64,000 bases of DNA from Syntrophorhabdaceae bacterium (GTDB taxonomy: Bacteria; Desulfobacterota; Syntrophorhabdia; Syntrophorhabdales; Syntrophorhabdaceae), in the NCBI GenBank assembly GCA_036504895.1, contig DASXUJ010000044.1, positions 1 to 64,000 on the forward strand, read 5' to 3'. A program made the translations under genes and the position numbers. This document shows positions 1 through 64,000 of this stretch, piece by piece (the first letter of the stretch is position 1; the number at the start of each line of letters is the position of its first letter). The notes beneath the pieces were generated by a model that did no database searches, was not told where the DNA came from, and worked only from the letters and a program-made list of their open reading frames with translations.

Positions 1-1556
1 TGAGATGGCTCTCTCTTAAATTAATGGAGGCGGATGAGTTGGTGTGGGGAGAAATCGCTCCTTACGAGAAAGGGCTGCCCGTGGAAAAGGCCCTCGGCCA
101 TCTCGGGTCCGCCCACGACTCCGATATCGAATCCCTTCTGGCCGACGCGCGGTATGCCCGGGCCGCCGGCCTCACCAGGGAGATCCTGGCGAAAACGGAA
201 GGAGAGAAGATCGAGCTGACGGAAAAGATCGACAGGGTAGTCCTCCACAGGTTCTTCGGCATCCCCGTCTTTCTCGTGGCCATGTGGCTCATGTTCAAGC
301 TCACCTTCGACATCTCCAAGCCTTTTGCCGACTGGATGAGCTTCCTCATCTCCGGGCCCTTCAAGAGCTGGGCGGAGGCCCTCATGGCCCTCGCGGGGGC
401 ACGTCAGTGGATGACCGCGCTCCTCACGGACGGCATCATCGCGGGAGTAGGCTCGGTCATCGTCTTCGTGCCCGTCATATTTGCCATGATGTTCCTCATT
501 ACCCTCCTCGAGGGGAGCGGTTATATGGCGAGGGCCGCTTTTGTGATGGACCGGGCCATGCACGCGGTGGGCCTCCATGGAAAATCGTTCATACCCATGC
601 TCCTCGGGTTCGGCTGCAACGTGCCGGGCATCTACGCTACCCGCACCCTCGAGAATCCCCGGGACAAGGCCCTTACCGCTCTTCTCATCCCTCTCATCTC
701 GTGCGGCGCCCGGCTCCCGGTCTATGTGATTTTTATCGGGGCTTTCTTCCCCGGCCATGGCGGCACGGTCCTCTGGTCCCTCTATGTGATGGGAATCGCC
801 CTGGCCGTGCTTATGGGGGTTATCTTCAAGCACACCCTCTTCATTCACGAAGCTCCCATGTTCATCATGGAGCTCCCCCCCTACCGAATGCCGTCTTTGA
901 CGAGTCTCACGATCCATACATGGGAAAAGGGGAAGCATTTCCTCATCAAAGCCGGGACCTACATACTCGCCGTCTCGATCATCATGTGGTTTCTCCTGAA
1001 CCTGCCCTGGGGAGTGGAGCACAAGAAAGACTCCTATCTCGGCAAGGCGGGAAGGGTCATCTCATATGCCCTTCACCCCGCGGGCTTCGGCACCTGGGAA
1101 GCCGGATCGGCCCTGCTTTCGGGAATTATCGCCAAGGAGATCGTGGTGGGCGCCATGGGGGAGATATACGCGGTGAAGGCGAGTGAGGAGGAAAAGAAAT
1201 CGGCGACCTTCGAAGAGGAGATCACACAAATCGCCGTCTCTTTCGGTAAAGCGGTGAAGGAGGCATTCGGCAACATCTTCTCCACCTTCGGGACCGTCGC
1301 CATGTCGACTGAGGAAAAGGAGGAAAACAAGGGCCTTCAGCCCGTGCTTCAAAAGACGTTCACCCCTTTGAGCGCTTACTCTTTCATTGCTTTCGTTCTT
1401 CTTTATATGCCGTGCGTGGTGGTGGCGGTGGCGATGCGCCACGAGTTCGGCACGTGGAAGTGGTTCGGTGTTGCCTTTGCCTACCAGATGGTCCTCGCAT
1501 GGGTTGTCTCGGTAATAATCTACCAGGGCGGAAGCCTGCTCGGTATAGGAGGATAA
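1..1556 (+). CDS. feoB: Ferrous iron transporter FeoB, 5'-truncated by window edge
   Basis: This is the C-terminal membrane part of FeoB, the GTP-driven Fe2+ permease of the inner membrane. The frame is open to the first base (reading from base 3), so the gene begins outside the window and the Met codon at 24 is internal; the residues before it, RWLSLKL, match the end of the FeoB GTPase/GDI region. Several membrane segments follow. The first Gate motif is visible (GCNVPGIYATR, then SCGARLPVYVIF near base 700), and a second Gate-like segment lies near base 1100. A small Cys-rich membrane peptide follows 2 bases after the stop, as is usual for FeoB operons. A second, differently organised FeoB lies at 5616-7862. 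Confidence 0.93.
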   Translation, partial: RWLSLKLMEADELVWGEIAPYEKGLPVEKALGHLGSAHDSDIESLLADARYARAAGLTREILAKTEGEKIELTEKIDRVVLHRFFGIPVFLVAMWLMFKLTFDISKPFADWMSFLISGPFKSWAEALMALAGARQWMTALLTDGIIAGVGSVIVFVPVIFAMMFLITLLEGSGYMARAAFVMDRAMHAVGLHGKSFIPMLLGFGCNVPGIYATRTLENPRDKALTALLIPLISCGARLPVYVIFIGAFFPGHGGTVLWSLYVMGIALAVLMGVIFKHTLFIHEAPMFIMELPPYRMPSLTSLTIHTWEKGKHFLIKAGTYILAVSIIMWFLLNLPWGVEHKKDSYLGKAGRVISYALHPAGFGTWEAGSALLSGIIAKEIVVGAMGEIYAVKASEEEKKSATFEEEITQIAVSFGKAVKEAFGNIFSTFGTVAMSTEEKEENKGLQPVLQKTFTPLSAYSFIAFVLLYMPCVVVAVAMRHEFGTWKWFGVAFAYQMVLAWVVSVIIYQGGSLLGIGG

Positions 1557-1558
1557 AG

Positions 1559-1699
1559 ATGGGATTTACGGACATATTATTGGCGGCTCTTATTGCGGCT
1601 GGCGCCGCATATATACTCTATCGCAGCCTGTGGAAAAAGAAGGGACATTGCGCCGGATGCGGCTCCTGCTCTTGCGGGAAAGAGGTCCCGAAACGGTGA
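1559..1699 (+). CDS. FeoB-associated Cys-rich membrane protein
   Basis: A 46-residue peptide with one N-terminal membrane helix (about residues 4-22) and a cytosolic tail containing the cysteine cluster CAGCGSCSCG. This architecture is that of the FeoB-associated Cys-rich membrane protein family, which is found directly downstream of feoB and is thought to assist iron transfer at the membrane; its exact role is unknown. The start at 1559 is set by AGGAGG inside the end of feoB (about 1547-1553) and a gap of 2 bases after the feoB stop, which implies translational coupling. Confidence 0.85.
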   Translation: MGFTDILLAALIAAGAAYILYRSLWKKKGHCAGCGSCSCGKEVPKR

Positions 1700-1725
1700 G
1701 AGCAACAATATTCTTACATTGTTAT

Positions 1726-1744
1726 GATAATGGTTATTCTTATC
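1726..1744. promoter_or_regulatory. Fur-box-like site
   Basis: The 19 bases starting GATAATGGTTATT match the classical Fur box at 15 of 19 positions by eye. It lies in the gap between the FeoB-associated peptide and the DUF2325 gene, about 87 bases upstream of the latter's start. It may give that gene, and perhaps those after it, separate iron control. A Fur-family gene lies at 3313. Binding is inferred, not shown. Confidence 0.5.
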
Positions 1745-1830
1745 GTTATCGCCGCTGCGACTTTCACATAGACCGAGAAGAGGGCCGGCGCGAGGCATCG
1801 AGAAAATTTGAATCTCATAAAGGAGGCATT

Positions 1831-2154
1831 ATGTGCGTAGCATTGGTGGGAGGAATGGACAGACTCGACAGGAGCTACAAAGATGAGGCGGAGAGACACG
1901 GCGTAGAGCTTAAGGTATTCACCAGATCGAAGGCGGGACTGGCCGATCGCATCGGGCAGGTCGATGCACTTGTGGTTTTTACGGGAAAGACCTCGCACCG
2001 GATCAAGAACGAAGCGGTCCTTGCGGCGCGGTCCGCCCGTATTCCCGTCATAATGCTGCATTCATGCGGAATCTGCAGCCTCCGCGAATGCCTGAGCCGC
2101 CTTGTCTTAGCGGAAGCCGGCAGGGTCCGGGCCGTCGCAAAGGAGGCGCTATGA
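1831..2154 (+). CDS. DUF2325 domain protein
   Basis: A 107-residue protein resembling the DUF2325 family: an N-terminal VGGMDRLDRSY segment, a central D-A-L-V-V-F segment, then a conserved H-S-C-G-I-C-S-L end region. Cysteines at residue 2 and in HSCGICSLREC could bind metal or act in redox sensing. Function is unknown; family members often sit beside iron or redox genes. The start at 1831 follows AGGAGG at 1821-1826 with ideal spacing; an open frame continues upstream to 1630 but has no family similarity. It is preceded by a Fur-box-like site. Confidence 0.7.
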   Translation: MCVALVGGMDRLDRSYKDEAERHGVELKVFTRSKAGLADRIGQVDALVVFTGKTSHRIKNEAVLAARSARIPVIMLHSCGICSLRECLSRLVLAEAGRVRAVAKEAL

Positions 2155-2264
2155 TCCGCAATGTCGATGAAGGTCGAATGAGTCCAACGCAGCCGGTGCC
2201 CCTTTACATTCAGATGAGTCGTGAGCAAGATTCACGACGGCCCGCCCAGGCCGCCGGGAGGTGA
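2151..2264 (+). CDS. Short ORF, possible GntR-type N-terminal remnant
   Basis: A 37-codon frame starting in an ATGA overlap with the stop of the DUF2325 gene and preceded by AAAGGAGG at 2139-2146, so it has good translation signals. The residues PTQPVPLYIQ resemble the N-terminus of GntR-family regulators (P-L-Y-x-Q), but the frame ends before any complete helix-turn-helix. It may be a decayed regulator or a chance coupled frame. I would not assign a function. Confidence 0.3.
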   Translation: MIRNVDEGRMSPTQPVPLYIQMSREQDSRRPAQAAGR

Positions 2265-2268
2265 AGAG

Positions 2269-3006
2269 ATGGGAAGATTCTATTTTCTAATGATGGTTTT
2301 TTGTGCCGGTCTTGCAGTCCTGCCTCGCCCTGCCCTTGCGGTGCGGCCTTTTGTAACGGATGACGCCCGGGTGGTGGGAGAGCACATGGCCCAGATCGAG
2401 ACGTCCGTGCGTTACGACAAGGACGAATTTTCGAACCTGAACCTCCTCGCCTTCGGGTCCACCAAAAATTCGGAGATCACCATAGGATTCACCAATGGCT
2501 TCAATCTCGAAAAGGATTCGAACAGGAGCTATGGGGTCGCGGGGCCTCTCATGCAGTTTAAATATCTCTTCTGGGAGGCGAAGAAGAACAGATACCCCGG
2601 CATGGCGATCGCCGTGGGCGCCTCCCCTCCTTGGGGCAAGGGCGATTTCAAGCAGGAGAAGTGGAGCGAGTTCGTCTTTCTCGCGGCCACGGAATCACTC
2701 TTCGACGACGACAAGGTCCTCATCCACGCCAACCTCGGCATCTCCACCACCAATCCGGCGGCCGTGGCCACATGGGGTCTGGGCACCCAGATTCGTTTGA
2801 TAGGAGGGCTCCACGGAGTGCTGGAGGTCTTCTATAACGACCCCTATGCGGGCAAGACCGGGGGCGCCTACCAGGCAGGCTTCCGCCATATCGTGAGCGA
2901 CAGCGTACAGGTGGATTTGACCATGGGGGGCGGAATCTTCGGGAGCGAGCAGATACCCACCTTCGTGGGTATGGGACTCCGTATGGTGAGCGATAAACTA
3001 TTTTGA
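2269..3006 (+). CDS. Exported beta-barrel-like protein of unknown function
   Basis: A 245-residue protein with a clear signal peptide (MGRF, hydrophobic run, then PALA before VRPF), so it is exported. The mature part begins with VRPFVTDDARVV and an E-T-S-V-R-Y strand, and alternates polar and hydrophobic residues with many glycines, ending in MGLRMVSDKLF with a terminal Phe. That pattern fits an outer-membrane beta-barrel. It resembles the group annotated as MetA-pathway-of-phenol-degradation/transporter-like proteins, but I cannot confirm the family. The start at 2269 has GGGAGGTGAAGAG before it; the earlier GTG at 2221 would spoil the signal peptide. Confidence 0.6.
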   Translation: MGRFYFLMMVFCAGLAVLPRPALAVRPFVTDDARVVGEHMAQIETSVRYDKDEFSNLNLLAFGSTKNSEITIGFTNGFNLEKDSNRSYGVAGPLMQFKYLFWEAKKNRYPGMAIAVGASPPWGKGDFKQEKWSEFVFLAATESLFDDDKVLIHANLGISTTNPAAVATWGLGTQIRLIGGLHGVLEVFYNDPYAGKTGGAYQAGFRHIVSDSVQVDLTMGGGIFGSEQIPTFVGMGLRMVSDKLF

Positions 3007-3036
3007 GGAGATTTTCCCTTTCCGGAATTGATCCCG

Positions 3037-3275
3037 CGATCAGCCCATAAAGATATCTTTCACGTCACTTCTTTTTACGGGCTTCAGGGGCTTCATCGGC
3101 ATACCCTGCAGGCTGGAGCGCAACCACGTACACGGTTTCGCCCCAGCCGGTCCCTGATCTTTTCCCATGAGCCTCATCCAACACGTCCCGAGACCAGGCT
3201 TTACCGCGGCCAGAACCATGTACTCCACGGCCCCCGCCCTCCCTTGCCCATACCCTGCCGCGGCTATTCTTGACA
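3037..3275 (-). pseudogene. Frameshifted nitroreductase-family C-terminal relic
   Basis: Read leftward, one frame encodes AVEYMVLAAVKPGLGTCWM, the conserved FMN-binding helix region of nitroreductases. The next frame then supplies ETVYVVALQPAGYADEAPEA ending in a stop at 3065-3067, the usual C-terminal strand and G-Y-x-x-E-x-P segment. A third piece, PLKPVKRSDVKDIF, lies back in the first frame and ends near 3040. No N-terminal half and no start are present. The pieces in different frames point to a decayed gene. It sits between the exported protein and the Fur gene. Confidence 0.5.
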
Positions 3276-3309
3276 GTGAAACATCCTGATGGTATCGTTA
3301 ATCATTACC
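3270..3309 (+). promoter_or_regulatory. Promoter with Fur-type operator for the Fur-family gene
   Basis: A -35 TTGACA (3270-3275) and a -10 TATCGT (3293-3298) are 17 bases apart. A 6-1-6 inverted repeat GTTAATCATTACC (3297-3309), 11 of 13 matches to the Fur half-site pair GATAAT-C-ATTATC, covers the -10 and start point. This arrangement would allow the regulator to repress its own gene. The promoter is so close to the chosen start codon (3313) that the transcript would have a leader of under 10 bases. Confidence 0.55.
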
Positions 3310-3312
3310 ATT

Positions 3313-3744
3313 ATGAGGAAAGAAAAGGCTATTTTTGCAGACTATCTTGCCCGGCACGGACTCCGCATGACCGCTCAGAGGGAGACCATACTCCACGAGT
3401 TCCTCCACACCGAAGGCCATCAAAGCGCCGAAGAGCTGACCGCGGCGGTAAAGAAACGGGACAAGACCATCGGGCAGGCCACGGTATACCGGAATTTAAG
3501 AATTTTCGCGGAATCGGGCATTGCACGGGAAGTGCGGTTCGGCGATGGAGTGACGAGGTATGAGCATAACGTGGACCACGCCCATCATGACCATCTCACA
3601 TGCCAGCGCTGCGGAAAGACCATCGAAGTCTTCGACCCCCGGATAGAGGAGCTGCAGGAAGCTCTGGCCCTGGCCCACAATTTCCTGGTGACGGGACATA
3701 CCATGCATATCTACGGGCTTTGCGCCGGGTGCCGGCTGGCCTGA
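3313..3744 (+). CDS. Fur-family metal/redox-responsive repressor
   Basis: A 143-residue Fur/PerR-type regulator. Residues 1-80 form the winged helix (LRMTAQRETIL, GHQSAEEL, ATVYRNL), followed by the dimerisation and metal domain with HAHHDHLTCQRCG and a second pair CAGC near the C-terminus; the two CxxC pairs form the structural zinc site. The class (Fur, PerR or Zur) cannot be fixed by eye; two feoB genes nearby favour iron. ATG codons at 3289 and 3313 are both possible, but the first lies inside the predicted promoter, so 3313 is chosen. Neither has a clear ribosome binding site. It overlaps the convergent phosphoesterase gene by 34 bases at the 3' end. Confidence 0.85.
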   Translation: MRKEKAIFADYLARHGLRMTAQRETILHEFLHTEGHQSAEELTAAVKKRDKTIGQATVYRNLRIFAESGIAREVRFGDGVTRYEHNVDHAHHDHLTCQRCGKTIEVFDPRIEELQEALALAHNFLVTGHTMHIYGLCAGCRLA

Positions 3745-4901
3745 CCCGTCATTTGCCCGGCCCGGGCAACCGGCTCGAGCACGATCAGCGTAATCTCCGG
3801 AGGCGAAAGAAACCGGATCGGCGGTCCCCAACTGCCTGTCCCCCGGCTCACATAGAGCCTCGAATCCTTCCCCAGATCGAACCAGCCCGTCAAATACGGG
3901 AAAAACCGTTTCACCACATAGTTAAACGGAAAGATCTGACCCTTGTGGGTATGGCCCGAGAGCTGCAGGTCGAATAACCCCACGGCTGTGGGGTCGACAA
4001 TGGGCCTGTGTTTCAGGAGAAGGTTGAACCTGCCCTTTTCGAGTCCTGAGAGCAGGCTTTTTTCTTCGACCCCCTTATAGAGATGATAAGGGATTGCCGC
4101 AATGTCATCGACGCCTGCCACGTTGATGGCCCCCTCGATGGAGATACCTTCCCCCCGCAACACGCGGAACCCGGCATCGTCGGCGAAGCGCGAGAAATTC
4201 GGCAGGCCCCCGTAATATTCATGATTGCCGGTAATGGCAAATTTTCCGTAGGGAGGTGCGATTTCCCTGAACATTGAAGCGGACCTCCGAAGGGACTCCG
4301 CCCGGCCGTCGAGAAGGTCGCCCGTGCACACAAGGATATGGGGATTGAGCCTTTTCACTTCAGCGAACATTTTGTCGAGCCAAGTCTCACACGTCGTGAG
4401 CCCCAGATGAAGATCGGAGATCTGCACGATCCGGAGCTCGCCTTTTTCCTTCGGAATCTTATCGGTCCGTATTACCAGGTGCTCGATCCTCACGTGTCCC
4501 GCTTCAAGAAAACCGTATCCGGCTACAAGAAGGGCCGCGAGAAGGGCCAGCCAAAACCCCGTCTTCTCTATCCCCGTAGTGAGCGACTTGTCCCATCCGG
4601 CGGCCAAACCGGCGAGGTAGAGGAAAAACCTGACAATTTCGATTACTAAGGATGCCGAGAGGAAAAGGAAGAGAAAACCCATCCAGAGATAGGTCACCCA
4701 GGCGGCAAGAAAGGCAGGCCCTTCCATCCCCGCCCTTTCCAGGACGCGGGTGATGACGGGTCCGGCGATCATAAGGAGCATGAAGACTGCAAAGGGGATA
4801 AGCAGGGGAAGGGTAAGACCGAAGATCGCCCGCACCTTCACCAGGAGGTAGGCATGCATCGCTCCATAAAGAATGAAGAAGACGAGCAGAAAAAGACTCA
4901 T
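3711..4901 (-). CDS. Membrane-anchored metallophosphoesterase (YkuE/YaeI type)
   Basis: A 396-residue protein with four hydrophobic segments in the first ~140 residues, then a calcineurin-like phosphoesterase domain. The metal-binding motifs appear in order: ISDLHLG, GDLLDG, GNHEYY, a later His-Arg-Pro segment and GHTHKGQ. Family members hydrolyse phosphoesters such as UDP-diacylglucosamine or other lipid-linked substrates at the membrane; the substrate here is unknown. It starts 4 bases after the TetR-family gene stop on the same strand, so the two are probably one transcript controlled by that regulator. Confidence 0.85.
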   Translation of the reverse strand: MSLFLLVFFILYGAMHAYLLVKVRAIFGLTLPLLIPFAVFMLLMIAGPVITRVLERAGMEGPAFLAAWVTYLWMGFLFLFLSASLVIEIVRFFLYLAGLAAGWDKSLTTGIEKTGFWLALLAALLVAGYGFLEAGHVRIEHLVIRTDKIPKEKGELRIVQISDLHLGLTTCETWLDKMFAEVKRLNPHILVCTGDLLDGRAESLRRSASMFREIAPPYGKFAITGNHEYYGGLPNFSRFADDAGFRVLRGEGISIEGAINVAGVDDIAAIPYHLYKGVEEKSLLSGLEKGRFNLLLKHRPIVDPTAVGLFDLQLSGHTHKGQIFPFNYVVKRFFPYLTGWFDLGKDSRLYVSRGTGSWGPPIRFLSPPEITLIVLEPVARAGQMTGQASRHPAQSP

Positions 4902-4905
4902 GGGC

Positions 4906-5511
4906 TTATCCGCCGGGATAAGTCCCGCAGGGGTCCCCGGACCGGACCATAAGCCCGTTCAGGATGAGGCGGCTGCACTCCTCGGGAGAGAAAAGATTCT
5001 CCGTATCCACGACGAGAGAAAACACAAATCCCCTCAGTACGCCCATGATGACTTTCGCGGTCTCATCCCTGTCGCAGGCGGTAAAATGGCCGGAACTGAC
5101 GCCCCTGTCGATGAGTGTACCGATGAGTCTCCTCTGCCTCTCAAAGAAACGCTTCCGCAGATCCGTTCCGAGTGCAAGCCTGGGCTCTCTTGTATTGGTG
5201 ATGATCAGCTCCCTGTTCCTTTTCGCGTAAGTAAGCCTGAGGCGTACGAAAGTGCTGAAGGCCGCGACCGGGTCCTCAATCTTGCCGACCGTCTCCTCGA
5301 GCTCCCCCGAGAGGTCTTCGAGCACCTTATCCATCAGAGTCGAATAGAGGGCTTCCTTGTTTTCGAAATAGAGGTAAAGTCCCCCCACGCTGATGCCGGC
5401 TTTGGCCGCAATAGTTCTCATGCTCGTGCCCTGATAGCCATGCTGCGAAAAAACATCGAACGCGGCTTCGAGGATCTTTTTCTTCGAATTTTCTGATGAA
5501 CGTTTGTTCAT
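4906..5511 (-). CDS. TetR/AcrR-family transcriptional regulator
   Basis: A 201-residue regulator with an N-terminal TetR helix-turn-helix (ILEAAFDVFSQHGYQGTSMRTIA, then AGISVGGLYLYF and NKEALY) and a variable ligand-binding half. It is the first gene of a two-gene unit with the metallophosphoesterase 4 bases downstream. A palindrome covering its promoter start region (5513-5526) suggests autoregulation. The inducer is unknown; fatty-acid or envelope stress would fit the membrane phosphoesterase but this is a guess. Confidence 0.9.
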   Translation of the reverse strand: MNKRSSENSKKKILEAAFDVFSQHGYQGTSMRTIAAKAGISVGGLYLYFENKEALYSTLMDKVLEDLSGELEETVGKIEDPVAAFSTFVRLRLTYAKRNRELIITNTREPRLALGTDLRKRFFERQRRLIGTLIDRGVSSGHFTACDRDETAKVIMGVLRGFVFSLVVDTENLFSPEECSRLILNGLMVRSGDPCGTYPGG

Positions 5512-5512
5512 G

Positions 5513-5554
5513 TGAATACGTGTTCAATTTATATCACGGACGTTCCCGTGTCAA
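5513..5554 (-). promoter_or_regulatory. TetR-gene promoter and operator-like palindrome
   Basis: Reading leftward, TTGACA (5549-5554) is followed 17 bases on by TAAATT (5526-5531), or 15 bases on by TATAAA (5528-5533). Immediately downstream lies TGAATACGTGTTCA (5513-5526), a 14-base inverted repeat with TGAA/TTCA arms, in the position expected for a TetR-type operator, 2 bases from the start codon. Confidence 0.55.
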
Positions 5555-5615
5555 CAATAATAGCCGCGAAACCGGGCCGAAAGCCCGGGGATGGAGAGGG
5601 ATGACCGGGGTTTTA

Positions 5616-7862
5616 CTACAGCCCGAGGACAGGGGCTATGTGAAAAGCCGCGATGCCGCACGCCAGGGAGAGGCACAACATGAAGAGCATGGAGAAAGAA
5701 AACCATCTCCAGCTTTCCATCTCCTGTCTCATGACCGTAATGGTGGGAACGCAGGGCACGAAGATCATGAGCACTACGAGAAATGCGAGGGCGGAAGACT
5801 GGTTGACCACCATAGGCAGGACCGTCCTCAACCCCTGATCTCCCACATTGTAAAGTATGCCGAGGCTCGCAATGGAATTTTCCTTTGCCACCACGCTCGA
5901 AAGCAGGGCTACCATCATCCTCCAGTCGAGACCCATGGGGGCGCCAATGAACTGCACCTTACGCCCGATCCAGGCAATGATGCTCGTGTCGATCGTTCCA
6001 CCGGGGAAATTCGAGAGAAACCATATGACCACGGAAAAAATCAGTATCACCGTGCCGGCCTTCCGCACGAAGGCCGCGGTCCTGCTCCATACCACCAGGC
6101 TCACCACCTTGAGGTCAGGCCTGTGGTAGAGGGGCAGCTCCATGATGAAAGGCACGGGCTCGCCCCGAAGAAAGAGCCTGCTGATGATGATACCCGCGAT
6201 GCCGAGGGCGAAAATATTGAGGGCAACAAGAGACCAGGAGACGGCCAGCGCCTTCTCTCCGAAAATGGCGGCCGCTATAAAGGTCATAGCCGCGAGGCGT
6301 CCGGTGCAGGGCACAAAGGGGGTAAGAAATATGGTGAGAAGACGGGCACGGCGAGATTCCACAATGCGCGCCCCCAGCACGGAAGGGACATTGCATCCGA
6401 ACCCGAGGCACATGGGAAGAAAGCTCTTTCCATGAAGCCCTATGATATGCATGAACCGGTCCATGACGAAGGCCGCCCGGGCCATATAGCCCACGTCTTC
6501 CAAAAAGGCCATGGCAGTAAAAAATATGATAAGGAGGGGGATAAATGTCAGAATAGATCCGACGCCCCCGATGACCCCGTTCACCACGAGCCCCCTCACC
6601 CAGCCGGGAGCGAAAGAGAGAGAGCCGTCAATCCATTTTCCGAGGCCGCTCATGAGGGACTCAAGCCCCTTCTGGGCAGGGAAACCGACCTCAAAGGTGA
6701 GGGCGAATATAATGCCCAGTATGGCGAGAAGGACCGGGATGCCGATCACCGGACGGGTAAGGAGGTGGTCGATACGGTCCGTGATCAGCACCTGGCCTCT
6801 CTTGAACCGTGATATGGTCGCCCGCGTGACGTCCTCGATCCAGTCATATCTCCCGCCCACTACCGCACGGAGTGCATCCTCGTGCATGATGAGAAGGGAC
6901 ATTACCTCATCCCACACTTCCACCGGGACAAGCTCCTCCATAAGCCGGGCGATCTCGGGATCCCCCTCCATGAGCTTTATCGCGATCCAGCCGCTTGTAA
7001 GGGGCGGCGAGATATGGTCGTCCATCAGCTCCGCGAGACGATGATAAATCTGCCGGTGATCTTCCGATACTTCGGGCATGGCGGGACTGTAGGGAAGCTC
7101 CCGTTTTGCCAGCCTTACCGCATCCGAGATAAGCTCTTTTATGCCTCTGTTCTTGGTGGCGACGAGATAGACTACCGGTATTCCGAGGGCCCTGCGTAGC
7201 GCATCCACGTCGATATGGATACCCTGGCCTTCGGCAACGTCGGTCATGTTGACTCCCACGATTACCGGAGGGCCGAGAAGGAGCAATTCGGAAAGAAGAT
7301 AGAGGCTTCGCTCGAGGGCAGAGGCATTTACAAGGAGTATAATCGCGTCCGGATGCTCCTGGATGATAAAATCACGGGCTACTCTCTCCTCTTCGGAAAA
7401 TGCGCTCAGGCTATAGGTCCCGGGCAGGTCCACGATCCTGATCTCGCTACGGTCCGTGAGGTAGACCCCTTCCTTCCTCTCCACTGTTTTCCCCGGCCAG
7501 TTTCCCACGTGCTGGGAGAGGCCGGTAAGCACATTGAACACCGTCGATTTTCCTACGTTAGGCTGTCCCGCGAGGGCGATAAGAAAGGTCTCCCTTTCTT
7601 CTTTCTCCTTTTTCCGTGCTTCCGGGAAATGCGCCCTGATTACCTCTATGGAAGCAGCCTGATTATGACCAAGGGCAATCCGGGTATCCGACGCGAAGAC
7701 GATCACAAGCCTGCCGCTATTCCGAAGCACTTTTATCCGGGTGCCGGGCATTATGCCCATTCCGGCGAACCTGCTCATGAGACTTTTCCCGCCGGACAGG
7801 TGATAGACTATCCCCTCTTCCCCCTCCTGAAGCTCGGTGATAGGTAAAGGTCCCTCATCCAT
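5616..7862 (-). CDS. feoB: FeoA-FeoB fusion ferrous iron transporter
   Basis: A 748-residue protein. Residues 1-80 are a FeoA SH3-like domain (GMGIMPGTRIKVLR). Residues ~95-260 are the FeoB GTPase with G1 GQPNVGKST, G3 DLPGTYSL and G4 NMTD, followed by a helical GDI region and a membrane domain with GCNVPS and the second conserved Cys in PCTGRLA. It would import Fe2+ across the inner membrane. The Gate region differs from the first FeoB (SCGARLP there, PCTGRLA here), so the two are distinct FeoB types and not a recent duplication. An IS256-family element lies just upstream, about 115 bases before the start, beyond a TTGACA-type -35 at 7957-7962. Confidence 0.95.
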   Translation of the reverse strand: MDEGPLPITELQEGEEGIVYHLSGGKSLMSRFAGMGIMPGTRIKVLRNSGRLVIVFASDTRIALGHNQAASIEVIRAHFPEARKKEKEERETFLIALAGQPNVGKSTVFNVLTGLSQHVGNWPGKTVERKEGVYLTDRSEIRIVDLPGTYSLSAFSEEERVARDFIIQEHPDAIILLVNASALERSLYLLSELLLLGPPVIVGVNMTDVAEGQGIHIDVDALRRALGIPVVYLVATKNRGIKELISDAVRLAKRELPYSPAMPEVSEDHRQIYHRLAELMDDHISPPLTSGWIAIKLMEGDPEIARLMEELVPVEVWDEVMSLLIMHEDALRAVVGGRYDWIEDVTRATISRFKRGQVLITDRIDHLLTRPVIGIPVLLAILGIIFALTFEVGFPAQKGLESLMSGLGKWIDGSLSFAPGWVRGLVVNGVIGGVGSILTFIPLLIIFFTAMAFLEDVGYMARAAFVMDRFMHIIGLHGKSFLPMCLGFGCNVPSVLGARIVESRRARLLTIFLTPFVPCTGRLAAMTFIAAAIFGEKALAVSWSLVALNIFALGIAGIIISRLFLRGEPVPFIMELPLYHRPDLKVVSLVVWSRTAAFVRKAGTVILIFSVVIWFLSNFPGGTIDTSIIAWIGRKVQFIGAPMGLDWRMMVALLSSVVAKENSIASLGILYNVGDQGLRTVLPMVVNQSSALAFLVVLMIFVPCVPTITVMRQEMESWRWFSFSMLFMLCLSLACGIAAFHIAPVLGL

Positions 7863-7969
7863 TTCTTCCTGCGCCTTCCATCAAATCGGATTAACCCTTA
7901 ATTCATGCAAGAGATTGTACTGCAATTGATAAGTCTTACTATGCCTGACCGGCAGGTGTCAAATGATCG

Positions 7970-7977
7970 CGCGGGAG
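7970..7977 (+). repeat. IS target-site duplication, left copy
   Basis: CGCGGGAG abuts the left inverted repeat of the IS element and matches CGCGGGAA at 9259-9266 in 7 of 8 bases. An 8-base duplication is normal for the IS256 family; the single mismatch suggests the insertion is not very recent. Confidence 0.6.
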
Positions 7978-9258
7978 GGTAATGTATCATCTCTTGTGTC
8001 ACCAAAGAAAATGGGGTACCTTTCGTTGTCATTGCACGGCCAAGTACGTAGACAAGGAGAAGATACCCCATGAAACAGCAACTGGTAGTGAAGAATCTAT
8101 CACAGGCGATGAGATTGGTAAAGGAAATGGATAAGGACCGGTGGTCGGATGAATGCCGTGAGATCGGACGGAATGCCATAGGGGTCTTCTTGCGGGACCG
8201 GATGAAGGAATCCATTTCTGATTACCTGGGCCGTCTTCCGGAGGGAATCTCGGATAGAAGAAACGGCAATTATCACCGACATGTGCTGACCGAGCTCGGG
8301 GATATACTGGTCTTAGTCCCCCGGACAAGGACCTATAATCCCATTTCGGTCATTGAAGCCTATGCACGAAGAAGCAAAGAGGTAGACCGCCTCATCCTCT
8401 CCTGCTTTCTTCTCGGCCTCTCCACCAGGAAGGTAGGGGCAGCCCTCATGACGATCTTAGGAAAGAAGGTAAGCCCCGCTACGGTAAGCAGGGTGGCAAA
8501 GACCCTTGATACGGAGGTTGCCTCGTTCCATAAGAGAAGGCTCTCCAATGCCTATAAAGCCCTCATCTTCGACGGAGTGGTGCTCACCAGGAAAACGGGC
8601 ATGGGGGCCGCAAAAAGGCCGGTCCTTGTGGTCTTGGGCATACGTTATGACGGAAAAAAGGAGGTTATAGACTTTCACCTCGCCGCCTCCGAGAGCGGCT
8701 CTGAGTGGGACCGCTTCCTCCGGAATCTTTTCAAAAGGGGGCTCACCGGGGAAGGGGTCAAGGTCGTTTCCGTGGACGGAGGCAAGGGGCTCCTCTCCGT
8801 ACTCAGCGACCATTATCCCTCTCTTCCTGTCCAGCGGTGCTGGGCCCACAAAGTACGCAACATTCTGGATAAGGTGAAAAAGAAAGACCAGGATAAGGCA
8901 AAGGAAGGATTACGGAAGATCTATAATGCCTCTCATATCCTTGAAGCACGACAATGGGCAGGGAGATGGAAGAAGAGGTGGGAAGAGAAGTATCCTTCTG
9001 CGGTACGGTGCCTCTATACCGACATCGACGACCTCTTTACCTGTTTTCAATTCTCCGATCCTTCCTTTCGAAAGATGGTACGAACAACCAACCACATTGA
9101 GAGAAGGTTTAAGGAGGTACGTAGAAGGACCAGGCCCATGGGGGTATTCAGTGATAAAACGAGCATGGACAGGATCCTTTATGCCATTTTCATGTACGAG
9201 AACAAGACGGAGGAAGTGTATCCCATTTTCTCACTGACACAAAAGTGTTGACGTTACC
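7978..9258 (+). mobile_element. IS256-family insertion sequence
   Basis: A 1281-base element with one transposase. The ends are imperfect inverted repeats: 7978-8001 and 9235-9258 match at 17 of 24 positions, both starting GGTAA and both ending TTGTGTCA. Further inward, GAAAATGGG is also shared in inverted orientation. It is flanked by an 8-base near-perfect target duplication (7970-7977 and 9259-9266). Length, repeats and duplication size all fit IS256/Mutator elements. It separates the fused feoB promoter from the 3' end of the flavoprotein gene. The transposase frame is intact, so the element may be active. Confidence 0.85.
8070..9251 (+). CDS. IS256-family (Mutator-type) DDE transposase
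   Basis: A 393-residue transposase filling the IS element. Catalytic acidic residues are visible: Asp in IFDGVVL (about residue 168), Asp in VVSVDGGKG, and Glu in NHIERRFKEVRRR. The C/H segment CWAHKVRNIL, typical of the Mutator superfamily, lies between the second Asp and the Glu. The start at 8070 follows ACAAGGAGAAG. The stop codon lies inside the right inverted repeat. No frameshift or truncation is seen. Confidence 0.95.
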   Translation: MKQQLVVKNLSQAMRLVKEMDKDRWSDECREIGRNAIGVFLRDRMKESISDYLGRLPEGISDRRNGNYHRHVLTELGDILVLVPRTRTYNPISVIEAYARRSKEVDRLILSCFLLGLSTRKVGAALMTILGKKVSPATVSRVAKTLDTEVASFHKRRLSNAYKALIFDGVVLTRKTGMGAAKRPVLVVLGIRYDGKKEVIDFHLAASESGSEWDRFLRNLFKRGLTGEGVKVVSVDGGKGLLSVLSDHYPSLPVQRCWAHKVRNILDKVKKKDQDKAKEGLRKIYNASHILEARQWAGRWKKRWEEKYPSAVRCLYTDIDDLFTCFQFSDPSFRKMVRTTNHIERRFKEVRRRTRPMGVFSDKTSMDRILYAIFMYENKTEEVYPIFSLTQKC

Positions 9259-9266
9259 CGCGGGAA
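9259..9266 (+). repeat. IS target-site duplication, right copy
   Basis: CGCGGGAA directly follows the right inverted repeat and pairs with the left copy at 7970-7977 (7 of 8 bases). Confidence 0.6.
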
Positions 9267-9273
9267 GGACCCT

Positions 9274-9849
9274 TTACTGCGATAGAAGGAGCTTCTTGCC
9301 CGCGTTGAGGGCATCGACCATTGCCGTGGGATGATCGAGAATCGCGCCTTTCGCGTCCACACCCAGGAAACTCATGAATTCGTGCTCCTGCACGTTTATG
9401 GATCTGAAAAACGCCGTTGCAGTGGTATTGCCGCATTGGGCGCCCGCCTCCTTCTTCATGCCCCCCACGAGGAGAAGGAGGCCTTTTCTCCCGTAAATGC
9501 CCGGAGGAATGGGTTTCTTGAGGAGATACTTCTCGCACCAGAAGGCCTGGCACCTGTCGATCATGATCTTTGCCTGGGCCGGAAGCCCGAAAAAGAAGAT
9601 AGGGGAGGCGAGGATTACCCTATCCGCCTCCCTTATGCTCTGATAAATCTCCGTCATACTGTCTTTCGCCACACAGACGCCCGTTGCCTCGCAGCCCCCG
9701 CAGTTCCTGCAGGGCCTGAGATCCATCTCTCCCAGCCTGAAGAGCTTCACCCTGTGGGCCTCGGGATCTATGGCTTTCAAGGTTGCGGTCAGGAGCAGGT
9801 CCGAATTGCCCCCTTTTCGGGGACTCCCGTGAAAGGCGGTGATGTTCAA
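9274..9849 (-). CDS. Iron-sulfur flavoprotein / NADPH-dependent FMN reductase family
   Basis: A 191-residue flavodoxin-fold protein beginning with the FMN phosphate-binding segment FHGSPRKGGNS. A compact cysteine cluster CRNCGGCEATGVC (about residues 47-59) resembles the [4Fe-4S] site of archaeal-type iron-sulfur flavoproteins. ASPIFFFGLPAQAK is the second flavin-binding loop. Such proteins pass electrons between ferredoxin or NAD(P)H and small acceptors, often in oxygen defence. It is the last gene of a leftward series with rubrerythrin, rubredoxin and FprA. The IS element inserted 15 bases beyond its stop. Confidence 0.85.
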   Translation of the reverse strand: MNITAFHGSPRKGGNSDLLLTATLKAIDPEAHRVKLFRLGEMDLRPCRNCGGCEATGVCVAKDSMTEIYQSIREADRVILASPIFFFGLPAQAKIMIDRCQAFWCEKYLLKKPIPPGIYGRKGLLLLVGGMKKEAGAQCGNTTATAFFRSINVQEHEFMSFLGVDAKGAILDHPTAMVDALNAGKKLLLSQ

Positions 9850-9886
9850 CGGGGCCTCGCCCCGCTTCCGATCATGACAGTCCGCC

Positions 9887-10381
9887 TCAGTCTACTTTAT
9901 AAAACGCCACCTTACCGGCGCCGCAGACAGGGCATACGTCCGGCGGCTCTCCTTCGTGGGTGTATCCGCATACTTTGCAGATATGGTAATCGTATTCCTC
10001 GTTATTTCCCAGGTTGTCAAGGGCTTTTTGGTAAAGACCGGCATGGATCTTCTCCACTTCATTGGCGATGGTAAAGCTCCGCTCCGCGCCTTTGTTTCCC
10101 TCCGCCTTCGCGTCTTCGATCATGACGGGGTACATCTTCTGAAATTCGTATGATTCTCCGGTGATCGCCTCGACCAGGTTATCTTTGGTGGCCTGCACTC
10201 CTTTCAACTCCCTCAGGTGGTTATGGGCATGGACCGTCTCCGCTTCCGCGGCGGCCCTGAAGAGTTTTGCCACCTGCTTATATCCTTCAAGCTCAGCCTT
10301 TTTCGCAAAAGCAAGGTACTTTCTGTTCGCCTGAGACTCTCCCGCAAACGCTTCTTTCAGGTCATTCTCGGTTTTTGACAT
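9887..10381 (-). CDS. rbr: Rubrerythrin
   Basis: A 164-residue peroxide-reducing rubrerythrin. The four-helix diiron domain shows ESQANRKYL, EAETVHAHN, ESYEFQKMYP and ANEVEKIHAGLY, supplying the Glu and His iron ligands. The C-terminal rubredoxin-like domain has CKVCGY and CPVCGA for the Fe(Cys)4 centre. It reduces H2O2 to water using electrons from rubredoxin or NAD(P)H-linked reductases. Neighbours are rubredoxin and FprA upstream and an iron-sulfur flavoprotein downstream, a coherent anaerobic oxidative-stress set. Confidence 0.97.
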   Translation of the reverse strand: MSKTENDLKEAFAGESQANRKYLAFAKKAELEGYKQVAKLFRAAAEAETVHAHNHLRELKGVQATKDNLVEAITGESYEFQKMYPVMIEDAKAEGNKGAERSFTIANEVEKIHAGLYQKALDNLGNNEEYDYHICKVCGYTHEGEPPDVCPVCGAGKVAFYKVD

Positions 10382-10429
10382 CTTGACCTCCCCTGTTTTA
10401 GTATTCCCGCTGCCTTCGATTAAAATTAA

Positions 10430-10561
10430 TTAACTCGTTTTCTCGAATGCATCCTTCGGCGCATTGCAGACCGGACAGGTCCAGTCCTCCGGAAGATCTT
10501 CGAACTTCTTGCCCTCTTTCGCCTCGTCATACTGATAGCCGCAAATCGTACATGTCCACAT
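10430..10561 (-). CDS. rub: Rubredoxin
   Basis: A 43-residue rubredoxin with the two CxxCG-type knuckles CTICGY and CPVCNAPK and the conserved aromatic residues W2, Y8 and W30. It carries single electrons to FprA and rubrerythrin, its neighbours on both sides. Two ATGs are possible, at 10567 and 10561; AGGAGG ends only one base before the first but 7 bases before the second, so the MWTC start at 10561 is chosen. It starts 19 bases after the end of the FprA gene. Confidence 0.95.
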
Positions 10562-10580
10562 ATCCATGCCTCCTCTTATA

Positions 10581-11795
10581 CTAGAATTTCTTGTGGTATT
10601 CTTTCACTTTTCTCGCAAATTCTCTTCCATATTCATAACAGGCGGTATCGTCATCCGCGGAAGGCCTGTAGAGTACCTGAAGTCCGGGCTCGCTCACTTC
10701 AAGGCCCATACGTTTAAATCCCTCGTACGCCTCCTTGACCGCGCCGCCTCCCCAGCCGAAACTTCCGAAGGCGCCGGCGATCCTGTTTTTCGGTCGCAAA
10801 CCCGCGAGGTGGTACATAAATTCCGCGACTGACGGAAACATGACATTATTCATGGTGGGAGTCCCCACCAAAAAACCTCTTGATTTCCATACTTCCTTGA
10901 TCGCAGAGCTCATGGGCGTGGCGCGCAGCTTTATGACCTTGCAATCCACGCCTTCGTCCCTTATTCCCTGCATCATGGGAACCGTCATTCTTTCGGTGGA
11001 ATGCCACATGGTGTCGTAAATGAGGGCCACCTTGAGGTCTGTCTTGCCGTTCGCCATATCGAGATACATCTGCACGACTTTTCCCGGATCTTTTCTCCAG
11101 ATCACCCCATGGTCCGGGGCGATCATATCGATCTCGATGCCGGCTTTCACGATCTCGGCTATTTTCGATTTTATGAGCTGGCCGAAAGGCATAAGGATAT
11201 TTGCATAGTAGTCCTTCACCGCCTCTTCCAGCTCGAACATGGAGGCACACTCGACAAATTCGTCATCGAAACGGGCAGATGAGGCAAGGTGCTGGCCGAA
11301 GGCGTCCTGGGAGATCAGGAGTTTGGCCTCTTTCACGTAGGTCACCATCGAGTCCGGCCAGTGAAGCATTGGGGTCTCCAGGAAGAGGAGAGTGTACCTG
11401 CCGGTATTGAGGGTATCTCCGCTCTTCACCACCTTGAAGTTCCACCCCGACGTGTCGAAATGCCTGTCCAGCCCCTTCTTCCCCCGCTCGGTGATATAGA
11501 TAACCGCCTTGGGGATAAGGCTCATGAGCGCCGCCACGCCGCCCGCATGGTCCGGTTCGATGTGGTTAATGACGAGATTTACTATTCCCGAGACCTTCGA
11601 GATGCTTTTGATCTTCTCCACCGTCTCCTGCGTGAAATCCTCTTTCACACAGTCTACGAGGGTGGGATACTCATCCTGTATAAAATAGTTGTTGTAGGTG
11701 GTACCGTTGGGAGTGATATAACCGTGAAAGTCACGTACCCCCCAATCGACTGCGCCGACCCAATAAATTTGTGGCTTTATCTCTATACCCTTCAT
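10581..11795 (-). CDS. FprA-type A flavoprotein (flavodiiron O2/NO reductase)
   Basis: A 404-residue flavodiiron protein. The N-terminal beta-lactamase-like domain has HIEPDHAGG (H-x-E-x-D-H, diiron ligands, about residue 78), a later His (LHWPDS) and Asp/His ligands. The C-terminal flavodoxin domain begins near [14 protein letters not shown] (residue ~255). It reduces O2 to water (rubredoxin:oxygen oxidoreductase) or NO to N2O; the next gene is rubredoxin, its likely donor. A leftward promoter-like pair TTGATA and TATTTT 17 bases apart lies upstream near 11930. Confidence 0.95.
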
Positions 11796-12006
11796 CCTCC
11801 CTCCTCTTTTCCGGAATTGACGGTGAGGCTGGACACCATTCGCCGAAACGGAATAGACTCGCTCCGGACTCTCTCTTTAAGGTATCCCACGTGATGCACA
11901 TCTAAAATAAGGCAGGAGGGGGAAAATATCAAGGCCCTTTCGGCTATAAAATTCTTCCGGCCGGGTCTCTTCAGGCCCCATCTCCGAAAGTCTGAGCGGC
12001 TTTTTA

Positions 12007-12035
12007 TTGACCTGGCCGTGCCGGGATGGTATGAA
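12007..12035 (+). promoter_or_regulatory. Promoter-like pair immediately before ybgC
   Basis: TTGACC (12007-12012) and TATGAA (12030-12035) are separated by 17 bases. The predicted start of transcription falls at or next to the ATG at 12042, which also lacks a ribosome binding site, so the mRNA may be leaderless. Confidence 0.4.
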
Positions 12036-12041
12036 ACAGAA

Positions 12042-12440
12042 ATGTATTCCACCAAAATCTATTATCAGGACACCGACGCGGGCGGAGTGGTCTATTACGG
12101 GAATTATCTCCGGTTTTTCGAGAAGTCGTGGTTCGAGCACCTCCTGTCCATAGGAATCTCGCTGCCGGAATGGGAAAAGGTCGATGTCTATGTAATGGTA
12201 AAGACCGCCTTTCTCGATCTCAGGGAAAAGCTCGGATATGCAGACATGATCCAGGTGACCTCAACCGTCAAAGAAATAAAGAATTCCTATTTTATCCTTA
12301 GCCACGAGATAATGAAGGAAGAACGGATCACCACCAAAGGCGAAACAAAAATGGTCTGCGTAGACAGAACCGGAAAACCCCGGAGGATACCGGAACCTTT
12401 CAGGGAAAGGCTGGAGAAGTCTCTAGTCTCTAGTCTCTAG
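12042..12440 (+). CDS. ybgC: YbgC-type acyl-CoA thioesterase (hotdog fold)
   Basis: A 132-residue hotdog thioesterase. The active-site segment YYQDTDAGGVVYYGNYLRFFE near the N-terminus contains the catalytic Asp and the conserved Tyr/Asn of the 4-hydroxybenzoyl-CoA thioesterase/YbgC family. It hydrolyses short acyl-CoA or aryl-CoA thioesters. The ATG at 12042 is preferred to the GTG at 12018 because the family begins close to this motif. The last residues (SLVSSL) and the stop are encoded by the first three units of a 7-base tandem repeat, so the native C-terminus has been replaced or trimmed by the array. Confidence 0.85.
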   Translation: MYSTKIYYQDTDAGGVVYYGNYLRFFEKSWFEHLLSIGISLPEWEKVDVYVMVKTAFLDLREKLGYADMIQVTSTVKEIKNSYFILSHEIMKEERITTKGETKMVCVDRTGKPRRIPEPFRERLEKSLVSSL

Positions 12441-12491
12441 TCTCTAGTCTCTAGTCTCTAGTCTCTAGTCTCTAGTCTCTAGTCTCTAGTC
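12420..12491 (+). repeat. Heptamer tandem repeat (TCTCTAG, 10 copies)
   Basis: Ten perfect head-to-tail copies of TCTCTAG (12420-12489) plus two further bases. It starts inside the end of ybgC and supplies its stop codon. Every reading frame through the array meets a TAG within seven codons, so copy-number change would alter only a few C-terminal residues. An inverted, diverged copy lies at 12586-12610. Confidence 0.95.
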
Positions 12492-12517
12492 AACCAATAA
12501 TTACACCTATAATAAAG

Positions 12518-12555
12518 AATGGCTGCCGGGTTTATTATACACCGACAGCCATTTT
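12518..12555. terminator. Stem-loop terminator between ybgC and the acyl-CoA dehydrogenase
   Basis: AATGGCTG-C-CGG (12518-12529) pairs with CCG-A-CAGCCATT (12542-12553), closing a 12-base loop, followed by TT. Its place between convergent genes suggests a two-way terminator. It lies between the heptamer array and that array's inverted copy. Confidence 0.6.
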
Positions 12556-12585
12556 AGCTCATTTAGTATTTATTTTTTTACTAAC

Positions 12586-12610
12586 GACTAGAGACTAGCG
12601 ACTAGAGACT
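12586..12610 (-). repeat. Inverted partial copy of the heptamer array
   Basis: The 25 bases starting GACTAGAGACTAGCG are the reverse complement of about three and a half AGTCTCT units, with one unit altered. Together with 12466-12491 they could form a long stem enclosing the terminator. Confidence 0.8.
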
Positions 12611-12617
12611 GCCTTTA

Positions 12618-13796
12618 TTAGCCCATGAATTTCCGGAATATGTCCCTCGCTACCACTATTCTCTGGATCTGGTTCGTGCCTTCATAGATCTGGGTTGCTT
12701 TGGCGTCGCGCATCATCCGTTCTACGGGATATTCCTTGGTGTAGCCATAGCCTCCGAGTATCTGGACCGCGTCGGTGGTCACTTTCATGGCCGTGTCGGC
12801 GGAATAGAGTTTCGCCATGGCTGAAAGCTTATCCACGCCGATGGCGCTCATCTTGTCGCGCTCGAAGACTCTGGTGTCGAGGAGGTGGGCCGCATCGTAC
12901 ACCAGGGCACGCGCCGCCTCCACCTGGGTCGCCATATCGGCTACCATGAACTGGATGCCTTCGAAATCGGCGAGTTTCTGACCGAACTGGACGCGCTTCC
13001 ATGCATATTCGACTGAAAAATCGAGGGCGCCCTGGGCGATGCCCACTGCCTGAGCACCCACCGCGGGTCTCGAGAGATTGAGGGTAGACATGGCGATATC
13101 CCAGCCCTGCCCCACTTCACCGAGCATGTTATCTTTTGTGAGCCTCACGTTCTCGAAGACCACTTCGGAGAGGTCCGAACCGACCATTCCCATCTTCTCT
13201 TCATTTTTCCCTATTATTACGCCGGGATAATCTTTCTCTACGAAAAAAGCCGTAATCCCGTTCGTCCTGAGCTTGGGGTCCATGGTGGCGAAGACCGTGA
13301 TGAACTGCGCGCTCGCGCCATTTGTAATCATTGACTTCTTTCCGTTCAGATAGAAATGGTCGCCGTCCTTCGTCACATTCGTCCTCATGTGAGACGCGTC
13401 GGAGCCCGCATCGGCCTCGGTAAGGGCGAAGGCCACAAGGTTCATCTTGTCGGGCTCGGCGATTTTACCGTAGATATATTCTTTTTGCTTGTCATTGGCA
13501 GCGACCATAAAAGGCATGATTCCCACATTGTGGGCAAGGGGGATGAGCGAACCGGTCCCGGAAACCTTCGCAAGCTCTTCAATAACAAGGCAAAGGGAGG
13601 TGATATCTCCGTCCAGACCACCGAACTTCTCGGGCAGCATGAGATAGAGAAAACCATGCTTCTTATAAATGTCAACGAGGTCCCATGGAAACGCGCCTGT
13701 AGCATCTATTTCTTTTGCCCTTGGGGCAACCTTTTCCTTTGCCAGTTTCTCAGCGATCTTCTGAATCATCAGGTGCTTTTCCGAAAGATTTAACAT
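12618..13796 (-). CDS. Acyl-CoA dehydrogenase
   Basis: A 392-residue FAD acyl-CoA dehydrogenase that introduces the alpha-beta double bond in an acyl-CoA and passes electrons to ETF. The FAD/substrate segments FALTEADAGSD and NGKKSMITNG and the C-terminal IYEGTNQIQRIVVAR with the likely catalytic Glu (YEGT) are present. That Glu position is the short-chain/butyryl type. Substrate cannot be fixed; in a syntroph it could serve butyrate or aromatic-derived acyl-CoA oxidation. The start at 13796 follows AAAGGAGG with 8-base spacing; an upstream in-frame ATG at 13859 has no family similarity. No etfAB is in the window. Confidence 0.93.
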   Translation of the reverse strand: MLNLSEKHLMIQKIAEKLAKEKVAPRAKEIDATGAFPWDLVDIYKKHGFLYLMLPEKFGGLDGDITSLCLVIEELAKVSGTGSLIPLAHNVGIMPFMVAANDKQKEYIYGKIAEPDKMNLVAFALTEADAGSDASHMRTNVTKDGDHFYLNGKKSMITNGASAQFITVFATMDPKLRTNGITAFFVEKDYPGVIIGKNEEKMGMVGSDLSEVVFENVRLTKDNMLGEVGQGWDIAMSTLNLSRPAVGAQAVGIAQGALDFSVEYAWKRVQFGQKLADFEGIQFMVADMATQVEAARALVYDAAHLLDTRVFERDKMSAIGVDKLSAMAKLYSADTAMKVTTDAVQILGGYGYTKEYPVERMMRDAKATQIYEGTNQIQRIVVARDIFRKFMG

Positions 13797-13815
13797 GACG
13801 CTAACCTCCTTTCTG

Positions 13816-13844
13816 TTGACAAACCCGTTTATTCTTAACATAAT
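13816..13844 (+). promoter_or_regulatory. Promoter of the DUF362 gene
   Basis: TTGACA (13816-13821), a 17-base spacer and CATAAT (13839-13844). It lies 33 bases before the start of the downstream gene, in the divergent gap with the acyl-CoA dehydrogenase. Confidence 0.6.
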
Positions 13845-13876
13845 TTTGCTGCAAATCAAAGCAAAAAGGAGGCGCC

Positions 13877-14980
13877 ATGTCGAAGGTATATTTCACAGAT
13901 TTAAGGACATCATTGAAGAGAAACATTTACGATAAAATCGAGTCATTATTGGATCGGACGAAAATCGATACAAAGGTAAGAGAAAGGGACTTAACGGCAA
14001 TAAAGCTTCATTTCGGAGAATTCGGCAATACCGCCTTCCTGAGACCCGTATACATTCGTATTGTGGCGGACCGGATAAGGAAAGCGGGGGGAAGACCTTT
14101 TCTCACCGATACGAACACCCTCTATACCGGATCGAGAAGCGATTCCGTAGGCCACCTTGATACGGCCATTCGGAATGGATTCGACTATTCATGCGTGGGC
14201 GCGCCTCTCATCATCGCCGACGGCCTCAAGGGCAAAAACAGCACGAAGGTGACGATTGAGGGGGAGGCGCTCAAGGAAGTGAGCATAGCCGCCGACATCG
14301 TCGATTCGGACAGCATCGTCGTGGTCACTCACGTCAAGGCCCATGAGATATCGGGGATGGGCGGCGCCCTGAAGAACGTGGGGATGGGGTGCGCCGCGAG
14401 GGAAGGGAAACTCGTCCAGCACAGTACGGTGGCGCCGGTAATCGGCAAAAGCGCATGCAAGGGCTGCGGGTTCTGTCTCCACTACTGCCCCGCCCAGGCA
14501 ATCTCCATCGATTCGAAAAAGGCATGGATCAGCGGCGAGGCCTGCATAGGGTGCGGAGAATGTATCATCGTCTGTCCCCACCACGCGATCGAGATACAGT
14601 GGAACGAATCTCCCGATATATTTCAGAAAAAAATGGTCGAATATGCCATGGGTGCGCTCAAGGGAAAAGAGAAGAAATCGCTCTTTCTCAATTTTCTCCT
14701 CCAGGTGAGCCCGGCCTGCGACTGCTATGGACATAATGATGCCGCCATAGTACGGGATATAGGCATTCTCGCCTCGAGCGACCCTGTCGCCATCGACGCG
14801 GCGTCGGCGGACCTGATAAATTTGGAGGCCTCCATGCCCAATACGGCCATCAAAGCCGCATGCGGGGCGGGGGAGGATAAATGGCGGGCCCTCTACCCCC
14901 GGATCGACTGGCGTGTTCAGATCGATCACGGCGAAAAGATGGGCCTGGGTAAAAAGGCGTATCAGCTCATCAAGGTATAA
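13877..14980 (+). CDS. DUF362 protein with two [4Fe-4S] clusters
   Basis: A 367-residue protein. The N-terminal half is a DUF362 domain (AIKLHFGEFGN, FLTDTNTLYTGSR, THVKAHEISGMGGALKN). A 2[4Fe-4S] ferredoxin insert follows at about residues 193-245 (CKGCGFCLHYCP and CIGCGECIIVCP), and DUF362 resumes after it (CDCYGHNDAAIV, SSDPVAIDAAS). The family is common in anaerobes and is thought to take part in redox reactions, but no activity is established. AAAGGAGG precedes the start. It meets CorA tail to tail with a 3-base gap. Confidence 0.9.
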   Translation: MSKVYFTDLRTSLKRNIYDKIESLLDRTKIDTKVRERDLTAIKLHFGEFGNTAFLRPVYIRIVADRIRKAGGRPFLTDTNTLYTGSRSDSVGHLDTAIRNGFDYSCVGAPLIIADGLKGKNSTKVTIEGEALKEVSIAADIVDSDSIVVVTHVKAHEISGMGGALKNVGMGCAAREGKLVQHSTVAPVIGKSACKGCGFCLHYCPAQAISIDSKKAWISGEACIGCGECIIVCPHHAIEIQWNESPDIFQKKMVEYAMGALKGKEKKSLFLNFLLQVSPACDCYGHNDAAIVRDIGILASSDPVAIDAASADLINLEASMPNTAIKAACGAGEDKWRALYPRIDWRVQIDHGEKMGLGKKAYQLIKV

Positions 14981-14983
14981 TTT

Positions 14984-16048
14984 TCAAAACCATTTTTTTC
15001 TTTTGAAATAGAGGAGCATAAAAGCCGTGACCGCCGCCATGAGTATGAGGACCGCGGGATAACCCCACGGAGACTTGAGCTCCGGCATATGCTGGAAATT
15101 CATCCCGTATACACCCGCGATAAAGGTGAGGGGCATGAATAGGGTGGCAATAATGGTCAGGACCTTCATTACCTCGTTCAGCCTGTTGCTCACGCTCGAG
15201 AGATAGATGTCGAGCATCCCGGATATCATATCCCGGTAAGTCTCCACCGTGTCCATGACCTGTATCACGTGATCGTAGACGTCCCTCAGATAGACCGAGA
15301 TTTGGTCCGAGACAAGGCGGGTTTCCCCCCGTTCGAGGCTGCCCACCACCTCCCGCAAAGGCCAGACGGACCTCCGCAGAAATATCATCTCCCTCTTGAG
15401 ATTATGGATATCCCTCACCGTAGATGCGCCCGCCCGGGTGACGACCTCATCCTCCACAACTTCGACCTTCTCTCCAAGCTGTTCCGTCACGGCAAAATAA
15501 TTGTCAACGATCGTGTCGATAAGGGCATAGAGCAGGTAGTCCGCTCCCATGCGCCTTATTCGCCCTTTGCCGGTCCTGATGCCCTCCCGAACGGCGGCGA
15601 AGAGTTCCTGCGCCCCTTCCTCGAAGGTGATGATATAATCGGACCCGAGCACGATGCTCACCTGTTCCGCCCGCACCATATTACTCGGACCGTTAAGGGA
15701 GAGTTTCTTGACCACGATAAAAATATAGTCGCCATAATCCTCGAGCTTCGGCCTCTGATCCGTGTTCATTATATCTTCGAGCAGAAGTGGATGAAGGCGG
15801 TACAGGTCGCCGATGCCTTCGATCACCTCCGCACTGTGGACGCCTCCCACGCTAAGCCATGAGACGCGCCCTTGCCCTTCGGTGGACCGGCATTCCTGTA
15901 CCGAGGTACAGTCCTGTTCGCGGACATCCTTCTCATCGAAGGAAAGGAGTCTGATCGTGACGGCCCCCTCCTTCTCCTCGCCTATATGTACCAGGCTTCC
16001 GGGGGGCAAACCCGATTTGACCGACCGTTTTTTACGACTTCCCGTCAT
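14984..16048 (-). CDS. corA: CorA-type magnesium/cobalt transporter
   Basis: A ~354-residue CorA channel. The cytosolic N-terminal domain is followed by two C-terminal membrane helices; the signature YGMNF sits at the end of the first (FIAGVYGMNFQHMPE) and the protein ends in KRKKWF. It forms a pentameric Mg2+ (or Co2+/Ni2+) channel. The start at 16048 has TGGAGG 6 bases upstream; an alternative ATG at 16060 is possible and would add 4 residues. Confidence 0.95.
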   Translation of the reverse strand: MTGSRKKRSVKSGLPPGSLVHIGEEKEGAVTIRLLSFDEKDVREQDCTSVQECRSTEGQGRVSWLSVGGVHSAEVIEGIGDLYRLHPLLLEDIMNTDQRPKLEDYGDYIFIVVKKLSLNGPSNMVRAEQVSIVLGSDYIITFEEGAQELFAAVREGIRTGKGRIRRMGADYLLYALIDTIVDNYFAVTEQLGEKVEVVEDEVVTRAGASTVRDIHNLKREMIFLRRSVWPLREVVGSLERGETRLVSDQISVYLRDVYDHVIQVMDTVETYRDMISGMLDIYLSSVSNRLNEVMKVLTIIATLFMPLTFIAGVYGMNFQHMPELKSPWGYPAVLILMAAVTAFMLLYFKRKKWF

Positions 16049-16187
16049 GGTAACCTCCATTCTTCTTCTCCCATTCTACTATAAGGAAGGGCGAGGTCAA
16101 AGTAATTTTCCGGGCCGACCTCCCACCAATCCCGGCCAGATGTGAGCATTCAGGGCCCCAACTTTGCCGGACCGCATCAGGTTATAC

Positions 16188-16216
16188 TTGAATAAATGCT
16201 CATAAATCATTATATT
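16188..16216 (+). promoter_or_regulatory. Promoter of the radical SAM gene
   Basis: TTGAAT (16188-16193), a 17-base spacer and TATATT (16211-16216), 34 bases before the start codon at 16250. Confidence 0.6.
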
Positions 16217-16249
16217 CTTTAAGAAAGCTAAAGATATAGGAGAACAGAC

Positions 16250-17302
16250 ATGTACGAACAAGGTGTGATCAGGCCCCCTAGCGAGGCCAATAGCCTCCTG
16301 GTCCGGGTGACGAGGAACTGCCCATGGAACCAGTGCCTTTTTTGTCCCGCCTACAAAGGGACGAAATTTTCAAAGAGGACCGTGGAAGAGGTAAAAAAAG
16401 ATATTGACGCCATGGCTGGGCAATACGGTAACGCCTCATATATTCAGTCCGCTTTCCTTCAGGACGGCGACAGTCTTCTCCTTCCTACGACGGAAGTGCT
16501 GGAGATACTCCATTATCTGAAAGAGAAATTTCCCGGCATCACGCGGATAACCACATACGCCCGCGCCCCCACCCTTCGGAAAAAAACGGTGGAAGAGCTG
16601 AAACAGCTGCGGGAAGCGGGCCTGTCGAGAATCCATGCGGGACTGGAGAGCGGCTCCGCCACAGTGCTCAAGATGATCAAAAAAGGCATTACTCCCGAGG
16701 ATATTGTGGAGGGAGGCATGAAGGTCGTTGAGGCCGGCATATCTTTATCCGAATATATCATGCCCGGCGTCGGAGGACGGACCCTGAGCAAAGAGCACGC
16801 AATCGAGACGGCAAAGCTCCTGAACAAGGTGAGGCCCGATTTCATCAGGGTGCGCACCTTCGCCCTTCATCCCATGTCTCCCATGAACCGGCTGGTCGAG
16901 AATGGGACCTTCGTCCCCATGAGCGACGACGAGATGGTGGAAGAGATACGACTTCTCGTGGCCACTCTCGACGAGATGCACAGCTACTTCTCCTGCGGGG
17001 ACTACAGTCCGAACCTCCTCATGCAGGTGGACGGGTACCTCGATGAGAAGAAGGACTATATGCTCGGGGAGCTCGACAGGTTTCTCGCCCTCACAAAAGA
17101 GCAGAGGCAGGCATATTCTCTCCTCCGGCGGACTTCTTATATGAATTACCCTATCGATGTGGTGCTCAACGAATCCACCATGAGGCAGATACGCCCCGAG
17201 ATCGCGAAGCTCGAAGGGGGCTGTGCAGACGGTTTCGATAAATATATCCAGAACCTCATGTCCTATCAGATCCCGCAGCCCCAGACGGATAATTGGAAAT
17301 AA
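16250..17302 (+). CDS. Radical SAM protein with CX4CX2C cluster motif
   Basis: A 350-residue radical SAM enzyme. The cluster motif near residue 24 reads CPWNQCLFC, so the first spacing is four residues and not the usual three. Downstream are SAM-binding features: FLQDGDSLLL, a GLESGSATVLKMIKKG segment typical of the GxExGS region, and SEYIMPGVGG. Similar proteins in anaerobes are annotated only as radical SAM; the substrate is unknown. ATAGGAG precedes the start. It is flanked by CorA (divergent) and endonuclease V, which give no functional clue. Confidence 0.85.
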   Translation: MYEQGVIRPPSEANSLLVRVTRNCPWNQCLFCPAYKGTKFSKRTVEEVKKDIDAMAGQYGNASYIQSAFLQDGDSLLLPTTEVLEILHYLKEKFPGITRITTYARAPTLRKKTVEELKQLREAGLSRIHAGLESGSATVLKMIKKGITPEDIVEGGMKVVEAGISLSEYIMPGVGGRTLSKEHAIETAKLLNKVRPDFIRVRTFALHPMSPMNRLVENGTFVPMSDDEMVEEIRLLVATLDEMHSYFSCGDYSPNLLMQVDGYLDEKKDYMLGELDRFLALTKEQRQAYSLLRRTSYMNYPIDVVLNESTMRQIRPEIAKLEGGCADGFDKYIQNLMSYQIPQPQTDNWK

Positions 17303-17406
17303 GGCATTGCGGGCGAGGGCTTATGTCATCGTCCGCAGCCTTCCCGTCACAAAAACCATTATACAAAGAGAGCCGGCTGTATTAATATAATCTCTATCGG
17401 TAAAAC

Positions 17407-18036
17407 ATGGACGGAGAACTCGGTATATACCCTATTTACACCCTATGGAAAATGGTGGAAAAGGCATATGAGAACAGAGATATCTCAATTGTGGGGGCTG
17501 TCGATGTGGCATACAGGGATGACCGGTACTTTTCGGCACTTACGCTCTATAAGAATGGAGTATTAACGGATATAAAGACCGACAGCGGAATCTCCAGAGG
17601 GGCTTACGTAAGCTCCCTCTTTTTCCTCAAGGAAGGGCCCATTGTATCCCGCCTGGTATACGGCGAACCCATGGACCTTCTCTTCCTGAACGGCCACGGC
17701 ATTTGCCACCCCTACAATTACGGTCTCGCCACGGTGATCGGCTTCACCCACCGCATCCCCACCGTGGGAATCGCCCGCCGACTGATAAAAGGTCGGTATG
17801 ACAGGATTCTTTCCCGGGACCCGAGCTTCACCTATATAACCCAGGAAGGTAAGATCACGGGGGTCGGGGTGAATAGCGAAACCGCGAAGAAACCTATTTT
17901 CCTTTCCCAGGGCTTCGGAATAACTATAGAGAGAATGATGGTGGAGTACCTTAAATGGACCCCCAAAGGCAAAATGCCCGAGCCTCTAAGGCTCGCCCAT
18001 GTGGAGTCAATGAAACTCGCGAGAGCGGGGGGCTGA
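17407..18036 (+). CDS. Endonuclease V-like protein with altered catalytic residues
   Basis: A 209-residue protein with the endonuclease V fold pattern: GAVDVAY (first metal Asp), FFLKEGPIV (Glu), NGHGICHP, PTVGIAR and PEPLRLAH. Endonuclease V cleaves near deaminated bases such as inosine. Here the third metal ligand, the Asp of the family's DGHG motif, is Asn (LNGHG), the later His of the SxGH motif is Phe (SQGFGIT), and the Lys of GVAK is Arg. The fold assignment is firm, but activity is doubtful or changed. There is no clear ribosome binding site before the ATG; TATAAT lies 16 bases upstream (17386-17391). Confidence 0.8.
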   Translation: MDGELGIYPIYTLWKMVEKAYENRDISIVGAVDVAYRDDRYFSALTLYKNGVLTDIKTDSGISRGAYVSSLFFLKEGPIVSRLVYGEPMDLLFLNGHGICHPYNYGLATVIGFTHRIPTVGIARRLIKGRYDRILSRDPSFTYITQEGKITGVGVNSETAKKPIFLSQGFGITIERMMVEYLKWTPKGKMPEPLRLAHVESMKLARAGG

Positions 18037-18053
18037 ACCGCAGAAAGAGAGAT

Positions 18054-19256
18054 TTAGAGGGGGAACTCCTGAGGGCGTATCCCTTCGGGGTTTTCCCCGA
18101 TCCCCGGAGTAACATGCTCCTGAATTCTTAGTTTCGGCAAAGGTCCGAGGTACTGGTAGTAATAGCACCGTATGTCGCCGTTGAATATCTTCCTGTTCTT
18201 GTCGGCACGACGGCCGAAAAAACGCTGGAACTCCGGATGGGCGGAGAGGACAAAGACGGACCAGCCCTCCAGCTCCGAGAACACCTTGCCCATAGCCTTA
18301 TAAAGCCTCTCCACTTCCCGCTGGTCGCCTAGCCTCTCCCCATAGGGGGGATTGCAGACTATGCATCCGTATTTCTTCCTTGACCTGAACTCTTCCGCAG
18401 GAAGCTTCTGGAAGGCGATAGAATCGGCCACTCCCGCACGGAACGCGTTTTCCCGTGCCGTCTTCAATACTTCGGGATCATTATCGGAAGCGAGGATCCT
18501 GAAGCTTCCATCCCTGATCCGGCTCGCGGCCTCTTCGCGCGCCCTTGTCCACACCTCCGGAGGCATGGAAGGCCATTCTTCCGAAACAAAAGACCGTTTT
18601 AATCCGGGAGCAATATTTCTGCCGATGAGAGCGGCCTCTATGGCAATGGTGCCCGAGCCGCAAAAGGGATCGACGAGAATCCGCTCAGGTCTCCAGCGGC
18701 TCAGCATCACAAGGGCTGCCGCGAGGGTCTCCCTGAGCGGAGCCTCACCCGCTCGTTCCCTGTAGCCCCTTCTGTGAAGGCCGGGACCCGACGTATCGAC
18801 AGTAAGGGTCGCCGCGTCTTTAAGCATGGCGATCTCTATCTTATAGGCAGGGCCGGACTCCTCGAACCAGTCGGTCCGGTGTTTCCTCTTCATAGCCTCG
18901 ACTACTGCCTTCTTTACGATCGACTGGCAGTCCTTGACGCTGAAAAGCTGCGATTTTACCGATTTGCCGACTATATGCATTTTCCCGGCATGAGGGATCA
19001 TCTCTTCCCATGCGACATTGCGCGTCCCCTGAAAAAGCTCTTCAAAATCGATTGCCCTGAATTCAGCCATCTTGATCAGTACCCTGTCCGCGGTCCTGAG
19101 CTGAATATTGCAGCGGGCGATATCCCCCTCGTCCCCTTCGAAAGATATTTTTCCGTTCTCGACCGTGAGGTCCTCGTATCCCAGGGACTTGAGCTCCTGG
19201 GCGACCACCGACTCGAGTCCGAATGTGGAAGTTGCGATTATCGTATATTGGGTCAC
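18054..19256 (-). CDS. THUMP-domain SAM-dependent RNA methyltransferase (RlmL/YpsC type)
   Basis: A 400-residue methyltransferase. The N-terminal THUMP domain (residues ~5-160, beginning ATSTFGLESVVAQELK) binds RNA. The C-terminal Rossmann domain has LVDPFCGSGTIAIEAA as the SAM-binding motif and CNPPYGERLGD as the N6/N2 catalytic NPPY. This matches the RlmL N-terminal half/YpsC family, which makes m2G in 23S rRNA; the exact target is not provable here. It converges with the endonuclease V gene. Confidence 0.9.
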   Translation of the reverse strand: MTQYTIIATSTFGLESVVAQELKSLGYEDLTVENGKISFEGDEGDIARCNIQLRTADRVLIKMAEFRAIDFEELFQGTRNVAWEEMIPHAGKMHIVGKSVKSQLFSVKDCQSIVKKAVVEAMKRKHRTDWFEESGPAYKIEIAMLKDAATLTVDTSGPGLHRRGYRERAGEAPLRETLAAALVMLSRWRPERILVDPFCGSGTIAIEAALIGRNIAPGLKRSFVSEEWPSMPPEVWTRAREEAASRIRDGSFRILASDNDPEVLKTARENAFRAGVADSIAFQKLPAEEFRSRKKYGCIVCNPPYGERLGDQREVERLYKAMGKVFSELEGWSVFVLSAHPEFQRFFGRRADKNRKIFNGDIRCYYYQYLGPLPKLRIQEHVTPGIGENPEGIRPQEFPL

Positions 19257-19466
19257 TCTGGCTTAAACTCCTGAAATGTGCATTTTCATTTGCGCGAAGG
19301 AGGCAATGCCTCTGCCTTCGCGTCCTGGTATTATACCATATTTCTGCCATGCTGCGCTGAAGGGATTTCCCGGCTCTTTTCTTTGAATGCCGCCGGGCGG
19401 GAAGGCCGCTTTCTTTTGACCTTCGATTTCAATTGGATCGGTTGGAAGAGAGTGAGAGAATTCTGT

Positions 19467-19494
19467 TTGAAGAGTTCGACTTTGGTGATAGAAT
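19467..19494 (+). promoter_or_regulatory. Promoter-like pair before the MASE1 kinase
   Basis: TTGAAG (19467-19472), 16-base spacer, TAGAAT (19489-19494), 33 bases before the kinase start. The rest of the 19257-19526 gap holds no recognisable gene. Confidence 0.45.
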
Positions 19495-19526
19495 GGGACA
19501 AGGGATTCTTATGATCCCTACTGCCC

Positions 19527-22136
19527 ATGAATAAGAATAGGCATAATCAGAGTGTATGCGGGAATGCGAGCGGCCCGGCCGCAGCCGCGGATAAAGCAGT
19601 CTTTGTCCGAATTTTAATCGTCGCAGTCGTCTATTACCTTGCGGCGAGCCTCGGCTTAACTCTTGCCTTCGCCCATACCAACGCCAGTGTCGTATGGCCT
19701 GCCGCAGGAATGGCCCTGGGGTCGTACCTTGTCCTAGGCGGCCGCATCTGGCCCGGCATCTTTCTCGGGGCCTTTGCCGCAAACCTGTCCAACCTCTTTT
19801 CTTCAGGCCTCTCGCTGCCTTCAGCCATGCTCCTCTCTCTCATTACCGCAGCAGGCAACACCCTGGAGACCTTGATAGGGGCCGCCCTCATCAACCGGTT
19901 CGGAGACGGGGAAAGGCCCTTTGAAAATGCGAAAAATACCATGGCCTTTGTAGTATTCGCCGGTTTTCTCAGCACCGCGGCGGCCGCCCTCATCGGGGGC
20001 ACGGCCTATTGCGTCGCCCTCGGCTCCTGGTCCCTGTACCGTCCCATGCTTCTTACGTGGTGGCTGGGAGACCTGGTGGGCATCATGGTTTTTGCTCCCA
20101 TCATTCTCACATGGAAAATGCACCGTTCTACCCGGTGGAGCGGGCTCCGGGCCATAGAGGTCGTCGCCCTGGCTCTCCTTTTGCTGATAGTGGAGGCGGT
20201 GGTATTTCTCACGGGCTATCCCCTTATGTATCTGATCATCCCATTCCTTATCCTTACGGCATTTCGCTTCGGACAGTTCGAGGCGGCGGTGGCGGTGGCG
20301 GTGGTGATGATCACTTCCCTTGTTTTCATCGTGAGGGCTCCCACACCCTTTCCCGGCTTTCCCTTCAGCGACACCCTCCTGTTTTTCCAGTCCTACATCG
20401 CAATAACATCGATCACTACTCTTCTAATCTCCTCTCTCGTCATGGAGCGAAAAAGGACGAATGAGAAGCTCGTTGCGGCACGCCGTCAGCTTTACGACAC
20501 GGTGGAGTTCCTGCCCGACCCGACCATGGCCATCGACCTCGAAGGTCGGGTCATCGTCTGGAACCGAGCCATGGAAGAGCTGAGTGGAGTCTCCAAGGAG
20601 GATATGCTCGGCAAGGGAGACTACTGCTACTCGCTGCCTCTCGTGGGCGAGGCGCGGCCGATTCTTATCGATTTCGCCGGCGGCGAGGAGGACCCCCTGC
20701 CGCAGGGCTACGAGATGGTTTCGAGAAAAGGGCGAACCCTTTATGCAGAACGGTATAATCCGGTGCTCGGGCGTTACATTTCGGGCGCAGCCTCCATGCT
20801 CGTGGGAGAAGAAGGGGTCCCTTACGGATCGATTGCGTCCTTTCGAGACATAAACGACCATAAGCGTATTGAAACCGCCTTGCGTGAACATCAGGAAAAT
20901 CTCGAAAAGGTGGTGAAGGAGCGCACGGCGGAGCTCGAGGCGGCAAACGGGCGGCTGAAGAAGGAGATCGGGGAGCGGCTTCACACCGAAGAAAGGCTCA
21001 TCCGGAGCGAAGCCCGGTACCGCGATCTCGTGGAGAGCGCAAACAGCGTAATCCTGAGGATGCTGCCGGACGGCACAATTACCTTTTTCAACAAGTTCGC
21101 CCGAGACTTCTTCGGTTTCACCCTTGAGGAGGTAATCGGCCGGTCCCTCGTGGACACCATTGTTCCCGTCGTGGAGTCGACGGGCCGGGACCTCTCGGCC
21201 CTCGCCCGGGAGATTGCGGCAAGACCTGAGGAATACGTCCGTAATGTAAATGAAAATATCACAAAATCAGGCGAGCGGGTCTGGGTCGCCTGGACGAACA
21301 AGCCCATTTTTGACGAAAAGGGCGCCGTGGCGGAAACCCTCTCCATCGGAGTGGACATCACGCAGCTTGTGCTTACCGAGAGGGAGCTGAGGCAGACTCT
21401 CGATGAGCTCGAGATCGCCAAAGAGCGCGCGGAGAAGGCAGATCGCCTGAAGTCTGCCTTTCTCGCCACCATGTCACACGAGCTGCGCACCCCCCTCAAT
21501 TCTATCATAGGGTTTACCGGCATTCTCCTTCAGGGCCTCGTGGGACCTCTCAACGAAGAGCAGAGAAAACAACTGGGAATGGTCCGGTCGAGCGCGAACC
21601 ATCTCCTCTCCCTCATCAATGATGTACTCGATATCTCGAAAATCGAGGCGGGCCAGCTCCAGGTTGCGATGGAGCCCTTCGACCTCACGGGATCTATCGA
21701 AAAGGTGGCCGGAAGCGTTCGCCCCCTTGCGGAAAAGAAGGGTATCGAGCTCAGAGTCTCGGTTTCCCCGGATGCGGGCGTCATCATAAGCGACAGGCGC
21801 CGGGTAGAGCAGATCCTCCTCAATCTCCTGAATAATGCGGTGAAATTCACGGAAACGGGACATGTGGCGGTAAGCTGCCGGAGGAATCCCGACGGGGTGA
21901 GCATAAGCGTTGAAGATACCGGAATAGGCGTCAAAGAAGAGGACAGGGAGAACATATTCAAGCCCTTTCTTCAGATCGACACAGGGCTGACGCGCAAATA
22001 CGAGGGAACGGGCCTCGGGCTTTCCATTTGCGTCCGTCTCGTGAGCTTATTGAACGGCAGCCTGACGGTAGACAGCACCGTAGGCAAAGGAAGCACCTTC
22101 ACCTTTAGTCTGCCTTCGGAAAGGAGCGAAAAATGA
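19527..22136 (+). CDS. MASE1-PAS-PAS sensor histidine kinase
   Basis: An 869-residue membrane sensor kinase. Residues ~25-300 form the MASE1 membrane sensor domain (eight or so helices, with NASVVWPAAGMAL). One PAS domain (~315-440) and a coiled coil with many Glu/Lys precede a second PAS (~490-615). The HisKA phospho-acceptor is SHELRTPLNSIIGF, and the ATPase core shows NLLNNAVKFTE, EDTGIGVKEED and GTGLGLSI. It has no receiver of its own; the next gene, overlapping by 4 bases, is a lone receiver and the likely partner. Confidence 0.93.
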   Translation: MNKNRHNQSVCGNASGPAAAADKAVFVRILIVAVVYYLAASLGLTLAFAHTNASVVWPAAGMALGSYLVLGGRIWPGIFLGAFAANLSNLFSSGLSLPSAMLLSLITAAGNTLETLIGAALINRFGDGERPFENAKNTMAFVVFAGFLSTAAAALIGGTAYCVALGSWSLYRPMLLTWWLGDLVGIMVFAPIILTWKMHRSTRWSGLRAIEVVALALLLLIVEAVVFLTGYPLMYLIIPFLILTAFRFGQFEAAVAVAVVMITSLVFIVRAPTPFPGFPFSDTLLFFQSYIAITSITTLLISSLVMERKRTNEKLVAARRQLYDTVEFLPDPTMAIDLEGRVIVWNRAMEELSGVSKEDMLGKGDYCYSLPLVGEARPILIDFAGGEEDPLPQGYEMVSRKGRTLYAERYNPVLGRYISGAASMLVGEEGVPYGSIASFRDINDHKRIETALREHQENLEKVVKERTAELEAANGRLKKEIGERLHTEERLIRSEARYRDLVESANSVILRMLPDGTITFFNKFARDFFGFTLEEVIGRSLVDTIVPVVESTGRDLSALAREIAARPEEYVRNVNENITKSGERVWVAWTNKPIFDEKGAVAETLSIGVDITQLVLTERELRQTLDELEIAKERAEKADRLKSAFLATMSHELRTPLNSIIGFTGILLQGLVGPLNEEQRKQLGMVRSSANHLLSLINDVLDISKIEAGQLQVAMEPFDLTGSIEKVAGSVRPLAEKKGIELRVSVSPDAGVIISDRRRVEQILLNLLNNAVKFTETGHVAVSCRRNPDGVSISVEDTGIGVKEEDRENIFKPFLQIDTGLTRKYEGTGLGLSICVRLVSLLNGSLTVDSTVGKGSTFTFSLPSERSEK

Positions 22137-22498
22137 GCAATAGGATTCTCGTAATCGAAGATAACGAGCAAAACCTTTACCTCACGACCTTTATCCTCGA
22201 AACACACGGGTATGAGGTCTTTCAGGCCCGGGATGGGAGGGAGGGGATTGCCCTGGCCGCGTCGATAAAGCCGGAACTCATACTCCTCGATATACAACTG
22301 CCTCTTATGGACGGATACATGGTGGCCGGATCGTTGAGGGAAAACCCTCTTCTCGCGAATGTTCCCATAATCGCGGTGACATCCTATGCCATGGCAGGGG
22401 ACCGGGAGAAGGCCCTCGAGGCCGGCTGCACCGGATACATAGAAAAACCCATCAATCCGGATACTTTTATGCTTCAGATCATTGAACATCTGACGTGA
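22133..22498 (+). CDS. Single-domain response regulator (CheY-like)
   Basis: A 121-residue receiver with the acidic pair ED (residues 9-10), phospho-acceptor Asp in LLDIQLPLMDGY, conserved Thr/Ser in AVTSYAM and Lys in IEKPINP. It starts in an ATGA overlap with the upstream kinase gene, so the two are co-translated. With no output domain it probably relays phosphate to another kinase or acts by protein contact; this subfamily (DNEQN after the acidic pair) resembles DivK. Confidence 0.92.
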   Translation: MSNRILVIEDNEQNLYLTTFILETHGYEVFQARDGREGIALAASIKPELILLDIQLPLMDGYMVAGSLRENPLLANVPIIAVTSYAMAGDREKALEAGCTGYIEKPINPDTFMLQIIEHLT

Positions 22499-22523
22499 CT
22501 ATTTTAAGGGGGGATACCTGCCT

Positions 22524-24614
22524 ATGCCCAGAATCCTGGTAGCGGACGACAACGCAGAAAACCTGTATTACCTCGAAATCCTGCTGAAGGGGAACCACTA
22601 TGACGTTGCAACCGCTCGTAATGGGTCGGAGGCGCTCGACGCGGCCCTCGAATCTTCTCCGGATCTCATAATAACCGATATCCTTATGCCCGTCATGGAC
22701 GGCTTCTCCTTGTGCCGTGAATGGAAATCGAACGAAAGACTCAAGAGGATCCCTTTTGTCTTCTACACCGCCACCTATACGGAGTCGAAGGACGAGGAAT
22801 TCGCCCTGAGCCTGGGGGCGGACCGGTTTGTGGTAAAGCCCCAGGAGCCCGAGGTTCTCCTCGGGATCATCGACGATACCCTGGCGCTCGCGCGGCGCCC
22901 ATCCCCTATCCCGCCCGATCAGGAGGGACCGCAGGAAGAACAGACGTTCTTCAAAGGGTATAGCGATACCCTTTTCCGCAAACTGGAAAAGAAGATGATA
23001 GACCTGGAAAGCACGAACCGCACCCTCCTGGCCGCCATAGAAGAGCTGGAGAAGGCGGAGGCATCTCTGAAGACAAGTGAAGCAAAATATCGTCACATAT
23101 TCGAAAACGCGGTAATGGGCATATTCCGGACGGACGAACAGGGCCGATACCTTGACATAAACCGCACCTTTGCCGGAATGTTCGGATACGACTCGCAGGA
23201 GGAGATGGTGAAGGCCTTTCCGGAGATGGAGGAAAGGCAGTTCGTAGACCCGCAACACTATAAAAAGCTGAAAAGCGCAATAACGGGGCAGGGCGTGGTA
23301 GAAGGCTTCGAATCACAGATTTACAGAAAGGATGGGACCAGCGCGTGGATTGCGATAAACATGAGGGCCCTGCAAAACCATGACAGCGGATTTCTATGGG
23401 AGGGCACGGCCATAAATATTACGGCCCGGAAGAAAGCTGAAGATGAGAAAAACCAGCTCGAAAATCAGCTCCGCCAGTCGCAGAAGATGGAGGCCATCGG
23501 GACGCTCGCGGGAGGCGTGGCTCACGATTTCAATAACATCCTCACCGCCATCATCGGCTACGCAAGCCTTCTGGGAATGGACATCGAGAAAAACGATCAT
23601 AAGAAGATCTATATCGATCAGATACTCGCCTCTTCCCAGAAGGCCGCCAACCTTACCCAGAGCCTGCTCGCCTTCAGCCGGAAACAGGCAATCGAGCTTA
23701 AAGCCCTGAGGGTGAAGACAATCATTCAGGAGATGGAGAAGATCCTGCCCAGACTGCTCACCGAAGACATAGAGCTGAGAATAGAGCCCGTCAACGAGGA
23801 GTTGACCATTATGGCCGACCTCACCCAGATCGATCAGGTTTTGCTGAATCTCGCAACCAATGCCCGTGACGCCATGCCCAATGGGGGCATGCTCGTCATC
23901 AAAACCGCGGAGGTTAAGGCCGGAGCGGAGGTTCCGGGGGTTCCCGGCGTGGACCAGAATTGCGGCTACGTACTCCTCTCGGTGACTGACACGGGTGTGG
24001 GCATGGATGAAGCAACAAGAGAGAAGATTTTCGAGCCCTTCTTTACGACCAAGGAGGCCGGGAAAGGCACGGGCCTCGGCCTTTCCACCGTGTATGGCAT
24101 AGTGAAGCAACACGACGGGCATATTGCGGTTGACAGCGAGCCGGATCATGGGACCGTCTTCCGCATATATTTCCGCTCGGCAAGGTTGCTCCCGGAAGAA
24201 CCGGTCCGGCATGAGGCACCGCTTGCCCGTGGGACCGAAACCATTCTGATCGCTGAAGACAACAATGACCTCAGGATGCTTATAAAAGATGTGCTCTCGA
24301 GGGCAGGCTATTCGGTCATCGATGCGGTGGACGGGGATGACGCCGTTCTGAAGTTTTTGGAGCACAGGGATGCGATCGAGCTCCTGATCCTCGACGTGGT
24401 CATGCCGCGAAAGAACGGGCAGGCGGTGTATGAAAAAATAAGGGAGCTGAAGCCCGGGATTAAGGCGCTTTTCACGAGCGGGTATACGGGGGACGTGGTG
24501 CTCGATAAAGGGATTGCCGACGAAACCGTCGATTTTCTCTCAAAGCCCTTACCGCCCGTGGAACTTCTTGCGAGGGTGCGACAGATTCTGGATCGTAAGC
24601 CTCAATCCCACTAA
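22524..24614 (+). CDS. Hybrid histidine kinase (receiver-PAS-HisKA-HATPase-receiver)
   Basis: A 696-residue soluble hybrid kinase. Order: receiver 1 (1-125, [12 protein letters not shown]), coiled coil (~150-195), PAS (~195-310), HisKA with [19 protein letters not shown] (NtrB-like class), HATPase ([52 protein letters not shown]) and receiver 2 (~570-690, [14 protein letters not shown]). No membrane segment is seen. It lies 25 bases after the DivK-like receiver, and all three signalling genes are likely one operon. Confidence 0.92.
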
Positions 24615-24651
24615 AAACACTTTTTGCCGGCTGTTCGGAGCCGCCTGGATC

Positions 24652-26007
24652 TCAGGCCCGTGGCTGAGTTCCGAGCAATGCCTCCACTTCCAGCTTTCGC
24701 TGGAATTCTTTTGCCTGCTCTCCGTACCGTCTCGCCTCCTCTTTTCTCCCCATACGTTTATAAATCTTCGTCATAAGAATATAGAGGCTCGTGAGGTTGG
24801 CTTTATCGGGCTCGGGCGCGGACTCCAATATGACTTGAGCCCTCTTACAGAGCTTCTCCGCCTCTGCATTTTTCCCCTGGGTATAATAGGCGGCGGCGAG
24901 CCCTCCCGCCCTCAGGGCAATCTCGGGGTGATCCGGAGGGAAAGCCTTCTCCGCGATGGACAGCGCCCTCTCGTACAGAGGTTCCGCCTTGGCGGGTTTG
25001 CCGCCGTAATAGCAGGCGTGTGCCACATTTCCCAGGGCCAGGGCCATGCCGGCATGCTCCGGGCCCAGCTTCTTCTCCTTTAAGGCGAGAGAACGCTCGA
25101 AGAGGCGTCTCGCCTCCTCATATTTTCCCAGGTAATAATAGACGCCGCCCAGCTCGTCCACGGTCCTCTCTACAAAAGGATGGCCCGGACTCAGAACCTT
25201 CTGCTGGATTTCAAGGGCACGCTCGAGAAAAGGCTCGGCCCTGTCATATGCTCCTTTGGCGGCATGAGCCCTGCCGAGGTCATATCGGGATTCAGCGGTC
25301 AGAATGTGGACCGAGCCGAACACCCCTTTCCTCATATTCAGGACGTCCTTATAAAGCCTGATCGCCACCTCATGCCATCCCTGGGAAAGATAGAGCCCTG
25401 CCAGCCCCTTCTTTACCACGGCCACCAGGGCATCTTCAGTGCCGGGCGTCTGCTTTGCAAGCTCCAGGGCCTCTTTGAGGACCTGTTCCGCCTCTGCATG
25501 TCTGCCGAGAAACGTCCATGCCTTCCCGAGGTTCTCGAGAGATCTGATTTTCCCGTCTATATCCCGACCCCCGGCCTTTTCCCGCATTTCCCGTGCTTTT
25601 AAGAAGTATGATTCCCCTTCTTCATATCTGCCCTGCTCGATGCACGCCTCACCTATGTTGTCGAGAAGTGGGACCGGATCGATAGGGAGATCGCTGCCCT
25701 CACGTTCGCGAAGGGAGAGAATCCTCTTGTAAAGCTCTCCCGCTTCGGAATATCTTCCTTCCTCTTCATAGAGCCCCGCAAGATCGCCCATTGCCCGGGC
25801 AAATTCCTGCGGCCGGGGCTCCCCCGTCTCTTCCACTTTTTTCAGGCGTTCTTCGGCCACGGCGACCATCTCCGCTCTCGCCTTGATACGGGCCGCTTTC
25901 TCAGGACCGCCGTCCATATCCCTCACCAGGGTCCTTCCGGAGATATAATCCATAAAATAGGGGATATCTCCGATGAATCTCACAGTCGCGCGCAAAAAGC
26001 TTTTCAT
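24652..26007 (-). CDS. Tetratricopeptide-repeat protein
   Basis: A 451-residue protein made almost wholly of 42-residue TPR units of the kinesin-light-chain type, for example YLGKYEEARRLFERSLALKEKKLGPEH and YGGKPAKAEPLYERALSIAEKAFPPDH. The first ~30 residues are mildly hydrophobic but no clear signal peptide is present. It probably acts as a protein-binding scaffold; partners are unknown. An extended -10 (TGG-TATAAT, 26091-26096 on the reverse strand) lies upstream. Confidence 0.85.
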   Translation of the reverse strand: MKSFLRATVRFIGDIPYFMDYISGRTLVRDMDGGPEKAARIKARAEMVAVAEERLKKVEETGEPRPQEFARAMGDLAGLYEEEGRYSEAGELYKRILSLREREGSDLPIDPVPLLDNIGEACIEQGRYEEGESYFLKAREMREKAGGRDIDGKIRSLENLGKAWTFLGRHAEAEQVLKEALELAKQTPGTEDALVAVVKKGLAGLYLSQGWHEVAIRLYKDVLNMRKGVFGSVHILTAESRYDLGRAHAAKGAYDRAEPFLERALEIQQKVLSPGHPFVERTVDELGGVYYYLGKYEEARRLFERSLALKEKKLGPEHAGMALALGNVAHACYYGGKPAKAEPLYERALSIAEKAFPPDHPEIALRAGGLAAAYYTQGKNAEAEKLCKRAQVILESAPEPDKANLTSLYILMTKIYKRMGRKEEARRYGEQAKEFQRKLEVEALLGTQPRA

Positions 26008-26163
26008 AAGTTTCCTGTCGTTCCCGTGAAAACGATTTTCCGGTCTCTTGAACCACGTCCATCGCCACGGAAATCATATTTTAGTCCGTCATTATACCAC
26101 ATTCCAAAGTCATACGCCGAAGGTGGGGCGCTCCCCGCGATATCACGCCGGCAACAGGATGTC

Positions 26164-26898
26164 TTAGTACTTTATCTTTTTAAGGAGGAGCCCTTTTGCG
26201 GGTGCAGTCGGACCAGCCCTCTCCCTGTCGCGGGCATCGAGTATCTCCTGAAAATCCGGCCGGCTCAATTTGCCCGAGCCGACCAGGACTAAAGTCCCCA
26301 CGATATTCCTGACCATATAACGGAGAAACCCGGTGCCTTCCAGAGATATATGGATACAGTCTCCCCTCTTTCGCACTGCTGCCCTGACCACTTCCCGCAC
26401 GGTGCTCCTGTACGATTCATCCTTTTTTTTGAAGGACGAGAAATCATGGCTCCCCTCGACGATCCGGATGGTGTCGGCCATGAGGTCGGTCCGCAGGAGA
26501 CTGGGGAGATGCCACGAGTATCGTCCGTAAAAGGGTGAATCGATCCGCCTGTTCAGGATAGTATAGATATAGACCTTTGTCTTTGCGGAATATCGGGAAT
26601 GGAATTCCGGGGGGACCTCCTGCGCGTCCGTTACCCTTATGTCGCGGGGAATGAGGCTGTTTATCGCCCTCGGGAGTGCAACGAGGTCGATGCCGCTTTC
26701 CGAGCTGAAATTCACCACCTGCCCCAGGGCGTGGACTCCCGCGTCAGTCCTGGCGCCGCCGTAGATCTTTGCCGGCTCGTTTACCACCTTATCGATTGCT
26801 TTCTGGAGTATTTCCTGGACGCTGATGGCATTGGGCTGCACCTGCCATCCGTGATATGCGGTCCCGTCGTAAGAAACGAGGAGACGGATGTTTCTCAT
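26164..26898 (-). CDS. truA: tRNA pseudouridine synthase A
   Basis: A 244-residue TruA, which makes pseudouridine at positions 38-40 of the tRNA anticodon arm. The catalytic Asp is in GGARTDAGVHALGQV (about residue 52); N-terminal LLVSYDGTAYHGWQ and C-terminal FLRYMVRNIVGTLVLVG are family signatures. It overlaps the stop of the upstream lipoprotein-like gene by 4 bases. Confidence 0.97.
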   Translation of the reverse strand: MRNIRLLVSYDGTAYHGWQVQPNAISVQEILQKAIDKVVNEPAKIYGGARTDAGVHALGQVVNFSSESGIDLVALPRAINSLIPRDIRVTDAQEVPPEFHSRYSAKTKVYIYTILNRRIDSPFYGRYSWHLPSLLRTDLMADTIRIVEGSHDFSSFKKKDESYRSTVREVVRAAVRKRGDCIHISLEGTGFLRYMVRNIVGTLVLVGSGKLSRPDFQEILDARDRERAGPTAPAKGLLLKKIKY

Positions 26899-27197
26899 CG
26901 GGATTTCTTCTTTTCGCCCTCTTTTACCCCCGGTTCGCCCCTGGCAGCCCCTTTGGATTTCTCGCGTTCGACGGTCTCCGCCTTCGGCCGGACGCTCTCC
27001 ACGGCTTTCTGCCTCTCCTCCAGCTTCTTGTATACCTCGTCAAGCTCTTTTTTGAGGACGATATTTTCGGCCTTCAAAAAACTATTTTCTTCCCGGAGGA
27101 TCTTCATCTCCTCTTTAAGGCCTTTCGCCTCTTTATTACAGGAAAAAGAGCCCATCAGAACCATGCATGCAAGGAATAGGAAAAGGATAAATTTCAT
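26895..27197 (-). CDS. Small coiled-coil lipoprotein-like protein
   Basis: A 100-residue protein with an N-terminal signal sequence and a Cys at about residue 20 (MGSFSCN), a weak lipobox. The remainder is a charged coiled coil (LKEEMKILREENSFLKAENIVLKKELDEVYKKLEER) and a Lys/Glu-rich tail. It is probably anchored in the envelope with a coiled-coil stalk; function is unknown. It shares a 4-base overlap with truA. Confidence 0.6.
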   Translation of the reverse strand: MKFILFLFLACMVLMGSFSCNKEAKGLKEEMKILREENSFLKAENIVLKKELDEVYKKLEERQKAVESVRPKAETVEREKSKGAARGEPGVKEGEKKKSR

Positions 27198-27226
27198 GGT
27201 ATTTATTTACCCCCATGCCTTCGCGA

Positions 27227-27272
27227 TTGTCAACAGCTTATTAATTGTGCTAAAATAAAGGGGTAGCACAAT
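27227..27272 (+). promoter_or_regulatory. Promoter with perfect inverted repeat upstream of gyrA
   Basis: TTGTCA (27227-27232) and TAAAAT (27251-27256), 18 bases apart, form a likely promoter. A perfect 9-base inverted repeat, ATTGTGCTA (27244-27252) and TAGCACAAT (27264-27272) with an 11-base spacer, straddles the -10. This looks like a repressor site. The leader to gyrA would be about 220 bases; nothing else recognisable lies in 27273-27482. Confidence 0.5.
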
Positions 27273-27482
27273 CCGGTTATCAGCATTCAGGGAATAACGC
27301 GAAGGGGAAAATCAATCAACCCGGAGGGATCGCTCCTTACCCATCCGATTAACCCTGGTTCGACCGATAGCCTCCGCTATTTAATGTGACCGGCGCCGCC
27401 AGGAGACGGGCCCGTGCAATCTGTTTAAATATGCGCGTGTGGCGAGACAATTCTGAGTAAAAAAGATTACGGGAGGACGTGG

Positions 27483-29990
27483 ATGCACACCTCGGTTGTT
27501 ACGGTACCCATAGAAGAAGAGATGAAAAGATCTTACATGGATTATGCGATGAGCATAATCATCGGGAGGGCCCTGCCGGACGTGCGGGACGGACTGAAGC
27601 CGGTCCACCGGAGGATCCTCTATGCCATGTATGAGCTGAACAATATGCATGATAAACCGTATAAGAAATCCGCCAGGGTAGTGGGAGACGTAATAGGCAA
27701 ATTCCACCCCCATGGAGACCAGGCGGTATACGATGCCATTACCCGTATGGTCCAGGACTTTTCCCTGAGATATCCCCTCATCGACGGCCAGGGAAACTTC
27801 GGCTCCATCGACGGCGACTCCCCGGCAGCCATGAGGTACACGGAAGTGCGCCTCTCGAGGATTGCCGAAGAGATACTCAAGGACATCGAGAAAGAGACGG
27901 TCGCCTTCAGGCCCAATTATGACGAATCCCTTGTGGAACCCCTCGTTATGCCTGCGAGGACCCCCAACCTCCTTATCAACGGCTCCTCCGGTATCGCGGT
28001 CGGCATGGCAACCAACATTCCGCCCCACAACCTGAGCGAGGTCATAAACGGCGTAATCGCCTTCATCGATAATCCGGAGATCACCCTTGACGAGCTTCTG
28101 ACCCATATTTCGGGGCCCGATTTTCCGACGGAAGGAATTATCTACGGCAGGCAGGGCATTCGCGAAGCTTATTCCACCGGCAGGGGACACATCACGCTGC
28201 GCGCCAGGGCCGGGATCGAGAAGAAAAAAGATGGACGGGAGATGATCGTAGTAACCGAGATCCCTTACCAGGTCAACAAGGCGCGCCTGATCGAGACAAT
28301 CGTCGAGCTCGTGAATACGAAGAGGATCGAAGGCATCTCCAACCTTAAAGACGAATCGAACAGGGAAGGCATCCGGGTCGTCATCGAGCTGAAGAGGGGC
28401 GAAATGGGAATCCCCATTTTAAATCAGCTCTACAAACACAGCCAGCTTCAGACCACCTTCGGCATCATATTCCTCACCATCGTCAATAATGAGCCTAAAA
28501 TTCTTGCCCTCAAGGAGCTGATCAGCGAATTCGTGCTCTTCAGAAAGGAAGTGGTAACCAAGAGGTCCATTTTCGAGCTTAACAAGGCCCTCGACAGGCT
28601 CCATATCCTGGAAGGACTCAAGATCGCCCTCGAGCATATCGACGAGGTGATCGCCCTCATCAAACAGTCGAGGAACGCGGCCGAGGCCAGGGCCGCCCTC
28701 ATCGACCGTTTCGGCCTGTCTGAAAAGCAGTCGACGAGCATCCTCGAGATGCGACTCCAGCGTCTGACAAACATGGAACAGTCCAAGATACTTGAAGATT
28801 TTGAAAATACCTCGAGAGAGATCGCAAGGCTGAGGGAGATACTCCAGGATGAGCGGCTTCTTTTCGATCTCGTAAAGAAAGAGCTGATGGAGATCAAGGA
28901 CCGTTACGGCGACGAGAGAAAGACGGAGATCGTCGATCTCGTACCGGAGATCACCCTTGAAGATATGATCAAGGACGAAGAGGTGGTGGTCACCATCACC
29001 CACAAGGGCTACATCAAGCGGACCCCCCTTGACCAGTACCGGGCCCAGCTGCGCGGCGGCAAGGGAAAGATAGGCATCGTGGTGCGGGACGAAGATTTCG
29101 TCGACCAGATTTACACGGCCTCCACTCATTCCTTCATCATCTTTTTCACCGATGCCGGCAAAGCCTACAGCATCAAGGTCCATGCCATACCGGAGGCAGC
29201 GCTGACCTCCAAAGGTAAACCGGTGATAAACCTCATCAATGCCGAGAAGAACGAGAGGATTACCGCTATCGCCCATATGAGGGAATTCGCGGAGGACCGT
29301 TACCTCATGCTCGTCACGAAGAGGGGGCAGGTCAAGAAGATAAGCCTGAGCGCCTTGAGCCACATGAGGTCTTCGGGGCTCAGAGTAATCAGCCTTCCCG
29401 AGGAAGACAGCCTCATGACGATCCTTCAGACGAATGGCAACGATGAGATAATGGTTGCCACCAAGAAGGGAAAATCCGTCCGGTTCCGCGAGCACGATAT
29501 AAGACCCATGGGACGCGTAGCTTACGGGAACAGGGGCATCAGGCTCAGAAAGAACGACGAGGTTATCTCGGCGGAGATCGTCGATCAGGGCTGCAACGTC
29601 TTCACCGTCACGGAAAAAGGCTATGGAAAGGTTTCACCCTGCCAGGAATACCGTCTTCAGACCAGAGGCGGCACCGGTATCATCAACGTGCGGTGCGGCT
29701 CCAAGAACGGCGACGTGGTAGGCCTCAAGAAGGTCACCGAAACGAGCGAGATAATCCTCGTCACCGATACGGGAAGGACCATCAGGTTTAATGCGAAAGA
29801 TATGCCCGTTCAGAAAAGGGGCGGCCTCGGCGTAAAACTGATGGACCTCGCGGGAGATAAGACCATCAGCTCGGTCGCTATCGTCGGGGAAGAGGGAGTG
29901 CAGCCCAGGGATGAAGGAACCGAAGACGGCCCCGAAGGGCCCGTAGAGCCTGCGGGACCCGAAGCACCCGAGACACCTGCGGCCGAATAG
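27483..29990 (+). CDS. gyrA: DNA gyrase subunit A
   Basis: An 835-residue GyrA, which with GyrB introduces negative supercoils. The breakage-reunion domain has the catalytic Tyr in AAMRYTE (about residue 120), and the C-terminal beta-pinwheel has a GyrA-box-like QLRGGKG. In the quinolone-determining region [10 protein letters not shown] the residue at the E. coli Ser83 position is Gln, while Asp87 is kept. The last ~30 residues are an acidic Pro/Glu/Gly-rich tail. GGGAGG precedes the start. gyrB is not in the window; gpsA follows at 30032. Confidence 0.96.
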
Positions 29991-30031
29991 AAGATCCGGA
30001 TTCACCTGTTCAATAGCGAAAGGAATCCGCC

Positions 30032-31039
30032 ATGAATGCGGCTCGATATGACGTCGGTATTATAGGCGCGGGGGCATGGGGCACCGCGGTGGCAATGCAC
30101 CTTGCAAGGAAGGGACTCACCGTCCTCCTTTGGGCATATGAAAAAGATCTCTGCGAGACCCTTCGGATCACGCGGGAGAACAGCCTTTACCTCCCCTCCT
30201 TCACGCTCCCCCGGGGCATAGATTTCACCGACGACCTCCCGACTCTTGCCCGATCTGTCCCCGATATCGTGGTTGCCGCACCTTCTTATGCGGTACGAAG
30301 CGTGCTGGCGCCTATAACAGGATTGATGAAGGAGAAGCACGTGCTGATCCTCACCAAGGGGTTCGAGACGGAAACCCTCATGCCCATAAGCAAGGTAGTG
30401 GAAGAAGCCGTGGGGGGAGAATTCAGCGCGGCCGTGCTCTCAGGCCCTTCGTTTGCGCGAGAAGTCGCGGACGGCGCCTTCACCTCGGTAGTAATTTCCT
30501 CAAGAAATGACGTCCTGTCCCATTACCTCCAGAAAAGGATCCACGACGATAATTTCAGGGTCTATACGTCCCGCGACGTCACCGGTGTGGAGCTGGGAGG
30601 GGCCATGAAAAACGTGATGGCCATCGGGGCGGGCATCATCGACGGCTTAAACCTCGGCACGAACACCAAGGCCGCCTTCATTACCCGGGCGCTGGCGGAG
30701 ATAAAGCGGCTGGGCAAGGCCCTGGGCGCAAAAGAGACCACTTTTATGGGTCTTTCCGGCATGGGCGACCTGATTCTTACCGCTTACGGCAACCTGAGCC
30801 GGAACCGTGCCTTCGGCATGGAGCTGGCAGCAGGCAAGAAGGCCGACCATATAATCAGCACTCAGAAAACCGTGGTCGAAGGATATTATACGATAAAAGC
30901 CGCCCATGCCCTCGCCGGAAAATGGGATATAGAAATGCCCATTACAAACGAGCTTTACAAGATAGTCTACGAAGGCAAAGATCTTGCCGTCTCCTTCAGG
31001 GAAATAAAAACACGGGTGCTGCGCGAAGAAGACGAATAA
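30032..31039 (+). CDS. gpsA: Glycerol-3-phosphate dehydrogenase [NAD(P)+]
   Basis: A 335-residue GpsA, reducing dihydroxyacetone phosphate to sn-glycerol-3-phosphate for phospholipid synthesis. The dinucleotide-binding motif GAGAWGTAVA is at residue ~11; SGPSFAREVADG, the catalytic-lysine region GAMKNVMAIGAGI and LSGMGDLILT are family signatures. GAAAGGAATC precedes the start. It lies 41 bases after gyrA on the same strand. Confidence 0.97.
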   Translation: MNAARYDVGIIGAGAWGTAVAMHLARKGLTVLLWAYEKDLCETLRITRENSLYLPSFTLPRGIDFTDDLPTLARSVPDIVVAAPSYAVRSVLAPITGLMKEKHVLILTKGFETETLMPISKVVEEAVGGEFSAAVLSGPSFAREVADGAFTSVVISSRNDVLSHYLQKRIHDDNFRVYTSRDVTGVELGGAMKNVMAIGAGIIDGLNLGTNTKAAFITRALAEIKRLGKALGAKETTFMGLSGMGDLILTAYGNLSRNRAFGMELAAGKKADHIISTQKTVVEGYYTIKAAHALAGKWDIEMPITNELYKIVYEGKDLAVSFREIKTRVLREEDE

Positions 31040-31183
31040 GTAGACCCCTATCCGGGCTTCACACTTCTTCGCATTCCTGTCGATTTCGGTCCCCTCTCCT
31101 GCTTTTTCCTATTGTCATGCTTATAATCTTTAAGTTCTTATGCATAAATCCGTCAAAACGTACCAATCCCCGGAGGTAAATCT

Positions 31184-31657
31184 ATGGAAAGAAAAGATAG
31201 GTTAATCCAGGAGTACCACCATGATCCGTACTTTTTGAAGAGCAAGCTTCCCGATCCCTCGGTATGTGAAAAATGCGGCGTCATGTTCCACAACGGAGTC
31301 TTCGATTGGGTCTCGACCGCGCCGCCGGATGCGACGAAGATGGTCTGTCCCGCGTGCAGAAGGATAGCGGACAGCTTTGAAGGCGGAATAATTACACTCG
31401 AAGGTCTCTTTCTCGAGGGTCATAAACAGGAAATCTTGAATATTATAAGGAATGCGGAAAATGCCCAGAAAACCAGGCGTCCTCTGGATAGGATCATAAA
31501 GATCAGCGATTTGCAGGGCAAGATAGAGGTGACCACCACGTATGAGCACCTCGCCCGCAGGATCGGCGATGCAGTCAACAGCGCCTACAAAGGGACTCTC
31601 GAGCTTCAATACAGCGACGGGGAAAAATACGTGAGGGTGCGCTGGAGAAGAGACTAA
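31184..31657 (+). CDS. Zinc-ribbon protein of the BCAM0308-like family
   Basis: A 157-residue protein with an N-terminal YHHDPYFLKSKLPDPSVCEKCG segment and a second pair CPAC, giving a four-Cys zinc ribbon at residues ~27-65. The remainder is alpha/beta without recognised catalytic residues. The pattern D-P-Y ... K-L-P-x-P-x-V-C resembles proteins annotated BCAM0308 family; function unknown. CGGAGG precedes the start. Confidence 0.6.
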   Translation: MERKDRLIQEYHHDPYFLKSKLPDPSVCEKCGVMFHNGVFDWVSTAPPDATKMVCPACRRIADSFEGGIITLEGLFLEGHKQEILNIIRNAENAQKTRRPLDRIIKISDLQGKIEVTTTYEHLARRIGDAVNSAYKGTLELQYSDGEKYVRVRWRRD

Positions 31658-31734
31658 GGATTCCGGTCTCATCCGCCATGGCAATGGCCTACTGCACTAA
31701 CGTAGGATCGCCCCGGGAATGGGTGGGGCCCGCC

Positions 31735-31762
31735 GCACCCGCATGTACTCGTCTGCGGGTGC
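31735..31762 (+). other. Perfect hairpin upstream of the DUF6125-like gene
   Basis: GCACCCGCA (31735-31743) and TGCGGGTGC (31754-31762) form a perfect 9-base-pair stem with a 10-base loop. There is no T run after it. It may end transcription from upstream or form part of the following promoter region. Confidence 0.5.
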
Positions 31763-31774
31763 GTCAAGTGTTCA

Positions 31775-31802
31775 TTGACACACGGTTTTCCCATGATACA
31801 AT
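31775..31802 (+). promoter_or_regulatory. Near-consensus sigma-70 promoter
   Basis: TTGACA (31775-31780), 16-base spacer, TACAAT (31797-31802). One of the best sigma-70 matches in the window; it drives the gene starting at 31837. Confidence 0.7.
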
Positions 31803-31836
31803 ATAGCGGATTATGCACAAAGGAAGCGGGAATGAC

Positions 31837-32364
31837 ATGGACCTGAAGGCTTTCGGAAATATGGACGCAGGAGAACTGCGTAGTTATATTGAGTTTCTTC
31901 TGTGGCATTACCGGGTGATCGACGCCTTCTGGTTCATTTACGTGGCCGAGCAGTACGGTCAGGATATCGCCGAGGGCATCAATGAGAAGGTCTGGTCGAG
32001 AGTGCCGGGGATGGCGGCGAATGACCTGAAGGAGCGGTTTTCCGTGACAGAGAAGGGGCTCAAAGGGTTTACCGAAGCCCTGCGGCTTTTCCCCTGGACC
32101 ATCCTCGTGGGATATGAAATTGAAGAAAAGGAGGGGGAAGTGCTCATTACGGTCCCCCATTGTCCCACCCAGGAGGCGCGACTCGCCCGGGGCCAGGGAG
32201 AATTCGTCTGTAAGCATATGCACAAGGGAGAATTCGAGAGCTTTGCCCACGCCATCGATCCCATGATAGAGGTGGAGTGCCTTTTTGCCCCGCCGGACCC
32301 GCACCCGAAGGAAATTTTCTGTAAATGGAGGTTCTTCATGAAGAACTCAGGGGAAAGCCGATGA
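31837..32364 (+). CDS. DUF6125-like protein of unknown function
   Basis: A 175-residue soluble protein, rich in aromatics near the N-terminus ([21 protein letters not shown]) and with Cys/His residues in [26 protein letters not shown] that could bind a metal. It resembles proteins annotated DUF6125; no function is known. The start at 31837 has AAAGGAAG upstream, whereas the ATG at 31813 falls about 10 bases after the promoter and has no ribosome binding site. It shares an ATGA overlap with alanine dehydrogenase. Confidence 0.6.
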
Positions 32365-33470
32365 TTATCGGAATACCTAAGGAGATAAAGGAAGGGGAGA
32401 ACAGGGTCTCTCTCACTCCCGCAGGCGCCCACACCCTCGTGATGGACGGCCATACGGTACTCGTGGAGACAAGGGCCGGAGAAGGGAGCGGACTTACGGA
32501 CCCGGAATATGCCCGCGAAGGCGCCGAGATCACATCGCAGGAAGAGGTATTCAGAAGAGCGGAAATGATCGTGAAGGTAAAGGAACCCCTGGAGACGGAA
32601 TGGCGGTTCTTCAGAGAAGGTCAGATACTTTTCACTTACCTTCACCTCGCCTCGTCTCAAAGTCTCACTAATGCCCTTTTGGAAAAAAGTGTCATCGGTA
32701 TAGCCTACGAGACAGTAGAAGACCTTCAGGGCCGGCTCCCGTTGCTCGTGCCCATGAGCGAGGTGGCAGGACGGATGTCCGTTCAGGTGGCCATGCGTTT
32801 TCTCGAAACCGATTACGGCGGAAGAGGAGTGCTCCTAAGTGGAGTCCCCGGCGTCCCCCCCGCGGATGTGGTGATCCTCGGATGCGGGGTAGTGGGTCTC
32901 AATGCGGCCAAGATTGCGGTCGGATTGGGTGCCCACGTGACCATCCTCGACGTAAGCCACGACCGACTCAAGTACATAGACGACATACTCCATGGCAATG
33001 TAATCACCGTCCATTCGAATCCTTTTACCGTGCAGAGGGCGGTCAGTTATGCGGACGTGGTAATCGGGGCCGTTCTGCTCCCGGGCGCCAAGGCGCCTGT
33101 CATCGTCACGGAAAAGATGGTGAACCGGATGAAGTCCGGCTCGGTCATAATAGACGTATCGGTGGATCAGGGAGGATCGGTCGAGACGACCAGACCCACG
33201 ACCCATGCCGACCCCGTGTACCGGCTTTTCGACGTGATTCACTATGGAGTGCCCAATATCCCGGCAGGGGTGCCGAGGACCTCCACCTATGCCCTCACCA
33301 ATACCACCCTACCCTATATCAGGGTTATTGCGTCAAAGGGCATTAAAAGGGCGGCCGAGGAAGACAGGGCCGTTGCCCTGGGAATCAACTGCGTCCGGGG
33401 CGTCCTGACCCACGAAGCGGTAGCCTCGGCGTTTAACATGCCCTGGAAGGCATGGCAGAAAGTACTGTAA
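32361..33470 (+). CDS. ald: Alanine dehydrogenase
   Basis: A 369-residue NAD-dependent alanine dehydrogenase interconverting L-alanine and pyruvate plus ammonia. N-terminal [20 protein letters not shown], the Lys/His active-site region FTYLHLASS and the NAD-binding [22 protein letters not shown] are all present. The start at 32361 (MIIGIPKE) is fixed by family alignment and by its overlap with the stop of the preceding gene; an upstream in-frame ATG at 32325 lies inside that gene. Confidence 0.96.
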
Positions 33471-33531
33471 CCGATAAGGAGAAAGGCGGGCACGAGAAGC
33501 AGCGCGAATCGATCTTTGATACCCGAACTTC

Positions 33532-33960
33532 TCAGGCCTCGGGCACGAGCTGCCTGTACGCGAACCGCAATCTGCCGGCTATGATCCCCGTCAGATTCCT
33601 GAGAACGGCGAGGCCTTCTTCAGGGTGCTCCTTAATGGCAGCCTCGATGGAATCCCGGGAGATCTTCATCACCTTAGTCTCGTGGATGCTTTTTGCCACG
33701 GCAGTGAACTTGTAGGGCTCTACGAGAGCGGACCAGCCGAAGACCTCGCCCGGCCGGCTGACCGCGAGGGTCGCCTTCTCCGTTTCCCCGATCTCGATGT
33801 GAACGTCACCGGACATAAGGACATAGAAGTGGTCCGCTCTCTCCCCTGCCTTGAAGATTACGGTATTTTTCCTGAAAGTCTGCTCTTCCGCGCCGTGGGC
33901 GATCTTGGTAATAAACCGCTGACTCACACCTCTGAAAAGGTCCGACTCGCTGATAGCCAT
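33532..33960 (-). CDS. Cyclic-nucleotide-binding domain protein without HTH
   Basis: A 142-residue protein that is a single CRP/FNR-type cNMP-binding beta-roll (FKAGERADHFYVLMSGDVHIEI, then RPGEVFGWSALVEPYKFTAVAKS) with a short C-terminal helix. No helix-turn-helix follows, so it cannot act as a CRP-type activator alone; it may sense a nucleotide and work through a partner. It lies just after ald in convergent orientation. Confidence 0.85.
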   Translation of the reverse strand: MAISESDLFRGVSQRFITKIAHGAEEQTFRKNTVIFKAGERADHFYVLMSGDVHIEIGETEKATLAVSRPGEVFGWSALVEPYKFTAVAKSIHETKVMKISRDSIEAAIKEHPEEGLAVLRNLTGIIAGRLRFAYRQLVPEA

Positions 33961-34170
33961 AATATCCCCCTTTCCGCACTCCCGACGGAGCGCGGGTTCT
34001 ATCTGCTTTCCATCCTATAATCATTCGGAGGATTTATTGCAACGGGATGACGAGTCCTCTCCCTTCGAGGTTTTGTGAGGTGAGAGGAGTATGGCTCGTG
34101 GAAGGACACTGTTCCTGTAGTTTCTCAGGTATAGCTTATATGTACTTATATTGATTCAGTTTTTATCTAA

Positions 34171-34193
34171 GGGACCGGAAGCTCCGGTATCCC
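34171..34193 (-). terminator. Stem-loop at the 3' end of hydE
   Basis: GGGA-C-CGGA and TCCGG-TA-TCCC pair around a short loop; reading leftward the stem is followed by an A/T-rich stretch (TTAGATAAAAA). It touches the hydE stop. A moderate intrinsic terminator candidate. Confidence 0.45.
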
Positions 34194-35290
34194 TATGGGC
34201 TCTTGGCCGCTCCTTTCTTCCTGAAGTGGGGTGAGTCCCCCCATTCACCGTACCCAATAGTCTCACCCACCGTCTCGATCCTCTGCTCCAGGCAGGCCCG
34301 GCAAAAGGATGCGTTCTCATCGAGACAAGGCTTATCATCGTAGAGCTGGTACGACGAGCGATACCTGGTGATGGTAATATTGGGCATGATGATGTTGGCC
34401 CCCGCCTTGAGCCCCATTTCCCTTCCCGTCGGGGTGAGCGCCTGGAGGGCCGTGGTGGAGGCGATATTCACATCCTTAAGGTAAAGCCTGGTCACCGCAA
34501 TCATCTTCAGGGCGAGATCGAGCTGTCGCTCCTTTATGGCGTCGAAATCCTCCACTTCAGATGAGAGGGGTGTATCCTTATGGACCAGGTAGGGCCCCAT
34601 GCCCACCATGGCCACATCCATCTTTTCGAAAAAGAGGATATCCTGCGCAAGGTCTTCCATAGTCTGGCCGGGAAGACCGATCATTACGCCCGTACCCACC
34701 TGATAACCCAATTTCTTAAGGATCTCCAGACATTCAAGCCTGGCGCGGAAGCTATGGTCCCGCGGATGAAGCCTCCCGTAAAGCTCCTCATTCGAGGTTT
34801 CGATCCTGAGGAGGTAGCGATGAGCGCCCGCCTCAAACCACCGCCTGTAGGTCTCTTCGCTCTGTTCGCCAAGGGAGAGGGTGATCCCCAGCTTACCTCC
34901 GCTCATTTCCTTTATGCCCTTTAAGATGCGTTCCACAAAGGAGGTGAAGGCACGGTCCTTTCTCTCCCCCGACTGGAGCACCACGGAGGCGTAATTGCTC
35001 TCGAAAGCGAAGCGGGCTCCCTCGAGGATCTCCTCTTCACTCATCTGGTAGCGGTCCACATTCTTGTTGCTTTTCCGTATCCCGCAGTAAAAGCAGTCCT
35101 TCCCGCAGATGTTGCTGAATTCAATAATTCCGCGAAAAAAAACCTTATTCCCCACATATTCCAGCTTAACCTCATAAGCCCGCCGAAAAAGACGCTCCAC
35201 ATCATCCTTTCCGCTAAGGCTTAAAAGGTATACAAGGTCGTCCCGCGTCAAATCGCATCCGGGATCGAGTAATGTTTCCAGTCTCGTCAT
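34193..35290 (-). CDS. hydE: [FeFe]-hydrogenase maturase HydE (radical SAM)
   Basis: A 365-residue radical SAM maturase. The cluster motif CGKDCFYCG (about residues 64-72) is CX3CX2C, preceded by VFFRGIIEFSNI, typical of HydE. It helps build the dithiomethylamine-bridged diiron subcluster of the H-cluster together with HydG and HydF. Its partners hydF and hydG lie 27 kb away at the other end of the hydrogenase island. AAAAGGAG precedes the start at 35290. Confidence 0.93.
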   Translation of the reverse strand: MTRLETLLDPGCDLTRDDLVYLLSLSGKDDVERLFRRAYEVKLEYVGNKVFFRGIIEFSNICGKDCFYCGIRKSNKNVDRYQMSEEEILEGARFAFESNYASVVLQSGERKDRAFTSFVERILKGIKEMSGGKLGITLSLGEQSEETYRRWFEAGAHRYLLRIETSNEELYGRLHPRDHSFRARLECLEILKKLGYQVGTGVMIGLPGQTMEDLAQDILFFEKMDVAMVGMGPYLVHKDTPLSSEVEDFDAIKERQLDLALKMIAVTRLYLKDVNIASTTALQALTPTGREMGLKAGANIIMPNITITRYRSSYQLYDDKPCLDENASFCRACLEQRIETVGETIGYGEWGDSPHFRKKGAAKSP

Positions 35291-35322
35291 ATGACTCCTT
35301 TTCAGTATATATATGGAGAGAT

Positions 35323-35351
35323 AGTATACCTAAATGGTCGGACAAAGTAAA
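35323..35351 (-). promoter_or_regulatory. Promoter of hydE
   Basis: Reading leftward, TTTACT (35346-35351) and TATACT (35323-35328) are 17 bases apart, 33 bases before the hydE start. Confidence 0.5.
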
Positions 35352-35420
35352 TTTGGCTAAAGCCAATAGCGCCCGACATTGGCTCAGGAAACTGAGGATT
35401 GGTGGGCTTCGCTCGTGGAG

Positions 35421-35736
35421 GGGGCGACGTGAACCCCATTGATAGCGGACAACGCAAGCCCGGAAGGAAGTGAAAAGTAGGCAAGCCCCAATATCAAACG
35501 CGCGTCACCCCCACAGCGCATAACGTACCGGTCTTCGTGCGCGATTAGCTCGCAAAGCGAGCGAGAGGGGCGACGTGAACCCCGGAAGGAAGTAAGAAGC
35601 AGGCAAGCAGCCCCAATATCGATCACGCGTGCCTCTGCCACACATACCCTGCTGGTCTCGGTGCGCGATTAGCTCGCAAAGCGAGCGAGAGGGGAGGCTC
35701 CACGGGCTTTGCCCGCGGAGGGGCGACGTGAGCCCC
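35421..35736. repeat. Imperfect intergenic tandem repeats
   Basis: Within the 597-base gap between hydE and the CBS gene, the element GGGGCGACGTGAACCCC recurs at 35421-35437, 35567-35583 and (one change) 35720-35736. A longer unit of ~123 bases, beginning GGAAGGAAGT (35462 and 35584) and including an AGGCAAGC...CCCCAATATC stretch, occurs twice and ends in identical hairpins GCTCGCAAAGCGAGC (35548-35562, 35672-35686). A further hairpin with CGGGC/GCCCG arms lies at ~35697-35719. No coding potential is convincing. Confidence 0.8.
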
Positions 35737-35783
35737 TACAACTGCGGCCCTTAAATAGTACTTGTATCCAGAAACACTTCAAG

Positions 35784-35795
35784 TTATGCTATAAT
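35784..35795 (+). promoter_or_regulatory. Extended -10 promoter of the CBS-domain gene
   Basis: TGC followed by TATAAT (35790-35795) is an extended -10 element without a clear -35. It lies 93 bases before the CBS-domain start. Confidence 0.45.
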
Positions 35796-35887
35796 TTAAC
35801 AAAAGAAATAGCCGAAAGGTCAAGAGGGGCTTGATTCTGTGAGGCTCCGGGGGCCTGGAGCTCAAAATCTTCCGGAGGTGAAAACAT

Positions 35888-36331
35888 ATGAAAACTACCG
35901 TGGCGCAGATTCTCCAACGAAAGGGAAGCGACGTGTGGTCCGTTTCTCCCGATACGCTAGTCTACAGGGCACTTCAACTGATGCAGGACAAGGGAATAGG
36001 CGCCGTGACCGTGGTCGATCAGGCGGGAAAACTGATCGGCATCGTCTCCGAGCGTGATTACGCGAGAAAAGTAATCCTTGAAGGGAGATCGTCCAAGGAG
36101 ACGGAATCAAAGGACATCATGACGAAAGAGCTCTACGTGGTGACCCCTGAGACAGGTGTCGACGAGTGCATATCTCTCATGACGGAAAAACGGATGCGAC
36201 ACCTTCCGGTAATTGATAAGGGAAATCTGACCGGTCTCGTATCTATCGGCGATGTGGTCAAGGCAATCATCAAAGAACAAAGGATCGAGATAGAATATCT
36301 GAACGATTATATTATGGGCAAATATATTTAA
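35888..36331 (+). CDS. Two-CBS-domain protein
   Basis: A 147-residue protein made of a tandem CBS pair: residues ~8-65 (VSPDTLVYRALQLMQDKGIGAVTVVDQ, GIVSERDYARKV) and ~75-135 (VTPETGVDECISLMTEKRMRHLPVID, GLVSIGDVVKAI). Such stand-alone Bateman modules bind adenosyl nucleotides and sense energy state. CGGAGG precedes the start. It stands at the head of the rightward sensory hydrogenase gene group, but a 257-base gap separates it from the next gene. Confidence 0.92.
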   Translation: MKTTVAQILQRKGSDVWSVSPDTLVYRALQLMQDKGIGAVTVVDQAGKLIGIVSERDYARKVILEGRSSKETESKDIMTKELYVVTPETGVDECISLMTEKRMRHLPVIDKGNLTGLVSIGDVVKAIIKEQRIEIEYLNDYIMGKYI

Positions 36332-36413
36332 TATGCAGGGTTAGGTGCGTGGAGAGCCAATCCTGGATATGCTGCGCGCCCTCTGGACAGCAGGCAGGGG
36401 GTAGTGTATTCTA

Positions 36414-36431
36414 AAGGACAGGCATGTCCTT
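36414..36431. other. Perfect inverted repeat before the sensory gene group
   Basis: AAGGACA-GGCA-TGTCCTT is a perfect 7-4-7 inverted repeat, 158 bases before the DRTGG gene at 36589. It may be an operator or a small hairpin. No sigma-70 or sigma-54 promoter is obvious around it. Confidence 0.45.
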
Positions 36432-36588
36432 CTGCCGCATCAGGCATGTAGTGAATAGATCGGGCCGTAAGAGGTGTAACGGCGTTGTTGCTCCCTTGCG
36501 TGTAGTGTATATGAAAGACCATAGTATGGCCTGTAAATATGACAGGACAGAAAAAGAACGGAAAATTCGAGGGAGACGAACCGAGGCT

Positions 36589-36948
36589 ATGACTTTAAAG
36601 GAAGTTCAGGAGATTCTTGGCGCTGATGTGCTGTGCGGAGAACAATCCTTGGATCGGGAGGTTACCACTGCCTTCGCGTGTGACCTTATCAGTGAGATGC
36701 TCGCTTTCGCGGGGTCCCAGACGCTTCTCATCACCTCTCTTACAAACCCCCACGTGATACATACCGCTGAAGTGATGGATGCGATCGGGGTGGTCTTTGT
36801 GGGAGGCAAGAAGCCGTCCGAGGATATAATCGTAAATGTGAACCGGGCAAATATACCTTTGCTTTCGACTCCTTACCTGCTCTATAAGTGTTCCGGCCTT
36901 TTATACTGCAACGGCATCGAAGGGTGCAAGAGAGGTTTCACAGAGTGA
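36589..36948 (+). CDS. DRTGG-domain protein
   Basis: A 119-residue single DRTGG domain, the fold of the HprK N-terminal region. FVGGKKPSEDIIVNVNRANIPLLSTPYLLY corresponds to the motif region. Stand-alone DRTGG proteins recur in [FeFe]-hydrogenase regulatory clusters; their ligand is unknown. The open frame continues upstream to 36424 without similarity, so the ATG at 36589 is chosen. It overlaps the next gene by 4 bases (GTGA). A second DRTGG gene is at 38927. Confidence 0.8.
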   Translation: MTLKEVQEILGADVLCGEQSLDREVTTAFACDLISEMLAFAGSQTLLITSLTNPHVIHTAEVMDAIGVVFVGGKKPSEDIIVNVNRANIPLLSTPYLLYKCSGLLYCNGIEGCKRGFTE

Positions 36949-37439
36949 GTGAACCGGCCGAGAATCCAGTAACGAAACCTCATCTTACCCTGCGCTTCAA
37001 GGTGAACGATGAAGACTTCATCATGGCCGGCGAGGCTGCGTCCAAGACAAAAAAAGCCCTTCAACAGTTGGGGCTCAACCAGGACGTAGTCAAAAACGTT
37101 GCCATTATAGTATATGAAGCAGCGATGAATATCGTGATCCATGCGAATCATGGGGAGATCCAGGTGGTCATCGTCCCGGGCTATGTAACGGTCATCGCCG
37201 AGGACGAAGGCGGTGGAATCCCCGACCTCGATCTTGCAATGCAGGAAGGATACTCGACCGCGCCCGATGAAGTACGGGAGATGGGTTTCGGGGCAGGCAT
37301 GGGCCTACCCAACATCAAACACTGTTCCGACACTTTGAATATCGAGACACGGGCGGGCACCGGGACCACCCTGAAGGCGACCCTCTACCTAAACCAGAAG
37401 GACGGCAAAAAGCTGGAAACAGGAGCCCTTCATGTCTGA
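36945..37439 (+). CDS. RsbW/SpoIIAB-like anti-sigma-type ATPase
   Basis: A 164-residue GHKL ATPase lacking a HisKA domain: N-box VVKNVAIIVYEAAMNIVIHANHG, G1 EDEGGGIPD and G2 GFGAGMGLPNIKHCSD. This is the serine-kinase/anti-sigma class used in partner switching. The GTG at 36945 overlaps the previous stop, and the 3' end overlaps the HydS-like gene by 8 bases, so the three are tightly coupled. No sigma factor or STAS antagonist gene is nearby; its target is unknown. Confidence 0.85.
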   Translation: MSEPAENPVTKPHLTLRFKVNDEDFIMAGEAASKTKKALQQLGLNQDVVKNVAIIVYEAAMNIVIHANHGEIQVVIVPGYVTVIAEDEGGGIPDLDLAMQEGYSTAPDEVREMGFGAGMGLPNIKHCSDTLNIETRAGTGTTLKATLYLNQKDGKKLETGALHV

Positions 37440-38784
37440 TTATTTCCATTCGGTTACCCTCGATTACGAGAAGTGCATGGGATGCACGAACTGCATAAAG
37501 CGCTGCCCGGTCGAGGCTATCCGCGTCCATGAAGGGAAAGCCAAAATCATGCAGGAACGCTGCATCGATTGCGGGGAATGCCTCCGGGCTTGTCCCAATC
37601 ATGCGAAAATCGCAGTAACCGACACACTCGAGAAATTGAGCCCGTACAAATATAAGATCGCCCTGCCCGCCCCTTCCTTTTTCGGACAATTCAGCGAAGA
37701 TACCAAAGCAGAGGAGATTCTCGAGGCTTTCGTCCACGTGGGTTTCGACGATGTCTTCGAAGTGGCTCTCGCGGCCGAGGCGGTCACTTATGTGGTCCAT
37801 AAATATCTCCAGAACAAGACCTTGAAAAGACCCCTCTTTTCCTCCGCGTGTCCCGCGGTTTTAAGGCTCATGCAGATCAAGTTTCCCGAGCTTCTCGACC
37901 GGGTGCTGCCGATAATGACCCCCATGGAGGCCGCCGCCCGCCTTGCAAAGGACGAAGCGGTGAAGAAGACGGGTCTTCCGCGGGAAGATGTCGGGGCATT
38001 CTTCATTTCACCCTGTCCGGCAAAGGTAACCGAGGTGAGGCGCCCCATGACGAACAGGCCTTCCTCTGTCGACGGCGTCATCGGAGTATCCCTGATTTAT
38101 AAGGACATTCTCAAGCATATCACTAAGGACAGAACCTTGCGCGACCAGCCGTCCCGGCGAAGGGCGAGGAATATAGGCATGTCCTGGGGGTACGTCACCG
38201 GTGAATCGAAGGCCATCGATTTCGGCACGAGCCTTGCCGTAAGCGGCATCCACAATGTCATAAGCCTTCTCGAAGAGATTGAGCGCGGAGAGTTGCGGGA
38301 CGTGGATTTCATAGAGCTTCAATCCTGTATCGGCGGATGCGTGGGCGGTCCTCTCAATATCCAGAATGTCTTCGTAGGCAGGATCAGGCTCAGAAACCTC
38401 GTAAAGAAATATATTCAGGATTCGCCATATTACCCGGAGGAGCGGCTGCGCAGCGCCTATGAAGACCGTTCTTTCGAGCTTGTGGAGCCTATTTCGCCCA
38501 GGCCGATCATGGTCCTCGACGAAGACGTATCCCGGGCACTTATAAAGATGGAGCGTCTGGATGCGATCACCAAGGAGCTCCCCGGGCTTGACTGCGGCGC
38601 CTGCGGCTCTCCGAGCTGCCGGGCCCTGGCCGAGGACATCGTACGGGATGTCGCCTTTGACACGGACTGCATCATAAAACTTAGAGAGAGGGTAAAAACC
38701 CTGGCTGAGGAGATTCTCGATCTCGCAAGAAAGCTGCCGCCTGCCATGTCAAAAAATTCGAACGACAAAGAATCAGGCCAATAA
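37432..38784 (+). CDS. HydS-like [FeFe]-hydrogenase sensor-type protein
   Basis: A 450-residue protein. Two N-terminal [4Fe-4S] clusters (CMGCTNCIKRCP, CIDCGECLRACP) precede an [FeFe]-hydrogenase catalytic-like domain. Its H-cluster motifs are divergent: SSACPAV in place of TSCCPxW, SPCPAKVTE for MPCxxKxxE, and QSCIGGCVGG for MACPGGCxxG. The four likely H-cluster Cys ligands are kept, while the proton-relay Cys is Ala, as in Thermotoga HydS. The C-terminus has a further Fe-S module (LDCGACGSPSCRALAED). Family knowledge suggests slow catalysis and a sensory role. It is coupled to the RsbW-like ATPase. Confidence 0.85.
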   Translation: MSDYFHSVTLDYEKCMGCTNCIKRCPVEAIRVHEGKAKIMQERCIDCGECLRACPNHAKIAVTDTLEKLSPYKYKIALPAPSFFGQFSEDTKAEEILEAFVHVGFDDVFEVALAAEAVTYVVHKYLQNKTLKRPLFSSACPAVLRLMQIKFPELLDRVLPIMTPMEAAARLAKDEAVKKTGLPREDVGAFFISPCPAKVTEVRRPMTNRPSSVDGVIGVSLIYKDILKHITKDRTLRDQPSRRRARNIGMSWGYVTGESKAIDFGTSLAVSGIHNVISLLEEIERGELRDVDFIELQSCIGGCVGGPLNIQNVFVGRIRLRNLVKKYIQDSPYYPEERLRSAYEDRSFELVEPISPRPIMVLDEDVSRALIKMERLDAITKELPGLDCGACGSPSCRALAEDIVRDVAFDTDCIIKLRERVKTLAEEILDLARKLPPAMSKNSNDKESGQ

Positions 38785-38786
38785 CG

Positions 38787-38802
38787 GCGGTCGCGCGACC
38801 GC
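38787..38802. other. Perfect 16-base palindrome
   Basis: GCGGTCGCGCGACCGC is perfectly self-complementary and starts 3 bases after the HydS-like stop. It could be an attenuator, RNA-processing or binding site between the two halves of the sensory gene group; there is no T run. Confidence 0.5.
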
Positions 38803-38926
38803 GGGAGAGCAGGAAAGGCGAGACAGGTGCATTACATCAAAAGATAGCACCGGCAATGAAGAATTTTCGTCAGGAATCCCATCCATTCTTACAATGGCAG
38901 TACCGACACCTAAAGAGGAGGAGACT

Positions 38927-39274
38927 ATGACTGTTCGTGAGCTTGTCAGCGTGTTGAATCTCGAGAACCTGACGGGGGACGTGAATCTGGAGAGGCCTGT
39001 GGAGTCCGGCTACACTTCGGACCTGCTCTCCGACGTGATCGCGCACGCAGGCAGGAATTCAGTCTGGATTACCGTGCAAAGACATATAAACATCCTCGGG
39101 GTAGCCCAGCTAAAGGAGATATGCGCCATCGTGGTCCCCCGCAACCTCCCGGTGGAAGAAGGGGTCATTCAAAAGGCAAGGACCGAGGGCATCGCCATCT
39201 TGAGAGACCATCGCTCTGCCTTCGAAATCAGCGGGATCCTCTATAATGTTCTCCAAAAAGGCGGAAATGGTTGA
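38927..39274 (+). CDS. Second DRTGG-domain protein
   Basis: A 115-residue DRTGG-like domain (LENLTGDVNLERPVESGYTSDLLSDVIAHA, then ICAIVVPRNLPVEEGVIQKARTEGIAILR). It differs in sequence from the DRTGG protein at 36589 and is not a recent copy. The start at 38927 follows AGAGGAGGAG; an upstream ATG at 38894 has no site. It shares a TTGA overlap with the PHP gene. Likely a nucleotide or small-ligand sensor of the hydrogenase regulatory group. Confidence 0.75.
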   Translation: MTVRELVSVLNLENLTGDVNLERPVESGYTSDLLSDVIAHAGRNSVWITVQRHINILGVAQLKEICAIVVPRNLPVEEGVIQKARTEGIAILRDHRSAFEISGILYNVLQKGGNG

Positions 39275-40014
39275 ACAGTTATTCCTGCGACCTCCACATC
39301 CACACGGCCCTCTCTCCCTGCGCAAGCCTGGAGATGTCGCCCAGGGAGATCGTCGGCAGGGCGCGCCGGGCCGGACTGGACATTATCGCCATAACCGATC
39401 ACAATATGGTGGAGAATGCCCGGTGCACTGAAGAGATCGGCAGGAGAAACGACCTCCTGGTTCTCCCGGGAATGGAGCTGCAGACGAGCGAGGAGATTCA
39501 TTTGCTCGCCATCTTCGGGGCCAATGAAATAGCGTGTGCCTTCCATGAAGAGGTCTACCGATCGTTGCCGCAGGTGGAGAATAATCCCGATTATTTCGGC
39601 GATCAGGTAGTGGTCGACGAGAACGACAACATCATCCGCTTTGAAAACCGCCTCCTCCTCAATTCCGTTGAATTATCCCTCGACGATGCGGTCCGGCTCA
39701 TCAAGTCCCACGGGGGTATCGTGATCCCATCCCATATAGACAATCCGACCTTCAGCATCATAAGCCAACTGGGATATATACCGGAAAACCTGGATTTTGA
39801 CGCCCTGGAGATACATGATATCGACAATATCCCCCGGGTGCTCCCTTTTATCACAAGAAAAGGGCTGCCCTTCGTTACCTTTTCCGATGCCCATTATCCG
39901 GCGGATATCGGCCGGAGAAGGACCTCTCTCGAGATGCCCGAGCCTTGTTTCGAAGGACTGGTGGAGGCGCTCAAAGGCCTGACGGGCAAAACCGCCGGTG
40001 GGCGCATAGAGTGA
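39271..40014 (+). CDS. PHP-domain metal-dependent phosphoesterase
   Basis: A 247-residue PHP-family protein with metal-binding motifs DLHIHTALSPC, AITDHN, EIHLLAIF, VIPSHIDNPTF and FSDAHYP. The family includes nucleoside 3',5'-bisphosphate and oligonucleotide phosphatases; the substrate here is unknown. PHP genes recur beside DRTGG and [FeFe] sensor genes in anaerobes, hinting at a nucleotide signal. It starts with TTG overlapping the preceding stop (39271-39274). Confidence 0.88.
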   Translation: MNSYSCDLHIHTALSPCASLEMSPREIVGRARRAGLDIIAITDHNMVENARCTEEIGRRNDLLVLPGMELQTSEEIHLLAIFGANEIACAFHEEVYRSLPQVENNPDYFGDQVVVDENDNIIRFENRLLLNSVELSLDDAVRLIKSHGGIVIPSHIDNPTFSIISQLGYIPENLDFDALEIHDIDNIPRVLPFITRKGLPFVTFSDAHYPADIGRRRTSLEMPEPCFEGLVEALKGLTGKTAGGRIE

Positions 40015-40183
40015 CAAGTTCGTGTTATGGTCATTCCATGAATCCCAAAAGACAGAGAGTGGAACATTTCGGCACAAAGTTGTATAATAGTTACACACTA
40101 CAGATTGAGATTAAGCGTCCTGACGGAAAGGTTGCGCCGCAGCGAGCACAGGAAACACGCCACTCTACAAAATTTCCGGTTTG

Positions 40184-40200
40184 TGGCACGAAGGTTGCTA
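40184..40200 (+). promoter_or_regulatory. Consensus sigma-54 promoter
   Basis: TGGCACGAAGGTTGCTA matches the -24/-12 consensus TGGCACG-N4-TTGCW exactly. It lies 88 bases before the ATPase gene at 40288. An RpoN-dependent activator would be needed; none is in the window. The rest of the 40015-40287 gap holds a TATAAT at ~40082 but no gene. Confidence 0.85.
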
Positions 40201-40287
40201 TAGAGAGTGCTTCATCACAATCTTAAATGCGTGGCCGGAGAAGTTTTCAAAGCTGCGATGGAGTAGAGGGAGAACCCGTTACATAAG

Positions 40288-40827
40288 ATGATGGAGGAAC
40301 TGTGTGCCCACATAATGGATATAGCAGCCAATGCCCTTACCGCGGGGGCGCGGCATATAATCGTCTCCATTGACGTGGACCATGGCGCCAATATCCTGTC
40401 CGTAACCTTCAGGGATGACGGTAAGGGTATGGACGAAGAGATGGTGAGAAGGGTAACAGACCCTTTCTTTTCCACTAAAAAGGGGAAAAAGGTAGGTCTC
40501 GGAATTCCCCTGTTGAAAGGCACTGCCGAGACATGCGGAGGACGGTTCAGTCTCACGAGCACTCCCGGACAGGGGGTCGATATCCGCGTCTCCTTTCAAC
40601 TGGACCATCCTGATCTTCCTCCTTTGGGAAATCTCAAGGATACGATCCTGGTTCTGGTCGTAGGAAATCCGGACGTGGATTTCACTTTTGACGTGAGGGT
40701 AGACGACAAGGCCTTCGGCCTGTATACAACCGAGGTAAAAGAGATGATAGGCGGCGTACCCATCAATCACCCGGAGGTGATGAATTTCCTTTTGGAATTT
40801 CTTGACGAAAAATTGTTTTTTATATAG
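40288..40827 (+). CDS. Histidine-kinase-like ATPase (GHKL) of hydrogenase cluster
   Basis: A 179-residue protein: a GHKL ATPase domain (HIMDIAANALTAGARHI N-box, DDGKGMDEEMVRRVTDPFFSTKKGKKVGLGIPLLKG) followed by a ~60-residue tail that is not part of the kinase fold. It lacks a phospho-acceptor His, so it is not a complete histidine kinase. It is distinct from the RsbW-like ATPase at 36945. A perfect sigma-54 promoter precedes it. Next is a 192-base AT-rich regulatory gap and the main hydrogenase operon. Similar ATPases recur beside bifurcating hydrogenase genes. Confidence 0.82.
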   Translation: MMEELCAHIMDIAANALTAGARHIIVSIDVDHGANILSVTFRDDGKGMDEEMVRRVTDPFFSTKKGKKVGLGIPLLKGTAETCGGRFSLTSTPGQGVDIRVSFQLDHPDLPPLGNLKDTILVLVVGNPDVDFTFDVRVDDKAFGLYTTEVKEMIGGVPINHPEVMNFLLEFLDEKLFFI

Positions 40828-40865
40828 AATTTAGTACATTCGACACGTGATTGAGAGAGTTATTT

Positions 40866-40901
40866 TTGTATACAAGTGGGAATAATGTTCGTAAAGAACA
40901 T
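40866..40901. other. Two perfect palindromes upstream of the Rex operator
   Basis: TTGTATACAA (40866-40875) and ATGTTC-GTAAA-GAACAT (40885-40901) are both perfect inverted repeats, lying 18-53 bases upstream of the Rex operator. They may bind an additional activator or repressor of the hydrogenase operon. Confidence 0.5.
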
Positions 40902-40918
40902 ATTTTAAATTAAGGGAT

Positions 40919-40936
40919 TTGTGAAATTTTTAACAA
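40919..40936. promoter_or_regulatory. Rex operator
   Basis: TTGTGAAATTTTTAACAA fits the 18-base Rex consensus TTGTGAA-N4-TTNACAA, with both TTGT/ACAA ends intact. It ends 6 bases before the -35 of the hydrogenase operon promoter. A rex gene lies at 58372-59043. Rex releases DNA when NADH/NAD+ is high, which would induce H2-producing hydrogenases. Confidence 0.75.
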
Positions 40937-40942
40937 TATTTA

Positions 40943-40971
40943 TTGACGAAAAACAACGATTTATTTATAAA
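40943..40971 (+). promoter_or_regulatory. Sigma-70 promoter of the hydrogenase operon
   Basis: TTGACG (40943-40948), a 17-base spacer and TATAAA (40966-40971), 48 bases before the first gene of the operon. The whole region is AT-rich compared with its surroundings. Confidence 0.7.
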
Positions 40972-41019
40972 TTAGTCTCGATTCTTATAAACTAGCCACA
41001 CAGGCACAGGGGAGGCACT

Positions 41020-41379
41020 ATGAATTTAGAAGAGCTTCGAAAGATCAGAGAAAAGGCGGAGAAGGATATCGAGTTACGGCAGAAGAAGACGAGGATCAAA
41101 GTAGTGGTGGGTATGGGTACGAGCGGCATCGCCGCAGGGGCGCGGGAAGTGCTCAAGACATTCGTTGAGGAGATCGGCGCGAGAAACCTGCTCGACGTAG
41201 TCGTCACCCAAACCGGTGAAAAGGGACTCGCATCACAGGAGCCCATGATCGAGGTTTTCGAAGAGGGAAAGCCCGTGATCGTCTACGGGAATATCGACAA
41301 GAAAAAGGCCGTCAGGATCGTCGAAGAGCACCTTGTGGGCAACAGGCCCGTTATCGACTACGTGATCGAAGCAAAGTAA
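41020..41379 (+). CDS. HndB-like thioredoxin-fold subunit lacking cluster cysteines
   Basis: A 119-residue protein with an N-terminal charged helix and a [2Fe-2S]-ferredoxin-like thioredoxin fold, matching the HndB subunit of NADP-reducing hydrogenases. The cluster cysteines are gone: the expected GTCGIAAGA reads GTSGIAAGA, and the second pair region reads TGEKGLASQEP. There is no Cys anywhere in the protein, so it cannot bind a [2Fe-2S] cluster and is probably a structural subunit. GGGGAGG precedes the start. It is the first gene of a seven-gene hydrogenase operon. Confidence 0.85.
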   Translation: MNLEELRKIREKAEKDIELRQKKTRIKVVVGMGTSGIAAGAREVLKTFVEEIGARNLLDVVVTQTGEKGLASQEPMIEVFEEGKPVIVYGNIDKKKAVRIVEEHLVGNRPVIDYVIEAK

Positions 41380-41392
41380 AGGAGGGTGAGAC

Positions 41393-41851
41393 TTGTATCG
41401 AGACGCCATACTAAAAAAGTTTGAACCCCGGCCGGACAATATCCTCTATATCCTGCACGACCTTCAGGACAATAACGAGCAGCACTATGTGGCACAGGAA
41501 GATATAAAGGTATGCGCCGATTATCTGAACCTGCCTTATAGCTTCGTCCACGGTGTTGCGACCTTCTATACCATGTTCAGCCTGAAACCCCGCGGTCGCT
41601 ACATCATTCGACTTTGCGAATCACCCCCATGCCATCTCATGGGCTCAGGGTCCCTGCTCGACTATCTGAAAGAAAAACTGAAGGTTGAAGTAGGGCAGAC
41701 TACCCCCGACGGCCTTTTCACTCTCGAGCTTACGAGCTGCCTCGGAGTATGCGGGGTGGCGCCGGCCTTGATGATGAACAGCGAGACAATCGGGAAACTT
41801 ACTCCTGAAAAGGTTGACACCATTCTGGAGGAGAGGAGAGGGAGCCTATGA
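41393..41851 (+). CDS. NuoE/HydC-like [2Fe-2S] hydrogenase subunit (first hydrogenase)
   Basis: A 152-residue NuoE-type subunit carrying one [2Fe-2S] cluster: CESPPC and, 40 residues on, CLGVC supply the four Cys. It passes electrons between the flavin subunit and the catalytic subunit in bifurcating hydrogenases. It starts with TTG at 41393, preceded by GGAGGGT at ideal spacing. It overlaps the NuoF gene by 4 bases. Confidence 0.93.
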   Translation: MYRDAILKKFEPRPDNILYILHDLQDNNEQHYVAQEDIKVCADYLNLPYSFVHGVATFYTMFSLKPRGRYIIRLCESPPCHLMGSGSLLDYLKEKLKVEVGQTTPDGLFTLELTSCLGVCGVAPALMMNSETIGKLTPEKVDTILEERRGSL

Positions 41852-43428
41852 ACACGGTAAGAAATCATGTCCTTATAAGTATAGATGCCAATACCGTCAT
41901 CGCGGGCGCCCGGGGAGTGGAAGAGGCGCTCATAAAAGAGATCGCGAGCCAGGGCCTTTCCCAGGAGATTGCAGTACTCGAGACGGGAAGCGTGGGAATA
42001 GAGGACCAGGGCGTGGTACTGGTCGTATATCCGGAAGGCATTTACTATGCGAACGTCACCCCGTCCGATGTGCCCGAGCTCGTGGAGCAGCATCTGCTCA
42101 AAGGGAGGCAGGTAGCCCGTCTCGTACTCGCTCACGCACCCAAACGCACCGTGATCCGCAAGGAGGTCACGGGGTTACTTCGGGAACAGCCCCGCATCGT
42201 CCTTAAAAACTGCGGTTTCATCAATCCGGAAAGCATTGAAGAGGCGATTGCAGCCGGCACTTACGAGGCGGCGGCAAAAGCCTTAACCTCGATGAAGCCC
42301 GATGAAGTGGTGGCCGAGGTGAAACACGCGGGTCTTGCCGGAAGGGGCGGCGCGGCATTCCCCACGGGACTCAAGTGGGAATTCGCTTCGAAGGTTGAGA
42401 ACCCCGAAAAATATGTGGTCTGCAATGCCGATGAAGGCGAGCCGGGAACGTTCAAAGACCGTCTCATTCTGGAAGGCGACCCCCACAAGCTCGTGGAGAG
42501 CATGATCATTGCGGGATACGCGGTAGGCGCCACAAAAGGTTTCGTCTATATCCGGGGCGAGTATACCCTTTCCATCGAGAGGCTTGAAAAGGCTATCGCC
42601 GATGCGCGTAAACTGGGAATTCTCGGAAACAATATATTCGATTCGAATTTCAGCTTCGACATTGCGGTAATGAAAGGCGCCGGCGCGTATGTATGTGGCG
42701 AGGAGACGGCCCTCATCGAATCTCTGGAAGGCAAGAGAGGCCATCCAAGAAATAAGCCCCCCTACCCCATCACTTCAGGCCTTTGGGGCAAGCCCACAGT
42801 AGTCAATAACGTGGAGACCCTGTCGAACATACCGGAGATTATTTCGGGCGGAGCGGAGAATTTCAAGAAATACGGCACCGAGAAATGCTCGGGTACGAAA
42901 GTCTATACCATACTGGGCCATGTGGTCACCCCCGGTCTCATCGAAGTCGAGATGGGTACCACCCTTCGGGATATCATATTCGACTACGGCGGAGGCATCA
43001 GGGGTGGGAAAAGGTTCAAAGGAGCTCTCGTGGGCGGCGCCGCAGGCGCATTCCTCGGACCCGACATGCTCGATGTAAAGATGGATTTCGTGAACCTGAG
43101 GGAGTATTCGGCAGCCCTCGGCTCGGGCGCCATTCTGGTTATGGACGAGGATACGGATATAGTGGATATGCTGAAGAGCGTCCTTCACTTTTTCAAGCAC
43201 GAATCGTGCGGCCATTGCGTGCCGTGCAGGCTTGGCACCGCCCGGCTCGTGGAGCTTATCGACCGTGTGGCCTCATCCGTGGGCGACAAGACCGACGTTG
43301 ACGGGCTCCTTCGGATCTCGGAGGTCATGAAGGACACTTCCTTCTGTCCCCTCGGACAGTCCCTTTACCTCCCCGTATCGAGCGCGCTTAAATATTTCCG
43401 GGACGAGATAGTCGCCCAGGTCCAATAA
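41848..43428 (+). CDS. NuoF/HydB-like NADH-binding hydrogenase subunit with Cys-less N-terminal domain
   Basis: A 526-residue flavin subunit. Residues 1-95 are a thioredoxin-like ferredoxin domain in which all four cluster cysteines are replaced (alignment with the second NuoF in this operon gives Ser, Thr, Ser, Glu). Then follow the FMN/NADH domain (GRGGAAFPTGLKWEF, NADEGEPGTFKDR, EETALIESLEGKRGHPR), the SLBB region and the C-terminal [4Fe-4S] site (ESCGHCVPCR with a later Cys in FCPLG). There is no C-terminal 2[4Fe-4S] ferredoxin domain. It oxidises NADH in the first hydrogenase. Confidence 0.93.
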   Translation: MNTVRNHVLISIDANTVIAGARGVEEALIKEIASQGLSQEIAVLETGSVGIEDQGVVLVVYPEGIYYANVTPSDVPELVEQHLLKGRQVARLVLAHAPKRTVIRKEVTGLLREQPRIVLKNCGFINPESIEEAIAAGTYEAAAKALTSMKPDEVVAEVKHAGLAGRGGAAFPTGLKWEFASKVENPEKYVVCNADEGEPGTFKDRLILEGDPHKLVESMIIAGYAVGATKGFVYIRGEYTLSIERLEKAIADARKLGILGNNIFDSNFSFDIAVMKGAGAYVCGEETALIESLEGKRGHPRNKPPYPITSGLWGKPTVVNNVETLSNIPEIISGGAENFKKYGTEKCSGTKVYTILGHVVTPGLIEVEMGTTLRDIIFDYGGGIRGGKRFKGALVGGAAGAFLGPDMLDVKMDFVNLREYSAALGSGAILVMDEDTDIVDMLKSVLHFFKHESCGHCVPCRLGTARLVELIDRVASSVGDKTDVDGLLRISEVMKDTSFCPLGQSLYLPVSSALKYFRDEIVAQVQ

Positions 43429-43453
43429 TGCCATGAGGAGGCAATAAAGATCC

Positions 43454-45211
43454 ATGATGATTAATGCAACCATAAATAAGATAGAAGTTGAGGTAGAGGA
43501 AGGAACCACCGTCCTCGAAGCAGCGAGGAAGGCGGGTTTCAGAATTCCCACCCTCTGCTATAATCCCGATCTTACCCCGGAGGGCTCATGCGGGCTTTGC
43601 GTGGTGGAAATCGAGGGTTTCCCCGCCATGAAAAGGGCGTGCATGACCCGTCTCGAGCGGGGCTGGAAGGTCCACACCAATACGGCTAAAGTGCGCAGCG
43701 CCAGAAAGGAGATCGTGGAGCTTATCCTCTCCAATCACGATATGGACTGCCTGACCTGTGTAAAGAACCAGGCATGCGAGTTGCAGTATGTGGCCAAGCT
43801 CGTGGGCATAAACACCCTCACTTACCCGCGGCTGGAACAGACAAGGCCTATCGATACGACAAGCGCCTCTATCGTGAGAGACCCCAACAAGTGCATCCTC
43901 TGCGGCAGGTGTATTCAGGTATGCTCCGAGATTCAGACGGTAAATGCTCTGTCCCTCGACCAGAGGGGCTTCGATACCCAGATCACCGACGCCTTTAATC
44001 AGGGCATGGGAAACAGCGTCTGCGTCAACTGCGGCCAGTGCACCGTCTATTGTCCGGTGGGCGCCCTGTACGAAAAAAGTCATGTGGATAAAGTATGGGA
44101 GGCGCTAAACGATCCCGATAAGCACGTAGTGGTCCAGGAAGCACCTGCAGTACGGGCCATGCTCGGAGAAGAGTTCGGTATGGAGCCGGGGACCCTCGTC
44201 TCCGGTAAGATGCACGCGGCCCTCAGGCGCCTCAAGTTCGATGCTGTCTTTGACACGAATTTCACCGCCGACCTCACCATTATGGAAGAAGGCACGGAGA
44301 TCGTGGACAGGATTACGAAAAACAGGGACCTGCCGGTCATCACCTCCTGTTCTCCGGGATGGGTTAAATTCCTGGAAACCTTTTACCCCGATCTGGTAAA
44401 GAATGCATCGTCGGCCAAGTCGCCCCAGCAGATGTTCGGCACCCTGGCGAAAACCTATTATGCGGAGCTTAAGGGCATACCCGCGGAAAAGATCGTCTCC
44501 ATCTCCATCATGCCCTGTACCGCCAAGAAATTCGAATGCGAGCGTCCCGAGATGAGGACGAGCGGATATCAGGACGTGGATTACGTCCTGACCACGAGAG
44601 AGATCGCCAGGATGATGAAAGAAGCGGGTATCGACCTCAAGGAGATGCCCGATGAGCTGGCGGACGACCCCCTCGGCGAATACACGGGCGCGGGCACCAT
44701 CTTCGGCGCCACGGGCGGCGTCATGGAGGCAGCCTTGCGAAGCGCCTTCTTCCTCATCACCGGCCGGGAGCTCGAAAACCCTGACATTACCGCTTTAAGA
44801 GGCATGAAGGGCGTCAAGGAGCTCGAAGTGGACGTGGATGGCCTCAAGATAAAGACCGCCGTTGCCCACGGTCTCGGAAACGCGAGGAAGCTCCTCGACA
44901 AGATATCGGAGCAGATCGCGGCTACAGGAAAGAGTGAATATCAGATTGTCGAAGTCATGGCGTGTCCGGGAGGCTGCGTGGGCGGCGGAGGACAGCCGTG
45001 GGGCAGTGACATGGCAAGAAGGGCACGCAGGGGCCAGACCCTCTATGCAGAGGACAAATCTTTGCCTCTCCGCAGATCTCATGAGAACCCCTCAATAAAG
45101 GCTATTTACGAAAAATATCTGGGTCAGCCCTATACCGGAAAGGCCCATCACCTCCTCCATACGCACTACATCAAGAGAAGCAAGGTCGACGGAAAGGTGA
45201 TCTCGGAATAG
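43454..45211 (+). CDS. hydA: [FeFe]-hydrogenase catalytic subunit HydA (first, HndD-like)
   Basis: A 585-residue catalytic subunit. Order: plant-type [2Fe-2S] (Cys at ~35-49), His/Cys [4Fe-4S] (HDMDCLTCVKNQAC), two [4Fe-4S] (CILCGRCIQVCSE, CVNCGQCTVYCP), then the H-cluster domain: L1 TSCSPGW (~residue 297), L2 MPCTAKKFE, L3 VMACPGGCVGGGGQP. In L1 the residue before Pro is Ser, where the classical enzymes have a cluster-ligating Cys. The protein reduces protons with electrons from NADH and ferredoxin as part of a bifurcating complex. A weak GAGGAGG lies upstream. Confidence 0.95.
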   Translation: MMINATINKIEVEVEEGTTVLEAARKAGFRIPTLCYNPDLTPEGSCGLCVVEIEGFPAMKRACMTRLERGWKVHTNTAKVRSARKEIVELILSNHDMDCLTCVKNQACELQYVAKLVGINTLTYPRLEQTRPIDTTSASIVRDPNKCILCGRCIQVCSEIQTVNALSLDQRGFDTQITDAFNQGMGNSVCVNCGQCTVYCPVGALYEKSHVDKVWEALNDPDKHVVVQEAPAVRAMLGEEFGMEPGTLVSGKMHAALRRLKFDAVFDTNFTADLTIMEEGTEIVDRITKNRDLPVITSCSPGWVKFLETFYPDLVKNASSAKSPQQMFGTLAKTYYAELKGIPAEKIVSISIMPCTAKKFECERPEMRTSGYQDVDYVLTTREIARMMKEAGIDLKEMPDELADDPLGEYTGAGTIFGATGGVMEAALRSAFFLITGRELENPDITALRGMKGVKELEVDVDGLKIKTAVAHGLGNARKLLDKISEQIAATGKSEYQIVEVMACPGGCVGGGGQPWGSDMARRARRGQTLYAEDKSLPLRRSHENPSIKAIYEKYLGQPYTGKAHHLLHTHYIKRSKVDGKVISE

Positions 45212-45315
45212 AAGGTGAAAGGCGCCATCGTTAAAACATATGAAAGATTTATCCCGAGCCCCGGGGGAACCCGGTCCCTGGATGAAGGTAAAACGGCATT
45301 ATAAGGAGGAACAGC

Positions 45316-45816
45316 ATGGCCGATGACAACCATGAATGCACATGCGCTCAATTGAGCGAAGAAGAGCTTTACCCAAGATTAGATCTGATCATCGAAGAAC
45401 ACCGCGGAAAGCCGGAAGAGCTGATTATGGCCCTTCATAAGGCGCAGAACCTCTTCGGCTATCTTCCGAGGAAAGTGCAGCAGAAGGTTGCGGAAGGCCT
45501 CGGGGTCTCCATGAACGAAGTGTACGGGGTAATTACCTTCTATTCCTTCTTCTCTACCGTACCCAAGGGACGCCACAGCGTGAAAGTCTGCCTCGGCACC
45601 GCATGCTACGTCAGGGGCGGCCAGCAGACCCTCGGGAAAGTCGAGAAAGAGCTGAAAGTCGACGTGGGCTCGACCACGGAAGATAGAAGGTATTCGGTAG
45701 ATGTGGTCCGTTGTATCGGGGCATGCGGCCTCGCTCCTGCCATGCTGGTCGATAACGATGTGTACGGTCGGGTGAAAACGACGAAAATAATGGAAATTCT
45801 TGACCAATACAAGTAA
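45316..45816 (+). CDS. NuoE/HydC-like [2Fe-2S] subunit (second hydrogenase)
   Basis: A 166-residue NuoE-type subunit. The cluster ligands are CLGTAC and, ~36 residues later, CIGAC. The N-terminal ~25 residues include an HECTC stretch not found in the first NuoE. AAGGAGG precedes the start; a 104-base gap separates it from hydA1. It is followed by the NuoF-GltD fusion after 13 bases. Confidence 0.93.
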   Translation: MADDNHECTCAQLSEEELYPRLDLIIEEHRGKPEELIMALHKAQNLFGYLPRKVQQKVAEGLGVSMNEVYGVITFYSFFSTVPKGRHSVKVCLGTACYVRGGQQTLGKVEKELKVDVGSTTEDRRYSVDVVRCIGACGLAPAMLVDNDVYGRVKTTKIMEILDQYK

Positions 45817-45829
45817 GGAGGGGTCTGAC

Positions 45830-48800
45830 ATGGAGCTAGTGCGTGCTCATGTATTAGTATGTGCCGGAGCCGCCTGTGTATCTTCAGGCTGCCGGGAAAT
45901 AAGAGATGCATTCGTTATTAAGATTATAGAACACGGTCTTCAGGAAGAGGTTAAGGTTATTGAGACCGGCTGCGTAGGCTCCTGCGATCTCGGCCCTCTC
46001 GCCCTGGTCTATCCCGAAGGGATCTTCTATCAGAAGCTGAAGCCTTCCGACGCGGAAGAAGTGGTAACCGAACATCTCCTCAAGGGACGGATCGTAGAGC
46101 GCCTTCTTTACAAGGAGCCCCTCACCGCAAAGACGATTCCGGATTTAAAAGGCATTACCTTCTTCAAGAACCAGGAGAAGATCGTGCTCAGAAACTGCGG
46201 CATGATCAACCCATTGAATATAGATGAATATATCGCCCGTGATGGGTATCAGGCCCTGGGGAAAGTACTCACCTCCATGACACAGGACCAGGTGGTGGAC
46301 GAGATTATCCGGTCGGGTCTTCGCGGCCGCGGCGGCGGGGGATTCCCCACCGGCATGAAATGGAAATTTGCCCAAAAGGCCATAGGCGACGTGAAATATG
46401 TGGTCTGTAACGCGGATGAGGGAGACCCCGGCGCATTCATGGACCGGAGCGTTCTCGAAGGCGACCCCCATAGCGTGATCGAAGCCATGATCATCGCAGG
46501 GTACACCATCGGCGCCCATCAGGGGTATGTATACGTGAGGGCGGAATATCCCCTTGCCATCGAGCGGCTCACGTGGGCAATCAACCAGGCAAAGGAGTAC
46601 AAGTTCCTCGGCAAGAATATTTTCGAGACAGGATTCGACTTCAACCTCGATATCCGTATCGGCGCAGGGGCTTTCGTCTGCGGCGAGGAAACGGCCCTTA
46701 TGTTCTCCATCGAGGGAAAGAGAGGCGAGCCGAGGCCGAGACCTCCTTTCCCGGCAGTGCGCGGCCTTTTCAATGCGCCGACCCTCCTCAATAATGTAGA
46801 AACCTATGCCAATATCGCCGCCATTATCAATAAAGGCGCGGACTGGTATGCAGCCTTCGGAACGGAGAAGAGCAAGGGCACCAAGGTCTTCGCTCTCGCA
46901 GGCAATGTAAATAATACCGGTCTCGTTGAAGTACCCATGGGCACTTCCCTGGGCGAGCTGGTCTTCGATATCGGAGGCGGCATAAAGGGCGGTAAGAAAT
47001 TCAAGGCTGCCCAGCTCGGCGGGCCGTCAGGCGGTTGTATCCCCACCCAGCACCTCAATGTCCCCATAGATTACGAGTCGGTGCAGGAATTAGGCGCCAT
47101 TGTCGGCTCCGGCGGTTTGATCGTGGCCGATGAAGACACCTGCATGGTCGATTTCGCCCGCTTCTTCGTCGATTTCATCCAGGACGAGTCCTGCGGAAAA
47201 TGCCCTCCCTGCCGTATCGGGACTAAGAGAATGCTCGAGATCCTCAACCGGATCGTCCGGGGACAGGGCCGTGAAGGCGACATCGACAGCCTTATCGAGC
47301 TTTCCGAACGGATAAAGGATGCGGCCCTTTGCGGCCTCGGCCAGACCGCCCCGAACCCGGTACTCTCGACCCTCAGGTTTTTCAGGAACGAGTATGAGGA
47401 GCATATAAAAGATAAGCATTGCCGTGCGGGGGTCTGTTCCTCCCTCTTCGATGCCCCCTGCCAGAATGCCTGCCCCGCAGGCCAGAACGCATGGGGTTAT
47501 GTCACCCTCATCAGCGAAGGGAGATTCGAAGATGCCGTCGCCGTAATAAAAGAGGGGAATCCTTTCCCCGCGGTGTGCGGACGCGTCTGCGTCCATCCGT
47601 GCGAGACCAAGTGCCGCAGACAGCAGGTCGACGAACCCGTTGCGATCTGCGCCCTCAAACGTTTTGCCGCTGATTTCGACATGAATTCCTTCACCCCTTA
47701 CCGTCCCAAGGTAGCGGATGCCAAGGATGCCAGGATTGCCATTATCGGCGCAGGTCCTGCGGGACTCACCGCTGCCTATTATCTTGCTGCCAAGGGGTAT
47801 AAGGTGACGGTATTCGAATCGCTGCCCGTACCGGGAGGCATGCTCGCCGTGGGCATCCCCGAATACCGCTTACCCAAAGAAACCCTGAACGCCGAGGTAA
47901 AATCAATTACCGATCTCGGTGTGGAAATCAAATATAACACTGCCATAGGCAAAGATATTACAGTCGAGAAACTCTTCTCCGACGGATACGGCGCAGTACT
48001 CATGGCGACCGGCGCCCACAAGGGCCAGACCCTGGGCATCCCGGGAGACGACAGCGACGGAGTAGTTGACGGCGCGACCTTCCTGCGCAATCTGAACCTC
48101 AAAAAGGCGGTGAAAGTGGAAGGCCAGGTGGCGGTGGTAGGCGGCGGTAACGTTGCCATCGACGCGGCCCGGTCGGCTCTTCGACTCGGGGCAAAAAATG
48201 TGGTAATCCTCTATCGCAGGGAGAAGGAAGACATGCCCGCCTATGAGGAAGAAATTGTGGAAGCCGAGCATGAGGGCGTGAAAATCCATACCCTCGTTGC
48301 ACCGAAAAGACTCATCGCCGAAAACGGAAAGCTTGTGCAGATCGAGTGCGTGCGCATGTCGCTCGGCGCCTTCGACAAGAGCGGAAGGCGCAGACCCGAG
48401 ACCATACCCGGTTCAGAGTTCACCCTCGATGTAGATACAGTCATCGCCGCCATCGGACAGGTCCCCGACCTCTCCTATCTCAATGGGGACGGCGTGGGCG
48501 TGAGCCCCAGCGGCACTATTGCAGTGGATGACCTCAAGACCCTGGCCACAGCTCGGCAAGGCATATTTGCCGCCGGAGACGCGGTAAGGGGCCCGGCCAC
48601 TGTGGTGGAAGCCATAGGAGACGGAAAGAGGGCAGCCCTGGCAATCGACAAATATCTGGGAGGCGACGGAATGCTGAGCGATACCTTCCGCGAGAGACTC
48701 GTCAAACTCGTGGTCTCCTATAATGAAGAAGAATACCAGAAAGAGAGGGGGAGGGCCGAATCTCCGTCTATACCTCTCTCCGAAAGGTATAAAAACTTTA

Positions 48801-48898
48801 AGGAAGTAGTGCTCCCCTATCCGTCCAAGGCAGCGGTCGAGGAGGCCAAGAGGTGCCTCCATTGCTACCTCAGGCAGGACGAGCAATCCACAAATTAG
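45830..48898 (+). CDS. NuoF-GltD fusion: NADH- and NAD(P)H-linked hydrogenase subunit
   Basis: A 1022-residue fusion. Residues 1-95: thioredoxin-like [2Fe-2S] domain with all four Cys (VCAGAAC, CVGSC). ~120-545: NuoF with FMN/NADH site (GRGGGGFPTGMKWKF) and [4Fe-4S] (ESCGKCPPCR, CGLG). ~545-620: GltD-type double [4Fe-4S] domain (CQNACPAGQNAWGY, CGRVCVHPCETKCRR). ~635-1022: FAD and NAD(P) Rossmann folds (IIGAGPAGLTAAYYL, VVGGGNVAIDAARSA, YRREKEDMPA) and a CLHC end. The second half matches glutamate synthase small subunit/NfnB-type NADPH flavoproteins. One chain therefore has two pyridine-nucleotide sites. The ATG at 45830 follows AAGGAGGGG. Confidence 0.94.
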   Translation: MELVRAHVLVCAGAACVSSGCREIRDAFVIKIIEHGLQEEVKVIETGCVGSCDLGPLALVYPEGIFYQKLKPSDAEEVVTEHLLKGRIVERLLYKEPLTAKTIPDLKGITFFKNQEKIVLRNCGMINPLNIDEYIARDGYQALGKVLTSMTQDQVVDEIIRSGLRGRGGGGFPTGMKWKFAQKAIGDVKYVVCNADEGDPGAFMDRSVLEGDPHSVIEAMIIAGYTIGAHQGYVYVRAEYPLAIERLTWAINQAKEYKFLGKNIFETGFDFNLDIRIGAGAFVCGEETALMFSIEGKRGEPRPRPPFPAVRGLFNAPTLLNNVETYANIAAIINKGADWYAAFGTEKSKGTKVFALAGNVNNTGLVEVPMGTSLGELVFDIGGGIKGGKKFKAAQLGGPSGGCIPTQHLNVPIDYESVQELGAIVGSGGLIVADEDTCMVDFARFFVDFIQDESCGKCPPCRIGTKRMLEILNRIVRGQGREGDIDSLIELSERIKDAALCGLGQTAPNPVLSTLRFFRNEYEEHIKDKHCRAGVCSSLFDAPCQNACPAGQNAWGYVTLISEGRFEDAVAVIKEGNPFPAVCGRVCVHPCETKCRRQQVDEPVAICALKRFAADFDMNSFTPYRPKVADAKDARIAIIGAGPAGLTAAYYLAAKGYKVTVFESLPVPGGMLAVGIPEYRLPKETLNAEVKSITDLGVEIKYNTAIGKDITVEKLFSDGYGAVLMATGAHKGQTLGIPGDDSDGVVDGATFLRNLNLKKAVKVEGQVAVVGGGNVAIDAARSALRLGAKNVVILYRREKEDMPAYEEEIVEAEHEGVKIHTLVAPKRLIAENGKLVQIECVRMSLGAFDKSGRRRPETIPGSEFTLDVDTVIAAIGQVPDLSYLNGDGVGVSPSGTIAVDDLKTLATARQGIFAAGDAVRGPATVVEAIGDGKRAALAIDKYLGGDGMLSDTFRERLVKLVVSYNEEEYQKERGRAESPSIPLSERYKNFKEVVLPYPSKAAVEEAKRCLHCYLRQDEQSTN

Positions 48899-48918
48899 AT
48901 CAAGGAGCGTGATGAGGT

Positions 48919-50640
48919 ATGATAAACTTAACCATAGACGGGCAAAAGATAGAGGTCGAGCAGGGGACTACCGTTCTCCAGGCTGCCAGAAAGGCCAAGA
49001 TCCACATCCCGACGCTTTGTTATCTTGACGAGGTGCAGGCCATCGGCGCATGCCGGGTATGCCTCGTGGAAGTGGAGGGTAATCGGGCGCTCCAGGCCGC
49101 ATGCGTCTTTCCGGCAACCGAGGGTATTACGGTGCACACCAGCACCGAAAGGGTACGAAAGGCCAGGAAGTTTTCCGTGGAGATGCTCCTCTCCAACCAC
49201 CCCATGGATTGCCTTACCTGCGCACGCAACCTGAACTGCGAGCTTCAAAAACTGACTGAAGAGTTGGGAATCAGGGAAGTCAGGTTTACGGGAGCCAAAA
49301 GCGAAGGGGGCATGGACAACAAGGGGGCTTCATTAGTAAGAGACCAGAGCAAATGCATCCTCTGCCGCAGGTGCGTCTCTGTCTGCCAGAACGTGCAGAC
49401 CGTCACCGCCCTTTTCGCCCAGGGCAGAGGATTTGAATCGAAAATCGCGCCCGCCTTTGACGAAAGCATCAGCGACGTGGCATGTACGAATTGCGGCCAG
49501 TGTTCGCTCGTATGCCCCGTGGGCGCAATCACCGAAAAATCGAGTATCGACGCCGTGTGGGAAGCTCTCTCGGATCCGACGAAGTTCGTCGTGGTCCAGG
49601 ACGCCCCGGCAGTACGCGCCGCCCTGGGAGAGGAATTCGGGTATGAGCCCGGAACCCTGGTCACGGGCAAGATGCTCGCCGCGGTACGTAAACTCGGTTT
49701 CGACCGTATCTTCGATACCAACTTCACCGCCGACCTGACTATTCTCGAGGAAGGCACGGAGCTTATCAAACGCGTAAAGGAAGGCGGGACCCTGCCGCTC
49801 ATTACGAGCTGCAGCCCCGGATGGATTAAATTTATCGAGCATTTTTATCCCGATCTCCTGCCCCACCTTTCCACCTGTAAATCCCCCCAGCAGATGCTCG
49901 GGGCTCTCGCAAAGACTTATTTTGCCGAAAAGGAAGGACTCAACCCGAAGGATATCGTGGTTGTCTCCGTAATGCCTTGCACGGCAAAGAAATTCGAATG
50001 CGACCGGCCGGAGATGACGGACAGCGGGTATAAGGATGTGGATTATGTCCTCACCACCCGTGAGCTTGCGAGAATGATAAAGCAGGCAGGTATAGAGTTT
50101 AACGAGCTGGAAGACGGCGAATATGATTCACCTATGGGTGAGTACACGGGCGCGGGCACGATTTTCGGCGCCACAGGCGGCGTCATGGAAGCCGCCCTTC
50201 GTACCGCCTATGAGATACTGACGGGAAAAGCCCTGGAAAACCTCGATTTCATTGCCGTACGGGGACTTACGGGCATAAAAGAGGCTACCGTGCCCATAGA
50301 AGGCGTAGGAGACGTGAAAGTAGCGGTCGCCCACGGCCTCGGCAATGCGCGTAAACTCATGGAGAAGCTGAAGGCGGGAGAGGCAGATTACCATTTTATA
50401 GAAGTGATGGCGTGCCCCGGTGGCTGCGTAGGCGGCGGCGGTCAGCCTATCCCCGTGAACAGCCGGATAAGAAAGGCACGGGCCGATGCCCTCTATGCCG
50501 AGGATAAATCCCTTCCCAGAAGGAAATCGCACGAGAACCCGTCAGTGAAGCGGGTATACGAAGATTATCTGAAAGAGCCCTTGGGCGAGAAATCACACCA
50601 TCTGCTCCACACGAAGTACAAGGCCAGGGGCGTCAACTAA
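48919..50640 (+). CDS. hydA: [FeFe]-hydrogenase catalytic subunit HydA (second, HndD-like)
   Basis: A 573-residue subunit with the same domain order as the first HydA: [2Fe-2S], His/Cys [4Fe-4S] (HPMDCLTCARNLNC), two [4Fe-4S] (CILCRRCVSVCQ, CTNCGQCSLVCP), and H-cluster motifs TSCSPGW (~residue 296), MPCTAKKFE and VMACPGGCVGGGGQP. It also carries Ser before Pro in L1. The two share most motifs and look like an old duplication. It would be the H2-forming partner of the NuoF-GltD fusion. A strong terminator follows. Confidence 0.95.
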   Translation: MINLTIDGQKIEVEQGTTVLQAARKAKIHIPTLCYLDEVQAIGACRVCLVEVEGNRALQAACVFPATEGITVHTSTERVRKARKFSVEMLLSNHPMDCLTCARNLNCELQKLTEELGIREVRFTGAKSEGGMDNKGASLVRDQSKCILCRRCVSVCQNVQTVTALFAQGRGFESKIAPAFDESISDVACTNCGQCSLVCPVGAITEKSSIDAVWEALSDPTKFVVVQDAPAVRAALGEEFGYEPGTLVTGKMLAAVRKLGFDRIFDTNFTADLTILEEGTELIKRVKEGGTLPLITSCSPGWIKFIEHFYPDLLPHLSTCKSPQQMLGALAKTYFAEKEGLNPKDIVVVSVMPCTAKKFECDRPEMTDSGYKDVDYVLTTRELARMIKQAGIEFNELEDGEYDSPMGEYTGAGTIFGATGGVMEAALRTAYEILTGKALENLDFIAVRGLTGIKEATVPIEGVGDVKVAVAHGLGNARKLMEKLKAGEADYHFIEVMACPGGCVGGGGQPIPVNSRIRKARADALYAEDKSLPRRKSHENPSVKRVYEDYLKEPLGEKSHHLLHTKYKARGVN

Positions 50641-50660
50641 ATCATACAGGAAAGATCGAC

Positions 50661-50694
50661 ACGGGGAATTCGGGAAACCGGATTCCCCGTTTTT
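50661..50694 (+). terminator. Intrinsic terminator of the hydrogenase operon
   Basis: ACGGGGAAT (50661-50669) pairs with ATTCCCCGT (50682-50690), with an inner CGG/CCG pair, then a run of five T (50690-50694). The stem closes 21 bases after the hydA2 stop. The rest of the gap to 50989 holds only a (GTTGAG)3 run near 50910 and a weak GGGAGG/CCTCCC hairpin; no gene is seen. Confidence 0.9.
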
Positions 50695-50989
50695 GTTGTT
50701 TCAATTATCACCAAACCTTTCCCGGCCCTTACTCTATGTCTCGCGCAATCATCTCCCGCGACAGCACCAGGGAGAGTCGGTCTCAAGATAAAGTAGTTCA
50801 TGCCGCTCTGCGGACATATTTCCCCTTTTGAGTCTTTCCATGCCACGATGTCGTGAAGCTACTCTTGCCTAGGGAGGGGGAAATTTGTCACCTCCCTCGC
50901 GGCTTTGCAAGGTTGAGGTTGAGGTTGAGGTCTTTGGCGCCGGCTAAGAATTAGAGAGGGGGACGTGAGATGTGACCGGAAAATTCCGC

Positions 50990-52168
50990 CTACACGTATT
51001 CCACATTGACGAGCTTGCCCATTTTACGTAGTTTTTCCGCGAGCAGCTGAATTATGACCTCCCGCGGGAACATGCCCATCTGTCTGAAAACTATATTCTC
51101 ATGGCCCGGATTGGTAGCCGTTCCCATGATGAAATTGATCGTATCGGCAGAATGGAAAAGTCTGTAGAGGGTGGAGACGGACGAATCGCGATCGAGCCTG
51201 TCCGCCTTTTCGTCCAGTATATTATAGAGCTGGTTCAGGGTGACCGCCCCCTCAGTCGCATAATCTATACCCGTGATCTCATAAGAAGGGGGCTTGTGAA
51301 AGGCATTCGACACCTCTCGTACGTTCACCGGTGTCTTAAGGATTCGGCCCACTACTTCGGCGGTGGTCGAGCCGCAGACGATCTTCGTGCCTTTCATCTC
51401 CATGAACTCCTTTACCGCTTCCTTATCTTTCGCCTTATTGGCCGGCGGACCCGTGAGGACGTTAAGAGAGTGAGCTTCCCGGCAGACGAGAAGCACGCAC
51501 GTGGTATCGTCGCCGTAAGTGGTGCCCGATATCTCCTTCACCTTTCCGAGCACCTCTGCGGCCACACCTTTCAGATCGACTTTCCGGACCAGGCATCCGT
51601 TAATAAAATCGCATGCACCTTGGGTCCCCCATCCCATGCGGTACTGGAACCCGAGCCCTGCCTGGCTCACTCCGTCGCTCATCATTACGATGCCGTCGCC
51701 ATAATCGAGCATGCAGTTTACTTCAGCGATCATCTCAAGCCCCATGGAGAAGAAGCGCTGCTTCGGCTGATAGGCGGCGAGATAATTGTTGATGAGAATC
51801 GGCGCCGGAATTTCATAGGACATTATTGTTGCATGGCCGCTGTTCAGGATGCGGCAGACGCTAAAGGCAGAGAATGGGATATCCTTGGTCCTCGCCTCGT
51901 GCATAGTGTCCACGATCTTTCCGCACGCCTCCCTCAGGGTGAAGCCGAGACGGATAAGCTCCATGAGGCGTGACGCGCACATAACCGCGGCCACCCTGGC
52001 CTTGATCCCCGTGCCTATTCCATCGGCCACGACCACAGTAGTGGCTTCAGGCGTCCGGTCGATGACGATGTAATCGCCACATATCCGTCCTGCCTTTTTG
52101 GCGCTCTGGGCATTGATTACTTCAATATATTTTCGCGGTTCACTGAGACTTGCTCTCATCCCCTTCAC
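50990..52168 (-). CDS. SpoIIE-family protein phosphatase (PP2C type)
   Basis: A 392-residue protein with a PP2C-like SpoIIE phosphatase domain in residues ~20-235: metal-binding Asp in VVVADGIGTG, MMSDGVSQAG and GDDTTCVLL. The C-terminal ~150 residues are unassigned. SpoIIE phosphatases dephosphorylate anti-anti-sigma (STAS) proteins in partner switching. It overlaps the HydS gene by 29 bases, so an [FeFe] sensor and a phosphatase are made together. An RsbW-like kinase is encoded at 36945. No membrane segment is seen. Confidence 0.88.
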   Translation of the reverse strand: MKGMRASLSEPRKYIEVINAQSAKKAGRICGDYIVIDRTPEATTVVVADGIGTGIKARVAAVMCASRLMELIRLGFTLREACGKIVDTMHEARTKDIPFSAFSVCRILNSGHATIMSYEIPAPILINNYLAAYQPKQRFFSMGLEMIAEVNCMLDYGDGIVMMSDGVSQAGLGFQYRMGWGTQGACDFINGCLVRKVDLKGVAAEVLGKVKEISGTTYGDDTTCVLLVCREAHSLNVLTGPPANKAKDKEAVKEFMEMKGTKIVCGSTTAEVVGRILKTPVNVREVSNAFHKPPSYEITGIDYATEGAVTLNQLYNILDEKADRLDRDSSVSTLYRLFHSADTINFIMGTATNPGHENIVFRQMGMFPREVIIQLLAEKLRKMGKLVNVEYV

Positions 52169-53873
52169 TCAATGCCAATAGTTTTCTGACCAGCTCTTCA
52201 CCGCGGGCCGTGCTCTCCCCGATGAACTGTGCCATATTCTGGGCCATTCTTATCTGGTGCTCCAGGAGCTCGTTTGCCTGCTCGATGGTCTGGGAGCGCA
52301 TATCGTTAAGCTTCTTCTCGTGCTCCTGCTGGGTTGTGATATTAATGAAAATTCCCACGATCTGCTTTTCCTCCTTGAGGATGTAGAGGCGCTCCCTGCA
52401 ATGGAGATTATAGTGGCGGTGGGTGACGTCGATGTCGAGAGAATCGACCACTCCGGATATAAGCTTTTCATATGGCGCCGGGTCCATGAGGTACGAGACG
52501 TGCCGGCCCAGTACCGCATCGGTGCAGAGAAAGAATTTTTTGAATGCAGGGTTCATGCTCAGGATATTCAGGTCTTCGTCGAGCATGAGAACGCCGTTGG
52601 GTGTGGTGGTCACGATCTGATCGGTCCTCCTCTCCGCAAGCCTTCTCATGTAAGGGATACACATTTCAGGTTCAGCCATGCCGAGCACCACGGCAACGGC
52701 CTTCTCCCGGCAGCTGTCATAACCGCAGGCCCCGCAGTTGAGTTGCTGCTGGGGGTCCGATTTCCCTGTCCGTTCGAGCACCTGCTGGATCTTCTCTTCA
52801 GCCACCTGAGAGGCGGCGACTGCCCGGTCATGGAAGGAGGCGGCGAAAAAGGCGGTCTCCCTCACCTCGTCCGGCGTTGCGCTTACGTTTTCTATCTCCT
52901 GGTCATAATCGATGATATCTTTTCTGCGCTCGAAAATGTTCTTTTCCGTATCGATGCCCGGGCCGTTAATGCATCCCTGGTTGCAAAAGAGGGGCTCTAT
53001 GATCGCGTAGGGCGTGCCTTCGGGGACAGCTTTCAAAAGCTCCCTCGTACCGCCTATGCCGTCCACCCTCAAGAGCTTCATATTGAGCCCGTCATCGACG
53101 AGTCCCGCTGTTTTTATCATGCCCCCCGGCAGGGGGTAGAGCTGGGCGGACCGGACGGGTCTTTCATCGAAGTTGCTCTCTTCGCACGTGGAGAGATCGA
53201 TATTCTTCTGCTCCATCCAGGTCGCAATCTCCCGGAAGGTGAGGACGCAGTCGACCACTCCCGCGGCCTCGGGACGAAAAAGCTCCGACTTCTTCGCCAC
53301 GCAGGGCCCGATAAAGACCACCTTGACCTCCGGCCCCAGTTTCTCCTTCAGCATGCGGGCATGGGCCACCATGGGCGAAACGAGGGGAAGGAGGCTCCCC
53401 GTTAGCTCGGGCTGATATTTTTCGATATAGTTTACGAGTGCCGGGCAGGCGGTGCCGATGTATGTCTTATTACTCCCCTCTTCCGCAATATGCTTTGCAT
53501 GAACCGATATCTGGTAGGCCCCCTGGGAAGTCTGACCCACGTAGCGAAAACCGAGAGCCCGTAACGCGGAGGGGAGCCGGCTCCTCTGCCAGCCGTTAAA
53601 GACGGCCGCAAAAGAAGGGGCGATGCTCGCGACCACAAATTGGCCGGCCTCGATAAACCTCTGGGCCACATCTATGTCATAACGAAACGCCTTTGCCTGC
53701 TGCGGACATTCCTTGATGCACGTGCCGCACGCGATGCATCTCGTTCCGTCCACGTAAGCCTGCCCTTTTTCCATCCGTATGGCTTTTACAGGGCAGCTCC
53801 TGAGGCAGCGGTAACAGTCCCTGCACCTGGCGGTAAGGGTAAATACTATCTGCTGAATCCCTTTATCCGACAT
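52140..53873 (-). CDS. HydS: [FeFe]-hydrogenase-type sensor with PAS domain
   Basis: A 577-residue protein. N-terminal 2[4Fe-4S] (CRDCYRCLRSCP, CIACGTCIKECP) leads to a divergent H-cluster domain: L1 GTACPALV, L2 GPCVAKKSE, L3 EPLFCNQGCINGPG, keeping the four likely ligands with Ala at the proton-relay position. An Fe-S module follows (LNCGACGYDSC, ending in EMC), then a PAS domain (~435-540, NGVLMLDEDLNILSMNPAF) and a C-terminal coiled coil. This is the group C (sensory) [FeFe]-hydrogenase layout; the usual output partner, a SpoIIE phosphatase, follows. The start at 53873 is chosen over 53918 because the ferredoxin domain begins there and GGGGAT precedes it. Confidence 0.9.
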   Translation of the reverse strand: MSDKGIQQIVFTLTARCRDCYRCLRSCPVKAIRMEKGQAYVDGTRCIACGTCIKECPQQAKAFRYDIDVAQRFIEAGQFVVASIAPSFAAVFNGWQRSRLPSALRALGFRYVGQTSQGAYQISVHAKHIAEEGSNKTYIGTACPALVNYIEKYQPELTGSLLPLVSPMVAHARMLKEKLGPEVKVVFIGPCVAKKSELFRPEAAGVVDCVLTFREIATWMEQKNIDLSTCEESNFDERPVRSAQLYPLPGGMIKTAGLVDDGLNMKLLRVDGIGGTRELLKAVPEGTPYAIIEPLFCNQGCINGPGIDTEKNIFERRKDIIDYDQEIENVSATPDEVRETAFFAASFHDRAVAASQVAEEKIQQVLERTGKSDPQQQLNCGACGYDSCREKAVAVVLGMAEPEMCIPYMRRLAERRTDQIVTTTPNGVLMLDEDLNILSMNPAFKKFFLCTDAVLGRHVSYLMDPAPYEKLISGVVDSLDIDVTHRHYNLHCRERLYILKEEKQIVGIFINITTQQEHEKKLNDMRSQTIEQANELLEHQIRMAQNMAQFIGESTARGEELVRKLLALSEGDESKSQ

Positions 53874-53930
53874 TTTTATCCCCTTTTGTGGGGAGACAGG
53901 TGATACGCCGCCCCACATTGCACTTTTTTA

Positions 53931-55985
53931 TCAAACCTTCCCCTGGTGTATTCCCGTCTCTTCTTCAGTGAACGCCTCACCCGGCTGCCGGCGCGTGTTC
54001 TCTTCGATAGCCCTGGCAGCCTTGTCAATGGTACAGCCTTCAATAATCGTATCGCCGATCCGGACGGTGGGCCCCTTGTCACAGCGCTCGAAACAAAAGG
54101 ATGCGCTCACCTTCACCGAACTGTCAAGACTATTGACCCTGATATATTCCATGATCTCCTGGAGAAGCCTTTGAGATCCCTTGAGAAAACAGCCCGTGCC
54201 GAAGCAGACGTTCACATCGAGTCCCTGGTCCGCATGGACCCCTGAGAGCGCCATATGTTCGTCAGAGATCCTTTTTCTATTCTTGTAGCCTGTATGGAGC
54301 AACTTGTGTGCCGTATGACCGCCCACTTCACCGAGAAGATTGCCGTAAATATCCATCACGTAGGGGTTTTCCTGCGATTTGTGGAGTTCCAGCATGCGGT
54401 CGTTTTCATAGATGCCTTTCGTTCTCTTCTGCCGGACGCCCGCATTTTGGGATACGGGCTGTCCCGCGCCGCCCACGCACCCGCCCGGGCACGCCATTAC
54501 TTCCACAAGATCGTATTTTACCGTCCCCGCCTTGATGTCTTCAAGTACTTTCCGGGCGTTTTTGAGCCCGCTCACTACCGCGAGGCTGAATTCCTTCCCG
54601 TTCACTTTGAGGGCGGCCTCGCGGATACCGGCTTCCCCCCTCACGCTCGCAAACTCGTAGGTGTCGCGCTTTTCGCCCGTCAATCGCTCGGTCACGTACC
54701 TCAATACCGCTTCCGATACGCCGCCGGAATTTCCGAAGATTACGCCTGCACCGGTCTTGAAGCCAAAGGGGAGATGGAATGATTCAGGGCCAAGGTCCTT
54801 GAAGTGCAGACCCGCCTCCTCTATCATGCAGCCCAGTTCCTGGGTCGTGAGCACATGGTCTACATCGGGGGTGCCCGCGTGGGTAAACTCGGACCGTTTG
54901 GCCTCGAATTTTTTCGCAGTGCACGGCATGATGGAGACCACCACGAGGTCCTCCTTTTTCTTCCCAAGGTAGTGGGGAAGCACCTCTTTGGCGAGGGAGC
55001 CGAACATCTGCTGGGGCGAGCGGCATGTGGAGAGATGGCTCACGAACTCCGGGTAGTACTGTTCCACGAATTTCACCCATGCGGGGCAGCAGGAAGTGAA
55101 TATCGGCATATTCTCCCCTGTTTCAACGCGTTTAATGAACTCGTTGCTCTCTTCTATCACCGTAAGGTCTGCCGTAAAGCAGGTATCGAAGACACGGTCG
55201 AAGCCGATGGCGCGGAGGGCAGCCGCGATCTGGCCTGTAGCGGTCACCCCCGGCTCGAGGCCGAACATTTCGCCGATCGCAACCCGCACCGCGGGGGCTA
55301 CCTGGGCGACCACTATCTTTTCAGGATCGTGGAGGGCCTTCCAGACCTCTTCCACTTCCGATTTGGCGGTAAGGGCCCCTGTAGGGCATATCCGGGCGCA
55401 TTGGCCGCAATTGACGCACTCCACCTTGTCGAGCTCTTTGCCGAAGGACGGAATCACGAGAGTCTTTGATCCCCTGAAGGAGAAATCGATGGCCCCCACG
55501 GATTGGACCTCTTCGCAGACCCGGACGCAGTCGCCGCAGAGCACGCATTTATTGGGGTCCCGGACGAGGGAAGGCGAGGAGCTGTCCACGGGGAGGCCCC
55601 TGTCCTGGCTCTTGAACCTTATTTTTGTGATGCCGAGCCGCCTGGCAAGGGCCTGAAGCTGGCATGTCGCGCTTTTCTGACAGGTGGGGCAGTGCTGGCT
55701 ATGGTTTGCGAGCAACAGCTCCACGATGATCCGCCTCATCTTCCTCGTCTCATCTGTATTGGTGCTCACTTTCATACCGGGGGCAGGAGGAGTGGAACAG
55801 GCGGGCACGAGCCCCGAGCCGTCCACATGGACCATGCAGAGGCGGCACGCGCCGTATACGCTTAACTCGGAATGATAGCAGAAGGTGGGGAGGTCGATAC
55901 CTGCCTTTCGTATCAGCTCAAGGAGGTTCTGCTCGACACCGATGGGTATTTCCTTTTTATCTATAGTGACGAAGTTATCGTTCAT
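53931..55985 (-). CDS. hydA: [FeFe]-hydrogenase catalytic subunit HydA (third, Thermotoga-like)
   Basis: A 684-residue subunit. Order: [2Fe-2S] (CYHSELSVYGACRLC), His/Cys [4Fe-4S] (HSQHCPTCQKSATC), two [4Fe-4S] (CVLCGDCVRVCEE, CVNCGQCARICP), H-cluster motifs TSCCPAW (~residue 296), MPCTAKKFE and VMACPGGCVGGAGQP, and a C-terminal thioredoxin-like [2Fe-2S] domain (CFGTGC, CFERC). The extra C-terminal domain and classical L1 resemble the bifurcating HydA of Thermotoga. The ATG at 55985 overlaps the NuoF stop; an upstream start at 56078 would lie inside that gene. Confidence 0.95.
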   Translation of the reverse strand: MNDNFVTIDKKEIPIGVEQNLLELIRKAGIDLPTFCYHSELSVYGACRLCMVHVDGSGLVPACSTPPAPGMKVSTNTDETRKMRRIIVELLLANHSQHCPTCQKSATCQLQALARRLGITKIRFKSQDRGLPVDSSSPSLVRDPNKCVLCGDCVRVCEEVQSVGAIDFSFRGSKTLVIPSFGKELDKVECVNCGQCARICPTGALTAKSEVEEVWKALHDPEKIVVAQVAPAVRVAIGEMFGLEPGVTATGQIAAALRAIGFDRVFDTCFTADLTVIEESNEFIKRVETGENMPIFTSCCPAWVKFVEQYYPEFVSHLSTCRSPQQMFGSLAKEVLPHYLGKKKEDLVVVSIMPCTAKKFEAKRSEFTHAGTPDVDHVLTTQELGCMIEEAGLHFKDLGPESFHLPFGFKTGAGVIFGNSGGVSEAVLRYVTERLTGEKRDTYEFASVRGEAGIREAALKVNGKEFSLAVVSGLKNARKVLEDIKAGTVKYDLVEVMACPGGCVGGAGQPVSQNAGVRQKRTKGIYENDRMLELHKSQENPYVMDIYGNLLGEVGGHTAHKLLHTGYKNRKRISDEHMALSGVHADQGLDVNVCFGTGCFLKGSQRLLQEIMEYIRVNSLDSSVKVSASFCFERCDKGPTVRIGDTIIEGCTIDKAARAIEENTRRQPGEAFTEEETGIHQGKV

Positions 55986-57880
55986 GGCATCTCCTCTATA
56001 ATCGCGTGATGCTTGCAGCTTTGCAGGCAGAGCCTGCACTTGGTGCAGGTCGCGGGATCTATCCGGTGGGGTTTCCATTTCTCACCCGATATGGCGCCGG
56101 CGGGGCACTTCCTCGCACACAGGGTGCAGCCGTTACAGATTTCGGGGTTTATTTGGAGCCTCACAAGGCTTTTGCACTTCCCGGCGGGGCAGCGCCTCTC
56201 TTTTACATGGGCGAGATATTCACCACGGAACTGGCGCAGGGTGGAGAGGACCGGGTTAGGCGCCGTTTTTCCGAGGCCGCATAAGGACCCTTTTTGCACT
56301 GCCAGCGCAAGGTCTTCAAGGATGACGAGGGTCTCCTCCGTGGCTTTCCCCTCCATGATCTCATCGAGGAGGGCGAGCATCTGTTTCGTCCCTTCCCGGC
56401 AGAGCACGCACTTGCCGCAGGATTCACTCTGGGTGAACTGCATAAAGAACCGGGCTACACTCACCATGCAGGTGTGCCTGTTCATTACCACGAGACCGCC
56501 GGACCCCACCATGGCTCCCACTTTCCTTACGGAATAGAAATCTATAGGCAGGTCCAGGTGCTCCTCGGTAAGACATCCTCCGGAAGGTCCGCCTATCTGG
56601 ACCGCCTTGAAACCGTCGGTCGCGGCAAGGCCTTCATCCGTGGTAATGCCTCCGGCTACGTTATAGACGATCTGCCGAAGCGTGGAACCCAGGGGCATTT
56701 CGATAAGGCCGGTATTGACCACATGACCTGTCACGGCAAAGGTCTTGGTGCCGGGGGAATCGGTGGTCCCTAAATTCCTGAAGGTCTCCACCCCTTCCGA
56801 GACTACAAGGGGTACGGTAGACAAGGTTTCCACATTATTTATGACGGTGGGCTTCTTCCAGAGGCCGCTTTGAGAAGGGAAGGGTGGCTTGGGTAGGGGC
56901 ATACCCCTTTTCCCCTCGATAGACGCGATCAATGCCGTTTCCTCGCCGCACACGAATGCCCCCGCCCCTTCCATGACCTGAAGATTGAAGGTGTGTGCCG
57001 AGCCGAGCACGTGTTTTCCCAAGGCGCCAAGCTTATAGGCATCGGCGATGGCTTTTCGCACCCTTTTCACTGCGAGGGGATATTCGGCGCGCACGTACAC
57101 ATATCCTTCATCGGCCTCGATTGCCCTGGATGCGATGATCATCCCTTCGATCACACTGTGGGGATTGCCTTCCATAATGCCCATGTCCATAAAGGCGCCG
57201 GGGTCTCCCTCGTCACCATTACAGATCACATATTTCTTATCGCTTTTCTCAACGCGGGCTGCGTGCCATTTCCTTCCCGTGGGAAAACCGCCCCCTCCCC
57301 TTCCCCGGAGTCCGGCATCGACCATCATGTCGCATATTTCTTCGGCGGTCATATCCGCGCATGCTTTTGCGGCGGCAAAATAGCCTCCCGCGGCAATATA
57401 TTCGTTGATATCCTCCGGATCGATGACGCCGCAGTTCTTGAGGACGAACCTTTTCTGGTGTTTATAGAAGGCCATGTCGTCCATGCCTTCACATACTTTC
57501 TTGGTGGCAGGCTCCATATAGAGCAGACGGTGGACCAACTGCCCCTTTTTGATCGTCCCTTCTATAATCTCTTTCACATCCCCCGGCTTGACCTTCTTGT
57601 AAAGGATGCCTTCCGGGAGTATGGTCACAAGGGGCCCTATCTGACAGAACCCCTGGCATCCGCTCTTCGATACGAACACCCCGTCCTCTTCCGCCTTCAG
57701 CTCCACTATCGCATGAAGACCCTGTGCCTCGATACGGTTCGCAAATTCCTCATAGACCCTGAGGGAGCCGTTTACCAGACACCCCGTACCTGCGCAGACT
57801 ATTATTCTATGGGATACGGCAGCCTCACGGGAGCAATACTCGGTTTTTATCTTGTTAAGCACCATGGTAGTCAGATCCAC
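55982..57880 (-). CDS. NuoF/HydB-like NADH-binding hydrogenase subunit (third hydrogenase)
   Basis: A 632-residue flavin subunit with all modules: N-terminal thioredoxin-like [2Fe-2S] (VCAGTGC, CQGFC), FMN/NADH domain (GRGGGGFPTGRKW), [4Fe-4S] (ESCGKCVLCR, CGLG) and a C-terminal 2[4Fe-4S] ferredoxin domain (CNGCTLCARKCP, CTKCRLCLQSC). It is the NADH-oxidising and electron-distributing subunit, like Thermotoga HydB. The GTG start at 57880 has AAGGAGG 6 bases upstream and lies inside the NuoE gene (26-base overlap). Confidence 0.94.
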   Translation of the reverse strand: MDLTTMVLNKIKTEYCSREAAVSHRIIVCAGTGCLVNGSLRVYEEFANRIEAQGLHAIVELKAEEDGVFVSKSGCQGFCQIGPLVTILPEGILYKKVKPGDVKEIIEGTIKKGQLVHRLLYMEPATKKVCEGMDDMAFYKHQKRFVLKNCGVIDPEDINEYIAAGGYFAAAKACADMTAEEICDMMVDAGLRGRGGGGFPTGRKWHAARVEKSDKKYVICNGDEGDPGAFMDMGIMEGNPHSVIEGMIIASRAIEADEGYVYVRAEYPLAVKRVRKAIADAYKLGALGKHVLGSAHTFNLQVMEGAGAFVCGEETALIASIEGKRGMPLPKPPFPSQSGLWKKPTVINNVETLSTVPLVVSEGVETFRNLGTTDSPGTKTFAVTGHVVNTGLIEMPLGSTLRQIVYNVAGGITTDEGLAATDGFKAVQIGGPSGGCLTEEHLDLPIDFYSVRKVGAMVGSGGLVVMNRHTCMVSVARFFMQFTQSESCGKCVLCREGTKQMLALLDEIMEGKATEETLVILEDLALAVQKGSLCGLGKTAPNPVLSTLRQFRGEYLAHVKERRCPAGKCKSLVRLQINPEICNGCTLCARKCPAGAISGEKWKPHRIDPATCTKCRLCLQSCKHHAIIEEMP

Positions 57881-58361
57881 TCTGCGCCTCCTTCAGGATG
57901 ATGTCGCTTACGATCTCCGTTGCCCGCTCGGGGGTAAGCTGGCCATAGACTTCCTCATTGACCACCATTGCCGGTGCAAGACCGCAGGCGCCAAGACAAT
58001 TGACGGTCTCAAGGGTAAAGAGCATATCCGGGGTCGTATCCTCGCCCTCCGTAAGACTGAGCTTCTTGCTTAGGGCATCATGGAGGTCCATCGACCTCTT
58101 CACATGACACGCCGTGCCGTCACAGACCCTGATCAGATATTTTCCCTTAGGTTTGAGTGTAAACAGGGAATAGAATGTGGCAACCCCATAGACTCTCGCG
58201 GGCGAGATCCCCAAAGAAGTCGCCACGAAAGTGAGGACCTCTTCGGGCAGATAACGGTATTCCGCCTGGACGGCCTGCAGTATGGGGATGAGACGGGCGG
58301 AGCTCCTCCCGTTCTGATCGACGATTTCAAGTACTCTTTCAAATTTTCGAAGTGTCTCCAT
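57855..58361 (-). CDS. NuoE/HydC-like [2Fe-2S] subunit (third hydrogenase)
   Basis: A 168-residue NuoE-type subunit with cluster ligands CDGTAC and CLGAC. It follows rex by 10 bases and overlaps the NuoF gene by 26, so rex, nuoE, nuoF, hydA, hydS and spoIIE form one leftward operon. It shuttles electrons within the third hydrogenase. Confidence 0.93.
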   Translation of the reverse strand: METLRKFERVLEIVDQNGRSSARLIPILQAVQAEYRYLPEEVLTFVATSLGISPARVYGVATFYSLFTLKPKGKYLIRVCDGTACHVKRSMDLHDALSKKLSLTEGEDTTPDMLFTLETVNCLGACGLAPAMVVNEEVYGQLTPERATEIVSDIILKEAQSGSDYHGA

Positions 58362-58371
58362 TAATAACCCC

Positions 58372-59043
58372 TCACACTTTCTCTTTTATTGCGAGCGCCA
58401 GTTTCTTCGACAGCACGCCCAGTGAGGACGCCAGGTTCTCATGCTGGACAATGACATCCGGCGGTACGCTGACTTTTACGGGAGAAAAATTCCAGATTGC
58501 GTGAATTCCTGCCTTCACCATCACATCGGCCTGCTCCTGGGCAAAAGCTGCCGGTACGGTGAGAATGCCGATCTTTATGCTCATCCGCCTGATCATGCCA
58601 GGCAGTTTCACCACGTCGAATACCTTCTTTCCCCCGATCTCGGAGCCTATCTTCGCGGGATCGGTGTCAAAGGCCGCAATGATATTGAGACCATAGTCCC
58701 TGAAACCGGGATAGCCGAGAAGGGCGGAACCGAGATTCCCCACCCCCACGAGGTACGCATCAGTCGTATTGTTCCATCCCAAAAAATCTTCTATAGTCCC
58801 GATCAATTCGGTAACACTGTATCCCAGCTTAGGCTTTCCCACCGCATCAGCGACCTGCAGGTCTTTTCTCACCTGTATGGGCAGAATATTGAGGTCGTTC
58901 CCTATCTGGGTACAGGAGATATAATCGGCCCTTCTTTCGTCGTGCATCCTCTTGAGATATTGGTAATAAATAGGGAGCCTGCGCAGGGTCGGCTCAGGTA
59001 TCGCTTTTATCACGTCCCCCTCTTTTCCTTCTATATCCGCCAT
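58372..59043 (-). CDS. rex: Redox-sensing transcriptional repressor Rex
   Basis: A 223-residue Rex. The N-terminal winged helix (PEPTLRRLPIYYQYLKRM, GNDLNILPIQVRKDLQ) binds DNA; the Rossmann domain with VGVGNLGSALLGYPGF binds NADH/NAD+; VPAAFAQEQADVMVKAGIHAIWNFSP is a family signature. It represses fermentative and hydrogenase genes when NADH is low. It heads the third hydrogenase operon, and a matching operator lies 18 kb away before the other hydrogenase operon (40919-40936). GGAGGAGG precedes the start. Confidence 0.97.
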   Translation of the reverse strand: MADIEGKEGDVIKAIPEPTLRRLPIYYQYLKRMHDERRADYISCTQIGNDLNILPIQVRKDLQVADAVGKPKLGYSVTELIGTIEDFLGWNNTTDAYLVGVGNLGSALLGYPGFRDYGLNIIAAFDTDPAKIGSEIGGKKVFDVVKLPGMIRRMSIKIGILTVPAAFAQEQADVMVKAGIHAIWNFSPVKVSVPPDVIVQHENLASSLGVLSKKLALAIKEKV

Positions 59044-59100
59044 TGGTGCCTCCTCCTGAATCTATGGATATTTATTTATTGATATCTTCTTATCGATAAA

Positions 59101-59129
59101 AGTATATCGATAGTTTTTTATCGTGTCAA
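59101..59129 (-). promoter_or_regulatory. Promoter of the rex operon
   Basis: Reading leftward, TTGACA (59124-59129) and TATACT (59101-59106) with a 17-base spacer, an excellent sigma-70 match. Two TATCGATA palindromes (around 59092-59100 and 59104-59112) flank the -10 and could bind a regulator. No Rex-type operator is seen here. Confidence 0.8.
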
Positions 59130-59482
59130 GGTGAAAAATAAAAAATTGCGGAAGCGTAACAGAGAAAGAGAAGGCAGTATTTATCGGTTTTTTTCTGCCA
59201 CGTCGCGTAAGCCGGAGTGGAAACAGGGGACTTCAATGCAGGCGAGGCTTAAGCCCGATAATAGTTGCCTTTTACCTCTTAATATTATTTATTGTTTTCT
59301 ATAGGAATTGCCTTGCCACAATGGTAATCGCAAAATAGGAAGGGAAGCTGCCGATCCCCGCGCCGAGGATAGGTCAGCAGGGGAATCGCCTGAGTAAATC
59401 GAAAGCGGGATCTATGGAGCCGACCCCGGGCCGGCTTGCTTCTTCCTGCCCGGGGTCGGTGCAGCGCGGCTGATCTTTTTCC
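59130..59482. other. Gap between rex and the response regulator gene
   Basis: No coding frame is convincing. A strong inverted repeat CCGACCCCGGGC (59420-59431) / GCCCGGGGTCGG (59448-59459) with perfect 12-base arms lies 24 bases beyond the response-regulator stop; it lacks a T run but may end that leftward transcript. The stretch 59300-59415 is G/C-rich with several short complementary segments and might be a structured RNA; I recognise no known class. Confidence 0.5.
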
Positions 59483-60493
59483 TTATACTTCAAAGAGCGT
59501 GATGATAGGCCATTCCTTGATCCTGAGCACGCCGTCAAGGGGTTTGAACTTGGTGCGGATGGTGTTCTCGATCTCTATAAAGCTGGTGCCTTTCATCAAG
59601 GCCACGATGTCGTACTTCCCTTCCGTATAATCGCAGTAGACCACCTGGTCGTCGAAATGGAGCACAGGATAGATAGTCTCGAGCTTCTCTTTTTCTATCT
59701 CGAAAAGGACGTAGGACGAGGCGCGCACTCTGGCAGTCTGGTCCGCATAGACCGCACCCTCCTCCTTGTCTTTCCCGAGGGCCCGATCCACGGAACCCAT
59801 TATGGAGACGACGTTCTCGCCGAACACGGGGACCTTGACGGTGAGCAGGCTCGCGTCGGAGACACCGGCAATCTTCTTGATCTCTTTCTCCACGATCTCC
59901 CCTATTTTTTCATGTGATTCAGCCTGGAGCAGGAGAATAAGGTCGTAGTCTCCCCTTATGGCATCGCAATAGAGGACGTTTTCCTTGAAATAGAGGCTCC
60001 GGTAAGCATCCATCAGGTTCGCCGAGGCGTCGAGCGTTACGAGCACATAGTCGGTAACAGACTCGGCGGGCGCAGTCTCTTTCTGGACGGCCTCTTCCGG
60101 GGCCGCAGCTTTCTTGCGCGCGGGAGATATTTCCTCCAGAAGCCGGGTGAGGTCTTCCACGTCAAAAGGTTTCTCCAGATAGCCGTCTGCCTTCTGATAT
60201 TTTACCTCATCGCGGGTCCCTTCACTGCCGTAACCGGTGATGACGATGACGGGGAGTTCGGGGTAATTAAATTTCATGACCTTCAGGAGTTTGAGCCCGT
60301 CGATGTCGGGAAGCCTTACATCCACGATGGCGCATTCAAAAGGGATCTGATTCTTCTTGAAGGTCTCGAGTGTCTGGAGAGCCTTCATGCCGTTTTCGCA
60401 GGGTTCGGTGTCATACCCTTTCTGCATGAGACCCATGCTGACGCTTCTCCTTAAAGAGGCTTCATCGTCGATAACTAATATCTTCTTTTCCAT
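59483..60493 (-). CDS. Response regulator with two Lrp/AsnC-like ligand-binding repeats
   Basis: A 336-residue protein. Residues 1-122 are a receiver (DDEAS, phospho-acceptor Asp in AIVDVRLPDIDGL, Lys in LEKPF). After an Ala/Glu/Pro linker come two ~75-residue alpha/beta repeats (residues ~147-225 and ~255-330). Each has the Lrp/AsnC ligand-binding (RAM) pattern: YVLVTLDASANL ... YCDAIRGDYDLILLLQ, and YVLFEIEKEKLE ... YCDYTEGKYDIVALMK. No DNA-binding domain exists. It probably oligomerises or binds a small ligand under phosphorylation control. A sigma-54 promoter lies upstream. Confidence 0.75.
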   Translation of the reverse strand: MEKKILVIDDEASLRRSVSMGLMQKGYDTEPCENGMKALQTLETFKKNQIPFECAIVDVRLPDIDGLKLLKVMKFNYPELPVIVITGYGSEGTRDEVKYQKADGYLEKPFDVEDLTRLLEEISPARKKAAAPEEAVQKETAPAESVTDYVLVTLDASANLMDAYRSLYFKENVLYCDAIRGDYDLILLLQAESHEKIGEIVEKEIKKIAGVSDASLLTVKVPVFGENVVSIMGSVDRALGKDKEEGAVYADQTARVRASSYVLFEIEKEKLETIYPVLHFDDQVVYCDYTEGKYDIVALMKGTSFIEIENTIRTKFKPLDGVLRIKEWPIITLFEV

Positions 60494-60557
60494 GGCTTTT
60501 TCTCCTTCTCTTTTATTTATTTTAATTCTTTCAATCTCTCTGTCATGCCCATTACTA

Positions 60558-60574
60558 TAGCAATGATTGTGCCA
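60558..60574 (-). promoter_or_regulatory. Sigma-54 promoter of the response regulator
   Basis: Reading leftward, TGGCACAATCATTGCTA fits TGGCACG-N4-TTGCW with one change (A for the final G of the -24 block). It is ~65 bases before the start codon at 60493, with GAAGGAG in the leader. Confidence 0.75.
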
Positions 60575-60656
60575 TAGCTTAACTCACTGTTATTTCGATA
60601 AGTTACGGCTTAATCTCTGTTTTTATGCGATTTGCGTACTGATAAGGAAGTATACG

Positions 60657-60758
60657 ATGTTTTATGTAGATCATTTAAAATCAATGATCTATAAAGGTGT
60701 TAATAATGTTTACGCTAACGAACCGTATACAGCAGTAATAAATTCAGGAATTTATTAG
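60657..60758 (+). CDS. Possible 33-residue peptide
   Basis: A short frame with AAGGAAG 7 bases before its ATG, encoding MFYVDHLKSMIYKGVNNVY and more. It is not related to anything I recognise. It lies in the AT-rich gap and contains the 60667-60691 palindrome. Coding is possible but unproven. Confidence 0.2.
   Translation: MFYVDHLKSMIYKGVNNVYANEPYTAVINSGIY
60667..60691. other. 25-base inverted repeat
   Basis: TAGATCATT (60667-60675) and AATGATCTA (60683-60691) are perfect 9-base arms with a 7-base A/T-rich spacer. A dimeric activator site is possible; it lies ~95 bases upstream of the sigma-54 promoter at 60558-60574, a usual distance for an enhancer-binding protein. Confidence 0.5.
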
Positions 60759-60897
60759 ATTATTCCCTTTTATAATTTTGCTGCGATAACCAATTACAGA
60801 ATTGCAGGTTATCCATAACCTCTATGCCTGCTTTTTCCCCGGGCCCTCCGGCACGGCCTTCTGCCTTGAAAATACGGGATGAGGAGTATAAACTCTA

Positions 60898-62343
60898 ATG
60901 ATGGAATCAAGGACCGAGAATGATTTTTTGGGATCTTTGGAAGTCCCGGCGGATGCCTATTACGGGATTCATACCCTTCGTGCGTCATCCAATTTCACCA
61001 TCTCCGGGCTCAGGGTACCGCCGGAGATGGTACGTGCCATGGCGCAGGTGAAAATGGCGTGCGCCCGGGCGAACGTTCGGGTCGGTCTTTTTTCGCCGGA
61101 AATCGGGAATGCGATCGAGGGCGCGGGCCGGGAGATACTCGAAGGGTCGTTATCCAACCAGTTCATCACCGATGCGCTCCAAGGGGGCGCGGGTACTTCC
61201 ACCAACATGAATATGAATGAAGTGCTCGCAAATCGTGCGATTGAGATTCTCGGCGGCAAAAAAGGCGACTACGGCCTCGTCGACCCCTTCAATCACGTAA
61301 ATCTCTCCCAGTCTACCAACGACGTCTATCCCACGGCCCTCAAAGTGGCGGCAATAGGCATGGTGCTCGACTTAGCCCAAGCGATCGCCCGTCTCCAGGG
61401 CGCGCTTCAGGAGAAGGAGGCGGCCTTCGCCCATATCCTCAAGCTCGGCAGGACGGAGATGCAGGATGCGGTTCCCATCACCCTGGGGCAGGAGTTCGGG
61501 GCCTTTGCCGAGGCCTTTGCCCGGGACCGGTGGAGGTTATTCAAGGTGGAGGAGCGGCTCCGGCAGGTAAACCTGGGCGGGACCGCGATCGGAACCGGGC
61601 TTAATGCCCGTCGGGACTTTATCTATGCGGCCACGGAAGAATTGCAGGAGATCACGGGCCTTGGGATCGCCAGGGCGGAGAATATGGTGGACGTCACCCA
61701 GAATGCGGATGTCTTTGTCGAAGTCTCGGGACTTCTCAAGGCCGCGGCCGCCAATTTCGCAAAGGTGGCGGGAGACCTGAAGCTCCTCTCCTCCGGCCCT
61801 TTCGGCGGTATCGCCGAGATCCGTCTACCTCGTCTCCAGGCGGGCTCTTCGATTATGCCCGGTAAGATCAACCCCGTGATTCCGGAAATGGTGATCCAGG
61901 CGGCCTATCAGGTTATCTGCTTCGACCAGGGCATTACCATGGCAGCGGCATCAGGACAACTTGAGTTAAACGCTTGTCTGCCTCTTATCACTTACAACCT
62001 CCTTTCTTCCCTCAGGCTCCTTATCAACAGTGCGGTGATCCTCCGTACCCGCTGCATTGAAGGCATCACCGCGAACGAAGAAAACTGCCGGAGATGGCTC
62101 GAGGAGAGCGCCTGCCTGGCGACGGCATTGGTACCCTATATCGGTTACGATGAAGCAGGCCGGATCGCAGGCAGGGCGGTGGCCGAGAGAAAGACGGTAA
62201 AGGAGATCGCCCTCGAACGCGGCCTCTTTAAGGAAGAGGAGATAGATGCCATCTTCTCGACTCCTGAACTCACTCGTCCCGGAATAGCGGGCGAGAGAAA
62301 GCTCGGGCGCAATAAAGAAGACGGAAGTAAAAAGAGAGACTGA
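60898..62343 (+). CDS. aspA: Aspartate ammonia-lyase
   Basis: A 481-residue fumarase/aspartase-superfamily enzyme with GSSIMPGKINPVIPE, the catalytic Ser loop, and a GGAGTSTNMNMNEVLANRA segment typical of aspartase. It converts L-aspartate to fumarate and ammonia. It directly precedes hydF and hydG; linkage of aspartase genes to the hydrogenase maturases is seen in other anaerobes and suggests a part in supplying precursors for H-cluster assembly, though a separate metabolic role is possible. GAGGAG precedes the start. Confidence 0.9.
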   Translation: MMESRTENDFLGSLEVPADAYYGIHTLRASSNFTISGLRVPPEMVRAMAQVKMACARANVRVGLFSPEIGNAIEGAGREILEGSLSNQFITDALQGGAGTSTNMNMNEVLANRAIEILGGKKGDYGLVDPFNHVNLSQSTNDVYPTALKVAAIGMVLDLAQAIARLQGALQEKEAAFAHILKLGRTEMQDAVPITLGQEFGAFAEAFARDRWRLFKVEERLRQVNLGGTAIGTGLNARRDFIYAATEELQEITGLGIARAENMVDVTQNADVFVEVSGLLKAAAANFAKVAGDLKLLSSGPFGGIAEIRLPRLQAGSSIMPGKINPVIPEMVIQAAYQVICFDQGITMAAASGQLELNACLPLITYNLLSSLRLLINSAVILRTRCIEGITANEENCRRWLEESACLATALVPYIGYDEAGRIAGRAVAERKTVKEIALERGLFKEEEIDAIFSTPELTRPGIAGERKLGRNKEDGSKKRD

Positions 62344-62372
62344 ATGAAAAATCCCGTGACAAAAGGATGGAG

Positions 62373-63605
62373 ATGAACGATACGACCCTCAATGAGACTC
62401 CCCGCGGGAGCAGGCTCCATATCGCCATCTTCGGCAGGCGGAATGTGGGGAAGTCGAGCCTTATCAACGCGCTCACAAACCAGAACATCGCGATTGTCTC
62501 CGATGTACCGGGGACTACCACCGATCCCGTCTATAAATCGATGGAGATCCTGCCTATCGGCCCCGTAGTCCTGATCGATACGGCGGGCATAGACGACGTG
62601 GGCGACCTCGGGGCCTTACGCATTCAGAAGGCCCTTTCCGTGCTGGCCAAGACGGACCTGCTCATCCTCGTCGTCGATCCCGGCAACGGTGCAGGCGCCT
62701 TCGAAGAGGAGGTTATCGCCAAGGCACATGAGAGCCATGTCCCGGTAATCGTTGCCGTAAATAAGAAAGATCTCTACCCGGACCTCCCGCTGAAGGAACT
62801 CAGGGAACGTTTCAATCTTCCCATGGTGCCGGTGAGCGCCGCCACCAAAGAGGGGATTCACGAGCTGAAGATGACCATGATACGCTCCGCTCCCAAGGAT
62901 TGGGTCTCACCCACAATTCTGGGAGATCTGATCGCTCCGGGCGACACGGTAGTCCTCGTGGTGCCCATCGATCTCGCAGCGCCCAAGGGCCGGCTTATCC
63001 TGCCCCAGGTCCAGACGATTCGGGATATTCTCGATAATGATGCAATCACGGTGGTAGTGAAGGAACGGGAGCTGAAGTCGGCCCTCGGTAACCTGAAAGA
63101 GAAACCCCGTCTCGTGATCACTGACTCCCAGGCCTTTCTGAAGGTGGCGGCAGATACTCCGAAAGACGTGATGATGACCTCTTTTTCCATCCTCTTTGCC
63201 CGGTATAAGGGCGATCTGAAAGCACTTGCCGAGGGGGCGAAGGCGATTGAAGACCTCATCCCGGGAGACAAAGTGCTTATTGCGGAGGCGTGTACCCACC
63301 ATCGCATGGAGGATGATATCGGGACGGTGAAGATACCGCGGTGGCTCAGGCAAATTGTGGGCGGGGCCCTGGAATTCCATTGGGTCAACGGCCTCGAGCT
63401 TCCGGAAAACATCGGGGAGTATAAACTGATCGTCCACTGCGGCGCCTGCATGATCAACAGGAAAGAGATGCTCCACCGTCTCATGGTAAGTGAAGAATCC
63501 GGTGTTCCCGTGGTAAATTACGGTGTGCTCATAGCCTACGTCCATGGAATACTCAAGCGGGCACTCATGCCCTTTCCGGAAGCCCGCGAAGTATTCGGTG
63601 AGTAA
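62373..63605 (+). CDS. hydF: [FeFe]-hydrogenase maturation GTPase HydF
   Basis: A 410-residue scaffold protein. The N-terminal GTPase has G1 FGRRNVGKSS, G3 DTAGIDD and G4 NKKD. The C-terminal cluster domain shows CTHHR and HCGAC, supplying the three Cys and His of the HydF [4Fe-4S] site. It carries the diiron subcluster to apo-HydA. The ATG at 62373 is preferred because AAAGGA is 5 bases upstream; at 62367 the same site would touch the start. hydG follows after 13 bases. Confidence 0.95.
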   Translation: MNDTTLNETPRGSRLHIAIFGRRNVGKSSLINALTNQNIAIVSDVPGTTTDPVYKSMEILPIGPVVLIDTAGIDDVGDLGALRIQKALSVLAKTDLLILVVDPGNGAGAFEEEVIAKAHESHVPVIVAVNKKDLYPDLPLKELRERFNLPMVPVSAATKEGIHELKMTMIRSAPKDWVSPTILGDLIAPGDTVVLVVPIDLAAPKGRLILPQVQTIRDILDNDAITVVVKERELKSALGNLKEKPRLVITDSQAFLKVAADTPKDVMMTSFSILFARYKGDLKALAEGAKAIEDLIPGDKVLIAEACTHHRMEDDIGTVKIPRWLRQIVGGALEFHWVNGLELPENIGEYKLIVHCGACMINRKEMLHRLMVSEESGVPVVNYGVLIAYVHGILKRALMPFPEAREVFGE

Positions 63606-63618
63606 AAAGGAGGATATC

Positions 63619-64000
63619 ATGAAAGCTTCCGGAGTGTCGACCGCCGATTTCATACAGGAAGAGGAGATCCGGCGTCTCCTGAAAGAGGCGCAGGGTGCGG
63701 ATCCGGGGAAAGTCCGGGAGATCATCGCCAAAGCCGGGGAATCGAAGGGCCTTACCCCCTATGAAACGGCAATCCTCCTCCAGGTCACGGAGCCGGAGCT
63801 TGTCCATCTCCTTTTCAGTACGGCAAAAGCAGTGAAAGAGAGAATTTACGGAAAGCGCGTCGTCCTTTTCGCGCCCCTCTACATAAGCAGCTATTGCGTC
63901 AATAACTGCCTTTACTGCGGCTATCGCAGGGACAACAAGATAGAGCACCGCAAGCTCACCATGGAGGAGATCGAGCAGGAGGTCGTGGTTCTCGAAGCCA
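63619..64000 (+). CDS. hydG: [FeFe]-hydrogenase maturase HydG, 3'-truncated by window edge
   Basis: The first ~127 residues of HydG, the radical SAM tyrosine lyase that makes CO and CN- for the H-cluster. The cluster motif CVNNCLYCGYR near residue 97 and the preceding LFAPLYISSYC are typical. AAAAGGAGG precedes the ATG at 63619. The frame is open to the last base of the window, so the gene continues beyond it. Confidence 0.95.
   Translation, partial: MKASGVSTADFIQEEEIRRLLKEAQGADPGKVREIIAKAGESKGLTPYETAILLQVTEPELVHLLFSTAKAVKERIYGKRVVLFAPLYISSYCVNNCLYCGYRRDNKIEHRKLTMEEIEQEVVVLEA

Follow-up and report, generated by a model that had tools for sequence, protein, structure and literature searches.

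A candidate Rex box apparently derived from coding sequence beside a hydrogenase operon, and a Rex paralogue with a likely operator of its own, in Syntrophorhabdaceae

Background

The Rex operator has been described as TTGTGAANNNNTTCACAA (Ravcheev et al. 2012, as quoted in PMC6391272 and PMC5317091). The structure of Thermotoga maritima Rex on DNA shows two pairs of base-reading residues, Arg48 and Lys49 for the major groove, and Arg60 and Gly61 for the outer T bases on the minor-groove side (PMC8836258). Rex has been linked to hydrogenase genes in Caldicellulosiruptor bescii (PMC6391272) and in Caldithrix abyssi (PMC5317091). In the window considered here, the whole 64,000-nucleotide stretch of a Syntrophorhabdaceae genome that was analysed, a candidate Rex box precedes one hydrogenase operon and a rex gene heads another; the two are probably not partners.

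The candidate Rex box and its setting

The candidate is an 18-mer, TTGTGAAATTTTTAACAA (TTGTGAA-N4-TTAACAA; 40919-40936, no strand assigned), which matches the Rex consensus without mismatch and ends 6 bases before a TTGACG-17-TATAAA promoter (40943-40971, plus strand; TTGACG at 40943-40948, TATAAA at 40966-40971, spacer 17 bases), both as described in the initial annotation. The next gene starts at 41020 and encodes a 119-aa 2Fe-2S ferredoxin-like protein (41020-41379, plus strand), the first of a hydrogenase operon that continues with NuoE, NuoF, [FeFe] HydA, NuoE, a NuoF-GltD fusion and [FeFe] HydA (41393-50640, plus strand). The fusion (45800-48898, 1032 aa) joins NuoF to a GltD-like domain (NADPH-dependent glutamate synthase small subunit), and relatives also have open frames of about this length. 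Upstream, 35888-40827 encodes CBS, DRTGG, HATPase, monomeric Fe-hydrogenase-like, HPr-kinase-N, PHP and HATPase proteins, a gene set with the appearance of a sensory hydrogenase/signalling module and whose order before the hydrogenase operon is kept in relatives.

The last gene of this set, an intact HATPase gene (anti-sigma/histidine-kinase-like ATPase; 40288-40827, plus strand), carries at its 3' end another promoter copy, TTGACG-17-TAGAAT (copy 1; 40802-40830, plus strand), which passes a consensus promoter scan. The -10 of the copy beside the 18-mer (copy 2), TATAAA, fails the rule of that scan requiring T at position 6. No Rex box is present in front of copy 1, and the hydrogenase operon may be driven by this copy.

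A genome-wide motif scan of the kind suggested with the initial annotation found the 40919 site to be the only perfect match to TTGTKAANNNNTTMACAA (TTGTKAA-N4-TTMACAA, an 18-bp inverted repeat) in its own 4.35-Mb genome; at up to two mismatches there were 27 sites, compared with 16 for a reversed control. Allowing up to three mismatches, the literal 18-mer matches once in the window where shuffles gave a mean of 0.01, but shuffles are an unsuitable null for a sequence with a coding 3' end as its ancestor. With a matrix built from the acs and acyl-CoA dehydrogenase sites of relatives the site scored 26.0 and the genome's own acs site 27.2, while no other place in the window exceeded 5.0. Its placement beside the -35 also matches that in the family's conserved acs promoters (TTGTGAAAATATTAACAA-N7-TTGACA), and the consensus fit together with this acs-like position therefore makes Rex control of the hydrogenase operon plausible. 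At the orthologous promoters the box has one mismatch in both other members of the genus (G001 and G002) and is not conserved beyond them, the best matches in 19 further genomes having 3-6 mismatches.

Origin of the site

The initial annotation missed the apparent origin of the site in coding sequence. The stretch 40919-41016 (plus strand) was identified by blastn and nhmmer as a relic of the ATPase gene 3' end and the spacer behind it that remains colinear with the G001 sequence between TTGTGAAA and the ribosome-binding site. By blastn it was 77% identical over 99 bp (E 2e-14) to the G001 coding end and spacer as far as the ribosome-binding site, and its local alignment score was 37, whereas no shuffle scored above 24. 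In the two other members of the genus that were compared (G001 and G002), the ATPase gene that precedes the hydrogenase operon has the 3' end ...TTGTGAAATTTTTAAC(AG/TA)AATTTCTTGACGAAAAG..., and the only significant matches in the window to an nhmmer profile of these two ends were the end of the intact gene and 40919-40967 (E 2.8e-5); a family-wide profile of ATPase ends found the relic weakly (E 0.05). From the alignment it follows that the box corresponds to the VKFLT codons of the ATPase gene and the -35 to LDE, with the -10 by the former stop. Upstream of 40919 no significant alignment was obtained (94-487 of 2000 shuffles were equally good), although TGTATACAA recurs there at roughly the expected offset.

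The TTGAC of the copy 2 promoter is kept in relatives: 12 of 15 use it for Leu-Asp in the ATPase end, where 1.7 would be expected from the codon usage of each gene; the p-value for this is optimistic because the genomes are related. The excess therefore points to a hydrogenase-gene promoter embedded in the ATPase end, which is probably real and conserved in the family. The Rex box is probably recent and outside the ancestral promoter design, with one-mismatch versions in the genus only.

Canonical boxes and the two Rex proteins

Boxes before acs (mostly TTGTGAAAATATTAACAA) were found in every family genome whose acs start could be read (23/23; 18 without mismatch, four with one, one with two). 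They are followed after ~7 bases by TTGACA and a TAxAAT-like -10, and occur in genomes with one Rex as well as in those with two. Acyl-CoA dehydrogenase genes also carry a box of the 40919 class, and the sites in the genome under study (G000:C138:29999-30016 and G000:C14:4541-4558) lie before acetyl-CoA synthetase, with one mismatch, and an acyl-CoA dehydrogenase gene. Since family genomes without the window-type Rex also have this class of box, the class tracks the canonical Rex rather than the window type.

A PF06971 search of the genome revealed two rex genes, one on contig C29 and that of the window on C44. The latter (58372-59043, minus strand), 18 kb from the box, does head a convergent third hydrogenase operon as initially annotated, with NuoE, NuoF, HydA, a second Fe-hydrogenase-like protein and a SpoIIE-type phosphatase behind it (50990-58361, minus strand). 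Its product fits the Rex family, having a Rex-type winged-helix N-terminus and a Rossmann NAD-binding domain (PF06971 and PF02629 above cut-off; NF003994 at 287 bits, cut-off 130). Among 40 relatives canonical Rex was found in nearly all and the window-type paralogue in 14, and the identity of the window-type proteins outside this genome was 67-81%. No Rex was detected in four relatives (G027, G032, G034 and G035), and none of these has a perfect box. All four base-contacting residues, R48, K49, R60 and G61, are kept in 17/17 canonical Rex, that of C29 included. The window-type proteins keep R48 and K49 and have P-K in place of R60-G61 in 14/14, every orthologue thus departing at the wing from the canonical base-contact set.

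At the promoter of the C29 rex itself the best TTGTGAA-type box has three mismatches, and at those of other canonical rex genes 2-4. A conserved CTTGWTAAATTTTTCTCTTG element precedes canonical rex genes of the order (G000:C29 at about 32400-32500, L016; L035-L047); it occurs as two tandem copies in several genomes and is not a clean Rex box.

The likely operator array of the window-type Rex

The third hydrogenase operon had been annotated as lacking an operator of this kind, which holds for the TTGTGAA type but not in substance, as a different conserved array lies at 59063-59126 (no strand assigned). It comprises five TATCGATA-like units at 14-bp spacing, two of them perfect (59091-59098 and 59105-59112), is likely to be the operator array of the window-type Rex, and overlaps the rex promoter (59101-59129, minus strand; TTGACA at 59129-59124, a spacer of 17, TATACT at 59106-59101). 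A TATCGATA-N6-TATCGATA pair with at most one mismatch was found upstream of 14/14 window-type rex genes, compared with 5-8 mismatches before canonical rex. The best TTGTGAA-type box upstream of 13 window-type rex genes had 3-5 mismatches, against 0-1 for the TATCGATA pair. The arrays consist of two to five units with a centre spacing of 14 bp, over or beside a TTGACA-type promoter. In the genome under study a perfect pair occurs only at the window rex, and in a scan of 40 genomes every zero-mismatch match, among the matches listed, was at a window-type rex. The pattern TCGATAN6TATCGA at one mismatch was rejected as a definer of the regulon, being too frequent, and the longer pattern separates cleanly only at zero mismatches.

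The form T(C/T)GATA-N6-TATC(G/A)A spans 18 bp, the same length as the Rex box, and would appear to keep the bases contacted by Arg48 (G) and Lys49 (A), with changes at positions 2, 4 and 5. A collection-wide scan yielded 25 loci, and all 24 for which anchoring succeeded have a P[KR] wing; two Omnitrophota and one Bacillota genome still have array-like sites, which fade in the most distant genomes. In the Omnitrophota (L213 and L215) the window-type Rex has 68-69% identity and the operator array is present. The occurrence of protein and array in another phylum suggests lateral transfer. A literature search for a Rex paralogue with its own operator gave no match; the search did not take in Ravcheev et al. 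2012, and the novelty of the TATCGATA-type operator is therefore not proven.

Alternative explanations

Binding of the window Rex (58372-59043) at 40919, so that one hydrogenase operon would control the other in the manner predicted by the initial annotation, was adopted at first and dropped after the second rex had been found and the other operator had appeared. The two elements do share a locus, and the protein has the NAD-binding Rex fold with the recognition-helix R48/K49 kept. Moreover, in two relatives (G008 and G020) a window-type rex is divergent from and adjoins the homologous hydrogenase operon, so that control of that operon by a window-type Rex through a shared array is conceivable there. 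However, the genome encodes a second, canonical Rex, TTGTGAA boxes are present in genomes without the window-type protein, and the latter differs in 14/14 cases both in its wing residues and in the conserved operator at its own promoter; in the window no TATCGATA-type site at up to two mismatches lies near 35290-41020. Control by the window Rex is thus quite improbable, the wiring first proposed is probably wrong, and the canonical Rex is the likelier binder.

It is also conceivable that no regulator binds the 18-mer in vivo and that a decayed VKFLT coding sequence matches the Rex box by coincidence. The homology to coding 3' ends begins exactly at 40919 and the 18-mer is unconserved beyond the genus, but coincidence would have to account for the only perfect box in the genome and for its position with respect to the -35, which matches that of the acs boxes. 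In the relic 17/18 box bases are retained, against 59/81 in the rest of the alignment (a weak difference, one-sided Fisher p 0.04), its sole box difference from G001 completes the palindrome, and the functional ATPase end is without a box. The retained bases in the relic and the box-free functional gene end hint at selection on the relic, short of proof, and a chance match is considered rather unlikely. A further reading takes the TTGTGAA-N4-TTAACAA boxes at 40919 and acs as sites for a regulator of the CRP/FNR family, whose TGTGA-N6-TCACA overlaps the Rex consensus; TTGTGA-N6-TMACAA could be read by a regulator of that type. The acs sites of the sister family are TTGTGATAATATGCACAA, and a related degraded acs site occurs in G027 (sister family, 84% complete), in which no Rex was detected. 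However, half-sites of the TTGTTAA form, seen at acs and at acyl-CoA dehydrogenase genes, are not CRP-like, and near-perfect -35 and -10 elements with a site centred near -51 would seem ill-suited to a standard class I or II activator, making CRP/FNR-type regulation very improbable.

Proposed regulation

On the basis of sequence, homology, conservation and residue changes the explanation favoured, with moderate confidence, is that a genus-specific Rex box was exapted from coding sequence and is recognised by the canonical Rex, while a different operator serves the rex-led operon; it predicts protein-DNA binding, the direction of regulation and use in vivo. The 40919 element would derive from the coding 3' end of the adjacent ATPase gene, a region that would hold the hydrogenase promoter in most of the family. 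A second copy of this end would have been left behind as a non-coding relic, with letters that complete the palindrome. Because the window Rex appears to use a different DNA code, the box most likely answers to the second Rex, the housekeeping protein encoded on C29, which would repress the hydrogenase operon at low NADH/NAD+ along with acs and an acyl-CoA dehydrogenase gene. The window Rex, of a hydrogenase-linked subfamily, is most likely a repressor of the rex-nuoE-nuoF-hydA operon to which its gene belongs, acting at the 14-bp TATCGATA array on the promoter. Points against this model are that the box is unconserved beyond the genus, that protein coding explains the letters of G001 and G002 at the box, that the window Rex keeps R48 and K49, and that canonical rex promoters carry CTTGWTAAATTTTTCTCTTG instead of a clean Rex box.

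The chances are about even for a broader proposal, that the hydrogenase-linked Rex with the P-K wing forms a subfamily in Syntrophorhabdaceae, Omnitrophota and some Bacillota with its own code, T(C/T)GATA-N6-TATC(G/A)A, repeated every 14 bp over the rex promoter. Each cell would then have two NADH sensors with separated regulons, and the canonical box at 40919 would have been recruited from the neighbour's coding end, freed from coding by duplication. If true, two paralogues with different DNA codes would give a syntrophic hydrogen producer separate NADH/NAD+ control of different hydrogenases, and the paired change of wing residues and operator would be a direct, testable specificity switch. 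Reasoning from a motif and a nearby regulator would miswire this regulon, and the relic would illustrate a regulatory site emerging from coding sequence.

Comparison with known systems

Compared with the Rex operator TTGTGAANNNNTTCACAA, in the form quoted from Ravcheev et al. 2012, the 40919 site is likewise an 18-bp inverted repeat beside a promoter, perfect if the G/T variant is allowed, but differs in one TTGTTAA-type half and in its apparent derivation from the coding end of a neighbouring gene. Caldicellulosiruptor bescii also has Rex boxes before hydrogenase genes, and these are bound by Rex in vitro (PMC6391272) where here binding is predicted; a single, autoregulating Rex was described there (PMC6391272), whereas here there are two, apparently with different operators. 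The third operon resembles Cabys_3675-3679 of Caldithrix abyssi, where rex is likewise the first gene before electron-bifurcating-type [FeFe]-hydrogenase genes and is preceded by a site (PMC5317091), although that site is canonical (cTGTGAATCAATTCACAt, PMC5317091) and the window rex has the TATCGATA array with its 14-bp period. Thermotoga maritima Rex TM0169, known in complex with operator DNA (7WB3, PMC8836258), shares its fold and the recognition-helix Arg-Lys with the window Rex, but the wing Arg60-Gly61 with which TM0169 contacts the outer T bases from the minor groove (PMC8836258) is Pro-Lys in the window protein.
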